A stretch of DNA of 64,000 nucleotides from Lineus longissimus. Taxonomy: Eukaryota > Nemertea > Pilidiophora > Heteronemertea > Lineidae. The stretch covers positions 23,451,501 through 23,515,500 of the forward strand of contig NC_088308.1 in the NCBI RefSeq assembly GCF_910592395.1. The letters are read 5' to 3'. The position numbers were made by a program, and so were the translations under genes. The notes under the pieces are model-generated. The model worked only from the letters and a program-made list of their open reading frames with translations, had not been told where the DNA came from and made no database searches. This document shows positions 1 through 64,000 of the stretch, one piece after another; the stretch's first letter is position 1; each line of letters begins with the position of its first letter.

Positions 1-301
1 ATGTCATTGTGTTTAGTGAGAGGGAGGAGTTCTCTTGTACGCTATTGTAAAGACGTGTCAACATGTCTCCTGGTGACCAGGTTGATTAGACCACAGCAGA
101 GATGGTCGCAAACAGTCGAAATATATGTAACTTTTGAACTTGACTCGCCTTTGTCCCCTCGGTACAACCCTATAGGCTATATGAACAACCGTGCCCTTGG
201 CATTTTTAAAGTAACGTGGCATTTGGAAAAATGGATTAAAAATTTCCCTATCGCCTTATCGGCCTATTCATCTGATCCCAGTATTCTTTCCCTATATTCA
301 G

Positions 302-3300
302 ATACCGTACTGTCCTTGATGCAACATTAAAGACACAAGGTGCAGACCTGTCTGAAGGTTTGAAAGTGTTTGTTGAAGCAAGTGAGTGCTGTATTATTTT
401 CTGTAATATTGTTGTGTTGTATTTCAAATGTCAACATTTATAAAACATTCACCAGCGCCAGGGGTTTGGTCTAAAAAAAACCACTTTGAAACTAGTCAGT
501 CTTCAGATTTTTGTGAGAGGTGAATTTCCTCAAATTGGAACATCAGTGTTTGAATACTTTTAACTAACAGTCGTCCTTAGAAATAATTTGGCGGGTTGAT
601 TGGGACATAAGATGTTAACTATATCGCTGACATACTAGTATAGTACTTCTCAGAGTATCTATTCAAGTCATCAAGAATTTCATTCTTTACACCGCTGTTC
701 ATTTTGCTAGCTGGTGTTTCACAACACCGAAGTTTGCAGTATATGTGGTTCAAAGACAAATATGGATCTGGAGAGAAGAACGACTCAAGGTATAATTGCA
801 GTCACCACAGTTTAAAGATACATTTTTTTCCAGTGGTGAATGAGAACGTGAGCTTGGTCGTATCTCGTCAAATCTTAACAGATTTCTGTAGTCACTTGAA
901 TAAACTGCCTGATAATGAGGCAAAAGATGTGTCACATTACACACTAGACAAGATACAACCGAGAGTTATTTCCTTTGAAGAACAGGTAAGATGTTTCCAA
1001 CAATAGTAGTAGCAAGTATGGTGGTAGTAGAAGTAACAGTAGAAGTTGTACACTGTAGTAGTCTCAGTTATGGTATCATAAATATCTTGTCAGGTTGAAG
1101 TTGTCTGTCCATCAAATATCTGGTCCTGCTGAGGGAGGCTTTGTAGTATCATTGCTCGTAAAACGAGACAGGCCAGGAAAGTTACTTAGGGCTGTTTAAA
1201 CTCAGTTGAGAAATGGGAAAAGCCTAATAGTTTAATTTGATTTCATTAATCAACGAATCAATTTTGTGGCAGAGGGCAGATAGGTTTATTCAATAAGTCT
1301 TTGTTTCTTTTTGTACAAGGTTGCATCAATTCGACAACACCTTGCAAATATTTATGAAAGAGAAAGCTGTTGGAAGGAAGCTGCTAATGTGTTGGTTGGC
1401 ATTCCTCTGGAGACAGGACAAAAGTAAGATTTTTAAAAAACCAAAAGAACATCTTTCATTTCAAGCTTTATAATATCCAAGCTTTTCATAGTAGCGGTAA
1501 ACATCAGACTTTTTGAGTAATGGTAGTCCGTGGAAATCAATTATGACCGGTACCCATTTCTTGTGTCTCCTGGCTAAAGGGCCTAATTCCATGGTGGAGG
1601 TTAAGTTATAAATGAGTATTCAAATTTTCCCATTATAGCAGTTGGTGCCTATATTCACAGTTCTGCACACCAGATTAAAAATTCCTTTTCTGGTCTTGTG
1701 GTAATCAATGAAAGTGTCCATTTTCAGGCAATATTCCAGTGACTACAAGTTAGAGACATATCTCAAAATCGCACGGTTATATCTTGAGAATGATGATCCA
1801 GTACAGGCTGAAGCATACATCAATCGTGCTTCATTACTCCAGGCTGACTCACAGAATGAAGAATTACAGATTTACTACAAGGTAACCTGGCTTTAAATGA
1901 ATATGTTGCAAGCTTTTCATATCTATTCTACGTTTAAATACCATTTCATCATCTACCATCATACTCCCTTTCAACATGCACAATATGACCTATGATAATG
2001 CTATGTTGGTCAAATCTTGTAATGCTTCAACAGTGAGGAGACCAAGTCATATTCCAATTACTGTCGACTATAAGTATTGCATTCTAATCACAGCTGCTCA
2101 TAATCGCCAATATCATTCATCCTTGTTTCAGGTTTGCTATGCTAGGGTGCTTGACTATCGGAGGAAGTTCATTGAAGCTGCTCAGCGTTATAACGAACTC
2201 TCATACAAACCAATTGTTGCTGAAAATGAAAGAATTACAGCATTGAAAAATGCACTGATTTGCACAATCTTGGCGTCAGCTGGTGAGTTTATGGCATTAC
2301 TCATGGGCTTCACGAGTCATGCTAGGGTTTCAAAGGAATTTGTACAGATTTTTTTCCTGCCATAGGCATGAAAGGGGTTGTCTTCAAACATGATATGGCA
2401 ACAGCTTTAAACAAAGTTTAAATGGTAAAACTCTGATGCTCCTGGAAAGAAATGCCAAATTGACCAAGTAACCAATATCAGGCTAGGCAAACACTAAGGT
2501 TACATGGAACATATTGAAGACGATACTGTCACAACTGAGGTCACATTCATTCTTGTCGAATCCAGTATTTCTTCTTCTTTTAAATAGGCCAACAGAGATC
2601 ACGCATGTTAGCCACATTATTCAAAGATGAAAGATGCCAATCATTACCACATTATGGAATACTGGAGAAAATGTAAGTTTGTCTTTGACATTGTTGGATG
2701 TTGTCCATAGTGCAATCAAGAAACTGTCACAATCGGGGGCAGGTGGACATATACATGTACTGTAATGTGTTCATTCATGTCATAGCCTTGACTTTTTTTA
2801 CCATTATAATCAGATTTTAGGTTTTTTTCCCCATACTTTTAACTGAATTCTTATGGATATTTTGACGTAAAGCAAACTTTACCAATTAAAAGAAAAAAGA
2901 AAGAATGATGAGGAATAAGCTTAAGAAGTTTTTCAGATATTGATCATGAAATTTACTTTTCAGGTATTTGGATAGAATAATTCGAAGCAACAATTTACAA
3001 GAGTTTGAAGCTCTCCTCCAACCTCACCAAAAAGCTGTCACTTCTGATGGTAAATATATCAATGCTGTTTTAGTTATTGCTTTCCGCAAAAGCAGATGCT
3101 TTCAGTTAATAGCATGTGAAGTTTCAACGGTAAGACTAAGGACTCTTACCAGCAGCAACCTCTCAAAAAAACCAAAAGTATATAGACTCGCTTACATATT
3201 TTTGTAAAAACTGATGATAGAATTTTATAGAACTTTGCTTGTCTGTAGTTAATCCACAATCATTTCTGCTCTCAATGGTCCTCTAATTTCCCCATAGGGT

Positions 3301-4132
3301 CCACCATCCTTGACCGTGCTGTGATTGAACACAATCTACTTTCTGCCAGTAAACTCTACAACAATATCTCCTTTGAGGAATTAGGATCTCTTTTAGAAAT
3401 TCCTCCAATGAAGGTTAGTAAACAGTAGCTTCAGGCATATATTATTTGATGTATGGTACTGTTATGTTTCACTGCAAAGTCATCCACTTATTAAAGGTAA
3501 ATTTAGGGAGCGAGTTGAAATCTGTGGCAGCGAGTCCATCAGGTATGTTCAGATCGTAAATAAATCTACCCCATTGTCACTCTTGTATCTTTGACTTATG
3601 TCCTTGTTCCTTTTCTTTGTGATGAAACTTTCAACAAAGCTCAACTGAACCCATCATGTCTCTTTTCCAGGCTGAAAAGATAGCATCTCAGATGATAAGT
3701 GAGGGACGAATGAATGGTTGCATTGACCAGATTGATTCAATTGTTCATTTTGAAAGTAAGTATATTCTCACCGGTCCCTTGGATATGAAGCTCACCGATC
3801 AATGCTGTCCAAAGGAATTGTATCCTTCAAAGACCTAGGAATTTACTCAGGTCAATAGAAATTCCTAGTAGTCATCTTTTCAGATACTAAAAGGTGATGG
3901 TGGTACAAAAATAGTGACTTGCAAGGTTTTGGATATTTTGTGTTACAGAGGTCTTAAAATATTTGGGCTAATTATCAACATCTGCACTATTTCAGATCGA
4001 GAAGCGTTACCAAGCTGGGACAAACAGATTCAAAATCTATGCTTCCAAGTGAATAACATTATTGAAAAGATTGAACAACAAGCTCCCGAGTGGATTGCCA
4101 AATCTATTGATGAACAAATGGCTGTTTCTTAG
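302..4132 (+). CDS. COPS4: COP9 signalosome complex subunit 4 (5' end missing)
   Basis: This is a PCI-domain subunit of the COP9 signalosome, which removes NEDD8 from cullin-RING ubiquitin ligases. Exons are read at 302-381, 834-985, 1320-1423, 1728-1881, 2132-2282, 2588-2672, 2964-3049, 3298-3413, 3671-3755 and 3996-4132, all with GT-AG borders. They give 382 codons plus a TAG stop in one frame. The animal protein is about 406 residues, so only a first exon of roughly 24 codons is missing; I could not find it in bases 1-301. Recognisable family stretches are [75 protein letters not shown] (start of the winged-helix part of the PCI module) and [16 protein letters not shown]. The gene converges with PHF5A. 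Identity is very secure; the ORF beginning at base 1 is not part of it. Confidence 0.95.
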
Positions 4133-4392
4133 AAAGAGATCCACTACATTGTATTGAAAAGTACTTTTGCTATGTGCTGCAAGTACATACTCTTGCTCAG
4201 TGTGAACAAAACATGAAGATGTGATGTGGCATTATATTCAAGCTCAGCAAAGGAGTATCAAAGGTGACTGGAGCTAATCGTGTGCTATGTAAAGTGTCGA
4301 GTTGTGTCATAATCTGACCACCACTCATTTATCTTGTCATTACGAAGCTAAATAAGCAAGTTATGTGACTTTATGATTATTTGCTTGCATAT

Positions 4393-4398
4393 AATAAA
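4393..4398 (+). terminator. Polyadenylation signal AATAAA of COPS4
   Basis: This is the first canonical AATAAA after the COPS4 stop, about 260 bases downstream, so the 3' UTR probably ends a little after it. Confidence 0.6.
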
Positions 4399-4414
4399 TT
4401 TTTCGAACATTAAT

Positions 4415-5446
4415 CAAGTTTTCTTCAGATTACTTAAGTTTCACCTGAAATTTCGGATGAGCCCTGAAAAGGTACATGACTTGATGTGCCTCTCCAAGCT
4501 AGAGGATTTGATTGGTGATTATACCACTGATAGCTTAAAGAACAATACAATAGTACATGTATTGGTACAGGAACATCCAGGGCAATCTTGCTGCCTTGAC
4601 TGATTGATGGTCTTTGATATGTCTTGCATAGAAATTTGGACCCAGTCGTACACAGTGATATGGTTGTTCCATGTCTTGCCCAACGGGATCAGCAACATAG
4701 ACCCACTCCAAAGAACGGTGTGCACCAATTGCCAAAAGGGTCGACGTCTTGAGTTGGCTGGGATGTGTGCTGAATGCCACAAAACACAATGGACAGCCAA
4801 GGCGAAAAGAAATCAAGACCGTCCTTAAAAGACCTGGCACCGAATAGTCAAAAAGGAGATGAGACAGCTTGGTCTGACCTCGGGAAACATCCACAGACAG
4901 GCTGCCGATCGGAGTGGGAGGAGACTGAAGACCAAAAACTTATGTGCCCACCAGGCACGGAGAGCTTCAAGTATATGAAGTAATGTCTTGCCAGCCAAGG
5001 CGACATCTACTGGGGTAATCCTCTTGAGACTAAAGAATATGGAGGCCAGTCGCCCTCAAGCAGTGTTAATGAATAATACAAGAACCTGTTCTTGTCTGCA
5101 AAATGTACACACACGAATTCATCAAGTTTTTATAAAATGACAAATGCCTTTATTTCCATTAAGTTTATAAGTTTGAAATGCATGATTTAAAAGGTAGTAA
5201 AAGTTTACTCCTTCGAAGCAAATGTAGAATGGAATGGAACATTTCTTGTGAAGAAGACGTTTTTCCTATCCATACCCAGGAAATTTTCAGTCCATGTTTA
5301 TGTCCATTGGCATTTAACACTCTTGGGGAAATATTCCCCTGGACTGGAGTGATTCCATTCCGAGCAAGATACATGAAAACATATGTCAACTATTTTACTT
5401 TCTTTCTCCCAAAACCCTTATTGTCACCCAGAAGATTTTCCAAAGG
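4415..5446. other. Intergenic stretch between COPS4 and PHF5A with an unassigned open frame
   Basis: No gene is recognised here. A 119-codon open frame lies on the minus strand at 4535-4894, overlapped by shorter plus-strand frames that include a CxxC...CxxC arrangement near 4718-4780. I found no splice structure or family resemblance for either strand. It may be transposon-derived sequence or chance. The part nearest 5446 is probably PHF5A 3' UTR. Confidence 0.4.
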
Positions 5447-6766
5447 CTATCTCTTCTTGAATCCATACTTCTTTCTTTCGTAGAATAAATCTGTCTTTGC
5501 ACTTCCAAGATTGACAATTTTTGGACAACCATCTCTCTGAAAAATTTAACATGGAAAGTGTCAACAAATAGCCCAAAATCTAAAACGAGTTTAGACACCA
5601 CTGAAATGGTGTTTTTCTTCAGGGTTCAATTTTCCCTCTTGACAGTAAAGTAGTTGCCCCACAGACAAGTAAGAATTCTGAAGTTTTAATACAAAACCTA
5701 TTGCAGGGCAAATGTGTCATAAAATTCAAAAACGAGATACTCACGTCTTTTTCCTGTATGGTACATTCTTTACAGTAATAAGCATCAGAGACTCCTGGAC
5801 CACCGCATATTACACATCGTCCTTGATAGGATCCATAGTTACACTCGTCACATATCCGAACCAGTGTGCATGGGCGCACATATGAATCACATATTACACA
5901 CTTTCCATCACCTGCAATTGATTGAGAGAAAATTTAGGTTTTATACTGGACATGATTTTCACTCAGTAACCCTTCAGTTCACACCATGTTTTTCTCAGCA
6001 AATTTAATCATGTTCCAAGTTGACTTTTGACCATCTTTACCTTTTTAGATGCAATCATGTGTCTTCGAATATTCTGTGGTGATTGGACAAGGAACATTGG
6101 CAGACTTCTTGCACATTACCCTCTTTGTCTTACAGGCCCTACATTTTACTTACATTTTTCACATAATCTTCCGATGGCTAAAATGAAGAAGAGAATACAC
6201 TTGAAATCCATTTTGTTCTCAACATAGGCCTATATGAAACAAGATTGGGCCTTACCTAGCAATGATGGAGGGGGATACGGGGGGACTATTGCCCTCAGAC
6301 ATGTAATTCATGTAGATTTGGGATGAAATATATTGTGTTCTGCCCCCCCCCCCCCCCCCCCCGATTTGCATGCTACCTTATAGGGCTAAATAGATAAATA
6401 GAGCCCTCCTGCCCCCCCGGCCCCCCAGCCCGTCCCAGCTCTTTCGATTGTGTCACATGATAGGCACTGACGTCCGACCATTAATATTAACATGCAACTT
6501 ATGTGACAATAGAATAGATTATAGTGGCCGACAATAAGAGGTCTTCGTCCGGCATTCGAATTCGTGTACATTGACAGCATAGTGTGGTTTTTTTAATCAT
6601 TTATATCGACTTTCAAGCCGTCTAAACCGATGCAACAGAGCAAAGTAATATGAAGACTCCCATGCACGGATTATTTACACTGAAAAAAACCCCATATCTG
6701 ACCAACAAACTTACCAACGCCAGGTTGTTTTCGGCAAAAAATCAAATCGGGGTGATGCTTCGCCAT
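5447..6766 (-). CDS. PHF5A: PHD finger-like domain protein 5A, SF3b subunit
   Basis: This is the SF3b subunit of the U2 snRNP that, with SF3B1, forms the pocket around the branch-point adenosine. Four exons are read on the minus strand: 6766-6715, 6177-6154, 5911-5745 and 5536-5447. They give exactly 110 codons plus TAG, the usual length of the family. The protein starts [16 protein letters not shown] and ends [12 protein letters not shown], close to the known animal sequence throughout, with the CxxC zinc knots ([24 protein letters not shown]) intact. The second exon is only 24 bases and supplies the IGRLCEK segment. Without it the frame still closes but the first conserved CxxC is lost. The gene starts 231 bases from DDX47 on the opposite strand. 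Identity is essentially certain. Confidence 0.97.
6343..6362. repeat. 20-base poly-C run
   Basis: Twenty consecutive C residues lie in intron 1 of PHF5A, followed about 50 bases later by a second C-rich stretch (6408-6430). The length may be an assembly or sequencing estimate. Confidence 0.8.
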
Positions 6767-6997
6767 CTTGGTTTCAAATTACGCTGCGTAGGGCACAGGC
6801 AGAGAATGATAAAATGAAATATGCGAAGCATAATTACAAATAAAGGATATTCAAGCGTATATTTTGACTTGAAAATGTATAAAATTAAATAAAGTATTTT
6901 TCTGGTTGACTTAATATGTAGTTATTAAAAGTTATGCTGAGAAAGGTTTTTGTGGACAACATCAATTGCCTGTGTCCACCACTTATCGGAAGTAAGC
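6767..6997. promoter_or_regulatory. Shared divergent promoter of PHF5A and DDX47
   Basis: Only 231 bases separate the two start codons, which face away from each other, so both core promoters must lie here or overlap the first exons. Read on the minus strand, the PHF5A start sits in AAGATGGCG, which matches the YY1 consensus often found at start codons of housekeeping genes. I saw no obvious TATA box. Shared regulation is inference. Confidence 0.6.
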
Positions 6998-9900
6998 ATG
7001 GCTTCCGAAAGCGATGAACACGTTTCTGACATTTCTGGCGATGAAATAGACACTAAAAGCGAAGAAAATGTTACTTTTAAGTCACTGGTATGTGTCTGTT
7101 TATTGCATAATGTATTTTTTTTTGGCTTCAATTCATTTCTTTGACGGTTCTCCGTTGAACCGCCTGATCTAGAGCCAAATGAGCCTATCTATCTATTTTA
7201 TATCTTCAGGGAATTGTGGATGTCCTGTGTGAAGCATGTGAGCAGTTAAAATGGAAGGTGCCTTCAAAAATTCAGAAAGAATCTATCCCAGTTGCTCTAG
7301 CAGGTAAGGATGTGCTTTGGGCAGGCTTCCTCGGGAATTATTTGCAATACTTCCTCAATTTGTAAAGTTGCAAATTAAAACTAAAGTACATGTAATTTTC
7401 TAGACTTTCGAAATGATAGGGAAGAGTCTATGGCCCTATGCATTATTCTAGGAGCAGATAACAGCAAAGTAGCTGTTAATGGTTGAGTGGTTGTCCTTCC
7501 ATGTGAATTGTGATTTCACTCCGCCAAACTTGGTGCAGTTATTTTGTATTGCAACTATTAAGTCGCACATAATGCGACTGTGAAGACTAGACATAGTCGT
7601 ATGGTCAAGTAAATAGACCCATTGTTTGTATGTCCCTCTTTTGTTTGTTTACAGGCAATGATGTCATAGGTTTAGCAGAGACAGGATCAGGAAAAACTGG
7701 GTCATTTGCCCTGCCAATTCTACAAACTCTTTTGGAGAGCCCTCAGCGCCTTTACGCCCTGGTCCTTACACCTACAAGGGAACTGGCCTTCCAGATTTCC
7801 GAACAGTTTGAGGCTTTAGGGGCCGCAATTGGAGTGAAATGTGGTAAGTATGGCCTTTGAGGATCCCTTAATGGGTATGAGAAACTGCAGAAAACAAGAA
7901 ATTCAGGATCTCATGAATATCTTTTTTTCCAGGAGTGATTGTTGGAGGAATAGACATGATGACACAGGCCTTGGTCTTGGCAAAGAAACCACACATAATT
8001 ATAGGTATGTTATGGTCATCATTGTCAGGGTGTTTGCTGTTCAAGATAAAGATTCTGTAAAAGATTCAAGTTTGTATGCTGAGGCATCCCTAACTGCCTT
8101 TGGTGAAATGATATGTAAACTTTGAAGTGGAAATGACATATTTCATTCAAAAACTATTTTTGTATCTAAAATCCTCCAAATTGTCACTGAATGTGTGCCA
8201 ACCTCTCATTATACTCTACCTGTTTTTCAGCAACACCTGGCAGATTGGTTGATCATCTTGAGAATACAAAGGGCTTTAATCTCAGGTCTCTGAAATATTT
8301 GGTAAGTTCATATGGTTATGGTACGAGATATAGAAAAACCGCTCTTTCAAACCCTGGAGTTCCTCTATGAAAGCCTAAAAGACTGACTGTGTGTAGTAGT
8401 TGCAAGTTAATTGGATACAAAGTTAGATTGGTATAAAGTGCTATAAAAGCTGCAGTTAAATCATAATAACCCTATCTCATCAACAGCGGCCATACATGTA
8501 CATATTTGTCTTGTTTTCCAGGTGATGGATGAAGCAGACAGAATCCTCAATATGGATTTTGAGGCAGAGGTAAGGACCTCTTGTTAATGTTGGTATTGAA
8601 ATAGAGATGTCTCTTCCTTTAAACTTGGGGAGGTGTGGACTAGCTTTTGACAAGTTTTCAGTGCTTCCATATTGAGTGATCAATGTGACACTGTGTGACG
8701 CAAACTTTTTTCAATGTTTCTTTCATAGGAATTGCCAATCTAACACATTCATTCCTCATCATCTGAAGTCTCGTTATCATGCTTTCAGGTTGACAAAATC
8801 CTCAAAGTTATACCTCGAGAGAGAACGACATATTTATATTCGGCTACAATGACGAAAAAGGTAAGCTCACCTGAGTGTGATTTTGTCGTTAGAGCAATCG
8901 TTAGCAGACCAGAAAACTGTTGAATGCAATTTAAATTCTCATTATGATGGACATCATTGTCGGTTTATGTTGAGCTGCTAGCTATGTTATCGTAATTTTC
9001 TTCAGATTTGATGACGATCTTCTCATTCAAATTTTCAGGTCCATAAACTACAAAGGGCGTCATTGCGTAATCCTATCAAAGTGGAAGTCTCAAACAAATA
9101 CCAAACAGTAGAGAAGCTGCAGCAATCTTATCTATTCATACCTGTCAAGTTCAAAGTGAGTAAGGATTTCCTATGACAGCACTGGGACTCACTTTTAAGA
9201 TATTTTGTTCTTGTCTGAGCACTGTTTCACGGAGGTGTTGGAAATCAAAACACAACGTGGATTGAATTTATTGACCTCTAGAATACCAATTCTGATCACT
9301 ACTTTCGAAATCGGTTTATTTCCATCTGAACTCGGTCATATCAATGCTTGCTTTTTGTGCACAAAATAATAAACTTTGAGCCAACTCTTTTTCTGAACAA
9401 GCTCAATATCATATCAACTCCGTACTTGATCGTCATGTTGGTCATAAATTCTATTGTTTCTTCCAGGATGTCTATCTGGTTTATATTCTAAATGAGCTCG
9501 CTGGCAATTCGTTTATGGTGTTCTGCAGTACTTGTGCCAATACACAGAGAGTAGCATTGATGTTACGGAACCTTGGATTCACAGCAATTCCTTTACATGG
9601 GCAGCTTAGTCAGGCGAAACGACTTGGAGCACTCAATAAATTCAAGAGTAAAGACCGATCCATACTTATAGCGACAGATGTGGCTAGCAGGTGAGTACAA
9701 AACAACATGTTCTGATTACCTTTGGTTTGCAGATGGTGCAAAATTCAAACATTTGGAGTGTGTCTTTAATAATTTGGGAGAGTGTTACTATTCTTACATG
9801 TAGCTCATCGTCAGTGTTTGATGGATGGACTTTCTGGTATTATGGTGATCTTTTGACACCATGCAGCATCTTCTAAGATTACCTTTGTCATGATGAGGAG

Positions 9901-10779
9901 AGGAGCTGTGCTACATTTAAAACATTTGATTGTCTTCCAGAGGTCTCGACATTCCCCATGTTGATGTCGTGATAAACTTTGACATACCCACACATTCGAA
10001 AGACTATATCCATCGTGTTGGGCGAACAGCCAGAGCTGGCCGATCAGGAAAGGCCCTGACATTCGTTTCACAGTAAGTTCTCTTTTCCTATTTGTATTCA
10101 TTCGGGGTGTTGGTTTAGCAGGCAAGTCTCAGGCAAATATAAGGACATCCAATAAAGTCCTCAGTTGAGCAGACTGGTCATGGACACATGTAGATGTACA
10201 GGAGGCCATCCAGAAATGATCTGTTCAGGAGATGAGCCATGTGGCATGGATTGACCCCACTACGACAAATAGTATAAAAACATTCTGGGAACTCATTTCA
10301 GGTACGATGTGGAACTCTTTCAGAGAATTGAGCACCTGATAGGCAAAAAGCTACCATTACATAAGACAGAAGAAGAAGAGGTGATGCTGTTAATGGAACG
10401 TGTGACCGATGCCCAACGATATGCAAAAATGGTCAGTGTATAGCAATCTTTTTCCAGTCTCGTACACAAAAGCCTTATTCCTTTTAGAATTGAATATTTG
10501 CAAATCGTATAGTAATCTTGAATTCTAAGGACTTTTAAATCATCTGACTTTACAGGCCTGGTGCGTGAGGGGTCAGTATAGGGCCATCTGTGGTGAAGTC
10601 TTCTCAAAATTGTTTTGGTTTGCTGTTGTCTAAATTTTGTCTTGTTTTATTTCAAGGAAATGAATGAGAATGATCCGAAACGAAAAAGGAGAGCAGGAAA
10701 ACATGATGCGGGTGATGACACCGAGGAGGCTTCGGGGGTGCGGAGAAAATTCGGAAAGAAAAAGATGAAAAGAAGTTGA
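6998..10779 (+). CDS. DDX47: DEAD-box RNA helicase DDX47 (yeast Rrp3 type)
   Basis: This is a nucleolar ATP-dependent RNA helicase for early 18S pre-rRNA processing. Twelve exons (6998-7087, 7210-7303, 7655-7843, 7933-8004, 8231-8301, 8522-8569, 8789-8860, 9039-9155, 9467-9690, 9941-10072, 10302-10431, 10657-10779) give 453 codons; the human protein is 455. Motifs in order are the Q-motif region (KWKVPSKIQ), Walker [10 protein letters not shown] (about residues 69-77), [12 protein letters not shown] (175-178), SAT (206-208), ATDVASRG and HRVGRTAR (351-358). A basic tail with KRKRR and KKKMKRS follows, as expected for a nucleolar protein. The start at [11 protein letters not shown] gives the family's short acidic N-terminus. 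[19 protein letters not shown] is the diagnostic DDX47/Rrp3 Q-motif entry. All catalytic motifs are intact. Confidence 0.97.
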
Positions 10780-10794
10780 GTTTGTAGCATATTG

Positions 10795-10800
10795 AATAAA
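10795..10800 (+). terminator. Polyadenylation signal AATAAA of DDX47
   Basis: AATAAA lies 16 bases after the DDX47 stop codon. A second A-rich signal-like AATAAA occurs near 11115, so two 3' ends are possible. Confidence 0.6.
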
Positions 10801-11299
10801 GTGTTAAAATGTATGTCGCAGTTAAAATACATGCATTTGAAGAGGACTTGACCAGAGGGTCTGTGAAAGTGAACTTGAAAAAAACATTTGAGCACATCTT
10901 TACATACTAATGTCCAATTTTGCTTTTGAGGACATTTTCAATTGTTTTTCAGACTGGTGTCATATCAAGTAATAATTTTCATTTTAGTTGATAAAGACAC
11001 ATTCTGATGAACAAGATGGTACCAGTGACTCCATTTGGCTGAAAATGTTGGTTACCATGTTTTGGCATGAACCCCTTCATTGATGTATGTTGTTATTGTA
11101 TGATTTGGTTTAAAATAAAAAGTCAAACCTGAATGTACCTTTTGCCTCATTCATTTGTCATTTCACAGGGTCATACTAATTAATTCCCGACCTACCCCGA
11201 CCTTTACCGACTTGCGGAAAATGCTACCAAAATATAGTGTTTTTATCATCAGAATATTTATAACTCGCACAACGTAGTGAGTGTAATGGTTGAATACGG

Positions 11300-11395
11300 G
11301 CCATCTCGGCCTAACGCCAACTCGGCCTACCAACTTGGCCTCGGCCCTGACCAACTCGGCCTGGGTAAAAAACCAACTTGCCCTGGGTTATACAT
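11300..11395. repeat. Short tandem repeat based on CCAACTCGGCCT
   Basis: Within about 90 bases the unit CCAACTCGGCCT recurs four to five times with changes (ACTCGGCCTA, ACTTGGCCTC, ACTCGGCCTG, ACTTGCCCTG). It reads as a decayed minisatellite. It lies in the 2.2-kb gap between DDX47 and LUC7L, where I see no other gene. Confidence 0.6.
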
Positions 11396-11399
11396 TTTT

Positions 11400-12270
11400 G
11401 TTTTTTTGGTTTAATTTCTTATATGTGAATATCAGTTTCACTCGTTTAGTTGGTATACCATAGTCTACCTTTCCTGTAAATTTAAAGATAATTCATTGGG
11501 CGATACAGGAGAAAATTGAAGGTTTTTCTGCTGATTTCAGAAGGACCGGACCGAGTTCGCCGGGGAACGACTTCTCCTGTTAAATGCAGTTCACGACCAA
11601 AATATACACCAGGCATGAGGAGCACTGGAGGTACCTGGAGTGGGCAGGCATAAAAACTTCACATGTTTGGTGCTGATGTCATCTTAAACTGCCGACATAT
11701 TTTATCGGCAATTAATAGGAGACATTAAGATACAAGTGACATAAATACTAGTCATACTTGTAAATGTTACACGACTTTCCTTTCAATATAAGTTCTTATC
11801 TGCCATCTATAAATCAAAACCTGGTCGTGAAATTCATACTCCCAGTCACTGGAGTGAAGACTGAAGACCTTCCACCTCAGTTCCAACTATAGCCGCAGAC
11901 GATGAATTCATTTCGCATTTCAAACCTTTCTTTCTTATTTGCATGTCATATTTTTATCCTCCGCTAATAGCTGTAATTAGTTGAGCTGGGAGGGGGGGGG
12001 GGGGTTATTCAAATCCTGCATCCACCCTCAGATACACAACAGGGGAGCTAGGGAGGAAGGACTTTCGTTTCAACTGACCAGAACCTGGTATAACTGTCCT
12101 AAATGTCTGGTCCAGAGTAGTCTCTTTATGTAATTAAGGGTAACTTTGATCTCCTGTTCTCCTCAGTCAGATGGACAGCTACACAAAACTAGAATCCTGG
12201 AGAAAAGACAACCTGGATCATGTCACATCTAGTCGGGACAAGACAAAAAATCAGGTGGCATTTAAACATG
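11400..12270. other. Intergenic, no gene seen
   Basis: No coding signal or RNA gene was recognised. There is a G run near 11991-12003. The stretch 12271-12350 belongs to a dispersed repeat described separately. Confidence 0.5.
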
Positions 12271-12350
12271 ATCATGTCAGGGATTCACCATGGTGAATTC
12301 AGTGTTCACCATGGTAAATGAGAGTTAACCATGCTCACCATGGTGAAATC
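12271..12350. repeat. Dispersed repeat with palindromic CACCATGGTG cores (copy 1)
   Basis: The decamer CACCATGGTG is its own reverse complement. Here it occurs as a 16-base perfect palindrome ATTCACCATGGTGAAT (12283-12298), then as a partial copy near 12306 and again near 12334. The flanking words ATCA..CAGGGATTCAC reappear in inverted orientation at about 44430-44515, so this is a repeat family and not a local accident. Confidence 0.6.
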
Positions 12351-12988
12351 TTATCCGTGTGGGGTTTTTCAGCCTGCTTTTTTTCCAGGTGCAGCATACG
12401 GACAAAATAATTTCTCCAAGCTGTACCCCCTGGTTCACTGTATCACCTTTTGGGCTAGGCGCAGCCAAAGGGTTTGTGTAATACCATTCATATCCCTCGG
12501 CATTGATCCCATACATGTTGCTGTGGCCCTGAATTTGACCATTAACTTGATCTGTCTCATGATTTCAGAGGTGACTGACCCCTCGGCCCATGAGGTGTGA
12601 AAGCGAGAATGATGAGTGCCAGTCTTCAGAATGACGAGGTGGCAGTGCCCAGTCACATCACAATCACATCAACATTATCAGGATGATCAGGTCACAGATC
12701 GCCGATTCAGGGGACATTCGCCACTCCAATTTATCATGCCATAATTGAGACATGCGACAACATTCGTCACAGCTGGTAACTACTATTCATATCTTGGACA
12801 TGCAGCAGCTGGTTGTGACATGGTCTCCCAGAGGGAGACTACGGGCATTAGAGTGCTCAAGACGATCCCAACAACTGACTCGGCATTAACCCGAGTTAAG
12901 AACGAACGAATTTGGGTACGCGACGCCATTTTTGTTTTGCTGCGAAGTTTGTTGAGAATCTCTTACATTTTCCCGATTTTTTCCGAAA

Positions 12989-15900
12989 ATGTCTGCTCAC
13001 GACCAGATTCGAGCTATGCTCGACGAACTAATGGGAACAGGGAGAGATGGTACGTATAAAACATAATAAGAAAATTGGAAATTGAACCTACATCGTCGAT
13101 CCAAAATCGTAAAAATTTCGATTCTGTAGTTTTACATTGTGATTGTGTGTGATGACGTCACCACATGTATGACTTCAGCACATTCAGATCATGCTTTTCG
13201 ATGTATGCAACAAGTGAATGTTGCGAATGGTAAAGTAATAGCAGCCTAGCATTTCTGAGATATTTACTGGTAGATGGACTCAACGATCGACAGTGGATGG
13301 AGTGAGTTCTACTATCTCGCAGACACAGTATCTCGGGCTGCGCGACTCGAGCTGATTGATGATTGATGGCTGTACTTGCCTTTGGCTCTGCCACCCTGAC
13401 TGCAATGTCCTTTGCATTGAATGATTGATCGATGGGACGAGGACAACATACAACAGTCAATCATGGAATTGGAAATCTCATATCAATGGTTCCAACAATA
13501 TCTATTACCCATTGATTGATATCGACTATATTCCTACCAGACTTTGGGTAACTGGAGTATGACATATAGGGTCAGATTATTATCGAACTCTTTGAGTTGT
13601 TACCGGTAGAATGTTAGAAATGAAACTTTCGTTCAACAGGAATTGAGTTCTTTATCATTGCCTTTAGTGGTTTTCAGATTTGCTAATCAAGATCTTTCAT
13701 TCCAGTATCCAGGAAAGGGATTGGATGTTCAAAAATCATTTCCTGGTGATTGTGGAAGTTCTTTAGAGTGTGTCAATGAAAATTCATTTGGCGGCTAACA
13801 ATTCTTATTACCGAAAGTGATTGAAATAATTGGGAGAGAAAGCTGATGGTGGTGAAGATGTCCCCCCTAAGTTAAAGACACTTTCATGAGAGAAAAGCTG
13901 TGCAGAATAGTTTCCATAATCCCATAAAGTTGCTAACTTGATTAATCAGGCATTTTGACTTTATCTTCCAACCAAATTGAACAAAATATCTTTTGAATTC
14001 CAAATTCATAAAAAGTGACCCTTTGAATGAGTGCTGGGAAAGGCAGATTTGAGTGCTGTCTTGAATGAAAATGCCAATCAGCACACTAGGTCGTAAAACA
14101 ACATGATTCACTAAGTACATGTAAATGTTGAAAATGGCAATGTTACTGTATGATTAATTTCCGAATTCCCTGTTTTTTAAGGGAACTACATGTATAATGT
14201 GGTGTATACCAGTGGGATGGTCCACAAGACGTGAGTTCACAGAATCTACTTTCGAATTCCAGCAAGGCTGCAAGTATTAATCTCCGTTGAACCCTATTGA
14301 GAGAAGTTCATTCTAACAGACTTGAAACTATGCTTTTAGAACAAATCACCTCTATTCATGACATATAGTTTCTAAGATTTGCCTCTGTTACTCTAAACTA
14401 TATGTCCTCAGTGGAGCACAAGATACATGGTCGTTGAAAGTTATTGATTATAATTTTTCAATTTTATTGGTAAACTTCAGAGTTTTTTTTTGAGTATCCC
14501 TGTTTTCTGATGTGAGTTGTCATGACCATTGCCCATTTTTGGTTCTACTGTGATGTGACTTCGTCACCATAAGGTTGGATTATATGCATCTCAATAATGC
14601 AAGTACAAGTCTGATAAACTGGTTCATGTTGCTTCAGATGGCTGTTTGTGTTACTGATTTCATTGAAGGTTATCCGTAATCATATCTGTCCGATTTTAGC
14701 TGAAGACCATGACCCTGCTGAACAATTGCGATCTCCTCTTTCAGAATATTGAGCAGTGATATCTAGCATCACCCACCTGCCTCATACAGGGATCTTGCAG
14801 ATTGTACAACATGGACCACACGTGTGTATACCCATTATGGTTGGAAATATTTTGTGTTGTTTCTCCTAATGAATGATGCCTGCTGGCCTTGACTTGTAAT
14901 AAACACCAATTGTAATTCCCTTAAATTTAGATTTAGATTTTACAAAATATTTTTGGATCCTAATCAGCTTTCGGCTGTACCATTACACGGAAGCTGTGTG
15001 TCTACTATTATTTCCTATAATGGCATAAATTAACTAGTCACCAATAAATTGGAATTGTCTGTCTTAAGTTTTTTTAAAATCTTGATTTGAACTTTTATGA
15101 AAAAATCCTTGAGAAAATAAAAATTTTTGTGGGCATCTAATTTTGAAATTGCTGAAAATGTGTATTGCCAGTCAAGACCAGTATTTCATTTACAGTACTC
15201 TGATGTACCATTTATGTACAGGTTCAATAACCATACAGCATTAGAGAAAAAGGCTTACTAACACAGGCCATGATGCACAGCAAATTGTCAGTTGGTGTCC
15301 ATCAGGGGAGTTATTTTACAGTTTTGCGATTTGCTAGGTGCATCATGGCCTTTGTCTTGACCTTTCTTTCTTAGTGTGCTCTCCTCTCTTGAAATGTCAA
15401 CATTCTATTTGACATATAGTTGTATGATTGTGATAAATTTTAGGTGAGAACAACAAATACAAGGTGAAGTTTGATGATGCTCGGGTATGTAGAAGCTTCC
15501 TGCTCGGGTGCTGTCCCCACGATATACTCGCAAGTACAGTAAGTATATTTTGTTCTTTTTCCTGAAGTATTACTATACATTTGGGTTGCCACGTCTACTG
15601 CTTGGGCTGGACTGAACTGTTTGGGTACGTAGTTTGTACCAGTAGTAGACTGAATTGCACTGAATAGTTCTTACCATTCTTGACTTCATACCACTGTGTC
15701 ACTGATTCGGTGCTACAGCAAGAAATACAGGTGCATTCCTAGCATATTTATTTATTGATTTAATTAAGGCCTCCCCTTCAATCACCCAACAAGTTTCTAT
15801 CTGCCTTTGCTGCCAGTACAGTTACCTAAAAATGATGAAACTTTCTTGACACATGTTGAAGTTTATCATCTGTTCAGTTACGAGCATTTAAAATTTGATT

Positions 15901-18900
15901 CAGTTCATAATTTTTAAGAAGAAACTGATGTTCCCCTGCTTAAAATAAGAATTCATCATAAGAACAAAATACTTATACGATGCATAGTTTCATAACAACA
16001 TTATGCTTGTCAACGTCATAACTTGTGAGCAAGTAGATGGAGTATATAAATGATAAATATACCTGGAACGATCTAACAATACCTGTCTTCATCACTTGAA
16101 ACAATTGATTGAAACCAGCTATCTGCACCTGTGGACCCCACATCCAAGTTGTCAGTTAAACCTGAATTGTGTATTTGGGAGCCAGCGGTCTGTAAGTAAA
16201 ATATGTCTTATCAAAGACTCATCGACATGGGATATTCTAAGAAGACTTTGTAAGTTTTTAACTTTGCCTTTTTTTGGATGGCCTTTGATGTCGACATTTG
16301 GTGCGATCTCTCATCTTTTAAGGTCAGTATAGAGAGAGAGAGAGAAGCACACAGTGTACATATAACTCGACCACTTCTAGGCATGTGACAGAAATTTTAT
16401 GAATTATTCACTTCTGTTTTCAGCGAATGGATCTGGGAGAATGCCCAAAGATACACGATCTTGCTCTGCGGGCTGATTATGAGGCTGGCTCCAAGAAGAA
16501 AGACTTCTACTTCGATATTGATGTAAGTTATTTGGGTAATGTATCTTTCTGGTAACCATGTTCTGGCATGGTGCGATAAAAGGAGCTTGTTGGAGGCCTC
16601 TGTGATGTCATGAACTTCTTGAATGCATGCACAGCAAGTTCATAACCATTAAGCATGAGGATATGTTTGATAAATCCCTGTCTCAAACCGAAAAACCTTG
16701 TATATTCTCGTTAATTTGATTGAAATCAATTTTTTGAGTCAATGTGCAATATCTTCGTCACCTTTGCCTTATCACATTTGCAGGCAATGGAACACCTTCA
16801 GAGTTTCGTGCAAGACTGCGATCGCCGGACGGAGCAGGCTGCAAGACGCTTGAAAGAAACCCAGGAGGAGCTCAGTGAGGAAGCAAATTCTAAGGTAAAG
16901 TAGCATCGGGTTGTACAGTGTAAATTATAAAAAAACCTGCTGATGTTGGCAAATTGATAATGATAGCTTGTTTCATCTTTGTGAGCAATTCATTTACATG
17001 TATTTTGATGTGCCTCACAACCATGTTGACTCAAATACTTCATGACAAGTTCTCAAATAGTTTTGTGTTTGTTAGTGAGTGTCTCTCTTTATAACTTCAT
17101 GGTCTATCTTGTTCTCCAGGCTGAAATAATTCATACACTTGGTGAACAGATCGGTACAAAGCTAGCCAAGGCTGAGCAGTATGGAGCTGACGGTCATGTG
17201 GAGGAGTCGCTGAGGTACATGGAGGAAGTGGAAGATTTGAAGAAAAAGAAATCTCAAGCTGAGGTATGATCATGGAGAAAATGGCAATGTCATGTTGAAA
17301 CAGTGCCAGTGGTTCGGAAGCACATTATGGGAGTTTGAAGAAGTAGTGTTTGAGCAAACTGAAGGCACTGGTCTGAGCCACTTTTCTCACTGGCAGATAC
17401 AGTGTAGAATTTAAGTGAAAAGATCGTATTTGAGGAGCTAGTCTTCTCTGTTTTTGATATCATATTCAACATATCAAACAGCTAAAATACTATTCTGAAC
17501 TTGACCTTGGCCCCTGACAGAAACATAGCAGTGACTAACATTGAAACAAATACTCTTCTCTTTCCAGACGGAATTTCGCAATTCCATGCCAGCATCAAGC
17601 TACCAGCAGCAGAAGTTGCGTGTTTGTGAAATTTGTTCTGCCTATTTAGGCATTCATGACAACGACAGGCGACTTGCTGATCACTTCGGTGGCAAGCTTC
17701 ATCTTGGTTTTATCACAATCAGGGACAAGCTGGAAGAATTAAAGGTCAGTGTGGTTGTTATTATCTTGTCTGTTGTAGTCTATTCATCTGGACTGGTATA
17801 TTGAAAGAAGGTAAGGTGTCTGTTGACATGCTTAGCCCTGCAGAGCAATGTCATTGTCACGTGGAGTAAATCCCTCATTTCAACTCGCTTTGCCATGAAA
17901 CTTTGCCATATACATGTACTTTATTTTATTGAATTGTGATTTCAGATAAGTGTTGCTGAAAGACGTAAGCAGAGAGAGTTGGAGAGGGAAGAAAGACGTA
18001 AAGAGCGTGCCAAAGAACGTGAAGAAGGAGCAGCTGCTCGCCGTCAATCTCCAAGTGAGAGTCGCAGTCGTAGAAGCCGCAGCTCCAGTAAGTCTAAGAA
18101 ACGCAGCAGGTCCAGGAGTCGTAATCGTGATCGGGAGCATCGGAGGAGACGGAGTCGCAGTAATAGCAGAAGACACAGGACTAGGAGTAGGAGTACAAGC
18201 CGGAGTAGGCGAAGGAGGTGGGTGATCTGGGAAGATACTGAGGAGTCAAATTACTTTACTAAGTGTAAGGTTTGGACAGCGCTAACAGAACATGTACTCA
18301 CGGTCGAAGGAGACATTCTAAATTAATTTTTTTTGGGGGGGGTGGGGTGCTGAATCCCCCATCTTTTTGTCATCCAGATGTCTCATGTGAGATTCTTTTA
18401 TTCCGTAATTCTTGCTGAGATGCATATGTAATGATGCCGTGATATTATTCATAAAGATAAACAATGTTACCCTTTCAGGTCTCGTTCAAGATCGAGGGAC
18501 CGTAGGAGGCGGTGGAGGAGTAGGTCAAGGTCTCGGTCACATCGTTCAAGTAGGTCACGACGATCTAGATCCAGAGACCGCAAGGACAGATCAACATCAA
18601 GGCAACGTTCATCCGAAGGTCAAGGCAGGAAGTCAAGGTGAGATATTCAAAGACGTTCTGATGTTTGACAATAATTACAAGAGTCCTCTGGAAAGTACTG
18701 AGAGCAAAAATTACAAAATTAAATCCTGGCAGAAGTGGACCATTCACCTTCTTTTCCCTTAACATGTTATTGAGTTGATTTACCAGGAGAAAATAGTCTG
18801 GGAATTTACATTTCTCAAGTAACTTAATATTTGAGAGAGAACATGATATCTTGCAGTTGTAATAGAAAAAATTAAAGGGTAGGAATAGACAAAACGAAAG

Positions 18901-19375
18901 GAAGAAGATTCGACACAGTAATTGTGTGATTGTTGATTGTTTTGTTTGCGGATGATGAGCCTGTATTCCATTTTATAGGTCTGAATCAAAAGAGAGAATT
19001 CGTGCTCGGTCCAACAGTGAATCCAGTCAGTAAGTAGCATTATTTAATTACGAGTCCAGCTTGATTTATGTGAAACCTTTAGTGCAATGGGGGATGGATA
19101 TCTGCAGTGATAGCATGTGGTAGGTGTCAGCTTGTTTATATATAATGCCAGTTGTGGGATACATCGGATTTATTATAATGTATTCATATTTAGATGCTTT
19201 GTTGACAGTCCGCTGCATGTTTCCTATTTAATCTGACATTCCTTTTGGTTACGCTTACAGTGAAGCTGCAGCTGATCAGGAGGAGACACCACAAGAAGTA
19301 CCGCAATTCCAACCAATTGGAGGATGGACAGAAGTACAGCCGGCTGTTGGCACTAGTAGTGAGCAACAAGATTAA
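12989..19375 (+). CDS. LUC7L: LUC7-like protein, U1 snRNP-associated splicing factor
   Basis: LUC7-family proteins stabilise the U1 snRNP-5' splice-site duplex. Ten exons (12989-13049, 15444-15538, 16424-16522, 16784-16894, 17120-17263, 17568-17744, 17946-18217, 18479-18637, 18979-19029, 19261-19375) give 427 codons. Visible parts are the conserved start MSAHDQIRAMLDELMG, zinc finger 1 (C36, C44, C59, H63, within CRSFLLGCCPHDIL), a central coiled coil (about 85-170), zinc finger 2 (C190, C193, H209, H215) and a long Arg/Ser tail (about 260-390). The RS domain is split over three exons and could be trimmed by alternative splicing: exon 7 ends CGAAGGAG at a GTGGGT donor with an in-frame read-on. 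Intron 1 is about 2.4 kb and I see nothing else in it. The protein matches LUC7L/LUC7L2 rather than LUC7L3; I cannot separate the first two. Confidence 0.95.
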
Positions 19376-19675
19376 ACAACTGATTTTTTATCAAGAAATA
19401 CATGCAGGACTCCCATCCACAGAAAGATCACCTGACATTAAATTGATATTTTGGAAAGTATTGCAACAAATGTGGTTGAAGGTTTAACCAGAATTTGTGA
19501 GCCTTCTGTTATGAAATGACAGCATGTGTTGAAAAAGTATGTGTTGTGCCTGCAGCTGGAGCATGGACCTTAATGGGAATAAAGAGTGCTTATTTATGAA
19601 TTTAAAAGTGAAAAAGATGCGGATTTGATGCGGGGCCCTAAAGGCGACGTTTAGAAGAGCTGTTAGTAGAATTCG

Positions 19676-19681
19676 AATAAA
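19676..19681 (+). terminator. Polyadenylation signal AATAAA of LUC7L
   Basis: This canonical AATAAA lies about 300 bases after the stop. Another AATAAA occurs near 20465, compatible with a longer 3' UTR. Confidence 0.55.
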
Positions 19682-19699
19682 GAATATCACATGAGTTAT

Positions 19700-21273
19700 C
19701 GTAGTCACTTGATTTTTTTTTCTTCAAACATATGAAAAGAACTGTCCTTTTCGAATACACAGAGCAGTAATAGTACCAACATTTGTAGTGAGAACTTGTG
19801 CATTAGTTCTGTGTTGTATTTGAAGACCTTGAAACATGTCATGGTGTCACTTGATTCGGATCGATTTTTCAGTCCCTTTTCATTCATTTATTCAGGTACT
19901 TATAGGGTGAAATTGTACAGACTGACAGTGTATATACATGTATATCAGCTTTGATGAATCATTGTTACTATCATTATCAACTTGTTCATTTGGTTACGGT
20001 ACATGTTAATTTCCTTTGATGTGTCATGGTTTTGGTTATTCCACACTGTTTCCCTCGAAATTCCTGTTGTGTTTCATTTTTCTCCATTGTGACTTGAAAT
20101 CTGTATTTCAACCAGTGTAGTTTGAATAGAATATTGTGACCAATGACTAGAGCGTTCCATTGGCATCTGTAAGTATAAACATCCCAAAGGTGTTACGTAC
20201 TTGAATAGAAAGTGCCAATCTTCCAACTAAAGATTCCTAAAACAAATCGGGGTGTGAATGAAACACTCAGTGCATTATTATATGTGCACATCTTCTGATT
20301 TCATATTCAAAATCGTCAACCAATTGTCCTTTAAAATATTCTCTGATGCAGCCTGCCTTAGTCCACAACTGATCGATCTACATTGTACCATCATTGAAAT
20401 ATGGTGTTCATGTTCTCTTCTTTTGTAATTATGCGTAACTTGTTTTTATTCAATGAGCAAGTGTAATAAAAGGTTTTCAGTATAATCACTTCGTCTTTGT
20501 TTTGTGATACGAGTCCTGTAATAATGCTGTGGGAGCAGCAACATCTCTCATCTTGCAAGTGACATACGTATGTCAGAGTGGCCGAGAAGAGAAACCCCAT
20601 GGCCTGTCTGTGCAAGGAACCAGTGCTGCCAACCCAGAAATGTACAGGTACAATGCATGTGTGCCTTTGATCGTAGTGTTATTCGCAATGCAGACTGCGC
20701 CTGCTCTTGGAAGTTACCACACGGTGCGTGTAGAGGATTGCCTCCTTTTCAATTGCGTGCTGTGGGTAATGGCTGTATTCAGTAGAAGATCCAAATGCAC
20801 ATCGAGAGGACTGTACATGTACGACAAGCAGTGTACATGTATGCTCCATCCTATCCTCTCCTATGGCAATATTGGGAATCATCAGAAAACATTTTATATG
20901 AATACCAATATTCCCATCAATACTGGGGGAGAGCACTACCAGAAAAGAAGACATGACACTTGATTATTTCTCTAAAATCTATTTGTTTACAATGAAATAT
21001 CAACAAAATGCATCTTTAACATGTAAATCCATTTCACTAAGATACAAACAAGAATAAGACAGAACGATATACAAATGATACAGAATCTATGCGAACATTA
21101 CAAAAGCTTGTACGCTCCAGTAACACTGACCTTCGTGTATTTCTCCCAATTTTGAAGATGGTAATGGGGGGGATGATTGCTAAGAGACAACAGCCAAAAC
21201 TGCCAAGAGGGGCAGGTAGATGAAAGAGCTTGCTATTCAGACACGCAAGTTTTTGAAAACCATGCACTCTAGC
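19700..21273. other. Gap between LUC7L and ZNF-A, no gene seen
   Basis: The stretch holds several overlapping open frames of 70-144 codons on both strands (20390-20960), with no family resemblance, no biased composition and no splice structure. I treat them as chance. The part next to 21273 is likely the ZNF-A 3' UTR. Confidence 0.5.
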
Positions 21274-24200
21274 TCAACTAGAATATAAAGCAGAAAATGG
21301 TGTTACTCCCTCAGATGTTGGTTCTCCCTCCAAAGCAGAAAATGGTGTTGCACCTTGAACGTCTTCCTCAGATTTTTGTTCTTCCAGCAAAGCAGAAAAT
21401 GGTGTTACCCCATCAATATCTCCCTCAGATTTGGAATCTACACCCTCCAAAGCAGAAAACGGTGCTACATCCCGATTGTCTCCCTCATATTTTGGTTCTG
21501 CTCCCTCCCTCTTGTGCATCTTTCGATGATTAAAAAGAGTAGCTTTTGAGGCAAAAGATTTGTCACAGCACTTACATTTATAAGGTCTTTCGCCTGTATG
21601 AATATTCAAGTGTTGACGATAGGGATCTTTTTGCCTGAAAGCTTTCCCGCAATGAACACATTTATATGGTTTTTCACCAGTGTGAATCCTCTCATGTATA
21701 GCACGCACGCTGCATGTTCTAAACGAGAGCTCGCAGTAGCGACATTTACATGGTTTCTCCCCCGTGTGAGTGCGCGAATGGAGCGTAAGCAATTCCTTGG
21801 TTCTAAATGCCTTTGTACAAAGTGTGCATTCGAATGGCTTTTCACCAGTTTGCGGTAAATGAGTGCGTTCATGGCAATACAGACTCCCACTTCTTAGGTA
21901 GGTTTTGCCACAGATTTTACACGCATAGACTCTCTCGCAAGTATGTTTACTATTGATGTGTTCACTTCGTGCCGTAATCTGTCGAAATGTTTCGTCACAG
22001 AATTTGCATTTATACGGCCTTTCTCCAGTGTGAATACGTCGATGACATCTCAATGTTGCCGCACTGTTAAAGGCTTTGGGACAATCTGCACACTTATGAC
22101 GTCTTTCGTTTGCATGAAGGCGAGCATGCCTCCTCAAATCATTCTTTGTTTTGAGAAATTTCCCACAACCCTCACATTTAAACGGTCTCTCGTTAGAGTG
22201 AACAACCAAATGTGTCTGTAGCGCACTTGGATTATGAAACGATTTGCCACAATGATCGCACAAAGTCCCTGAACCACTCTCAAGCTTTGCGGCTCTTGAA
22301 TTGGGCGACTTTTCTCCACCATGACTGCCATCAACATGGACTGTACGTAAATGGCGATTCAAACTTGATCGGTCTTTATAAGATTTGTTGCAATGTTCAC
22401 AGCTAAAATGCTTCCCATCTGAATGTAACTGCAGATGTTTCTGCAATTGAACAATACTGTCAAATTCTTTCGGACATATATGGCATGAGGTTAGTTTTTC
22501 CCGAGACTGATTGCCAGCTTCATTTGCAGTGATGATGCAATCAGCATTAGGCCAACTCGTACCTTTAATGGCCTTTCCGGTTTCTGCACATAAGCGGCTT
22601 GACCGTGGAATCAATCTTTTAGTAGGCGAGCTCCATCTTTCAACAATAACTCCTTGCACTTCCTCAGGTTGATGCTCCACTGCAATACAAAGAGATAATC
22701 TGACCATCAGATGTGTGTACAAAACTGATATGGCTTCTCCCCTATGGGTGCGTTCATGACATCTCAACGCCCCAATAACAGGAAAGGCACGAAAACTAAT
22801 TACACAAACATATGGTTTTTCATTTGTATGAGTATGGGTGTGCTTTTTCAAATTTGTCTTGTCCTTGAAAGCCATAACACAATATTCACATTTAAACGGT
22901 CTCTCTAAAATTTCATACATATGTTCATCATCTGGATAACTCTCTGTCATACCTTTACTGATAGTTCTTGCTTCAGAAGATAGGCCACTTGACTTTTTAG
23001 GACTTGAGCCTTTTCTCTTTCTACCTCGGCCTAGTGATTGAATGTCTTGAGGAAAGGCTACTGGAATTAGAAAATCATTCCAAGAATACATCAAAATTCT
23101 TTAGAATCATAATCTGCATGTCATTATGATCAATACTCTACCTGCAATGGCAGCTGAAATTGAGCAATTTTAACAGGTTGGTGAGTATTTCTCTGAGTTA
23201 AGCTTTTCTTGACACAATTTGTGCACTGAATGGCAGAATACTTACAAGTTTTTCCTGAAACGTTGTAATCTGTCAGACCATGTCCTTGGATTTCCTGAGC
23301 GGGATGAATACTGGCCTGAAAATAAACCAGATTGCCTTACAAGACGTCAAAATAAGCAAAATAGTGCATGCATATTATTGCAATGCCTGGCCTTTAATTG
23401 TGTTCCTGATATCAGTAAATTCAAAGTTTCCTTTTTATAGCTGAATTGTTTACTGAGTTGTGTTTTCTTTTTGGTCTAGCTGAGTCACCGTGAACTTTGG
23501 AAATAACATAAATTATCAGTGTTTTCTTATGTTCTTTCCTGAAGCTGCAAAGAAGATTTTAATTTGGTTATGCCAATCTTTCATGTATGTTCAATGCCAA
23601 TGGAACTGAATAAGACTCATAACTTTTCACATCCTGACCAAAAAATAAAACATCAGTCAAGAAATCCTTATGACACTTACAACATGTATATCTTCATCCC
23701 CTTCATATTCTTCATTCTGTAGTGAATCTGACAATGGATAAGAACCCTCACTGCCCGTGTCCATAGATTCATTCATGGTAATCGAGTAGTCAGCAGGTTC
23801 GGTCTTAATCAGCTTAACATGCTCAGACTCAGCGGTGGAAACCTGTCCCCAAGGCTGGTAAACATGGTCCTGAACACCACTATCTGAAGTACGCAAAATC
23901 TCTGGATCCGGCTCCACTTCCGTCCCATAGGTCTTCGGACAATCCGGTTGGAACGGTTGGCACATGATTGGCTGATAATTCAGTTGAATTGGCTCTGAGG
24001 TTGTGTTCACAATGCTGAAGTTGTATGTGTGCGTCTTAATAGGACCAAAGTCAGACTTCACAATTACAACAGACTTAGCCACAAGAGACAATCCAGGTTC
24101 TAAGAGAATGGTGCTGGGTGAATCTGACTGAGACTGAGAGTCAGAAACTGAACAATTTGACAAGGAATCATCGGGATCTGTCCCAGACAATGACACATCA

Positions 24201-24385
24201 AGATCCGTCTCCAGCTGTCTGGTGAACATCCTAGTTGTCTTCGTTGCTGTCATTCCACTGCTGCCTGACATTTCCGCACTACAAGCAACATCATTGTATA
24301 TCCCTGGCAACGTTTCGCTTTGACTCAACTTTGGTGAGATTGATGGTGGACAAGGACATGGTGGTGGAGGTTTCACAGCATCCAT
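21274..24385 (-). CDS. ZNF-A: C2H2 zinc-finger protein with a novel N-terminal domain and two nested terminal-exon acceptors
   Basis: This is a nuclear DNA-binding protein of unknown target. Exon A (24385-23681, 235 codons, phase-0 donor GTT|GTAAGT) encodes a Pro-rich start, a Ser/Asp-rich part and a conserved block with LEPG, SLVA, YNFSIVNTT, LNYQPIM and IKTEPADYSITMN. Exon B (23315-23246) ends in phase 1. Two phase-1 acceptors follow in the same open frame. The one at 22679 gives 726 codons with 11 fingers. The one at 23060 gives 853 codons and adds a basic stretch (GRGRKRKG), one good finger and one that has lost its second Cys. The linker TGEKP/TGERP is well kept among the last fingers. 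The tail carries four copies of a PFSAL motif. A 5' UTR exon boundary is seen at 24473. The start at 24385 matches the ZNF-B start. I do not know a named orthologue. Confidence 0.85.
21283..21510 (-). repeat. Coding repeat in the ZNF-A C-terminal tail ([TA]PFSAL units)
   Basis: Four imperfect units of about 50-70 bases encode EGD..-VAPFSALEG, GVTPFSALLEE, GATPFSALEGEP and GVTPFSALYSS. The DNA units share GCAGAAAA(T/C)GGTG on the plus strand. The repeat follows the last finger and ends at the stop codon. A related TPFKAL occurs once in the same position of ZNF-B terminal exon 5. Confidence 0.8.
22679..23060 (-). pseudogene. Decayed upstream terminal exon (a1) of ZNF-A, still in frame
   Basis: The segment starts with a proper acceptor (AATTCCAG at 23061-23068, phase 1), like the intact terminal exons. 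It encodes a linker, one complete finger (KCEYC..H) and a second finger reading CVIS where CxxC is required. It then loses finger character (VLYTHLMVRLSLCIAV) just before the next acceptor at 22679. It looks like a terminal exon whose remaining fingers were deleted. Because it stays open it could also act as an N-terminal extension of the 11-finger exon. Confidence 0.6.
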
Positions 24386-24473
24386 TTGTCAGTGTCATTC
24401 GCCCTATCCATCGATTTTCAATCAGCGCAGATGAATCATATGCGTACCAGTACTGGTTGCAGTGGAGGTAGAT

Positions 24474-25298
24474 CTGGAGAGAAAATTTTAAAGTAAAGTA
24501 ACTATTCAATCTGTCAAGAAGATCAGAACCACTATTCCTTTTGCCACTATAATTTTTTTTTGATACACACTGTAGTAGTGTGTACAGAATGTATGCACAT
24601 TGTTTCATTGTACACACTGACACACAGCAATTGCATCTATTTTGACAATTTACCAAACACCTTTAAGGTACAGTCACATTTTTTCCTTATTCAGTGACGA
24701 TTTAATAACTAAATAGAAGAGTCAAATTTATTATGTCTTTTGATAATCAAAACGCAAATAAATGGGGATTTTGTGAGACTTACAGCGAAGTCCTCGATTA
24801 AGGGAATTCGGACTTGCGACCGTCTAGAAACTCACTCCATGCCCATGTGTACAATTCCGAATATGCTTACGAATGGAAATTGGTACTGTAACACCCGCTA
24901 CGAATATTTTCATGAAAATTAGGACGAAAAGTTGGAAATAATTACGATTTCCTACTTTTTGTTAACACTTATTCCACAAAAAAGGTAACATTGTGTTTTA
25001 TAAGTACTTTATGCAATTGTCTGATCTGCTACCAGATATTTTTGTTTCCTGATTCACTTGCTTTTGCAAGTGAACCCTCGACAAGTACGGACATGTTGCA
25101 TATCGACCGTACAGACACTGACCATGCATTGCCTACTACAGCCTTGTGCATCCTATGCACTGTAAACCCGGAAATATTCGTGGCCAGTTTATTTCTCGGT
25201 TTCATGAAATTGCAATTTTGGCGTACATTCAATTTGCCTTTTCACAACCCTGTTTGATATACTACGGTATTTGTCACTGTCGTTATTTTTCATTTCAG
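24474..25298. promoter_or_regulatory. Divergent promoter region between ZNF-A and ZNF-B
   Basis: The two first coding exons face away from each other, 933 bases apart (start codons at 24385 and 25319). Each is preceded by a splice acceptor in its 5' UTR (24473 on minus, 25299 on plus), so each gene has at least one upstream non-coding exon, and both must lie in this stretch or overlap it. I could not place the transcription starts. Confidence 0.6.
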
Positions 25299-25318
25299 CG
25301 AATTGTAGCCCTACAGTG

Positions 25319-26392
25319 ATGGATGCTTTAGAAACAGAACATGATCACCCGATCCCTCAAAACTTAGGTCAAGAGGCGGGGACATTGCCAACGACATGCT
25401 CTGCTGCCATTGGTAGTGCTGAGATGTCTGGCAGTGTAACAGAAACAGGTGGTACATTTCCTGGAGAGGTGCCACCTTTGGTGATGGTGGACACACCACG
25501 AGATGATTCCTCACATAGTGAATTGTCGGATGTGCAGCCAAATTCACCTAGCGTCATTCACTTGGAACCTGGATTTTCTCTTGTTGCTAATTCTATTGTT
25601 GTTGTGAAATGTGACTTTGGTTCCATCAAGCCACAGACGTACACATACAACTTCACCATAGTGAACACAACGACAGAGCTAATTGAACTGAATTATCAGC
25701 CAATTATGCGCCCTCCGCCATTCCAGCAAGAACAGCAAACACCGGAGCCAATCATTCCACTTCCAGGAGTTATTCACTCTGCAGAATCTGTTAGTGGTCT
25801 TCGAATACCTATCCCTAGATTTGGGGGTGGTATGTCATCAAAACATGGAAAGGTGGTCAAGGAAGAACCTGTTGACTTCTCTATAACGATGAATGTATCC
25901 TCAGACACTGAGATGGATACCTTACACGATTTTGGAGGAGACATGGTAAGCCCATAGGAGTAGGAATTGTCGTTTTTTGCGCATGCTTAAAGTGTAACTT
26001 CCCTGAAGTGTCAGCTGCACAAATTGAAAAGAATATATATTACATCCCACTATGCTAGTCTTAAAATTTCATACATGTAGTATTTGATGAATTTTTACTG
26101 TGTGCCAGCCAGATGATCAGTGACACCCTAATTTTCTAGCCCCTCGGAGCTCCCTCCCCTTCCAACTCGGATGCATGTGTAGTCATGCAAATGTATTGTC
26201 TTATTGCACCTTATGTTTTGTTATCTGTACAACGTAAAGTAGTACGAATAAACATATATATATTGTCTTATGCTTTAAAGATGTCTACAGCTTGTCTTCA
26301 CTTCCACTTTCAGACCAGTGATTCCCTTGACTCACAGAGGCAGTGCTTGAATACATCTGATCGGACTTCAACTACAACTCTACAAGATCAAG
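25319..26392 (+). CDS. ZNF-B shared N-terminal exons (paralogue of the ZNF-A N-terminus)
   Basis: Exon 1 (coding 25319-25945; acceptor at 25299 within the 5' UTR) and exon 2 (26314-26392) give 235 codons plus one base. Exon 1 aligns with ZNF-A exon A. Both begin MDA and include SAEMSGS and a Ser/Asp-rich part. A block follows with LEPG, SLVA, VVVK, DFG, YNF, IVNTT and LNYQPIM, then VKEEPVDFSITMN. VKEE fits the sumoylation consensus. There is no BTB, KRAB, SCAN or ZAD signature. Exon 1 ends in phase 0 (GACATG|GTAAGC) and exon 2 in phase 1 (CAAG|GTAATA), the same phases as in ZNF-A. Exon 2 has no downstream partner of its own; it must splice to one of the terminal exons listed next. Function beyond being the partner of the zinc fingers is unknown. 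Confidence 0.85.
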
Positions 26393-27023
26393 GTAATAAT
26401 TTTCAAAATGACTTGGGAGGGCCCATATCATATCATTAATTCATTGATGGTGTAAAACTACAAACTATCTCACAGTTAGTCATGCTTCACTCATTTGCAG
26501 TTTGGTAATTCCAAACAGCATTTAGATGTCTTACTCTTAGTTGCGCCACTTCCAGTTTAAATATTTGGGATCAAATCTCTGATAAAGGATGCACTCTTTT
26601 TAGTAATTGGCTAATGAATGCTAGCTCAAATCGCCATGCTTTAGGCTTGATAATAATAAAAATTCAAATGGAATAAAGTTAAAATGTGCATGTTCATGTA
26701 CCTACAATTGTTTTTGTAAGTTCTTTTTTAAAGTGTACAAAAATTGAATACCAATCTATGCTGCACAGATTGCCAAGATCTTCCAAAACTTCTAATGATT
26801 TCTGGTGGGTTGTTATGCCTTATACACTGACATCAAATCATGGACTTACATATGTAGCAAACTAGTGATATTTGTCTTTGATGGAAATAAAATCTCATTC
26901 TGTTAAAACTCCAAACAGTGTTGATCTTTTAGGAGAGAAAATTCTAATCATAAACGTCCCACAGCTATTGGAATTTGGATTCTCACTCAGTCTCCTGTTT
27001 AGTGGTGTCTACTTCAATTGCAG

Positions 27024-28006
27024 CGGTCGGTGTACCTCCAGAAGCACATTCCAGAAAGCGTTCAGCTGCACAACTACCATCAGCTCGCATATCTTCAGCA
27101 GCAGGAACTGTCCACAAAAGTGTCAAAGGTACAACCGACCGCCGTTTAAAAAAGAAATCGAAGGATAAGCAAGCTGACCTCTCAACCGCTGGTACTCCGG
27201 GCACCAAAATTGTTAAAGATCTAAAAAATATCTGTGGTATCTGTGGGAAAGAATTTGCCAGATTTCAAGGACTGAAGTGCCATTTAGTTACACATTCTGA
27301 AGAGAGACATTATAAATGTCCCCACTGTGAAAAACGATTTAAAACAGGCGGAGTTTTGAAGAATCACATCCGCATTCACACTAAAGAAAGGCCTTATGTG
27401 TGTGAAATTTGTGGAAAATCATACACGCGCACAACTTCGTATAGATATCATCAACTAAGCCATACAGGAGAACGCCCACACAAATGCACTTTCTGTGACA
27501 AGACATACAAGGTTTTGGTTGCTTTGAATGATCATATAAATAGTATTCATACCAAGGAGAAGGAGTATATTTGTGAGATCTGTGGAGCTGTATTTCTCAA
27601 TATACCCAGTCTGAACAGTCACAGGCATACCCATGAACCAAAATCAACAGAGAAGCCATTTCAGTGTGAATATTGCGTTAAGATGTTTAGAAGGAAGGAG
27701 CTTCTGGTTGTCCACACCCGTATTCACACTGGGGAAAAACCATTCAAATGTAGACATTGTGAAAAATTCTTCACTACTTGCAGTCTGCGTGTTGTGCACG
27801 AACGATGCCACACAGGGGAAAAACCGTTCCAGTGTTCTCATTGTGGAAAAGCTTTCAGGCAGCGTGGGGCATGGAAGGAGCACCTTAACATCCATACTGG
27901 AGAAAGGCCATTTAAATGTACATTGTGTGAAAAATCATTTGCTGCAAAAGCAACTCTTCGCAATCATCAGAAAATGCACGGAAGATTTCCAGGAGGGAAT
28001 AACTGA
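27024..28006 (+). CDS. ZNF-B alternative terminal exon b1 (9 C2H2 fingers)
   Basis: The acceptor TTCAATTGCAG ends at 27023. The exon starts in phase 1 (CG GTC GGT) and stays open to a TGA at 28006. Joined to exons 1-2 it gives a 562-codon protein. Fingers 1-9 run from CGICGKEFARFQGLKCH to CEKSFAAKATLRNHQKMH with mostly T-G-E-[RK]-P linkers. No start codon upstream of the fingers has a promoter-like context, which supports use as a terminal exon rather than a separate gene. I found no AATAAA in the 900 bases after the stop. Confidence 0.85.
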
Positions 28007-28142
28007 GAAACAGGTGTCTCAATGCAGTCTTTCGTGGCGTTTCTAAAAAGTAGTTCTGCAAACAGGAGGAAAATTGACAGTCGTTTTTGATAGTGTGGAA
28101 TTCAATTTCTGTGTTTCTAAGTGCTGTTTACTTCAATTGCAG

Positions 28143-28640
28143 TGATCGATTCCCCTCAAGAAACACTGTCCTTTGATTTGACAAGTTCGGCTGTCCCACA
28201 GTTAACATGTAGTCTTCAATCGTCTACTGATTCAGGTACAGTCAGAGAAGGTATGAATGTTGCCCATGTACGAAAAAAGAGGCTGTCTAAAAAATGTGAC
28301 CCAGCAATCTCCACTGCTCCTAGTACTGATGCTGCAGAAGATATGAGTTGTAACATTTGTGGGAAAGCTCACGTATTGCACATGAACGACTTCCTACTGG
28401 TGAAAAACCGAGGGCAGAGGGCATGGCTGGATCACATTATCCACACATGAGACCGACCTCATAAGAGCACATCATGTGACAAATCATCTGCTACAACTCT
28501 TCGCAATCATCAGAGAGTTTACAGTAGGGAAGCGGAGGATACTCAGTCACACACTCAACTTGAAATGTCTATGTCAGCTGTACCAACTGAGGCAGAGGAC
28601 ACGAATGCCTGATATGAAAGCTATTATTGGTTATCAAGTT
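28143..28640 (+). pseudogene. Decayed ZNF-B terminal exon b2
   Basis: The acceptor TTCAATTGCAG (ending 28142) and the phase-1 start (TG ATC GAT) are intact, and the linker closely resembles b3 (SPQETLSFD against LPQATLPFD). After the first CNICGK the frame jumps to RAWLDHIIHT, which in b3 lies near finger 8, so the fingers in between are deleted. An in-frame TGA at 28448-28450 replaces the linker Gly codon. Recognisable finger-9 and tail sequence (TLRNHQRV, SMSAVPTEAED) continues past the stop in broken frame to about 28610. Confidence 0.85.
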
Positions 28641-29013
28641 ATTCCTTTTTGTTTGCTGTTAAACTTACATGTAAAGGCCTCACGGCTTGAATGATTTTGA
28701 TCAGCAAAATGGGTTTTTTCAAAGTAATCAACAGAGTGTAATAATGCATTGTGAATTTTTAATGGAAAGTGTATTACGCAGTAAATTCTTTCTTGTCGTA
28801 AAATTGTCAATTTTTAATGTATTTTAAAAGAAGTCTGAAGCCCAAGAAGTGTAGATTTAAAAAAAAAATCTCTCCATTTTCTAGTCGCTGTTAGTGTTAC
28901 TTGTTGTCCTGGGTCACATATACATGTATGTGTAAGCAATCCCATTGTAACATATTGAAATGGGATAGAATTTGATTTCTGAGTCACTAAAGTGCTGTTT
29001 CCTTCAATTGCAG

Positions 29014-30065
29014 TGGTCGATTTACCTCAAGCAACACTGCCCTTTGATATGACGAGTTTGCCTGTCCCACAGATTAGTCTTCCATCGTCTACTGATACAG
29101 GAATGATAAGTGAAGGTACTACCATCCCACGTGTACGAAGGAAGCTGTCCTTGAAAAAACATGATTCTTCGCCCTCTGCTACTCCTGCGTGTGGCGCCGA
29201 CCCTGGGGAAGATCTGAAATGTAACATTTGTGGGAAAGGTTTCGGACAAAAGCAGAGTTTATTGCAAAGGCATTTGTTGTCGCATTCTGAGGGGAGAAGA
29301 TATATTTGTCAATACTGTGAGAAAGATTGTAAAACTAGAAAGGCTTTGACCAGTCACATCCGCATTCATACTGACGTAAATCGTTTCGTTTGTAATATCT
29401 GTGGACGAGCATTCGTCCACAAAAATGGATATAAATATCATCTAATGAGTCACACTGGCGAGAAACCATGTAAATGTACATACTGTGATAAGTCGTTTAG
29501 ATCGGCGTCTCGACTCAATGACCATATAAATAGTATTCATACTCAAGAGAGGATATATCTGTGTGACATCTGCGGAGTGGGATTTCGAACAAAACGCCGG
29601 CTTACTTGTCACAGGAAAACACACGAACCCAAATCAAGGGATAAAGGATTTTCATGTGAATATTGTGATATGTTCTTCAGAACAGGGGTTTTACTGAAAA
29701 TACATACTCGTACTCACACTGGGGAAAAACCAATAAAATGTAGACATTGCGAAGAGATGTTCTCGAGGCACAGCTCGCGTATTGTGCATGAACGTATTCA
29801 TACCGGTGAAAAACCCTATAAATGCGACAATGAAACCTGTGGGAAAACGTTCAGGCAGCGGAGGGCATGGCTGGATCACATCATTATCCACACAGGAGAA
29901 CGACCACATAAGTGCACATCGTGTGACAAATCGTTTGCTACAAAATCAACTCTTCGAAATCATCGAAGAGTACATAATAAGGAAGCAGAAGACACTCAGT
30001 CACTCGCTCAACGTGACATTTCTATGTCAGCTGTACCAACTGAGGCAGAGAACAAAAATGTCTGA
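29014..30065 (+). CDS. ZNF-B alternative terminal exon b3 (9 C2H2 fingers)
   Basis: The acceptor CTTCAATTGCAG ends at 29013. The exon opens in phase 1 (TG GTC GAT) and ends with TGA at 30065, giving 585 codons when joined to exons 1-2. The fingers run from CNICGKGFGQ to CDKSFATKSTLRNHRRVH. Finger 1 has one extra residue between Cys and His, finger 2 reads CEKDCK where F is usual, and finger 8 has an enlarged Cys pair spacing (CDNETC). The tail ends SMSAVPTEAENKNV. An ATTAAA occurs near 30506, about 440 bases after the stop. Confidence 0.85.
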
Positions 30066-31159
30066 AAAGATAACCAAATGTATCTTCTAACGAGGTATAT
30101 ATTTTTGTTTTCTGTTAAGAGGTTATACAGAGGAAAGTAGAACACTAGAGTATTTTAATTCACATGACCCAGTACAGCAAAATGAGTTTTTTTGCAAAAT
30201 GTTTTTACTGGGCAAGAGCATTTGAAATTTTAATGCAGTGGAAAGGGCATTTTGACGTACCAATTCGTTACTGTCAAATTGTATATTATTCGAGCTACTT
30301 TTAAAATAAGACCTTCTCATCATTCTGAAGACCAAGAATTTTTGGAATATTTTACATTGAGTAGAAAATCAATCACTGGTTTTGTATTGAATTGAATCAT
30401 TTGTGTGACTACCAATTTTGGAACTGTAAACCCCATTTTGCTTGCCCTAAATCAAGAGATTAGTCAAGAATTCTGAGTCAAAATGTCAATGACCATGTAT
30501 GTATTATTAAACCATCTACATTGTATGTAGTGTGATGATCACATTCAAACGTTTTTAGACACCTACATGTGAGTAGTGTTCCAGCTAGAAATATTGAAAT
30601 GGCAGAACAGAAGATGGCACATTGGCCAGTGAGGACAAAAGGTTGGGCAATATTAAAAAGAGAAATTTAAAAAGGGCACGGTGCTGCACCCTGCTAAATC
30701 TCTTTAGCTGAAACACGACTACATGTAAGTTGTGGTGTATCTTGGTTATGCTGTAAATATTGGTAGTTTATAGTGTTATTTTGTGAATTTTGAATGACTG
30801 AACAGCTGTTTACGAAGATGTGAAAAAAAGATGTATCACAATCCAATAGCAACAGTGTATCTAAAGCCCCATAAAAAGACTGTTGGTAACTTAGTGAAAA
30901 AGACCCAGCTGCATCGCCTCTGGCATAAAATTGTTTTTTATTTGCTTATTTCCGAATTCAGTCGTCAAATTCGTTTCTATTAGAATCGTTTCGATATTTT
31001 TTGTATTATATGTACATGTATCATATTATAACAGATTTACTTGATGATGTTTTACTGGTTGTAAAAGAAAAAGGGACCCTACCTGTTGTTAGATGATTAT
31101 ACCGCACCCCTGAACTAAAATGGTTCCACAACATACATGTTTCATGAAGAACTGATACA

Positions 31160-31745
31160 GGTGGACTCTCTCCTCAAGCAGCACATATTTTCTTGTGTCT
31201 TTCTCCAACTAAAAGGTCACGGTCTCCTCATCCTGACAATATCAGGCCATTTCACTCGATACATACTTACTCGGAAACATGCATAAGGAGAAGTCATGTT
31301 GTAGACCCTGTTTGCAAGAGGATGCGGTCTCCTATGCAATTGTCTCTAGTCTATCGATCTAGATGCTGGATACACCAGAGTGCCTGATAAAGGCTTAGAC
31401 CTGAAAAGTCTCTGAGACAGATTTGGCCACTGACAGTCAAACTCAAGTGGAAGCAACCCCAAAACAGGAGAAAGTCAATTCAAGTGTAAATACCCAGATT
31501 GGGGCAAAGCTTTCAAACAGTGGTTAGGGTTGGATTCTAATGTCCACTCTGTGCATATTGGGAAAAGGGAACATTTGTGTGAAAATGTGGACTTGTGAGT
31601 GCATCAGCCAAAGACAGATGAAAGGCCTTTTCAGTGCAAATCCTGCCTAAAGGCATTCGGGACCAGACATTTACCAGAGCCTTGGCTCTCATACAGCAGA
31701 AGAATGTAGGAGAGCACTTTGAAATGAAGTGCCACACCAGATAAA
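31160..31745 (+). pseudogene. Decayed ZNF-B terminal exon between b3 and b4
   Basis: From about 31465 the plus strand reads a broken copy of fingers 3-5 of b4: KCKYPDWGKAFKQWLGLDS, VHIGKREHLCE, then a stop where CGMGF should be. HQPKTDERPFQCKSCLKAF follows in another frame. DCDK has become DWGK, removing a zinc ligand. Upstream (31190-31390) is linker-like sequence rich in Ser/Pro/Arg (TKRSRSPHPD). No usable acceptor plus open frame remains. Confidence 0.75.
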
Positions 31746-31827
31746 ATATCCAAGGGAAAGACACGAGGAAAAATCTTATTTGTATGAAAAACTGATACCT
31801 TATGTGTGCATCATTTTATCGTTGCAG

Positions 31828-32720
31828 TTGAAGCCATTTGGAAAGATTTAATAAAGACTCCACAACAAAGTTTGAACTCTGGCGCTCTTCGCATGATGTC
31901 TGGGAAACGAAGTCATGCTTCCAGTCACAAGAGGATGAATAAAGGACCAACTGGCAGATTAGTGTCGGGAGAGTGTTTGTCAACAGACTGTAAGACTCTT
32001 CCCTCAGATGTCAATCAGTTCAAATGTGAAACATGTGAAAAATACTTCAAAACCAAAACGACCTTAGCGAGGCATCAGATTACTCATACAGATGAAAAGC
32101 CCTTTGTTTGTAAAGTCTGTTCAAAAGCATTTGCTCATCAAAAAACACTTAAGTCTCATGAACTTATCCACACTGGAGAAAAGCCATACGAGTGTAAATA
32201 CCCTGATTGTGATAAGGCGTACAGACAGTGGTTGGGACTAGAGTATCACGTCCGTTCTGTTCATATTGGGAAAAGGGAACATTTGTGTGAAAAATGTGGC
32301 ATGGGATTTCTGACCAGATCTTGTCTATCTACACATGAAACGCGTATGCATCAGCCAAAGACGGATGAAAGGCAATATCAGTGTGAATATTGTGTGAGGG
32401 CCTTCAAGACCAGGGATACGCTGACTCTGCATATTCGCACTCATACTGGGGAGAAACCTTACAAATGTCGTCATTGTGAAAGATGCTTTAGATCCTGGGG
32501 TCAACGTTCCACACACGAAGGGAGTCACACGGGAGAGAAGCCACATAAATGTGTCTATTGTGGGAGAGCTTTTAGACAACTTCCATCACTCAAACAACAT
32601 TTGAATATCCATACTGGACAAAGACCCCATAAGTGTAAATTATGTGAAAAATCATTCGCTGCACAACAGACACTTTTTAATCATCAGAAAATGCATAAAA
32701 GAGAAGCACTTAAAACATAG
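31828..32720 (+). CDS. ZNF-B alternative terminal exon b4 (8 C2H2 fingers)
   Basis: The acceptor TATCGTTGCAG ends at 31827. Phase 1 (TT GAA GCC) leads to an open frame ending TAG at 32720, giving 532 codons with exons 1-2. Finger 3 is the long form with CKYPDCDKAYRQWLGLEYH, shared with b5 and b6 but not b1/b3, so two terminal-exon subfamilies exist. The linker HIGKRE replaces TGEKP after that finger, and QPKTDER follows the fourth finger. The last finger, CEKSFAAQQTLFNHQKMH, is near-identical in all copies. Confidence 0.85.
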
Positions 32721-33227
32721 TGTTTGGGCTTCGCTATTGCCGCTGCTGCTGGTTCAAAAGACAGAATTGGAAAGCAAATCACTCAACACAAAATAATATC
32801 CCAGACAGATTTGATAAATTTCCTTTGTTGTGTAAATGGTGGAAAACAACTTAACAAAGAATATCATTGTCAAAAACGCTTCTCACATTATCGTTGGTAT
32901 ATCATTTTAAGTGGTGTCCACTCATACTTGTAAAAATTATTCAGGGTGTATCTTCTTTCAGTGATCTTCATGAGTTGGTATCAAAATATTAGTAGTGGTT
33001 CCAAATTTGTGCGAAAGGGAGCAGTGTGAGAAAAAAACATGAACTAGTATGATCACTCTGTTTGTCTTAGATGTCTTCCTCCAACAAATATTTACCTGCT
33101 CTGGTCAGTTTCAAAGGTCCTCTGCCATGTGCTGATATCGAGCAAACTCCTACAAGGGTGGGAACATATCAGGGTGTCTTTGTGGCTGTCAGTCAGTTAA
33201 GCCTATCTTTTCCTTTTGTCATTCCAG

Positions 33228-34255
33228 TTTTCAACTTGATGCAAGAACACCAATCGATTTCTCATGAAAGTTTAAGCTTTCGATCTGCTCTTTTGGCTTC
33301 TAAAAATTCATCTGGGAGTAGAGATGTTGGAGATGAAACCAAAGAGAAGGTAGATGAGGAATCGGAAAGTCCTTGTTCAGCCAATATTTCCAGCAACCTT
33401 GTAAAAGAAAATTCACCTAAATCATGTGACCTCGTTGGGGAAAAATTAGAAAAAGTGTCAGATTTGCAAGATAATGTCTTCCTTGCTCACCAAACACAGA
33501 AAAACTTCAAGTGCCAATACTGTGGCAAATACTTCACAACAAAAGCAGTTTTAAAACGGCACACTCGTATACACACAAATGAAAGACCATATATTTGCAA
33601 AGTGTGTTCAAAAGCATTCACTGACCCAAGCACCATGAAAAAGCATGAACGTGGTCACACGGGAGAAAGACCGTTCAAATGTAAATATCCAGATTGTGAT
33701 CGGGCATTCAAGCAGTGGTATGGACTCGATTCACATGTCAGATCAATACATATTGGAAAAAGGGAGCACTTGTGTGAAAAATGTGGTGTGGGGTTTATGA
33801 CCAAGTCCACGCTACGTTTTCATGAGCAGACACATCAACCGAAGACTGATGAAAGACGCTATCGATGCGAAATTTGTGAGAAGGCATTCAGGACCAGTTC
33901 ATCACTTTCTGTCCACATTCGTATTCATACTGGTGAAAAACCACACAAATGTCGATATTGCCCTGAACGGTTCCCAACTTCTGGTCGTCGTATTGTTCAT
34001 GAGCGGATTCATACTGGTGAGAAACCATTTAGATGTGATCAGTGTGGGAAAGCTTTCCGCCAACAGGGACCCCTAATGGTGCATTTGAATATCCACACTG
34101 GAGAAAAGCCTTATAAGTGTAAATTATGTGAGAAGTCCTTTGCTGCACGATCGACACTCCGTAATCATCAGAAAATGCATAGTAGATTGGCAGAGGATGA
34201 TGACCCGGGCACCCCATTTAAAGCTCTTCAGGGATCAACTTCTGAAGAGATCTAA
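33228..34255 (+). CDS. ZNF-B alternative terminal exon b5 (8 C2H2 fingers, TPFKAL tail)
   Basis: The acceptor CATTCCAG ends at 33227 with phase 1 (TT TTC AAC). The frame ends with TAA at 34255 and gives 577 codons with exons 1-2. A Ser/Glu/Lys-rich linker of about 85 residues precedes the fingers. The finger order matches b4 (long third finger with CKYPDCDRAFKQWYGLDSH). The C-terminus DDPGTPFKALQGSTSEEI carries one copy of the motif repeated four times in the ZNF-A tail. The open frame extends upstream of the acceptor to 33071, but that part shows no resemblance to the other exons. Confidence 0.85.
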
Positions 34256-34494
34256 TTGAGCTTTCTGTGAACCAAGTAATTTTGGCAAGGATGATATTTA
34301 GTGTACTGGGAGTTAAAAAGTTGCCAATTTTTAGCTTCGTGAACATTTTATGGTTTACAGTAACAGCTGAGTGTACTCGGTTGAGTTTACGTTATTATTC
34401 CGTACTTTAATATTATAATGTTTAATGATATTATGAAAATAGATATATTTGTTGCTGCATGTACTTTATGTCTTGCATGGAAGGTAGGATATTA

Positions 34495-34500
34495 AATAAA
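34495..34500 (+). terminator. Polyadenylation signal AATAAA after terminal exon b5
   Basis: AATAAA lies about 240 bases after the b5 stop; a second one lies at 35051-35056. Confidence 0.55.
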
Positions 34501-34955
34501 GGTCTTCCATTCCGTTGGGGTACAGACTGGGGCCGGTGAAGGCTTGGTGTCTTGGATTGTTTATAAATAATTGTATTGGAAACCTTAATGTTGGGAGCAC
34601 CTTGAGTTGAATTTGGCAACTGTGTGGTGTAGCTTTTGTATTCTTATTGTAACCGACGATGACTGAATGATATTTTGTGCGGTTGCACTTCTAATTCACT
34701 GCATTCTTTTGTTTGGTGTGACAATAATTATGAAAAAATTCATCTAGGAAATGCTGTATTTTGAACCTTGTATTTGTATGTGACGGGCTGTTCGGACCAT
34801 TTGTTAAAAAAGATTAAGTTTTTAGCAGAAAACAGACAGAAACAAAAGAGAGGCAGTCCCGGGATTATTCAAAAGTGTACATAACTTCTGATAATTCATT
34901 CTGAAATGTTATAAAGGTTTTCATTTGTATACATGTATACACTGTATCATCATGT

Positions 34956-35018
34956 AATCATGTAGTGCTGTTATATAATCATGTAGTGCAATTATATAAT
35001 CAGGTAGTGCTATCCTAT
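34956..35018. repeat. Three 21-base tandem units
   Basis: Units beginning AATCATGTAGTGC at 34956, 34977 and 34998 differ at a few positions. They lie between terminal exons b5 and b6. Confidence 0.7.
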
Positions 35019-35556
35019 CTCTAGATCATGTAGATGCTGTAACCAAATAGAATAAAGGTCTTGATTTCTTTGATAACAGCATGTTATTTTAGTTTTTTTC
35101 CCTTCACTTTTATTGCATTTGCAATGTCTATGACAATGTACCATATATGGCATGTTCTTTGGGCTATCAGAAAATTCCATTGTGGAGTCATGGACTAATG
35201 AGCGTGATTAGTGATTACTTATGAACATTCTGATGATAATGCTGAGAGAATAGAGAGCGAATGTGGTTGTTTAATGCCTACTCTACCCCCCCCCCCCCCA
35301 AGCTTTAACCTCAATCAAACATGATGGGTGGATCTACTCCTTGCCTATGTAAAACAAATGCACCAAAACCTGCTAAATGGTGTCAACACAGTTTGTCTGA
35401 AAGGAACTGTTGGAGAACCAATTTTAGGTGCATATTGTCTCTGTGCAGAAAGTAGGTTGTGACCATATACCTGGTCACTCGGGACCACAGTTCCTAGTAG
35501 TTGGACAGTATTAAGTTGTGACATAACGAGAATATATGATTCCTTTTCCATTGCAG

Positions 35557-36494
35557 TTGACTATTCAATTCAAGAAAACTTCCAACTCCTTGGAAGACAA
35601 AGTTCATCAGCAGAATGTAGATGTCTTGGATCTACTCATTTGACTACAGGCAAGGGGATAGTTAGTGAACCCATGCCAAAAGATCACGGTGATAAAGACC
35701 AGTTGCATGTATATCAAGGATCAAGTTACTCAACCCCTGGTAAATCTGGTGTACACACCACTCTTCCATTAGAGGGACCTTTGAAATGTGAATACTGTGA
35801 AAAATCCTTTAAAAAGAATTCAAATTTACAGCGGCATTTGCGTATTCATAGAAATGAAAGACCACATATTTGTGGTGTCTGTTCGAAAGCCTTCACTGAA
35901 ACACATGCCTTGAAAGTTCATGAACGCACTCATACAGGAGATAGACGATACAAGTGTCCGTACCCAGACTGTGACAAGGCTTACCTACAGTGGTTAGGGC
36001 TAGATCATCATGTCAATAGTGTTCATACCGGCAAGAGGGACCATCTATGTGATATCTGTGGAGCTGTGTTTCTGTCTAGGACAGGTCTCAATGCTCATAA
36101 AAACATCCATAAGCCGAAAACTGATGCAAGACCGTTTTCATGTCAATATTGTGATAAGACCTACAAGACAAGGCCCACACTTGTTTTACATACCAGTACC
36201 CACACCGGCAACAAACCACACAAATGTTCATTCCCTCCCTGTGAAAAGACATTCATAACTTTGAGTCGGCGTAAACAACATGAAACGATCCATACTGGTG
36301 AGAAACGATTTCGATGTGATCATTGTGGGAAAACATTCCGTCGACGAGGGCCTTGTGTTGAACATATGAATACCCATACTGGGGAAAGACCTTACAAATG
36401 CAGATACTGTCATAAGACTTTTGCTGCAAAAGCCACTGTTTATAATCATGAGAAAATGCATAATCGAGCTGCGGGTAAACAAGAGAAAACTTGA
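35557..36494 (+). CDS. ZNF-B alternative terminal exon b6 (8 C2H2 fingers), last of the array
   Basis: The acceptor TCCATTGCAG ends at 35556. Phase 1 (TT GAC TAT) continues open through a 27-codon linker into the fingers and ends with TGA at 36494, giving 547 codons with exons 1-2. Finger 3 is the long CPYPDCDKAYLQWLGLDHH form. Finger 6 has a widened Cys pair (CSFPPC). The last finger reads CHKTFAAKATVYNHEKMH. This exon has the clearest 3' end of the array (AATAAA 86 bases after the stop). Confidence 0.85.
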
Positions 36495-36579
36495 AAGACT
36501 ACTGCTGTTAAAATGTTTATTACAAGCACATGTTAAATATTCAGGTGTCTGTGATGTATTCTAATAGATCAAACTATTT

Positions 36580-36585
36580 AATAAA
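36580..36585 (+). terminator. Polyadenylation signal AATAAA after terminal exon b6
   Basis: AATAAA lies 86 bases after the b6 stop, the expected end of the longest ZNF-B transcript. Confidence 0.65.
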
Positions 36586-36589
36586 GTTA

Positions 36590-37203
36590 TCTTTTCATGA
36601 AAAAAACAAATGAACAATTCTCGTATCTTTTGACAGCAGTAGGCAGGTAGGAGAAAGTTGATGTCCTATTGTGAACCAATTAAGCTGCCAATGATTGTGA
36701 CGCTTGCATATGAATGGAGGACAGTAGTATTGTCTCACTTAAAAGAGAAAGCAATACAGCCAATCTGCCCTTCTAAAGACAGGGCCGAGGTTCATGCTAT
36801 GATGCGAGATCCTGGCGACCTTTCACCTGACGACGGAGAGCAGTCCTCATATTGCTCTTGACCATACTGTCACAACCTCATCTGTTCACCAGACCGCAAT
36901 TTTCAAACAGTGACAATGTGGAGTGCTGTCACAACCAGAAGTCCTGATAGAATTGACTCATACTGTCAGAACTAGTCTAAAGAGGACCGTTGAACACATA
37001 CAAAACAAGACGAAGACAGGTATTGAGATTATGACAGTATTATTGCCATCCAACATAATATGCAACATGTTGATTTGTTACAAGTTCTTTAAACTATGTG
37101 GCAGGCCAGAAGCAAGGCCGCCAAGGCTCACCAAGAACTAAAGTGGTGACACGAGAAAATGTCTATAATCTTCTAGCAGCAAATCTTTTGATTTCCAGAA
37201 CTT
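36590..37203. other. Gap between ZNF-B and ELP6, no gene seen
   Basis: Short open frames of 67-82 codons show no resemblance to known families. The two neighbouring genes converge here, so both 3' UTRs probably use part of it. Confidence 0.5.
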
Positions 37204-38300
37204 TTACAAGACCGCTGACGATGTTCCAGAGGCAAAGAAATGGACATTTTTGTCTTGGACTTTATACTGCATCCGGGTGGATTTCTGATTCTGGGGATGG
37301 CCAGCACTTGGTTCTTTCACTTTTATTTCAATCTGAAAACACATAACATTTACTGGGGGTTATAAACAGGAAAGAAACTAACAAAAATATATTTTTATCT
37401 GGGAAAAAGTTAATTGGGTTTCGATTGATCAGTCAGACCTGCGATATATCTTACTGTCTATTAAATCACAATCAAACATTAGTTTTGATGTGAAGCACAA
37501 GCCGAAATAAGGGATGCAATTTTTATTCAATGGTGTGGCCATGGACAACACATGGATATACAAGCACATTTTTGTAAAGCCACAAATACAATGCTGTCCC
37601 TATCTCTCACCTGTCCATGGACATCTTTACAGTATCCACTTGCCAATCCTCGAGTAACCAAGGTAGCATGACTTTTATGGTACAGATATTTCGCCACAAG
37701 TTCATCTTCCGCCATGTCCTCATCCATAAGCCCTCGTACCACCACGTTCCCACTGCTACTAAGAAGTGTCTGGAGGTAATCAATGAAGACCATAAGCGAC
37801 CGGCTCTCAACTCCTAGTGCCAAGAGGATACTAATATCATCAAAGATGATATGAGTCTTGCGGTTCCCACTGTCCTGTAGCTGCTTCACTTTTGATGACA
37901 GGTAAGAATATATCGGACGCAAGCTGTTTTTTGATTTATCATACACAAGACCGTCAAACATTTTCTCATAGTCTGAGTCTCCGCAACTGCCAACATCCTG
38001 TCTGTCCTCACCAATCAATGTATTGCCACATAAACGCAACCCTTCAATGAACACAACTTTTCCATCATCCCTCAAAGCTTTGAGATTCAATCCAAGTTTT
38101 TGGCCGACGTTATTATAATGTCCGAATGATTGAGCCAGACCAACCAGACACACACTGTCCCCTGCCTTCAAGAAGTAGGTTAGAAAGTGATGGATAAGAT
38201 AAGAAGAGTCACTTCTGAAATCCTGGAAAATTGATATCAGTTTCCCACTTGGAGTGTTCCCCTGTTCGTATAAAAGGATATTGTTCAGTTCAGTAAACAT
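37204..38300 (-). CDS. ELP6: Elongator complex protein 6
   Basis: ELP6 is one of the RecA-like ATPase-fold subunits of the Elp4-6 hexamer, which assists Elongator in wobble-uridine tRNA modification. Two exons are read: 38300-37611 (690 bases) and 37332-37204, giving 272 codons (human 266). Recognisable parts are the start MFTELNNIL, LVGLAQSFGHYNNVGQKLGL, IIFDDISILLALGV, GLASGYCKDVHGQ just before the intron, and the C-terminus QYKVQDKNVHFFASGTSSAVL. The first open frame reads on past the donor into intron sequence (VRDRDSIVF), which is not coding. An upstream in-frame TTG is ignored in favour of the ATG matching the family start. As in the family there is no Walker A motif. The long first exon is unusual for this intron-rich window. 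Confidence 0.93.
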
Positions 38301-38898
38301 GTTCAAAGTATCTGCATCAGCTAAACATGCAATTTGAATTATCGCAAAACTTTTTTTGTCCCCTGCTTTTAGTCTAGACTCTTGTCAGTAGTCCAGCTAT
38401 TTAGCAGATTGTGTCTGAAAAGAAAAATGAAACATGGAGTGAACTTCAAAAAGCATTGGCATAGCCAAAGTTGCAAAGGCAAAGGCACAACCGCCATACA
38501 ATACTCATAGTCTACTGTGATACATGTCAACAAAATGAACTTAGGCATGACAGTAGCTGTATGTACTAAATCATTATGACTTATGTAGGCCCCTAGTCAG
38601 TGTGAGGCGACTTGTAGGCCCCAAGTATCATCATGGGAGAGTTAAGCTTATCTCACTCAATTGGAGCGATGGCCAAACTTTTGCTTGGACACTTAGCTAC
38701 ATCAATGTCAATTTGACAAAGAATGGAATCTTTGATTTATAGTTTACTTTTAGACCACTTCACTTCGTTGCTTTTACAATTATGGGAAATCCACCTATCC
38801 CAAGATTCATTGCGAAACCAGGAAGTCTGTTGGTTTTGCAACCCTCCCAATGATGGATCGGCTAAATAAGTGGCTGCGGTAGCTGTAGTGTAGTTGAA
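38301..38898. promoter_or_regulatory. Divergent promoter region of ELP6 and the PH-domain gene
   Basis: The start codons at 38300 (minus) and 38899 (plus) are 598 bases apart and face away from each other, so both promoters or 5' UTRs lie here. No specific element was recognised. Confidence 0.4.
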
Positions 38899-41800
38899 AT
38901 GGGTGATATAGCATTGTTTGAAGAGGGGATCCTTGATAAGAAGCAGGGACCACTGAAGGTGAGGTACACAGTTTTTTTATTAAGTGTCTCATATGACATG
39001 ACTGAGTACGTACGAGCAGCTGGTGTTGTGGTGGCAGCGTTCCTGTCGGGATTGTCGCCCTAAACAGCGTGCACCAGCGCCCACCAGCTTCTACCAGGTT
39101 AATTTACGTTAAAAGTCGGGTATGAGGTCATCAAAATAAAATTTAGTAGCCTTAGTCGACGAAATAAGTACACTATAAGACACATTTCCTGAAAATTTCA
39201 TGACATTTGAGTGTAAGATAAGGGAGATGTTGTCCAAAATCACAAGGCACCTGTAGGCTGTAGCCTGGTATTGGGAACTTGACAGGGAAACCCTATCAAT
39301 CATTTCAAGTCAAATCCAACATGGCCGCCGACTTGGCGGTGGACGATGGTACATTTTAAATAACAACTCGCTAATCTAGCACACAAATGTCATGAAACGT
39401 TCAGGAAATGTGGAAAATATCCTGCTTATTTCGTTTATGACCATTAGATTCTATTTTTATGACTAAATATGCTTTTTAATTTCATATAAACCTGGTGGAC
39501 GCTGGTGCCAGTGGTTGACGCTGTTTAGTATGACCCCTATGTTGTGCCTGTTTATATGAAGCCTACATAAATTATAACCATTCCAAAATCAAAACAATTT
39601 TTCACAGTCAGAATACGCGTAGCATGATACAAATAATGGTGTTACTAAATACTTCAGAAAACTTCCTGGTTAGGTAAAAAAAGTGGCCAGTATATAACAA
39701 GTCATGACAGTCTTAATTGGAAATAACAGATAAGACATAAAGTCTAAGATAATCAAACACAAACAGCTCACAGACTGGGCTTACATGTACAACTTCCTAA
39801 ACCTCTTACTCAATACAGATAGTGGGTCTCAAAGATGTATTGACTGGCAGCTGTAAAATGACTAATATTTTATGAGATTTGAAATACCTCCTCACTGATA
39901 GCCGATACTGTGATAGCTGATAGCTGATAGATGAGACATAAAACGTAAGACAACAGTGTGCATTTTAACTCTAATGATAATTTAATTTAACTTTTGTACA
40001 AGTTGTGGTTTTTCTTTGGCATCATTCATGTCAACTATCCTATGTCAATAAAATTTATGTTTTTCTTATTCAGCAATGGAGAAAATATTACTGTACTCTT
40101 CAGAACAGCAAGTTTTCTTATCGCCCATTTAAGGTAATCATTTGTGTCCTTATTCTTGTTGCCCCCACAAAACCGTTTACCAATATGCATGTACAAATTT
40201 GGTTTAGAGTATTATGTTGGTTTAATGATAGAAAATTACATCTAAACCATTTTTGATTTAGCTCAGAGTTGTTCACCCAATTTTCAACCCCTGTATATTG
40301 ATCTGTGGATGGGCACAAACAGATAGCTGGGCATTGTGTATAATCTAAAACTCATTACTTCAAATGAGTTTTTGGTATATTGTAAGCACATTGCATGGCT
40401 TCATGTTTGGCGGAGACTCAACTGACAGGTCTTGTTTTATTTTACTCTTAGGGCGCGGAAGCTACGTCAAAAGATCTGGAAATGTCTACAGTCCATTCAG
40501 TCAGGGCTACCCGTGGAAAACCAGGCTCCAGCTGCAATGAAATACATTTTCACTTAATGGGTGACAAGGAAATGGTATTCGTAAGTAAAATTCTACATTA
40601 CTTTTGCATCAACTCATTCTTGATTTTTGGTGATTTTTATTTTACATGTTTTCATGTATGGCAGCTTTTTATCTTTAAAGAGCTTCTTGGTTGTCAATGT
40701 GATTCACAGTTCACTATGGGATGTGCGTCAGATGCCTTTTGAATCAGACCTGTCACTCCACTCCTAGTCCTATTAGGGGGCTTTTTTCAAGAAGGGTTTA
40801 TCAGCCTCATGGGCTTATCCTTGAGACTTGGAGGCTTTGTGCATATTTATATTAGCTTATTACACAAGTTAGCAAATTTTAACAAATTAGCTTGATACAC
40901 AAGTTCTCTTTGATGTGATCAAGATTAAGATGATCTTTCGTCATGAATAAAAACCTCCCACTCAACAATTGGATGTAGTAATCAGGTCTGTTGCACCTTC
41001 GTTAAGCCTATTTTAGCTTCTTTTTCTGTCCCTCCATTTTACAGTCGGCGTTCAATACTGATGACCAAGACAGGTGGGTAAAAGTCCTACAAAAAGCAAT
41101 TGAATTGAAGAGAAAGAGAGAAAGTCTGAGGAGCTCACTGATGTAAGTCATGATCATTTATTTGCTGGCATGTCCCATACCCATTTTCTAGGAGTTCCTG
41201 TTTGAGGCTTTTCGTCTAAAGTAGCATTATGTTCCGTCAGTTGGGTTGAACAGTCTTATTACACCAGAAGAAAGTTACTTAAGCTTATACAAGGCCATAC
41301 AGGATTATCTAGGAATTGGTCCTGAGGGGTGGAACACCACTTCTTGTCATTTTTTATCTCAAATGAGCATAGTTTGTTATGACATACTGTGAAATTCGAT
41401 ATTTCAATACATGATAAAAATGCCATCTTAGCCCCTCATTCATGTCACTAGGTAGGGTAGCATTGGACTCACAGAATATTGAAAATACCATTTTTGTTCA
41501 TATAAGGGGATTAGGAGAATCCACCATACCTCACACCATTTCTTATCATTTATCATTGCAGAGATTTCGAACGTGATCGTGGCATCACCTTATATGATCA
41601 ACCATGGGATCTACAAGCTACAGTCAACCAGAGTAATGAAAAGTTAAAAGAAAGCTTCAAAAACCCAAAATCTACAACATCTCTTGATTCTCGTGATGAC
41701 CTTGCAAAGGGCAATGATTCCCCTGTCGTGCGGAGACGACAGGCACCTTACGTCGAGCCATATGCCGAAGTTGTTCTTTTTCCAAAACCAAAGAATCATA

Positions 41801-42420
41801 GAAACTCAGAAGAAACTCTTATGACACCATATGCAGAGACAACTATCAATGGGTCGACTTTGCTTGCACCAAGTAATGAGAGGAAAGACTTGACAATTTA
41901 TTCAAAATGTACCGAAATGAAACCGACCTTTTCAGAAAATGAAAGTTGTAACTATAGCTATGCGCAAGTGATTAAACCTAAGTTTAGACGGGAACCTGAC
42001 ACAAGTAACATAGAGAAGTTCCGTGTTTCACATGGGGCCTATGACAGTTATGTTGATGGTGATTCTGGACAGGATGAGAGAGATTTGGTAGAAAGTGGTA
42101 TGGTCAGTGTGTCTAGTAATGAGAGTGGGAAAGAATCTGAAGCAGTTTTAGCTTCTTTGAAAGATGCATTGGTAATATTTTCAACATTAGCAAAGTATGA
42201 AAAGCCAAGATCACTGAAATACCCGGATTGTGAGAAAAGTGCAAGTTTCATTGCGTTGAAAAAACATATTATTGCTGCCAGCAGTAAAGATGGTAAAGAT
42301 CGCTTCACCCAACCACGCAGTTTCAAATTGGGGACTTACGTTCAACAACTAAAGAAGTCAGTGTCTGGAGTCAAGGATTCGCCTACTGCTGTACAAGTTC
42401 AGATGGAAATGGAACTGTAG
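38899..42420 (+). CDS. PH-domain protein with C-terminal tyrosine motifs (adaptor-like)
   Basis: Five exons (38899-38958, 40074-40133, 40452-40580, 41045-41142, 41562-42420) give 401 codons and a TAG. The first about 110 residues form a pleckstrin-homology domain. They start GILDKKQGPLK with QWRKYYCTL across the first splice, then KFSYRPFKGAEATSKDLEM, EIHFHLMGDKEMVFSAFNTD, and the closing helix DRWVKVLQKAIEL with its invariant Trp. The W-R-K-Y-Y order lacks the arginine usual in strong PI(3,4,5)P3 binders. The rest is low in structure, with three related tyrosine motifs, EPYAEVV, TPYAETT and YSYAQVI, and a last conserved-looking block (SLKDALVIFSTLAKYEK). It is probably a membrane-associated signalling adaptor; I cannot name an orthologue. 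Intron 1 carries an inverted-repeat element. Confidence 0.8.
39060..39529. mobile_element. Inverted-repeat (MITE-like) element in intron 1 of the PH gene
   Basis: The arms 39060-39100 and 39489-39529 are imperfect reverse complements. Shared words are CTAAACAGCGT, CACCAGCG.CCACCAG and ACCAGGTT, with small gaps. The interior of about 390 bases is non-coding. Target-site duplications were not clear. Confidence 0.55.
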
Positions 42421-43395
42421 ACTATATTGTTTGTTCATGTACAGTGTTTCACAGGGTCATCATTAATGTAGTTTACCATGTTTACAGAGTTCTTGGGTCA
42501 CTTTGGTTAAATTGTTTCTTAGATGCATCTGAAACAGAATCCAATCAGCCTAAAAAAATTATCTGTGTCATGTGTTTTGCACCTTATTTGAAGGGATATT
42601 GAATAGTCTGTCTTTTATGTCCTTTCGGTTCTCAAGGAACTGTGGTGGTTGGATTGTACCTCTGTAGATTGGTACATGTAGCTCCTACTTGGAGACTAAT
42701 ATTCAGACTAGATATATGTAGACTAATATATATGTAGACTAATATTCAGAAAGCTATAGTATAGTGCTTTGCACTTGTGTCATAAGGATTGCACGAGGTT
42801 TAGGATTTCGAGCTCAAACAAGTGCATACGTCGATAGAGATGTGGCATCGATTTTGGCTGTCGTCATACTTTCTGAGCTTTTTTTAGCTGTTTGTGGCGT
42901 GCTATTTGATAAAAAACGTATCTTTGTATGATTCAATTGCATGCAAACAATAAAGATTTTTGTAGAGTATGAAATGGCTTTTTTGTGTTTTTTAAATCAG
43001 TCTTCTCCGAGAGATATTTCCCTCAGTCATACGGATTCTTGTCCTAGACTTCTAAAAGTCTACACTTTGATAAATACCCAACTCAAAATCTGTGTCCCAA
43101 CTCGGGGTAATGACCCGACTCTTTAGACATGGCTAGGGGTCAAGGGACTGCAAACAACAGGGCCCCTTTGAGAAAATGATTTTGAAATTGACCAAAATGC
43201 GTTTTTAAGATTATACCATTGCATGAATTGCCCGTCTGTGTATTTTGTGAAAATTACCCCCTTTTGCTTAGATTACCCTCCTAAAAGACCGCATTAAGTT
43301 AAGTCTTTCCCCTTACTTTTTACAAAATAAGAGAGGTGCAGATTTTGATACGAGAATGAGGTGATTTTTCTCTGCCATTTAGGCCGTTGAATGAA
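42421..43395. other. 3' flank of the PH gene, no further gene seen
   Basis: This holds the 3' UTR with AATAAA at 42949-42954, a small TAGACTAATAT repeat (42690-42745), then unassigned sequence. Confidence 0.5.
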
Positions 43396-43670
43396 GGGCG
43401 CCTGTACAAAAAAGGCCTAAGTCTATAACATGCAAAATCATTGAACTCATTTTCGTCAACGCCACCCGTGTGAGTCACAACTTCTCTCCATCCACGATCT
43501 TGCAATAGATCGTCGGAAAGGTCATCCCAACATAACCAGTGATTTTCAATATACTTCGCCTCACTGGGAGTATCAAAAACCTTTATCTCAGAATGCAAAA
43601 AGGTGAACAAATAGATGTCATCCTGTTAGATTTCTCCAAGGCCTCAGATAAAGTTGTTTTCTTTATAATG
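43396..43670 (+). mobile_element. Decayed non-LTR retrotransposon reverse-transcriptase fragment
   Basis: Three frame-shifted pieces match consecutive reverse-transcriptase blocks of LINE-type elements. They are PKSITCKIIELIF (about 43417-43458; compare RPISLT..CKIxE), CESQLLSIHDLA (about 43465-43510) and KGEQIDVILLDFSKASDKV (about 43600-43655; the family reads LDFSKAFDKV). The spacing between the last two is too large by roughly 70 bases, and stops follow immediately. The fragment is too short to assign a clade; CR1 or Jockey-like is likely. Confidence 0.75.
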
Positions 43671-43764
43671 ACATAGACTTTACCAGAGTTTTCAATAGAC
43701 TCTTGACTTTACGGAGTATAGGGCCAACGGGCACACAATGGCCCAGCTATAGGAACTGCCCTTG

Positions 43765-43945
43765 AACCAGAAGACGTGGTCATCTGAGAGATAGGGATTC
43801 ACACTGGTGATAAACCATTCAATGTGAACTCCACTTGATGCGGTCATCTGAGGTGGATTCATACTGCAGATAAACCATTCAATGGGAACTCGAGTTAATG
43901 TGGTCATCTTGGGGATATGGATTCATACTGGAGATAAACCACATG
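43765..43945 (+). pseudogene. Tandem remnants of C2H2 finger units
   Basis: GGATTCA(C/T)ACTG recurs at 43795, 43855 and 43919, each followed by ..GATAAACCA and preceded by GTGGTCATCT-like sequence. Translated, this is IHTGDKPFN, IHTADKPFN and a third degraded copy, the linker between zinc fingers. The period is 60-64 bases, shorter than the 84 bases of a normal finger, and stops interrupt it. Confidence 0.65.
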
Positions 43946-44049
43946 ACAGTGACGATAAATGAAGACTCAAAAATTGTGAGAAATGTTTTATCATAATAGT
44001 TGAGTTAATGGTATATCAGTATTAGTTTGCAGTCATTTCATCCATTATC

Positions 44050-44520
44050 ATGTTGGCGTATGTAGTGTGTCGCGACAACCTCCCATCAACAGGACATTGT
44101 TGCACTATCACTAAACTGGTAACCATGGGAGACATATGGAGTTGCATCGTGAACAATGCGAATAAAGGTTGTAATGAAATGGAAAGCGCCCCTTGGCCTG
44201 GCCGTCGCTTTTATACCGCAGACACCTGCCTAACTAGCTACTGCCTTTGACCGAGTTATCATCTCACTATGCTTGTGAAGTCAGACTACAACCCATGGCC
44301 GTCTCTGATTTTCTATATATTAGGCCTACCGCAGCCACCTTGGTCTGAGCTATCATCCCACTATGCTTGCGAAGATTTGCACAACCTGGGCGTCTCTTCC
44401 GTTTGGAAAAATGTGTCTCATTTTCACCATGGTATATTAAAATCCACAATTCACCGGGATTGGGACGGTGAAGTATTCACCATGGTGAACGCTGAGTGAA
44501 TCCCTGATCATTTTCGTGAG
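44050..44520. repeat. Repeat region including copy 2 of the CACCATGGTG family
   Basis: Two direct repeats of about 60 bases begin near 44247 and 44339. Both contain ATCATC(T/C)CACTATGCTTG(T/C)GAAG and end CGTCTCT. Then TTTCACCATGGTA (about 44424) and ATTCACCATGGTGAAC (44475-44490) are followed by GTGAATCCCTGATCA, which is the reverse complement of words at 12271-12310. No coding sequence was seen. Confidence 0.6.
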
Positions 44521-45216
44521 GGTCTCGAACTTTCCGGGTATATATAAATATCTGCACAACTACATGTATTTCTTCTTACATGTCAGGGTCCGACAGTGTG
44601 CTGCGGGCTTTCTTAGGCCGGAGAAAATCAACTCACGAGTGCAATCTCGAGCTGTTTTCTAAAACGGCCCAGTGAAAAACAGACAACGCGCGTAATTATG
44701 GGCGGAGGCAACGGAGGCAAAGCCGCTGGAAGCTCAGTATGTTTGACCCAGGAATGCAGGGTGGGCCTACGTTTATAATCTCGTCTTTTGTTGATCAAAT
44801 TGACTGAAAGAGTATATATTTTTCAGCGGTGATCCTAGGCTGCGTGTAGTGAATGAAAGATAGGATCAATCATGGATGACAAAGCCCAATATCTGTTGAA
44901 ACCTCTATAATAGAAACAATCACAAAATTACAACAAGAAGATTAGAATGTCGGCTTTCCTTTTTATCGAAAAATAAATTCTAAACGGAAACTCGGGAAAG
45001 ACCAGAAATAAGGACAAAACGGTAGAGATCGAACTGAGAAGATGGTTTGGTTTGGTTTTTCGACTCGTCATGCTTTTCGTGTTGCAGAGTAAAATGTCCG
45101 AGTACTCACACACCTTTTTTCCCAATCAACATGATCAAATGAGTCCTAATAGGCCTAATCTCCGTAAATGAGCCGATAGAAATAAATGTCTCAACGTATA
45201 CTACTTGAAATAAAAG
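44521..45216. other. Intergenic with a GC-rich patch and a possible isolated first exon
   Basis: At 44698 an ATG starts MGGGNGGKAAGSS and runs into a GTATGT that could be a splice donor (44739). No second exon was found before the next gene. The rest shows nothing recognisable. Confidence 0.3.
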
Positions 45217-45819
45217 TTAATAACACCGCTTCATTGCTCTCCTTGCTTTGATGGCTGCTCTCCTTGTAGTCCTTGTTCTACGTTGAACATATTTCACCTG
45301 TCGAGCTGCTCTTTTTGCCTTCCTTACTCTCCTTACTTTCTTTGCGGCTACCCTCCTTGCTGGTCTCTTCGAAGCTGTGGCTTTTCTTGCTGCCCGTCTT
45401 GGAGAACTCCTTCTCTTTGGCTTTGCTGCTGCCTTTTGTTTGCGGGCAGGTGATGCCCTGCGTGGAGATGCTCGTCGCGCTGGGGATGGGGTCCTCCTGC
45501 GCCTCCTTCTTGCGGCCCTTTTCCTCTTGCCACCCCTCTTTGCTGCTTTCTTTGCAGCCCTCCTCTTCTTTGTTGCTTTCTTTGCTTTGCCGGCGCGGAA
45601 GGCACCTCGCCTTTTGGAGGATGATTTTACGCTGCCAGTTTTAAGGCCACGCTTCAACGCCAACTTTACTTGAAGTGCAACCCACTTCTTCTGTTTGCTG
45701 ACTCCACGGTATTTCGACATGATGTATCTTGTGATGGCGTTGACGTTCGAACCCTTGCTCATTCCAAGGGCCTTGATAGCGGCGGCGACCATCACGCTAT
45801 ATTTCTGTGGCGGAGCCAT
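45217..45819 (-). CDS. Sperm nuclear basic protein, linker-histone-like (protamine-like PL type)
   Basis: This is an intronless 200-codon gene. The ATG at 45819 (context AAACATGG) gives MAPPQKYSVMVAAAIKALG; an in-frame TTG nine codons upstream is rejected. Residues 1-78 form an H1/H5 winged-helix domain (KYSVMVAAAIKAL, GSNVNAITRYIMSKY, LALKRGLKTGSV, RRGAFRAGK). The rest is almost only Arg, Lys, Ala, Ser and Pro, with SPARR and SPRRA repeats that resemble phosphorylatable SPKK-type minor-groove motifs, and ends KRCY. High Arg relative to somatic H1, and a single Cys near the end, point to a sperm chromatin protein as in bivalves and other invertebrates. A germ-line H1 variant is the alternative. 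The gene is head to head with TEX14, another germ-cell gene. Confidence 0.82.
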   Translation of the reverse strand: MAPPQKYSVMVAAAIKALGMSKGSNVNAITRYIMSKYRGVSKQKKWVALQVKLALKRGLKTGSVKSSSKRRGAFRAGKAKKATKKRRAAKKAAKRGGKRKRAARRRRRRTPSPARRASPRRASPARKQKAAAKPKRRSSPRRAARKATASKRPARRVAAKKVRRVRKAKRAARQVKYVQRRTRTTRRAAIKARRAMKRCY

Positions 45820-46343
45820 GTTTGTGATGTATTCTGTGGCCTTCAAACTGGCAGCAGTGAGGAGATGGTTTTCACTCTTTGATGTTTACGTGCGAAATGA
45901 CAACAATATCGTGCGATTCAGCTTTAATTCAGGAGACAGCGTCAGCGTGAAACGAAAGGCACTGTTCTCTACGTCACGTCGTTTGTTTGACGACGGGCGA
46001 ATCGTTGATGCAGCAACGTTGAGTCCTCTCTTGTCGCAACGCTGCCGTGAACGAGACGTCCTTGACCATGTTGACGTTCAGAACCTCCATCTCCATTTTG
46101 TCACTGTTGTTCTTTTGACATGTTTGAGCCCCTGTGCAAAAACTACTGGTACTGCGACGATTTCTGAAAAATTTGCTTAAATTTTGGGACCAACACGATT
46201 TCCCGGTGGAGATTTGCACAATTAATAAGAAAAGACAACTTGCCATACATTGGCTTTGTTTATTTGTTCTTATTATTTTTATTAGGCCTATCAAGAGTTC
46301 TGCAAATGCCTGACTGTCGAACTCAAAGTTTTGAAAGAATGCA
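45820..46343. promoter_or_regulatory. Divergent region between the sperm basic protein gene and TEX14
   Basis: The two starts are 524 bases apart and face away from each other. A 161-codon plus-strand frame (45695-46180) lies mostly opposite the sperm protein gene and is not credible as a gene. I saw no clear TATA box. Confidence 0.5.
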
Positions 46344-49300
46344 ATGAAGGGTGATCAATGTGCAAGTGTGGAACATTTAGCTGGGCTCATCCTCAAGGCA
46401 GCTGCATGTGGAAGTAGAAGGCAGACCAAAAAAGCTATACAGAGAGGTAGGAAAGATTGTCTCTGATGTCATGAAAAACCACTATTTAAGGGCAATCAGA
46501 GTCAGACTTGGGCCTCTATCCTTCCTATTGGCCTGGTCACATTATATATATAGGTTCAGTATGTTTCAAAACATGAAAGCGGGTTGAGGATTGCTCCGAA
46601 GTAATCTTTGCTATCGAGCTCGTTCATTGAGTTTTTCCATGAACCCCAAACATGGTACTGACGACCACAGCTACTTACTTCAACTTTCAAGTTGCAAGTT
46701 ATGTCTCAGTCTAGAAAGCAACGAGACATTGTGACTGGGATCCCTCATCTTTTTTTATTATCATTTACTTTTCATTTATTGCTGGATGAAACTACTACAT
46801 GTATCTTAATTTCTCCATCTCACTGGACTGGTTGTGTTAAGCTCAGCTTCTTTTACAATTACATTGTATGAAACCTTTTGATGTCATGCCTTTTGTGTAT
46901 GTTTAGGGATAAAGGTTGATGCGAAAAATGAAGATGGCCAGACTCCTCTCTTTCTTGCTTGTTTAGAGGGCCATGAATCAGTTATCGACCTACTATTACG
47001 GCATGATGCTGACCCAAATTTGTGAGTATTGTCGTCAAATATTAATAAATTACTTAGTAGCTGATTATCAATTGATTTTCTTTTCTTGAGTTGGAAACAA
47101 TTTTAAATGTTTCTTATTGTCTTTTTTGGACTTAGGCATGATTAGACACCATCATGCAGATGTGTCTGTATTTTTTACTCAAAAAAGTCTTCCGTCATAT
47201 GCATGCTGATACATTCATTTATTTGTTTTTCCTTATGTACATATTCTATTCTATTTGGGTCCAACAGGTACTCCTCCACCTTCTACATTTCATTTTAGGC
47301 GGAGTCTGAATGGTTCTACTCCAGTACATGCAGCTGCATTTGCTGGACATGTGAGAACACTTGAGAAACTGATTGAGGCAGGGGGTGACCTGAGGTTTCA
47401 TGACAATGAAGACAGGTTGCCAAGAGACTGGGCATTGCTGCAGGATGATCCAAAAAAGAAGAGGCGGATGATTGACTTTATTGAAAAGTCACGTCTTTTT
47501 GCTATGAGCAGCAAAGGTTCTCCGGAATTCTTGCATCCTCAGAAGGATAAATCGCTTGTTGGCACTATCAGGAATCTAAGCCTTAGGTAAAACATGACTG
47601 AGTTGTGAGAAATGACTTGCGTCACTTCCATCATTGATGACGAACTATTGAAATCTAGGAGTGGACAGAAATTATCTCTCCTAATACTAATAAAAGGAAG
47701 AAGACATTGACATTCTTCAACTATCCAATGCAAGAGCTATAAAAAGGGGGGCGATTGGTAGACTTCTTATGATTATTATGCACAGTTATACAGGTGTTGG
47801 GCTTGTGTTTGATTTATTCATAGTTATAATCCTCATCTCAGCATGAATTATTTCGATGTAGAATGCTACAAGATAAGAGAGAATCAATTAATTTGACCTT
47901 CCTTGGTCCTGCTTATACTAGTCGCCCTAAAACATTTTTTATAATTGCAGGAAACTGAATCCTAGTGCTCTCTTGGCGATGTTTCGACAGAAGGGCTCAC
48001 ATGAGTTACATAATGTTAAAAGTGCTGGCTTTGGAAAGGTATTTCATTCCAGAGTTTTATGCAATCCCGTTGCTTTAGACTTGTGCTCCGTGTTTATCAC
48101 GCAATGCAAATCAACTCACTTTGAAGTTTGATATTTCAGTAAGTGGAGACAGAATTTTTGCTATTTCTTTACCCTGTTGATGTCCACTTGGATTACAGAA
48201 TTTATTTTTTTGTCAATTTAAATATGTTGTTCCCTTACTACATAATTTTGTCTAATTTGATTTTTATCTAATATGCTTGATCTGTTCTCATTTTCAGATT
48301 TATTTCGAAGGAAAAAATCACAAAACTGGAACTATGGCTGCTGTTCCTCTGATAGATGAGTTGGATGTTACCCACAATAACCATGGGGTCACCTATAATA
48401 ACGGATCATTTATGGTGATGGAGAGGTATTAGGTCCAATAACCAAATCTGATCATATTTTGTTGAATAATCTCTCTGTAATATAAAGTGATCTTCACAAA
48501 ATCATATCTCCTGCGTGAAGATATCTTGCTGTTCGAAGCCCTCGTATCAACTTTGAAGTGAATCAATAGGTGACTAACCTATGGTCATGGAACTTTTCAA
48601 TTGAAAGTAAAGGAGAGAAAAGTTTCATTTTAAGGTTTAAACATATTGTCTTTTAGTATGCTTTGGGGCAAGACACCTGTGACAGCCAAGCGACTGCATC
48701 GACATTGTCCACAGGGTGGTGTTGTTGATCTGCTGATTGAAGAACACGACCATATTGTGTAAGTTCGGTGCAAACACATGTGCTGATGGAATGACTTTAA
48801 TTTGGATCGAGCTAGCTCTGTTCTGAAGAAATTTGCAATCCTGCTCCTCAATATGTTCAAAAGCTAGTTGTTGCTCGGTTTCAGTGTTAGTCATTCAAAA
48901 CATTTAATTAAACATTTATTTAACTTCACCAAATATTTTTCAGCCATGCGTTGGTGTACAACATTTTGAATTGATTCAGTCTGATGTCAGTAATCTCATC
49001 TCTCGATGATTGTTTTTCAGGAAACTCAGACATTCCAGCATTCTTCTCCTGATGGCAATCTGTCAAACAGAAAACCTTGAAGGGATGGTGCTCATCTACG
49101 AACCAGTGGCTGTCGGTTCTCTTTACTACTATCTCCACGAAAGGGTATGCTCTGCTAATGACTGGTGTTCCTAATATTAGAATAGAAACCTCTACTTGAT
49201 TGTTGTTTAAGTCACTTCTAACACCCATAGCTTTTTCATGCTTTAAACAGGTCTTCAAATTTAGTCAAAGACACTAAATAAACTCAGAGCGAACAGAGGT

Positions 49301-52300
49301 TTAAAATATTTTTTGATGATTAAAAAACTGTCAAAAAGCTCATAGTTATCTTCCTCCAAGTTCACTCATATCTTCATCTTCAGCCATCAATTATTGGCCA
49401 AACCAGTGACTTTTGTTTTCAGCCAGCTGGTATGACTCTATCATAACAACGCTAAATTCAATCTAAAAACTTTTGCTATCATAATTTCAGTTTGAATCAG
49501 TATCTCCATCTGATGTACGGAATGTAGCAAGACATATTGCAAGTGCCCTACTCTTCCTTCATCGGCAGAATATCATCCATTGTTGGGTCACATCACATGC
49601 TGTTCAACTTGTCACTCCTTATACAGCAAAGCTTGGCAACTTGGAGTATGCTATTAAACAGTAAGTGATGTATGGCAATGTGATGTGGTCACATCCAGTG
49701 GAATTAGTAGTTGAATATTTCTCATGACTAAATTTCTGAAGAAATGAAAATGTCAAGAGTCACCAAACCTACGTCAGCCATGAGCCGTCATGTTGTGTGA
49801 TTTGAATGACCTGCACAATGTAATTGTAATCTTCAAAACCTTTTGAATAATTAGTATCTAATGCATTGCAATATCAATTTACTAGTATATGCCTCAAAAA
49901 TTAAATTTTAGATTTATTCTACATGTATAATGTTATCACGTTTCCTTCTTTCCAGGGATTCCAGAGGAGAGAAGATGAGCTTGGTAGCCCAGAACACCTA
50001 TGCCAATGCTGCCTACAACTGGATGGCTCCTGAGGTCATGGATGGGACACCGCCATCATTTGCTTCAGACTTATATAGTTTCTGCGTTGTGATCTGGGAA
50101 ATGCTAATGGGTAAGTTTAGCTAAAAAAATCCAAATGGTAAGGGTGAAAAACAGCTATCCAAAGAATCTGTTATCTGTGCACTTTCTGATACTTTCCACT
50201 TCTTAAATATTTCTTCAGGTGAGGTCCCTTGGAGTGGTAAAACTGCAGATGTCATCGTCGTTGATATTCTTGAACAAGGCAGCCAGCTTCCAGTTGAAGA
50301 AGCTAATATACCCATGCCATACAATGTAGTCCTTGAATGGGGTCTTTCACTGAAGCCAGCGAAGAGGAAAATATCTATGGAACAACTCGTTGAAATACTT
50401 GAGACTTGTAGCATGGTGAGTTCTACTTCAGTTGACGCCAAAATCTTCGAATGTCTAGAAAAACTACTTTCTGGGAACTGTCCAAATATTTTTTCACTTT
50501 TTTTTCTGCTCAAAATGAACAGTTCGCACTTTTAATTGTGAGGTCTCGATCCTTCTTTCGCTCTGTATGTATGGGCAAATGATTTATGGCTTTTTGCTTC
50601 TTCTGATGGACAGAAGCCTCCTCCTGATCCTCACTACCTTTTTGTATCCATGAAATCTAGTTTCTTGTAAAACAATTCAATTGTAACATATTTGACATGC
50701 TGTATCAGTGTATGTGATATCCAGTAATCAAAACTGTCTACTTGATAATAAAGCGACATCACCAAGCCACCATAAACAGAGATCCTATCTATCGAAAACT
50801 TCAATGTTATATCTGAAAGGCCAACGTTGAGTTTTGCTGCAAGACATTCTGGACCAGGTCTAGCTTGATATATTTTGTATTTTAGAATCCTGTTGAAAAG
50901 TCATGGAAAGTGAACAGTAAATCATCTATGCATAGCCACACGTCTGAGGTACCATGTGAGAAGTCAAGGAGCAGACATCCAGTCCCGCCACGCCGGCGGA
51001 AGTCTTCTGAGTACTTGGCATGGTATAGGACGCATCATGGAGGGCAGGGTCAGACTGATGAAACTACTGGATTATACCATAAAAGGCCAGGTGCACTTGA
51101 TGAGCTACCTTGTACACACATGAAGAGATCCGAACAACATCTGAGCAGGCCATGTTCACATTGCGAAGTTCATGTCAAGAGCATTGCTAGTGATACATCA
51201 GCTGAAGACTATAAGCTCAATTCTCCAACCTGTGAAAGACCTTCATGCCATGAGAAAGATGATTCTCCACTCTCTGAAAAGTTTGCTAATCTTGACAAGG
51301 CTAGGTCTCCACACTGCGAATGCAGAAGGTCTTCTCACTCTTGTCTATACTGTGAAGGGCATTATGAGACTCGTGGTTCTTCTGTTGATCCTTCAAAAAC
51401 GAAGAAATCTGGTTCTCCTCGCACAAGGTCAAGTCCGTCCAATGGATCTGCAACACCACGTGAACAGTCTAGTTCTCATCATCGAAAGACAAGGAGGTCT
51501 GGCTCATATAGCAAGAAAGCTAGTCCATTGATTCAGAATGAAAGATCCAGTTCTCATGATAAGAAAATTGGCTCGGAGTATGACAAGTACCATTTGGATG
51601 AAGAAAAGTCTCAATCCATCCAGGAATCTAGTCATCAAGGTCACCCCAAGGAGAAGAGGTCTGAATTGAACCATGAGCCGTACAGCCCCCACAAGCCCAG
51701 ATCACATCACCATAACTTGTTGAATTCACGTTTCAATAGCAGTATATGTCATGGTTCTTTGACTCTGCAAGGGAAGTCTATGCGCATTCATCCAGTTAGA
51801 GAATCCTCAAGCAAAGATGATAGCCAAATGTCATCCGTTAGTTCCATGTAGGTAGAGTAAAATCTCCCTCAGCAAACACCTCTGCTAGCAGGACTGTACT
51901 GTACCTCTAAAATCTCAAACAATATGATTATATATGAGGTTGATGTTGAATCAACAAAATCATTATTTGGTAATATAACAATTGGCTCAGTTCTTGTGCA
52001 GTAAGTTTCAAGATGTACATAATTTTTGATAGATCAATTCGTTTACACTGATGGTGAGTTAAAAAAACCTAATGCATGTACTTTTCAGGGGGTTGACTCC
52101 GCCTGCTACTGAATCGGAATCCGACCACAGAGACAGTATCATTGAGACGGAGAGTGAAGTGTCCACTACAGCTACATCTCACACGAGTTATAGCTATATC
52201 CATGATCCAATCAAGAGACAGTTCTTCCGAGAAGCATCAGCCCTGATCAAAGGAGGATCAGCAGCCAATGTGCCACTGGTTGATGATATACAATGGTAAA

Positions 52301-55300
52301 AGTCTTTTCAAAATCCACAAGCATGGTGTCACCTCCAAAATTGACCTTGACAACGGGTCATAATGTTGTCTTCCAATCAGACTAAAGCTTGGCATTGTTT
52401 TTTTGCCGAGATATTTTCTATTTGATACTTTTGAATGGTTTAAAACTTTTTGTTGACTTCAGTTCTGACTACAAAGAATCTTCAAGTGATGAACTGTTGG
52501 AACAAGCCCTACTTCCATCTTTTCTATCTCGCCTGTCCGGAGAAGGAACCAGGAGGAGCAGTGTGCCTGTCCATTTACCATCAGAGAAGCAGGAAGAACA
52601 TCACAATGAAATTAAAAGGTAAGTATAGTGAAAAAAGCGTTTATCATCATCATCATCCCCATTGTCGTCATCAAGAGGGTTGTCATCATCAACATAAATT
52701 CTTTGTTGTTGTTGATATCACCATAAACTATCTAATTCTTGTCTTATTTATTATCACCTTTCAGACCTCATCACTCCACTGTCTACGGTGCTCTGGCAAG
52801 TATCTATGGAACTTCAGGACTTATCCAACAGAAAGCAGCCATCATCCCATCTGTTGTCCTGGAGAACAGTGATGGCAGTGTCAAGGAGCTCGACCATAGT
52901 GGAGAAATTAAGTCATCATTTGAAGGGTAAGCCTGAACTCTCTTAAGATTTCATAGAGCAGCCAATTTGTGGGTGTGCTTGTGCGCTGGTTGAATATTTT
53001 AACTGATGTTGTTCAGTTCTTTTACTCAAAGTAGTATATGTATCAAAGTACCCTGCACTGCCAGTGGATTCAAACTTCATCCAGTTTGTGAAAGTGACTT
53101 TTTCAACTCGTCAGGAAAAAAAGATCCAGCTATGGGAGTATGACAGGCTTCAAACCAGCAACCCATCTAACTGAACATGTAGTTGATTACAAGATAGGAC
53201 CAGGAATCGGAGCATTTGAAGTGGCCAAGGGAAGAATCAGTAAGGAGAACTTTGAATTGATCAAGGACACTGTAGCAAAGATGGACCGAGTTGTGGCAGA
53301 ATTCAAGCAAACAGCAGTGAAATTCAGGTGACTCTGGTTACGTAATTTCTACATTTGGCTATGTTTAATAACTGATCCTTACAGGACAGCCGCTCATGTG
53401 GACAACTATAATATGTATCCCTGGTAAATCCAGTGGCAGTGCCCCTAAACAGGAATTCCTTAAATCTGCTTGTTAGTTTTGAATCAACTTTGTCTATATT
53501 TTGCTGGTAATACAGTATCCCAGTACTAATTGTTTCTTTTGGCACAACATTGTTTTGTCTTGCTCCTCAATAATTTGCAGCATTACGTTTCATTTCCAAG
53601 GCCATTTTTTTTATTATGATGGTGTTCGTCTAAAATATAGTCCTAGAAATTGGAGGGAATGTAAATTGCATAGTTTCTTATTGTTTTTCCTGTACATGTA
53701 CCTCAGGTCTGAGGTTCAGCTGTCAGTGGGTCAAGCCCCAAATGGAACATCCAAGATCAACACAATTGGCCAAGTTTGTCGAAACTCAACTTCGAGTTTG
53801 ATCAATCAGGATAACCAACCAGAGAATGAATGGTATGCTGGCAAAGGAAGCGTTAGGAATCTTGTTGATGATTATGAAGAAATGGAAGAGCAAGCAGTGA
53901 AGGTACGAGTCTTGTCGTGGCCTCAGAGCAACAGTGGTTCACAATTTAAACTACTTTATTTAGGAATTGAAACTGGCAAGTTGAATAGATGTTTTTTAAA
54001 CCACTTTATTTAGGAATTGAAACTGGCAAGTTGAATAGATGTTTTTTAAACTACTTTATTTAGGAATTGAAACTGGCAACTTGCATTAGTTTGTAATATA
54101 ATGGGTTGTTGTTGATAATCATTGTGAATGTCCTCTGCTTACTTCAGGAAGCTGGTGTCATTGGCAAATACAGGTATCCAGTATGTGGAATTCTGGCCCG
54201 AAAAAGCTCACAGAGTAGAATGAGCCATGGGGAAGTTGAGTCAGATCAGAGGTGGTCAAATGAGGAGGACCGGCAATTGAGATATCAGGTAGGTATTGCC
54301 CATTCATCTCCTCAATTTTTGGCACTTATTTACCATACAACATTATTTGGTTCCGTCAAGCTAAAATATTTTCACCAGTTTTCCTGTCCTGCAGAAGGAT
54401 CAAAGACTTTAGTACACTCAATACTGATTATGATAACATCAGAAATATCCAGGATGAAGAACAATTTTGCCCCTAGCTGAAATACTGATGACCAATTCTC
54501 CTTGGCAGTAGTCACATGCATGTTGAGCTTTCTGAAATATCATGGTTTTCTGTTCTTTCAGAAAAAAGTGTCTGACGCCCGAGAAGAGAAGAGGAGAGCA
54601 AGCATTGACATTGCCACTCAGACAATCAAGATGCACAATACTGTTAGAGATGACTATCATGTACAGCAGACGTCGCACTTCCCTCAGACAGGCAGTGATA
54701 GCTTGCTGGAAAGAAAAGTGCAAAGACAAGGAATAAAAAGTCAAATGGTGAATTATACAAGAACTTATGGAAATAGTGAAGAAGAAGAAAATCGACAGTA
54801 CAAAGTGGTTGGACCGAGGATGGTGTCTGCTGGTTCAAATACTGACAGATCATCTTTTGAAGATGGGAACTTGCAAGTATCGAGAATGCAAATGAAGAAC
54901 AAAAGAGGTAGGTCGCAATTGTTTCACCTTGAATTCAATGGAGTCTGATTCATCAGGCTTCATGGCCAGTGGTATCATCTTGGTATTATATTAGTGGAAG
55001 ATTGTTGCCTATTAACTCCTTTTGTCTTAATTGAATTAGGATATTATCGCATGACATTTATCTGTCTTTTCATATCGATATGATTTGTAGAGGAGTAATT
55101 CAACAGTTCTAATGTTGAAGGCGGCAAATAAAACAGGCCACTCTTTTCAGATGTTGAAATTGAAGATTTCGTTGAGTCTGTCCCAGAATCAGCAGTGGAG
55201 GAAGCACGGAGTAGCTTGGAAAAATTCTATTCTGGTACATGTATGTGAATCAAAAATAATAGTGTAACAAAATCATTATGAATTTTTGATGTCTACTGGT

Positions 55301-57214
55301 ATCTTTTGACACCAAATTTGTATGGTAGTTTAGTGTGACCATTTGTTCACGGTAGACATATTTAGTGGTCTTGAGGTCTCAGACTTTATGTTTTACACTT
55401 AACATCTCTTTAGACTTTAGTATATTCATTTCACATAAAATAGTGCATATCTTCCAATACAATAGTATCAATAATTAAACTGATTAGTAGATTTGATCTA
55501 AAAATTACACTGTTTTCTAATCCAGCCACATCGGTGTGTGCCAGATCCAATGCATCAGCTGATGACCTAAAAGGTGAAAGTATTGAGTGTCATCATGGAT
55601 CCTTTGATACGGATGAACAGACTAGACCCACACCAGCTGGTAAGTTATGTAACCTGCTACACGCATTGAAACAGATTAGCGGTGCTAATATTGCATGCCA
55701 CACAAGATTCATACTTTTGATTTCTGAAACCTTTTTTCGTACCGTTGACATGGGGCCTAAAAGCCCTTCACATCAAGTCATGATTTGATTCCATGCTTCT
55801 TTATTTAATTTAAGCAAGTAGGATTGGAAGTGTGAGAAATAAAATGGAAGTAACATTCAGTAACGATGTCCTGGAAGAAGTGTACTCTGATGGAGCTGCC
55901 ACTACCACTGAGAGTAGCACTAATGCAAGTCCAGAATCTTTAGCATCTGCAGAGACAATCAAACGGCATAAAGACAAGGTAAGGTGCTTCAGTTTAATCT
56001 TTCACATGCAATGCAAAATTGTCTGTTTTTGGTTATAGCGATATTGAAACATGTATTCTCAACAACTGTCCTTTTTTGTAGGAAAGTCTTGCCAGAAAAT
56101 TAGAAATAGAGGAATTCTACAATGACGATGTGATCAGCCAGTGTATGTGCAAAGCTGACCACATGAGATTACAAACAACTATGTCCCTTGATACATCAAG
56201 TCCATCCAGAGGGAACCCTGTTCCTTTTGATGATTCGTCTATTGTCGAGAAATTTCAAGGAGGTATGTCAGTCTGTTTCAGTCGCTAATGAGTTGAGCCT
56301 GAATATGTTAGTCTGCACTGCTAGATTAAGAATCTAAAATGGTTATAAAAACATCCAATTGGCATTGATTTGTCTCAATACAGACAGTTGGATAAATTGT
56401 CTGATAGCTGCATGATGTTGACATTTATAGGTTAAAGTTCATTTGATAGTTTTTATTTACAGCTACGAAGGCAAACAAGTATGATATTTGACCAACACTT
56501 CATGATATTTGACAAACACTTCTGTTGTACTTTGCAGATTGTGAGACCACGACACCATTGCCTACGCCTATACCATCAGAAAGGATAAAAAAACTTCTTG
56601 CATGCTCAACCCCTAACCGGATGATACCACACATGGTCGAGGTAGGTCCACAGAGTTCTTTGATCAATCAGCCTTCATTTCAAGCTGTCAATAGATGATT
56701 AGTTGATTGTAATGAGCATGTTCCATTAATGATTCAATAATGGTAAACATATTCTCCTAATAATAGAGATGCAGTTGGAGAAAAGGCATGATGGGACTAG
56801 GACACTATCAGTCATTCAAGCTTTTTCCTCTTACATTCTCCAACTTGTTTGGCAGTTTTACTGCTGGTTTTCGACCTGAGGCTATGAACCAATGGTGCCA
56901 TAATGACAAGTATTTCTAAGTGGTTGGCATTAGAAATGGTTTGATAAAGATAAGTTTTATATAACATCTTATTTCAGATAAGTGAAGTACAGGACTCCAG
57001 TGGTAACAGTGAAGAGCTCTCAAACAGGATCATTGATGCTGGTGGTGCCAGTGATGGGGAAAGTTTGGCTGCAGATGAAAGTGATGGTGTTTCTGTGGAT
57101 GTGGACAGTGATGTGGAAGAACCTAGTTTGACAGCAGATGGAGACGGTGATAACCCTCAGGTAAAAGATGAAATAGTGCAGAGCATGAGTGGGCAAGTGA
57201 AGACCTTTGTTTGA
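46344..57214 (+). CDS. TEX14: TEX14-like ankyrin-repeat pseudokinase
   Basis: In vertebrates TEX14 keeps germ-cell intercellular bridges open. I read 24 exons: 46344-46446, 46907-47021, 47299-47586, 47951-48038, 48298-48425, 48657-48758, 49021-49144, 49491-49660, 49956-50110, 50219-50415, 50886-51847, 52089-52295, 52463-52618, 52765-52926, 53115-53327, 53707-53902, 54148-54288, 54562-54907, 55151-55240, 55526-55639, 55815-55978, 56082-56262, 56538-56641 and 56978-57214. They give 1580 codons (human about 1,500). The first about 110 residues are ankyrin repeats (DGQTPLFLACLEGHE, GSTPVHAAAFAGH). A kinase-like domain follows (about 175-480). In it VAIK reads MAAVP, HRD is replaced by HCWVTSHAVQ and DFG by GNLEY, so it is catalytically dead, as in known TEX14. 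YNWMAPEVM and SDLYSFCVVIWEML mark the C-lobe. The long Ser-rich tail shows no family resemblance that I can see. Confidence 0.9.
53948..54086. repeat. 50-base tandem repeat in a TEX14 intron
   Basis: About 2.7 nearly identical copies of a 50-base unit start at 53951, 54001 and 54051 (C(T/C)ACTTTATTTAGGAATTG...). The repeat lies between exons 16 and 17. Near-identity suggests recent duplication. Confidence 0.9.
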
Positions 57215-57874
57215 TTCAATCTAATCCAAAATGATAGAACATTACGTAAGAGTTAATTTCTAATGGTGTTCTCTGTTTATTCATGGACTGAATTTGAAAT
57301 ACTTCCCATTTTGAGTGGATTAAGAAAATCTAGTCCTGAAGCCTTGCAATCTGTGGATAGTATTGGAATAGACCAATTCCAGAGAAAATATTAAAGTTGA
57401 TACCTTTTCGAATGTTAAAAAAGGACTCGGTCCCACATGTATAAGTCGACATGATCTGTGAAAATTATTGTAGCATTATTGCATTCTTGAAAATTTTGTC
57501 TAAACCTTGATCTCTAATGAATATATTCTTGTTGTAATTCTGTTCTTGTTTAAAGAAAGGCACTGCTAAAGGCATCACTATATGACTGATATTTGTACAG
57601 ATTTGTTCATGTTCCAACTTTAAATTATCTAATTCTATCTTTTCCAATGACTTTATAGATTGAAGAATGTTTAATGCTTTTTTAGGTGTTGTCTGTTTGT
57701 CTTTTAAATGAAAATACGTTTTCCTCGTATACTGTGTTCACTCTGCATGAATCATTGAATGTGAATCCTCGACAATGTATTATTTAAGCATTTAGAAATT
57801 GTTAATGGTAATGGATCTTGTACAGATCTACTGTTTGTTATGAGATGTTACAAAATGTACAATTTGCAACTGAT

Positions 57875-57880
57875 AATAAA
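57875..57880 (+). terminator. Polyadenylation signal AATAAA of TEX14
   Basis: This canonical AATAAA lies about 660 bases after the TGA and marks the probable end of a long 3' UTR. Confidence 0.6.
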
Positions 57881-58236
57881 ACCTTTTTAGTCGATATATT
57901 TCAGGGTTTTTTTGCATTCTTTTGCCACTGATTTAGGAAACTGTCCAGGACTTCTCTGGTTGTGCTTCCATCTCACTGTGCCCTTGAGAACCCTCAAGGG
58001 CACAGTAGTTTACTTGAAACAGCCAATATGTACCCGAGATAGCTCATGTCCCTGAAGTACCTCATGTATCTTGGACAACATCAGGAACCTTACTGCCTCT
58101 GGTAGAGCTTTTATCTCACTGTACACTTAAGTCGACCAATGCATGTTACTTGGCCACTCAAGTTGCCTCCACGAAGTAGCCTATGACAGGACCAATGCAT
58201 GTAGTTATTTGGCCACTCAAGTTGCCTCCACGAGGT

Positions 58237-58450
58237 AGCGTGTTCGGACGCTCTGGGCGTCTTTTCAGCCATGTCCTCAAATCGTCATCCCGACGAACTA
58301 CCTATCAACTATGACTTTGGCGTAGTAAATCTTATGAAACAGTTTTAGAATGAAGGATCCGGAAGGCAAAAGGCAAATTGAGGATTTCGTATTCGAGAAC
58401 ATGGCTGGAAAGCAAGGGCTGGAAAGACGCCCAGAGCGTCCGAACACGCT
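58237..58450. repeat. Inverted repeat with 34-base arms
   Basis: The arms 58237-58270 and 58417-58450 are reverse complements at 33 of 34 positions (left arm begins AGCGTGTTCGGACGC). A second partial match (TTCCAGCCATGT) sits just inside the right arm. It begins exactly where the first 145-base repeat copy breaks off, so it may be one end of a mobile element. Confidence 0.75.
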
Positions 58451-58577
58451 GTTTTATATCGACGCGCAGCTTTGTCTGCACCAATCAGGGGCAACGTCCA
58501 TGCGTCTCCATCCAATGAGGAGCCATATCAACGCTGACGTAATTGATCACGCTGGGCAGAATTATTAGTAGTCCGCG

Positions 58578-59522
58578 CAAGGAGGATACCGCGGTGACGT
58601 CACGGCTTTTTCCAAGATGGCGCTGCATATTGTAAACAAACTCGATCCACGGCCAAGGGAAAATCAAGTCATCAAAAAAGTTAGATTTTTCGCATCAAAT
58701 CAGAGTTATTAGTACTTTTCTGCTATGAAATAAGTCTTCAGACAATAAGCTATCATTTGAATAATGAAAAGTGCTGTTTTGATGGGGAAAAATAGGGTTT
58801 TTTAAACCAAATAGCCGGGCACCGATCTTCCAAAATTAGCGATGGTTTCAAAACAGTCTCCCAGATATGGGGCAATCTCTTCATTATCATAATGGGATTT
58901 GGAGTCATGTTTACAGATTTTACAAGTTCGAGACCTGTAATACCTAAAACTCGCATAGATCCCCATAGATCCCCTCTATTTGTCGAGTTAGCGCCCCTGT
59001 AAGATCATGCATTTTCGGACACTAGAACGAAATCTTCCTGCGGATATCGCGGTTTCGGTGATGATTTAAGGAGAAATTGACTGTTCTTAGAGTTGTATGT
59101 GACAGAAATGAGTTCATACTTCATGAATACATGAATATATTATGATATGGGCGAGCTTCTAAGTCAAAACAATAACAAACTCAACTGCATCTCTACTGTA
59201 TATTGCGTAGTGCATTGATTAGTGTATTTCGTAGTGTATTTTAGCGGAGACATTATTTCCGCACTTTGGCCACGCCAAACGTCTTTTTTATTCGTGGAAG
59301 TTAATCTGCTCTGTAAATTTTATTTTACACAGGAAGAATCCATACTAGGTATTGCAATATTTCATGTCTATTGGTGTTTTTGTGTACAGGAGGGCTCCAG
59401 ACAGTGAGACGTGGAGATGTGTTCAGTGCTGGTGCTGTCAGGAGACTGAATCTGATTGGCCATAGCGATCACTAATATGGGTCGGGATCACGTGATGTGA
59501 CGTCACCGCGGTATCCTCCTTG
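58578..59522. mobile_element. 945-bp non-autonomous DNA transposon with 26-bp terminal inverted repeats and 9-bp target duplication
   Basis: The termini 58578-58603 and 59497-59522 are perfect 26-base reverse complements (beginning CAAGGAGGATACCG). The nonamer TAGTCCGCG flanks both sides (58569-58577 and 59523-59531). The interior has only short open frames (at most 67 codons) and no transposase, so the element must have been moved in trans. A 9-base target duplication fits Mutator-like superfamilies, but the superfamily is not proven. Confidence 0.88.
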
Positions 59523-60059
59523 TAGTCCGCGGTAATTTTCCACGATTTCCCGCCAGTACCTTTCTGAACCCTATTCCTTGAACCCCGCACACATTACAGT
59601 GCTACTTAAAAGAAAGGTTTTCCAATTACTATACAACACTATGTATCCAAAATAGCTCATGTCCGTGAGACAACATAAGGAACCTTACTGCCTCTGGAAG
59701 AGCATTTATTTCACTGTACATTTTAAGACAGGACCAATGCATGTTACTTGGCCACTCAAGTTGCCTCCACGAAGTAGTCTATTTACCCGAGATAGCTCAT
59801 GTCCGTGAGACAACATCTGGAACCTTACTGGCTCTGGTAGAGCTTTTATCTCACTGTACACTTTAAGACAGGACCAATGCATGTCAGGCCTACTCTTGGC
59901 CACTCAACTTGCCTCCACGAAGTAGGCCTAGTCTATGTATCTGCGAGACAACATCAGGAACCTTACTGCCTCTGGTAGAGCTATCTCAATGTACACTTGC
60001 AGACAGGACCATTTGCACTAATTCGCCACTGAAGTTGCCAACCCTTAGTGGCACATGTA

Positions 60060-60552
60060 GCTGAGCTTTATACGTAAGCTTCTATTTCACTGAGCTCTTG
60101 AAGACAGCCCTAATTAAAGGGGCTGTCGATAAAGCCGTCCCTATTAAGGGGTCTGCAGAATGGTATCCAATCTTGTTGATGATTCTAATGATGTGGCAAA
60201 AACAAAGCAATAGGAGATATATTTCTTTAGATGCATTTATTAACAGGACGTATTAATCTTCAACAAATACATGTATATACCATACAGACAGATCTCTTAC
60301 TTTGGCAAGTTAATAACTAGTATCACAATTTTTACAATATTTCAGATATAGATATACTAACACATGTAAACATATAAAATGTTGGAGACCTCTCAGACTT
60401 CTGACAGTCGTCAATATCCAAGAGCACTCCTCCTTTAACGTGATGGCTGGACCTGAGTATACAATGTACATGTATATTATAAAACAATAACAGCTGCCCA
60501 TAAAGATATGAGAATTTTAAAAAGTTTTAACAAAGTAGAGATTTGTAGTGCT
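60060..60552. other. Intergenic, no gene seen
   Basis: Only short open frames and AT-rich sequence were found. Confidence 0.5.
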
Positions 60553-60692
60553 GGGGCCATATTTACAAAGCCCTCGCAACTTTTCGACCACGCTAATCTT
60601 TTGTCTAACAGTCAGTGAACAATAGGGTGTATGCAGGTGAACAATAGATTTGCGTGGTCGCAAAGATGCGAGGGCTTTGTAAATACGGCCCC
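60553..60692. mobile_element. 140-base hairpin MITE
   Basis: The arms 60553-60593 and 60652-60692 (41 bases each) are reverse complements at 38 positions, starting GGGGCC and ending GGCCCC, around a 58-base loop. The RNA of either strand would fold into a long hairpin. No clear target duplication was found. Confidence 0.75.
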
Positions 60693-61155
60693 TGGTTCTC
60701 TGACATTGGCCGACCAACCGAGAGTACAATTTAAATAAATGATCAATAAGACATTAGCAACGTCAATAAAACGCTTCAATTCACTTAAAGGAGAACTGAG
60801 AGTTTTAGTAACTTTTAAGTTAATCATTTGATGATAATAATAAACATTGCAATTATGACGTCATCACCTCAGGCAGCTCGCATGAAACACGTAATCGGCT
60901 CTTTTTGCTGTGACAACATTTTTGATTGTAATGGTTATTATCATAACTCTCAGTTTACCTTTAATGGAGGGATATCATATCTATTTTGCTTGGTTCTTTG
61001 AAAGTGGCATTCAAATAGCATACCAAGGTCAGATTTTCATTTCTCTTAATCTTACACCAAGAACTAAGGATAAGCAAGCCTCTAAAAGAAATCTTGCGCT
61101 CTGCTGCCTTATCAGTTTCACTCTCTGCTCCCTGATCAGTTTCATGATCAACAGT

Positions 61156-64000
61156 TTAACTCTCTGCTAACTGAGTAGTTTCATTATCAACAGTTTTGTC
61201 CCTTACCACTTGTACCTGATCAGCTTCATCAGCAACAGTTTCACCTTTAGCAAGTCCATTCATTTCTATGTTAACAATTTTACCCTCTGCCACCTGATCA
61301 GCTTCATTATCAACAGTTTCACCCTTTGCAAGTCCATTACTTTCTGCGTCAACAGTTTCCTTTACAATCTCATCATTTGGTAATTCATAATTGTCACTAC
61401 TGCCACTAGCTTCGTCTTTAACTGATCCATCAGTTAACATCCCAACAGCCCCGTCTTTGGGTAACACACCAGCTTCTCCCACAGCCTTTAGCCTCTTTTC
61501 TCTTTCTTCCTTCTCCTTTTTCTGCACAGCCTCCTCCAGAAGTTTCATGGTTTCTTCTATTTGTTTCTCCATTTCCATCAGCTGATTTTGATAGCCACTA
61601 ACTTCTTCTTTTGTCAAATTTGCTGGGATTTTGGGACCTGGTGGTAGAGCTACTGAAAGTTAAAGGAAATATATATCTAAGTTGCATTGACAGCTTATAA
61701 TTGTGATTAATTGGCATATAACAGACATCATCTCAAGAGGGTATCTCAGTGGTCTCAAAATACATCAAATATCATTTGATTAAAACCAAAGTTGACATTC
61801 AATTGTGAGCTACGTGTATCAGTTTGATATTGTTATATTATCATAGTATAACAACTTTAGAGAAGCTAGCAACAACAAACCTTTCTCCTCTCCCTTATCA
61901 TTGGCATCATCGTCTTCATCATCGTCACCATATTCATCCACCTCCTCCTCTTCATCGCTATCTTCTATATCAGTACCTTCTTCACTTTCATCACCGGACA
62001 CACTATCAACATCACTGTCAAGGTCACCTTCGTGAACTTCATGTGCTTGAAGAATCTCTGCCTCAGTGAGTGGATCTAGTGTGACATTCAGCACTGAAAT
62101 ACAGAATTAAATCCAACAAATGGTCATATAGAGATGTAGAAGATTTTTTATAGCAAGGCATTTGTGGACTTGAATCATGTCATGAGCCAATGCATGACAC
62201 ATAATGCACCGAGTGACATCATGACGTCATTGGAACCTTCAGCGTGCATACGAAATGGATGGCAAATATGTATAAGGTACAACCAACACTGCGCTTCATG
62301 TAAAGATATATAAATGAGTGTCACTTATCAAAAACTTGTTATATGTCATAGGTTTGGAATCAACCAACCTTTTCCACTGAACATTTCTGGCAAGTCTTTC
62401 AAGTCCTCTTCATAGCTGTGGCATCCTTCACCATGCAGGTTGATATACTTCATGTCTAGTTTCGATTTACCAGCAATGATTAGAGAACTGCACTGCCCAA
62501 CGGCAGCTACAGAGGAGATCTGAGGAAAAAACAGGGACATATTTTTAAGGGGTAAGTTTGCTCCAAGTACACCTACACATTAACCAATATCCAGGTCAGG
62601 CCCGAGTCAGAATAAAAACCAAAGAGATATCTTGGTTTCTGTCCAGTTTTTGGGATTGACAATCAGCGAAGAGACTGGTCATAGTTAATGATCAAATAAG
62701 CGCTGGAAATCTCACCTCAGCATCGAACCTGAACATTGTCAACCTCTTGTGTGTCACCAGGTCCCAAACAAAACAGGCAAGCTCTTCGGAGCTAGAATTA
62801 TATGTGACAAGACGTCGGTGGTCCAAGGACAGAGAGATAACTTCAGCCCCATGTGACCCATGTCCTTCCAAGCGATAAAGAAGGTCCCCTAAAAAATTGA
62901 GGAAGAATGTGTTATGAAAAAAATGTATCTTCACAAAATGACATACCGGTACATTTACCCTTGACATACCAAGATACTGATATTGCAAACCAATTATTAG
63001 ACATCTTGACTCTCGAGCCTTGGATCCACTCCGCTGACCCGGACTCCGTATGAGGGGAGGTAATGGACCGATTAACTCTGATCGTTCAGAAGTTGGTGTC
63101 TAGTAGAAGAGATCATGGGTGATCATAAAAAGAAAATGTTAGTAAATGCTTACTTAATACTTCATGTACATTGACACTCCACATTTCTTAACAAAACAAA
63201 GTCAAGCAAAAGCATTTTAGTCTTATCTAGCCTATATCACCCATTGCTTTGATAATCGAAAACTCAGAAAACATCCCTCCAAGAGTAGCATAAGAAGGCA
63301 TACTGACAATGACAGAGTAACTCGAGCTCAATACCTGAGTGAATGTCATGAGCTCTGACAATGAAGTCATCACAGGAGACATAGGCCACGTCATTGGCTG
63401 CTACATAGAGGGAGTTTGCCTCAGGGGAGTTCTCTCTCTTCTTCTGCTCATGCAGCAGCCCATGCTCCCAATCATACAGAATGGAAGACATGTCTCCTGT
63501 AAGTTGAAAATAAAATATGAAGAGGAGAGTATAATGATAATCAACACATGCATGATTCAGATTCACTACTTTGTAATCCAGTTGTCTGGGGACGACCTTT
63601 CTTATTACCATAATTTTGCTGGGGTGAACTCCCAACAGATCTTCAAACCATGACAAAGGGAAGAGACAGCTATATTCTGATACCCTTTTTCTTGGGGGAA
63701 TTAGACTGGTATTGCAAGTTTGTATCATGCCTGCCACTTGAAAAGCCTTGAGACACCAAGTCACCACAGCACAGGAGACGTGATAACTATAATTTGCTGG
63801 TAGTCCTGAGAACTCTTGGTTGACAGAGTTTAACTCCACTTTCATTAAAAAGTACATACCTTTTGCTATATCCCACACATAAAACACCATCACACTGCTC
63901 TCCAAGCGTGGTTTAATCTGCTGATGTTTCTTGCGTATCACACCAGAACCTTGCACAACCATGAGATTCCCATCCTGAGACCATATTCGCGAGCCCTCAA
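61156..64000 (-). CDS. WD-repeat protein with acidic and coiled-coil C-terminus (N-terminal part outside window)
   Basis: Six exons are read on the minus strand: 64000-63860 (partial), 63496-63335, 62888-62716, 62519-62369, 62093-61881 and 61652-61156. They join in one frame to 444 codons plus TAA. The upstream exons give WD40-type blades: EGSRIWSQDGN, VFYVWDIAKG, IVRAHDIHSGDLLYRLEGH, ACFVWDLVTHKRL and KYINLHGEG. A very acidic stretch (DSDEEEEVDEYGDDDEDDD) follows, then a coiled coil (EMEKQIEETMKLLEEAVQKK) and an imperfect repeat of GLAKGETVDNEADQ type up to the stop. The splice S|GDLL skips 63000-63105, which also has an acceptor-like border. The family is not identified. Confidence 0.75.

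Follow-up and report, generated by a model that had tools for sequence, protein, structure and literature searches.

In the window, by which we mean the whole stretch of 64,000 nucleotides analyzed from contig NC_088308.1 of Lineus longissimus (the genome note for the species is PMC8593623), gene B is very probably one transcription unit whose exons 1 and 2 can be joined in cis to any of several alternative last exons. Each such exon would supply a complete array of eight or nine C2H2 fingers and end in its own stop codon, and the proteins made would share an N-terminus and differ in their DNA-contact surfaces. Joining in cis from one promoter is the most likely route, and the choice of ending may be regulated. 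We show the anatomy of the locus and that the coding sequences ending in blocks 1, 2, 4, and 5 agree exactly with RefSeq models. The features of gene B are as follows:

25319 to 25945, plus strand: gene B exon 1, with the ATG and the common N-terminal region, 209 codons, phase 0, identical in RefSeq models P0001 to P0004
26314 to 26392, plus strand: gene B exon 2, 79 nt, ending in phase 1 at the common splice donor
27024 to 28006, plus strand: block B1, terminal exon with nine fingers; RefSeq isoform X7, 562 aa
27024 to 27128, plus strand: first 105 nt of B1, an in-frame internal exon of isoform X2, with donor AAAG/GTACAA
28143 to 28235, plus strand: 93-nt cassette exon within a decayed block, used by isoform X2
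28236 to 28617, plus strand: remainder of the decayed block, B2-like, with most fingers deleted and an in-frame stop codon
29014 to 30065, plus strand: block B2, terminal exon with nine fingers; isoform X2, 651 aa
31464 to 31673, plus strand: finger relic, B3-like, interrupted by stops
31828 to 32720, plus strand: block B3, terminal exon with eight fingers; predicted 532 aa
33228 to 34255, plus strand: block B4, terminal exon with eight fingers; isoform X6, 577 aa
34491 to 34500, plus strand: ATTAAA/AATAAA poly(A) signals after B4
35557 to 36494, plus strand: block B5, terminal exon with eight fingers; isoform X8, 547 aa
36580 to 36585, plus strand: AATAAA poly(A) signal, 86 nt past the B5 stop

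Joined, exons 1 and 2 make 706 nt and end in phase 1 at the donor AAG/GTAATA, which ranks 15th of 707 GT sites. A preliminary description of the locus had proposed that five downstream blocks can be attached here in phase 1 and close exactly, and all five do stay open, with no internal stop and with the same totals (562, 585, 532, 577, and 547 codons for blocks 1 to 5). Its figure of eight to nine fingers per block agrees with a pattern count of 9, 9, 8, 8, and 8 C2H2 fingers in B1 to B5. The endings are C2H2, and FLYWCH is absent among the Pfam families shown for the blocks. The blocks are homologous, tandem, phase-compatible last exons on the same strand, each with its own stop codon, and successive intact blocks are separated by roughly 500 to 1,800 nt. 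Because phase is largely inherited through duplication, the five shared phases are not five independent coincidences.

The one N-terminal module facing several endings, as originally envisaged, is what the RefSeq models contain. Predicted proteins identical to the direct joins exist for block 1 (X7), block 4 (X6), and block 5 (X8), and X2 is a predicted protein that ends in block 2. Four of the five blocks are thus annotated as endings behind the same N-terminus. The four RefSeq clusters are 100% alike over residues 1 to 236, isoforms X2, X6, X7, and X8 lie on one 29,445,314-base record, and all four sequences were rebuilt letter for letter from named gene B exons. The route to block 2 is new: X2 gets there via two short in-frame internal exons, the 105 nt of B1 and the 93 nt of the decayed block. 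X2 is P0004, and donors 27128 and 28235 were the sole pair, among those tried with these acceptors, to reproduce it. The direct junction from 26392 to 29014 that had been proposed is absent from the four isoform sequences compared, and block 3, proposed as a fifth used ending, is in no protein among the matches listed.

Because X2 uses its first 105 nt, block 1 serves as both a terminal and an internal exon. In this it resembles composite, or hybrid internal-terminal, exons, being a last exon or, via its internal donor, an internal one; unlike them, the switch either keeps the whole finger array or cuts it to a 35-residue linker. An internal donor about 105 nt into some blocks may thus make a block usable as a short in-frame linker toward a later block. 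The donors inside blocks that X2 and the paralogous gene A employ (27128, 28235, and 22953) are unneeded by an open-frame predictor, which suggests that read evidence lies behind the models.

Each block had been credited with a good AG acceptor. With a generic acceptor model, acceptors 27024, 28143, 29014, 31828, 33228, and 35557 rank 36, 16, 4, 15, 1, and 2 of the 622 AGs in the array. Acceptor 27024 is only the third-best in-phase AG of its open region, but RefSeq uses exactly this one. B1 has no in-frame ATG ahead of its fingers, so an upstream start is needed. A canonical poly(A) signal follows B2 (441 nt on), as well as B4 and B5, but there is none on the way from B1 or B3 to the acceptor that follows. 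Thus, the B1 and B3 endings need a long 3' untranslated region or another signal.

The fingers of all five blocks, B3 included, bear a signature of constraint, and B3 looks as constrained as the others. Over the 10 pairs of B blocks, finger codons differ by 0.23 to 0.35 at positions 1 and 2 versus 0.45 to 0.56 at position 3; the linker parts of the blocks have no such clear third-position excess. We express constraint as codon-position differences because dS in the fingers could not be computed for 5 of the 15 block pairs and exceeded 1.2 in the other 10. Moreover, in neutral simulations (2,000 per block, substitutions only), an open frame with all fingers was kept in 0 to 0.05% of runs at 10% divergence and in none at 20 and 25%. 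Since simulated retention is close to nil at 10 to 25% and the observed third-position finger divergence is 45 to 56%, the open blocks exceed chance.

The blocks present different DNA-contact surfaces, as their contact residues differ strongly. Only 4 to 13 of 32 such residues agree in any of the 10 B-B pairs, and in every pair this is less than at the other finger positions (0.35 to 0.54). The comparison used the eight finger columns that at least four rows share; it left aside the additional first finger of B1 and B2 and the additional A2 fingers, and A1frag contributes one finger only. Target specificity may be swappable, each array binding its own DNA sites. Contacts in the putative metagenome orthologs of B4 and B5 agree in only 17 of 32 and 18 of 32 positions, hardly more than in other pairs (A2-mA1 and mB4-mA1 each agree in 16 of 32; B4-mB5, B3-mB4, and B3-mA1 in 15 of 32), and conserved specificity is thus unsupported by the contacts.

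On the opposite strand, gene A is a divergent paralog of the same design with a reduced array:

23681 to 24385, minus strand: gene A exon 1, N-terminal region 46% identical to that of gene B
23246 to 23315, minus strand: gene A exon 2, 70 nt, ending in phase 1
22953 to 23060, minus strand: block A1, shrunk to a 108-nt internal exon, with a finger remnant past it that is spliced out in RefSeq P0005
21274 to 22679, minus strand: block A2, terminal finger exon of gene A

The reading frame of gene A is open even without the splice at the A1 donor (22953). We note that the minus-strand paralog, the decayed block at 28143 to 28617, the relic at 31464 to 31673, and the internal donors all go beyond the preliminary description.

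The N-terminus common to all endings may be a chromatin or transcription effector. That it is not a BTB domain stands: compared with Pfam at E values up to 1, exon 1 matched no family in either gene B or gene A (the 26- and 23-residue exons 2 lay outside the scan). A PDB sequence search with gene B exon 1 gave a single match that is not meaningful (E of 0.83), AlphaFold on a two-sequence exon 1 alignment gave low-confidence strands at a mean pLDDT of 37.9, and a scan of viral contigs with that alignment gave 161 pattern matches, none confirmed. One V/I-K-x-E-P motif, which we take to be SUMO-type, sits at corresponding places in the A and B N-termini. Protein searches with the N-terminus found Lineus longissimus only, at a sensitivity too low to prove restriction. 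A word-seeded search with gene B missed the 46%-identical gene A protein, and a search with gene A at E values up to 10 missed gene B; equally distant relatives in other animals would therefore escape, and we dropped a claim of restriction to this species.

How the blocks come to share one N-terminus admits other readings. Each block might have its own promoter and be trans-spliced to exons 1 and 2, as at mod(mdg4), an arrangement that likewise pairs a single N-terminus with many finger exons. The gaps before intact blocks leave room for promoters, the missing poly(A) signals after B1 and B3 would fit, and joined mRNA models would look alike in cis or in trans. Moreover, block-specific promoters alone are compatible with a shared N-terminus, because mod(mdg4) endings have them together with trans-splicing (PMC12692577). 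The annotated endings, however, all lie on the strand of exons 1 and 2, in order and within about 11 kb, so that cis splicing suffices. Furthermore, no annotated protein mixing A and B parts was found: the search with the B N-terminus returned only B blocks (four clusters), and that with A only A blocks (one). We consider trans-splicing unlikely.

Less room is left for the reading that the blocks are individual or decaying zinc-finger genes in tandem, of which only one or two are truly joined and the rest are pseudogene debris. Two clear relics within the array and the lack of block 3 from the matches listed speak for decay, but five intact blocks with constrained fingers, four annotated endings, and the lack of detectable separate N-terminal exon copies make it very improbable. 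In keeping with the claim that no block has an evident N-terminal domain of its own, a tblastn search of the array for further copies of exons 1 and 2 found none: its best E value there, 0.38, is at chance level, although short remnants could escape. Separate genes that each retain such a copy are thereby ruled out; unrelated first exons are beyond this test. It is just as improbable that the isoforms are an annotation artifact of a predictor that chained neighboring genes. RefSeq models are predictions, but separate models take the same two first exons to different last exons, and X2 includes 93 nt taken from a broken block, hardly the choice of a frame-driven predictor.

Cis joining to alternative last exons puts gene B beside several known systems. 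In vertebrate KRAB-type and other C2H2 clusters, long finger arrays duplicate in tandem and decay, and their contact residues change fast. There, each array has a gene and a set of N-terminal exons to itself; unlike these, the gene B arrays share one set. Reportedly, lola and mod(mdg4) of insects make many zinc-finger isoforms from a common BTB N-terminus. Drosophila lola is described as a common N-terminus with alternative 3' exons carrying different C2H2 fingers, present in 17 of 20 isoforms (PMC11426971); it has a BTB domain, its endings hold one or two fingers each (PMC7299341), and it shows trans-splicing between alleles (PMC4667647). Gene B likewise joins a common N-terminus to alternative C2H2 3' exons, but Pfam finds no domain in its exon 1, and its endings have eight or nine fingers. 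The mod(mdg4) gene has a BTB domain and mostly FLYWCH endings with independent promoters, partly on the opposite strand and trans-spliced (PMC4667647, PMC12692577). Like gene B, it combines 5' exons common to its products with numerous alternative 3' exons and duplicated endings; gene B differs in having no BTB domain and in having all annotated endings on the strand of exons 1 and 2. Membership in the lola/mod(mdg4) (TTK-type BTB) family is rejected, as Pfam finds no BTB in exon 1, and an origin independent of these genes fits that absence. Neither this locus nor such a design in nemerteans was found among the titles and abstract openings listed for matches in open-licence PMC literature.

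One gene would thus be able to make several DNA-binding proteins in lola's way with unrelated parts. If borne out by reads, gene B would be a lola-like design outside arthropods, with an unrelated N-terminus and much longer finger arrays, and would suggest that genes with one front and many DNA binders evolve repeatedly. The array seems to have arisen as the last exon, and no other, duplicated in tandem, with copies also lost. We speculate, with considerable doubt, that this is a lophotrochozoan locus of one effector and many readers, a birth-and-death finger repertoire on one promoter and N-terminus with blocks chaining as linkers. Specificities would be gained by last-exon duplication, and those given up would be reused as spacer exons; the repertoire might be directed at fast-changing targets such as transposons. 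The relics, the shrunken array of gene A, and the matching metagenome blocks would make the birth and death of endings directly traceable.

Finally, metagenome relatives bear on the age of the blocks. A finger-only tree, from which A1frag was left out, did not separate the branching order of B4, mB4, and mA1. In a whole-block tree, in which A1 fills only 34% of columns, metagenome proteins pair with individual blocks: P0046 with B4 (81/80), P0051 with A1 (89/87), and P0090 with B5 (100/99). Because of this block-by-block pairing, B4, A1, and B5 appear to be older than the split from their metagenome counterparts.

Gene B, on the + strand, begins with two common exons and continues into a tandem array of five zinc-finger blocks (B1 to B5, with acceptors at 27024, 29014, 31828, 33228 and 35557), each a candidate alternative last exon.

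25319-25945, + strand, gene B exon 1
26314-26392, + strand, gene B exon 2, donor AAG/GTAATA

All elements of the preliminary description, in which these exons (25319 to 26392) face five open phase-1 blocks with their own stops, are present in the sequence, and its codon totals for exons 1-2 joined to blocks 1 to 5 (562, 585, 532, 577 and 547) were reproduced exactly. B1 to B5 encode 9, 9, 8, 8 and 8 C2H2 fingers, respectively.

When the N-terminal 236 residues of gene B were compared with 5.77 billion proteins, four clusters matched, all from Lineus longissimus and all on one 29,445,314-base record.

RefSeq isoforms of gene B
X8, 547 aa, zinc finger protein: exons 1-2 plus block 5, every letter identical
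X6, 577 aa, zinc finger protein: exons 1-2 plus block 4, every letter identical
X7, 562 aa, zinc finger protein: exons 1-2 plus block 1, every letter identical
X2, 651 aa: exons 1-2, then 27024-27128, 28143-28235 and block 2

The common exons and the isoform numbering mark these models as products of one gene, and RefSeq names them as four different zinc-finger proteins (658B-like, 121-like, 92 homolog and 79-like). Model isoforms of this type are normally backed by RNA reads, and the alternative-ending design is already implicit in them. The proposal of one N-terminus with five swappable endings is matched by RefSeq models directly for blocks 1, 4 and 5 and via internal exons for block 2, and no protein was found for block 3. 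When the 7938 candidates sharing the most words with block 3 were scored, no block 3 protein was among the best 120 of 7581 matches, and the sole Lineus protein there was that of block 4 (63% identity). Because a block 3 protein would share most words and should top the list, we take it that no such protein of 0.55 to 1.75 times the query length is present in the database searched. Moreover, additional isoforms exist, as clusters X8, X6, X7 and X2 contain 1, 2, 1 and 3 members and one of each was compared; a direct join of exon 2 to block 2 is possibly among them.

The blocks are paralogs of one another (38-54% protein identity over aligned positions), and thus their common phase was mostly inherited rather than reached by five independent coincidences. 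In neutral simulations of 2000 trials per block, frame and fingers were retained in 0 to 0.05% of trials at 10% divergence and in none at 20 or 25%, whereas, from block to block, 45-56% of the third codon positions in finger sequence differ. We conclude that the open state of the blocks is not due to chance.

Most likely, one promoter would produce one pre-mRNA from gene B, in which the acceptors would compete for the donor at 26392, aided or hindered by internal donors and poly(A) sites.

34491-34495, + strand, poly(A) site after B4
36580, + strand, poly(A) site after B5
30506, + strand, perhaps a poly(A) site after B2

Because no canonical poly(A) signal lies between B1 or B3 and the next acceptor, B1 and B3 mRNAs should have long 3' ends. 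Endings of mod(mdg4) are joined by trans-splicing (PMC4667647, PMC12692577), and sequence alone cannot separate such joining from splicing in cis. Gene B works like lola (PMC11426971, PMC7299341) but lacks a BTB domain in a Pfam scan of exon 1. Relative to the lola-type design, the non-arthropod host, the different N-terminus, the long arrays and the dual-use blocks are new, and no paper describing the alternative-ending design of gene B was among the matches listed in literature searches.

Dual use is evident in block 1, the last exon of X7 and a 105-nt internal exon of X2. At similar depth, and at lengths divisible by three, donor-like sites lie 105 nt into B1, 93 and 108 nt into the decayed block (28143-28617), 102 nt into B2, and 108 and 117 nt into gene A blocks A1 and A2, but the opening 260 nt of B3, B4 and B5 showed no AAG/GTA of fitting length. 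Of these sites, RefSeq models use those of B1 and A1 and the 93-nt one of the decayed block. The internal donors are mostly middling, and 27128, 28235, 28250 and 29115 rank 60, 29, 8 and 62 of 707 GT sites under a generic model. A block can thus shed its fingers and act as a short linker toward a later block.

The array also carries traces of block birth and death. The decayed block matches B2 in three pieces at 72-84% DNA identity and has lost its inner part; the relic at 31464-31673 is B3-like (78-80%). As tblastn detected no further exon 1 or 2 within the array (best E 0.38), the duplicated unit was probably a last exon with its own acceptor. Where upstream matches adjoin the acceptors, they span just 23-46 nt and involve B1, B2 and the decayed block alone; the few remaining weak upstream matches are not next to acceptors. 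B1 and B2 group in trees of fingers (97/94) and of whole blocks (97/93).

Gene A, the divergent paralog on the - strand, has an exon 1 homologous to that of gene B (46% identical), a phase-1 exon 2, a first block, A1, of which a 108-nt internal exon and a remnant of fingers are left, and a last block, A2, that is still intact. The two genes thus have a common plan in which one array grew and the other shrank. RefSeq protein P0005 (762 aa) has the A1 remnant spliced out although the reading frame is open through it. The ATGs are 933 bases apart, and the interval 24386-25318 may hold a common two-way promoter. Searches with both N-termini found no protein combining A and B parts. A 57-nt repeat in three tandem copies (21326-21499, - strand) encodes a unit with PFSAL in the C-terminal tail of gene A, and the B4 tail has one similar TPFKALQG.

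The N-terminal domain is, as first described, not BTB: a Pfam scan with an E limit of 1 gave no family for exon 1 of either gene, and a PDB sequence search with that of B found no meaningful relative. Word-seeded protein searches, to E 0.001 for B and to E 10 for A, matched nothing outside L. longissimus. Because neither returned the 46% identical paralog, similarly distant relatives in other animals would be missed, and the result does not imply restriction to this lineage. The A-B alignment retains a core, LEPGxSLVA...LNYQPIM, and a stretch, K-x-E-P-x-D-[FY]-SITMN. Each protein has one V/I-K-x-E, which resembles SUMO-type motifs of repressors.

Three JGI metagenome proteins, possibly of different origins, resemble the blocks: P0046 (mB4), P0051 (mA1) and P0090 (mB5). 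None has the gene B/A-type N-terminal region. The whole-block tree pairs P0046 with B4 (81/80), P0090 with B5 (100/99) and P0051 with A1 (89/87), where A1 fills only 34% of columns. With the A1 fragment left out, the finger-only tree still pairs B5 with P0090 (93/96) and gives no supported order among B4, P0046 and P0051. Because P0051 has eight fingers after an A1-like linker and A1 is reduced, either A1 lost its fingers on the L. longissimus line or the two are not strict orthologs. P0046 and P0090 start with a stretch made up of F, S, L and Y that leads into V-A, which, from the protein letters, is what a pyrimidine tract and GCAG acceptor in the same phase would encode.

Differing contact residues make differing DNA targets likely for C2H2 fingers. 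At helix positions -1, 2, 3 and 6 of eight comparable fingers (32 residues per pair), the ten B-B pairs share 4 to 13 residues, and in all ten, contacts agree less than other finger positions. Thus, the targets of the blocks likely differ. Agreement with putative orthologs was the highest among pairs with eight fingers (17/32 for B4, 18/32 for B5), but hints only faintly at conserved targets because 16/32 was also reached by A2-mA1 and mB4-mA1, and 15/32 by three other pairs.

Neighboring features
37530-38384, - strand, coding exon of ELP6 (Elongator subunit 6; Pfam PF09807, E 4e-56)
39159-39434, inverted repeat (82-nt arms, 77% complementary, 112 nt spacing), possibly a small transposon or a trace of one
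45220-45885, - strand, linker-histone-like protein (Pfam PF00538, E 2e-10) whose long tail is rich in Arg, Lys and Ser

ELP6 borders the B array downstream and is oriented toward it. The product of 45220-45885 resembles sperm-specific histone or protamine-like proteins.
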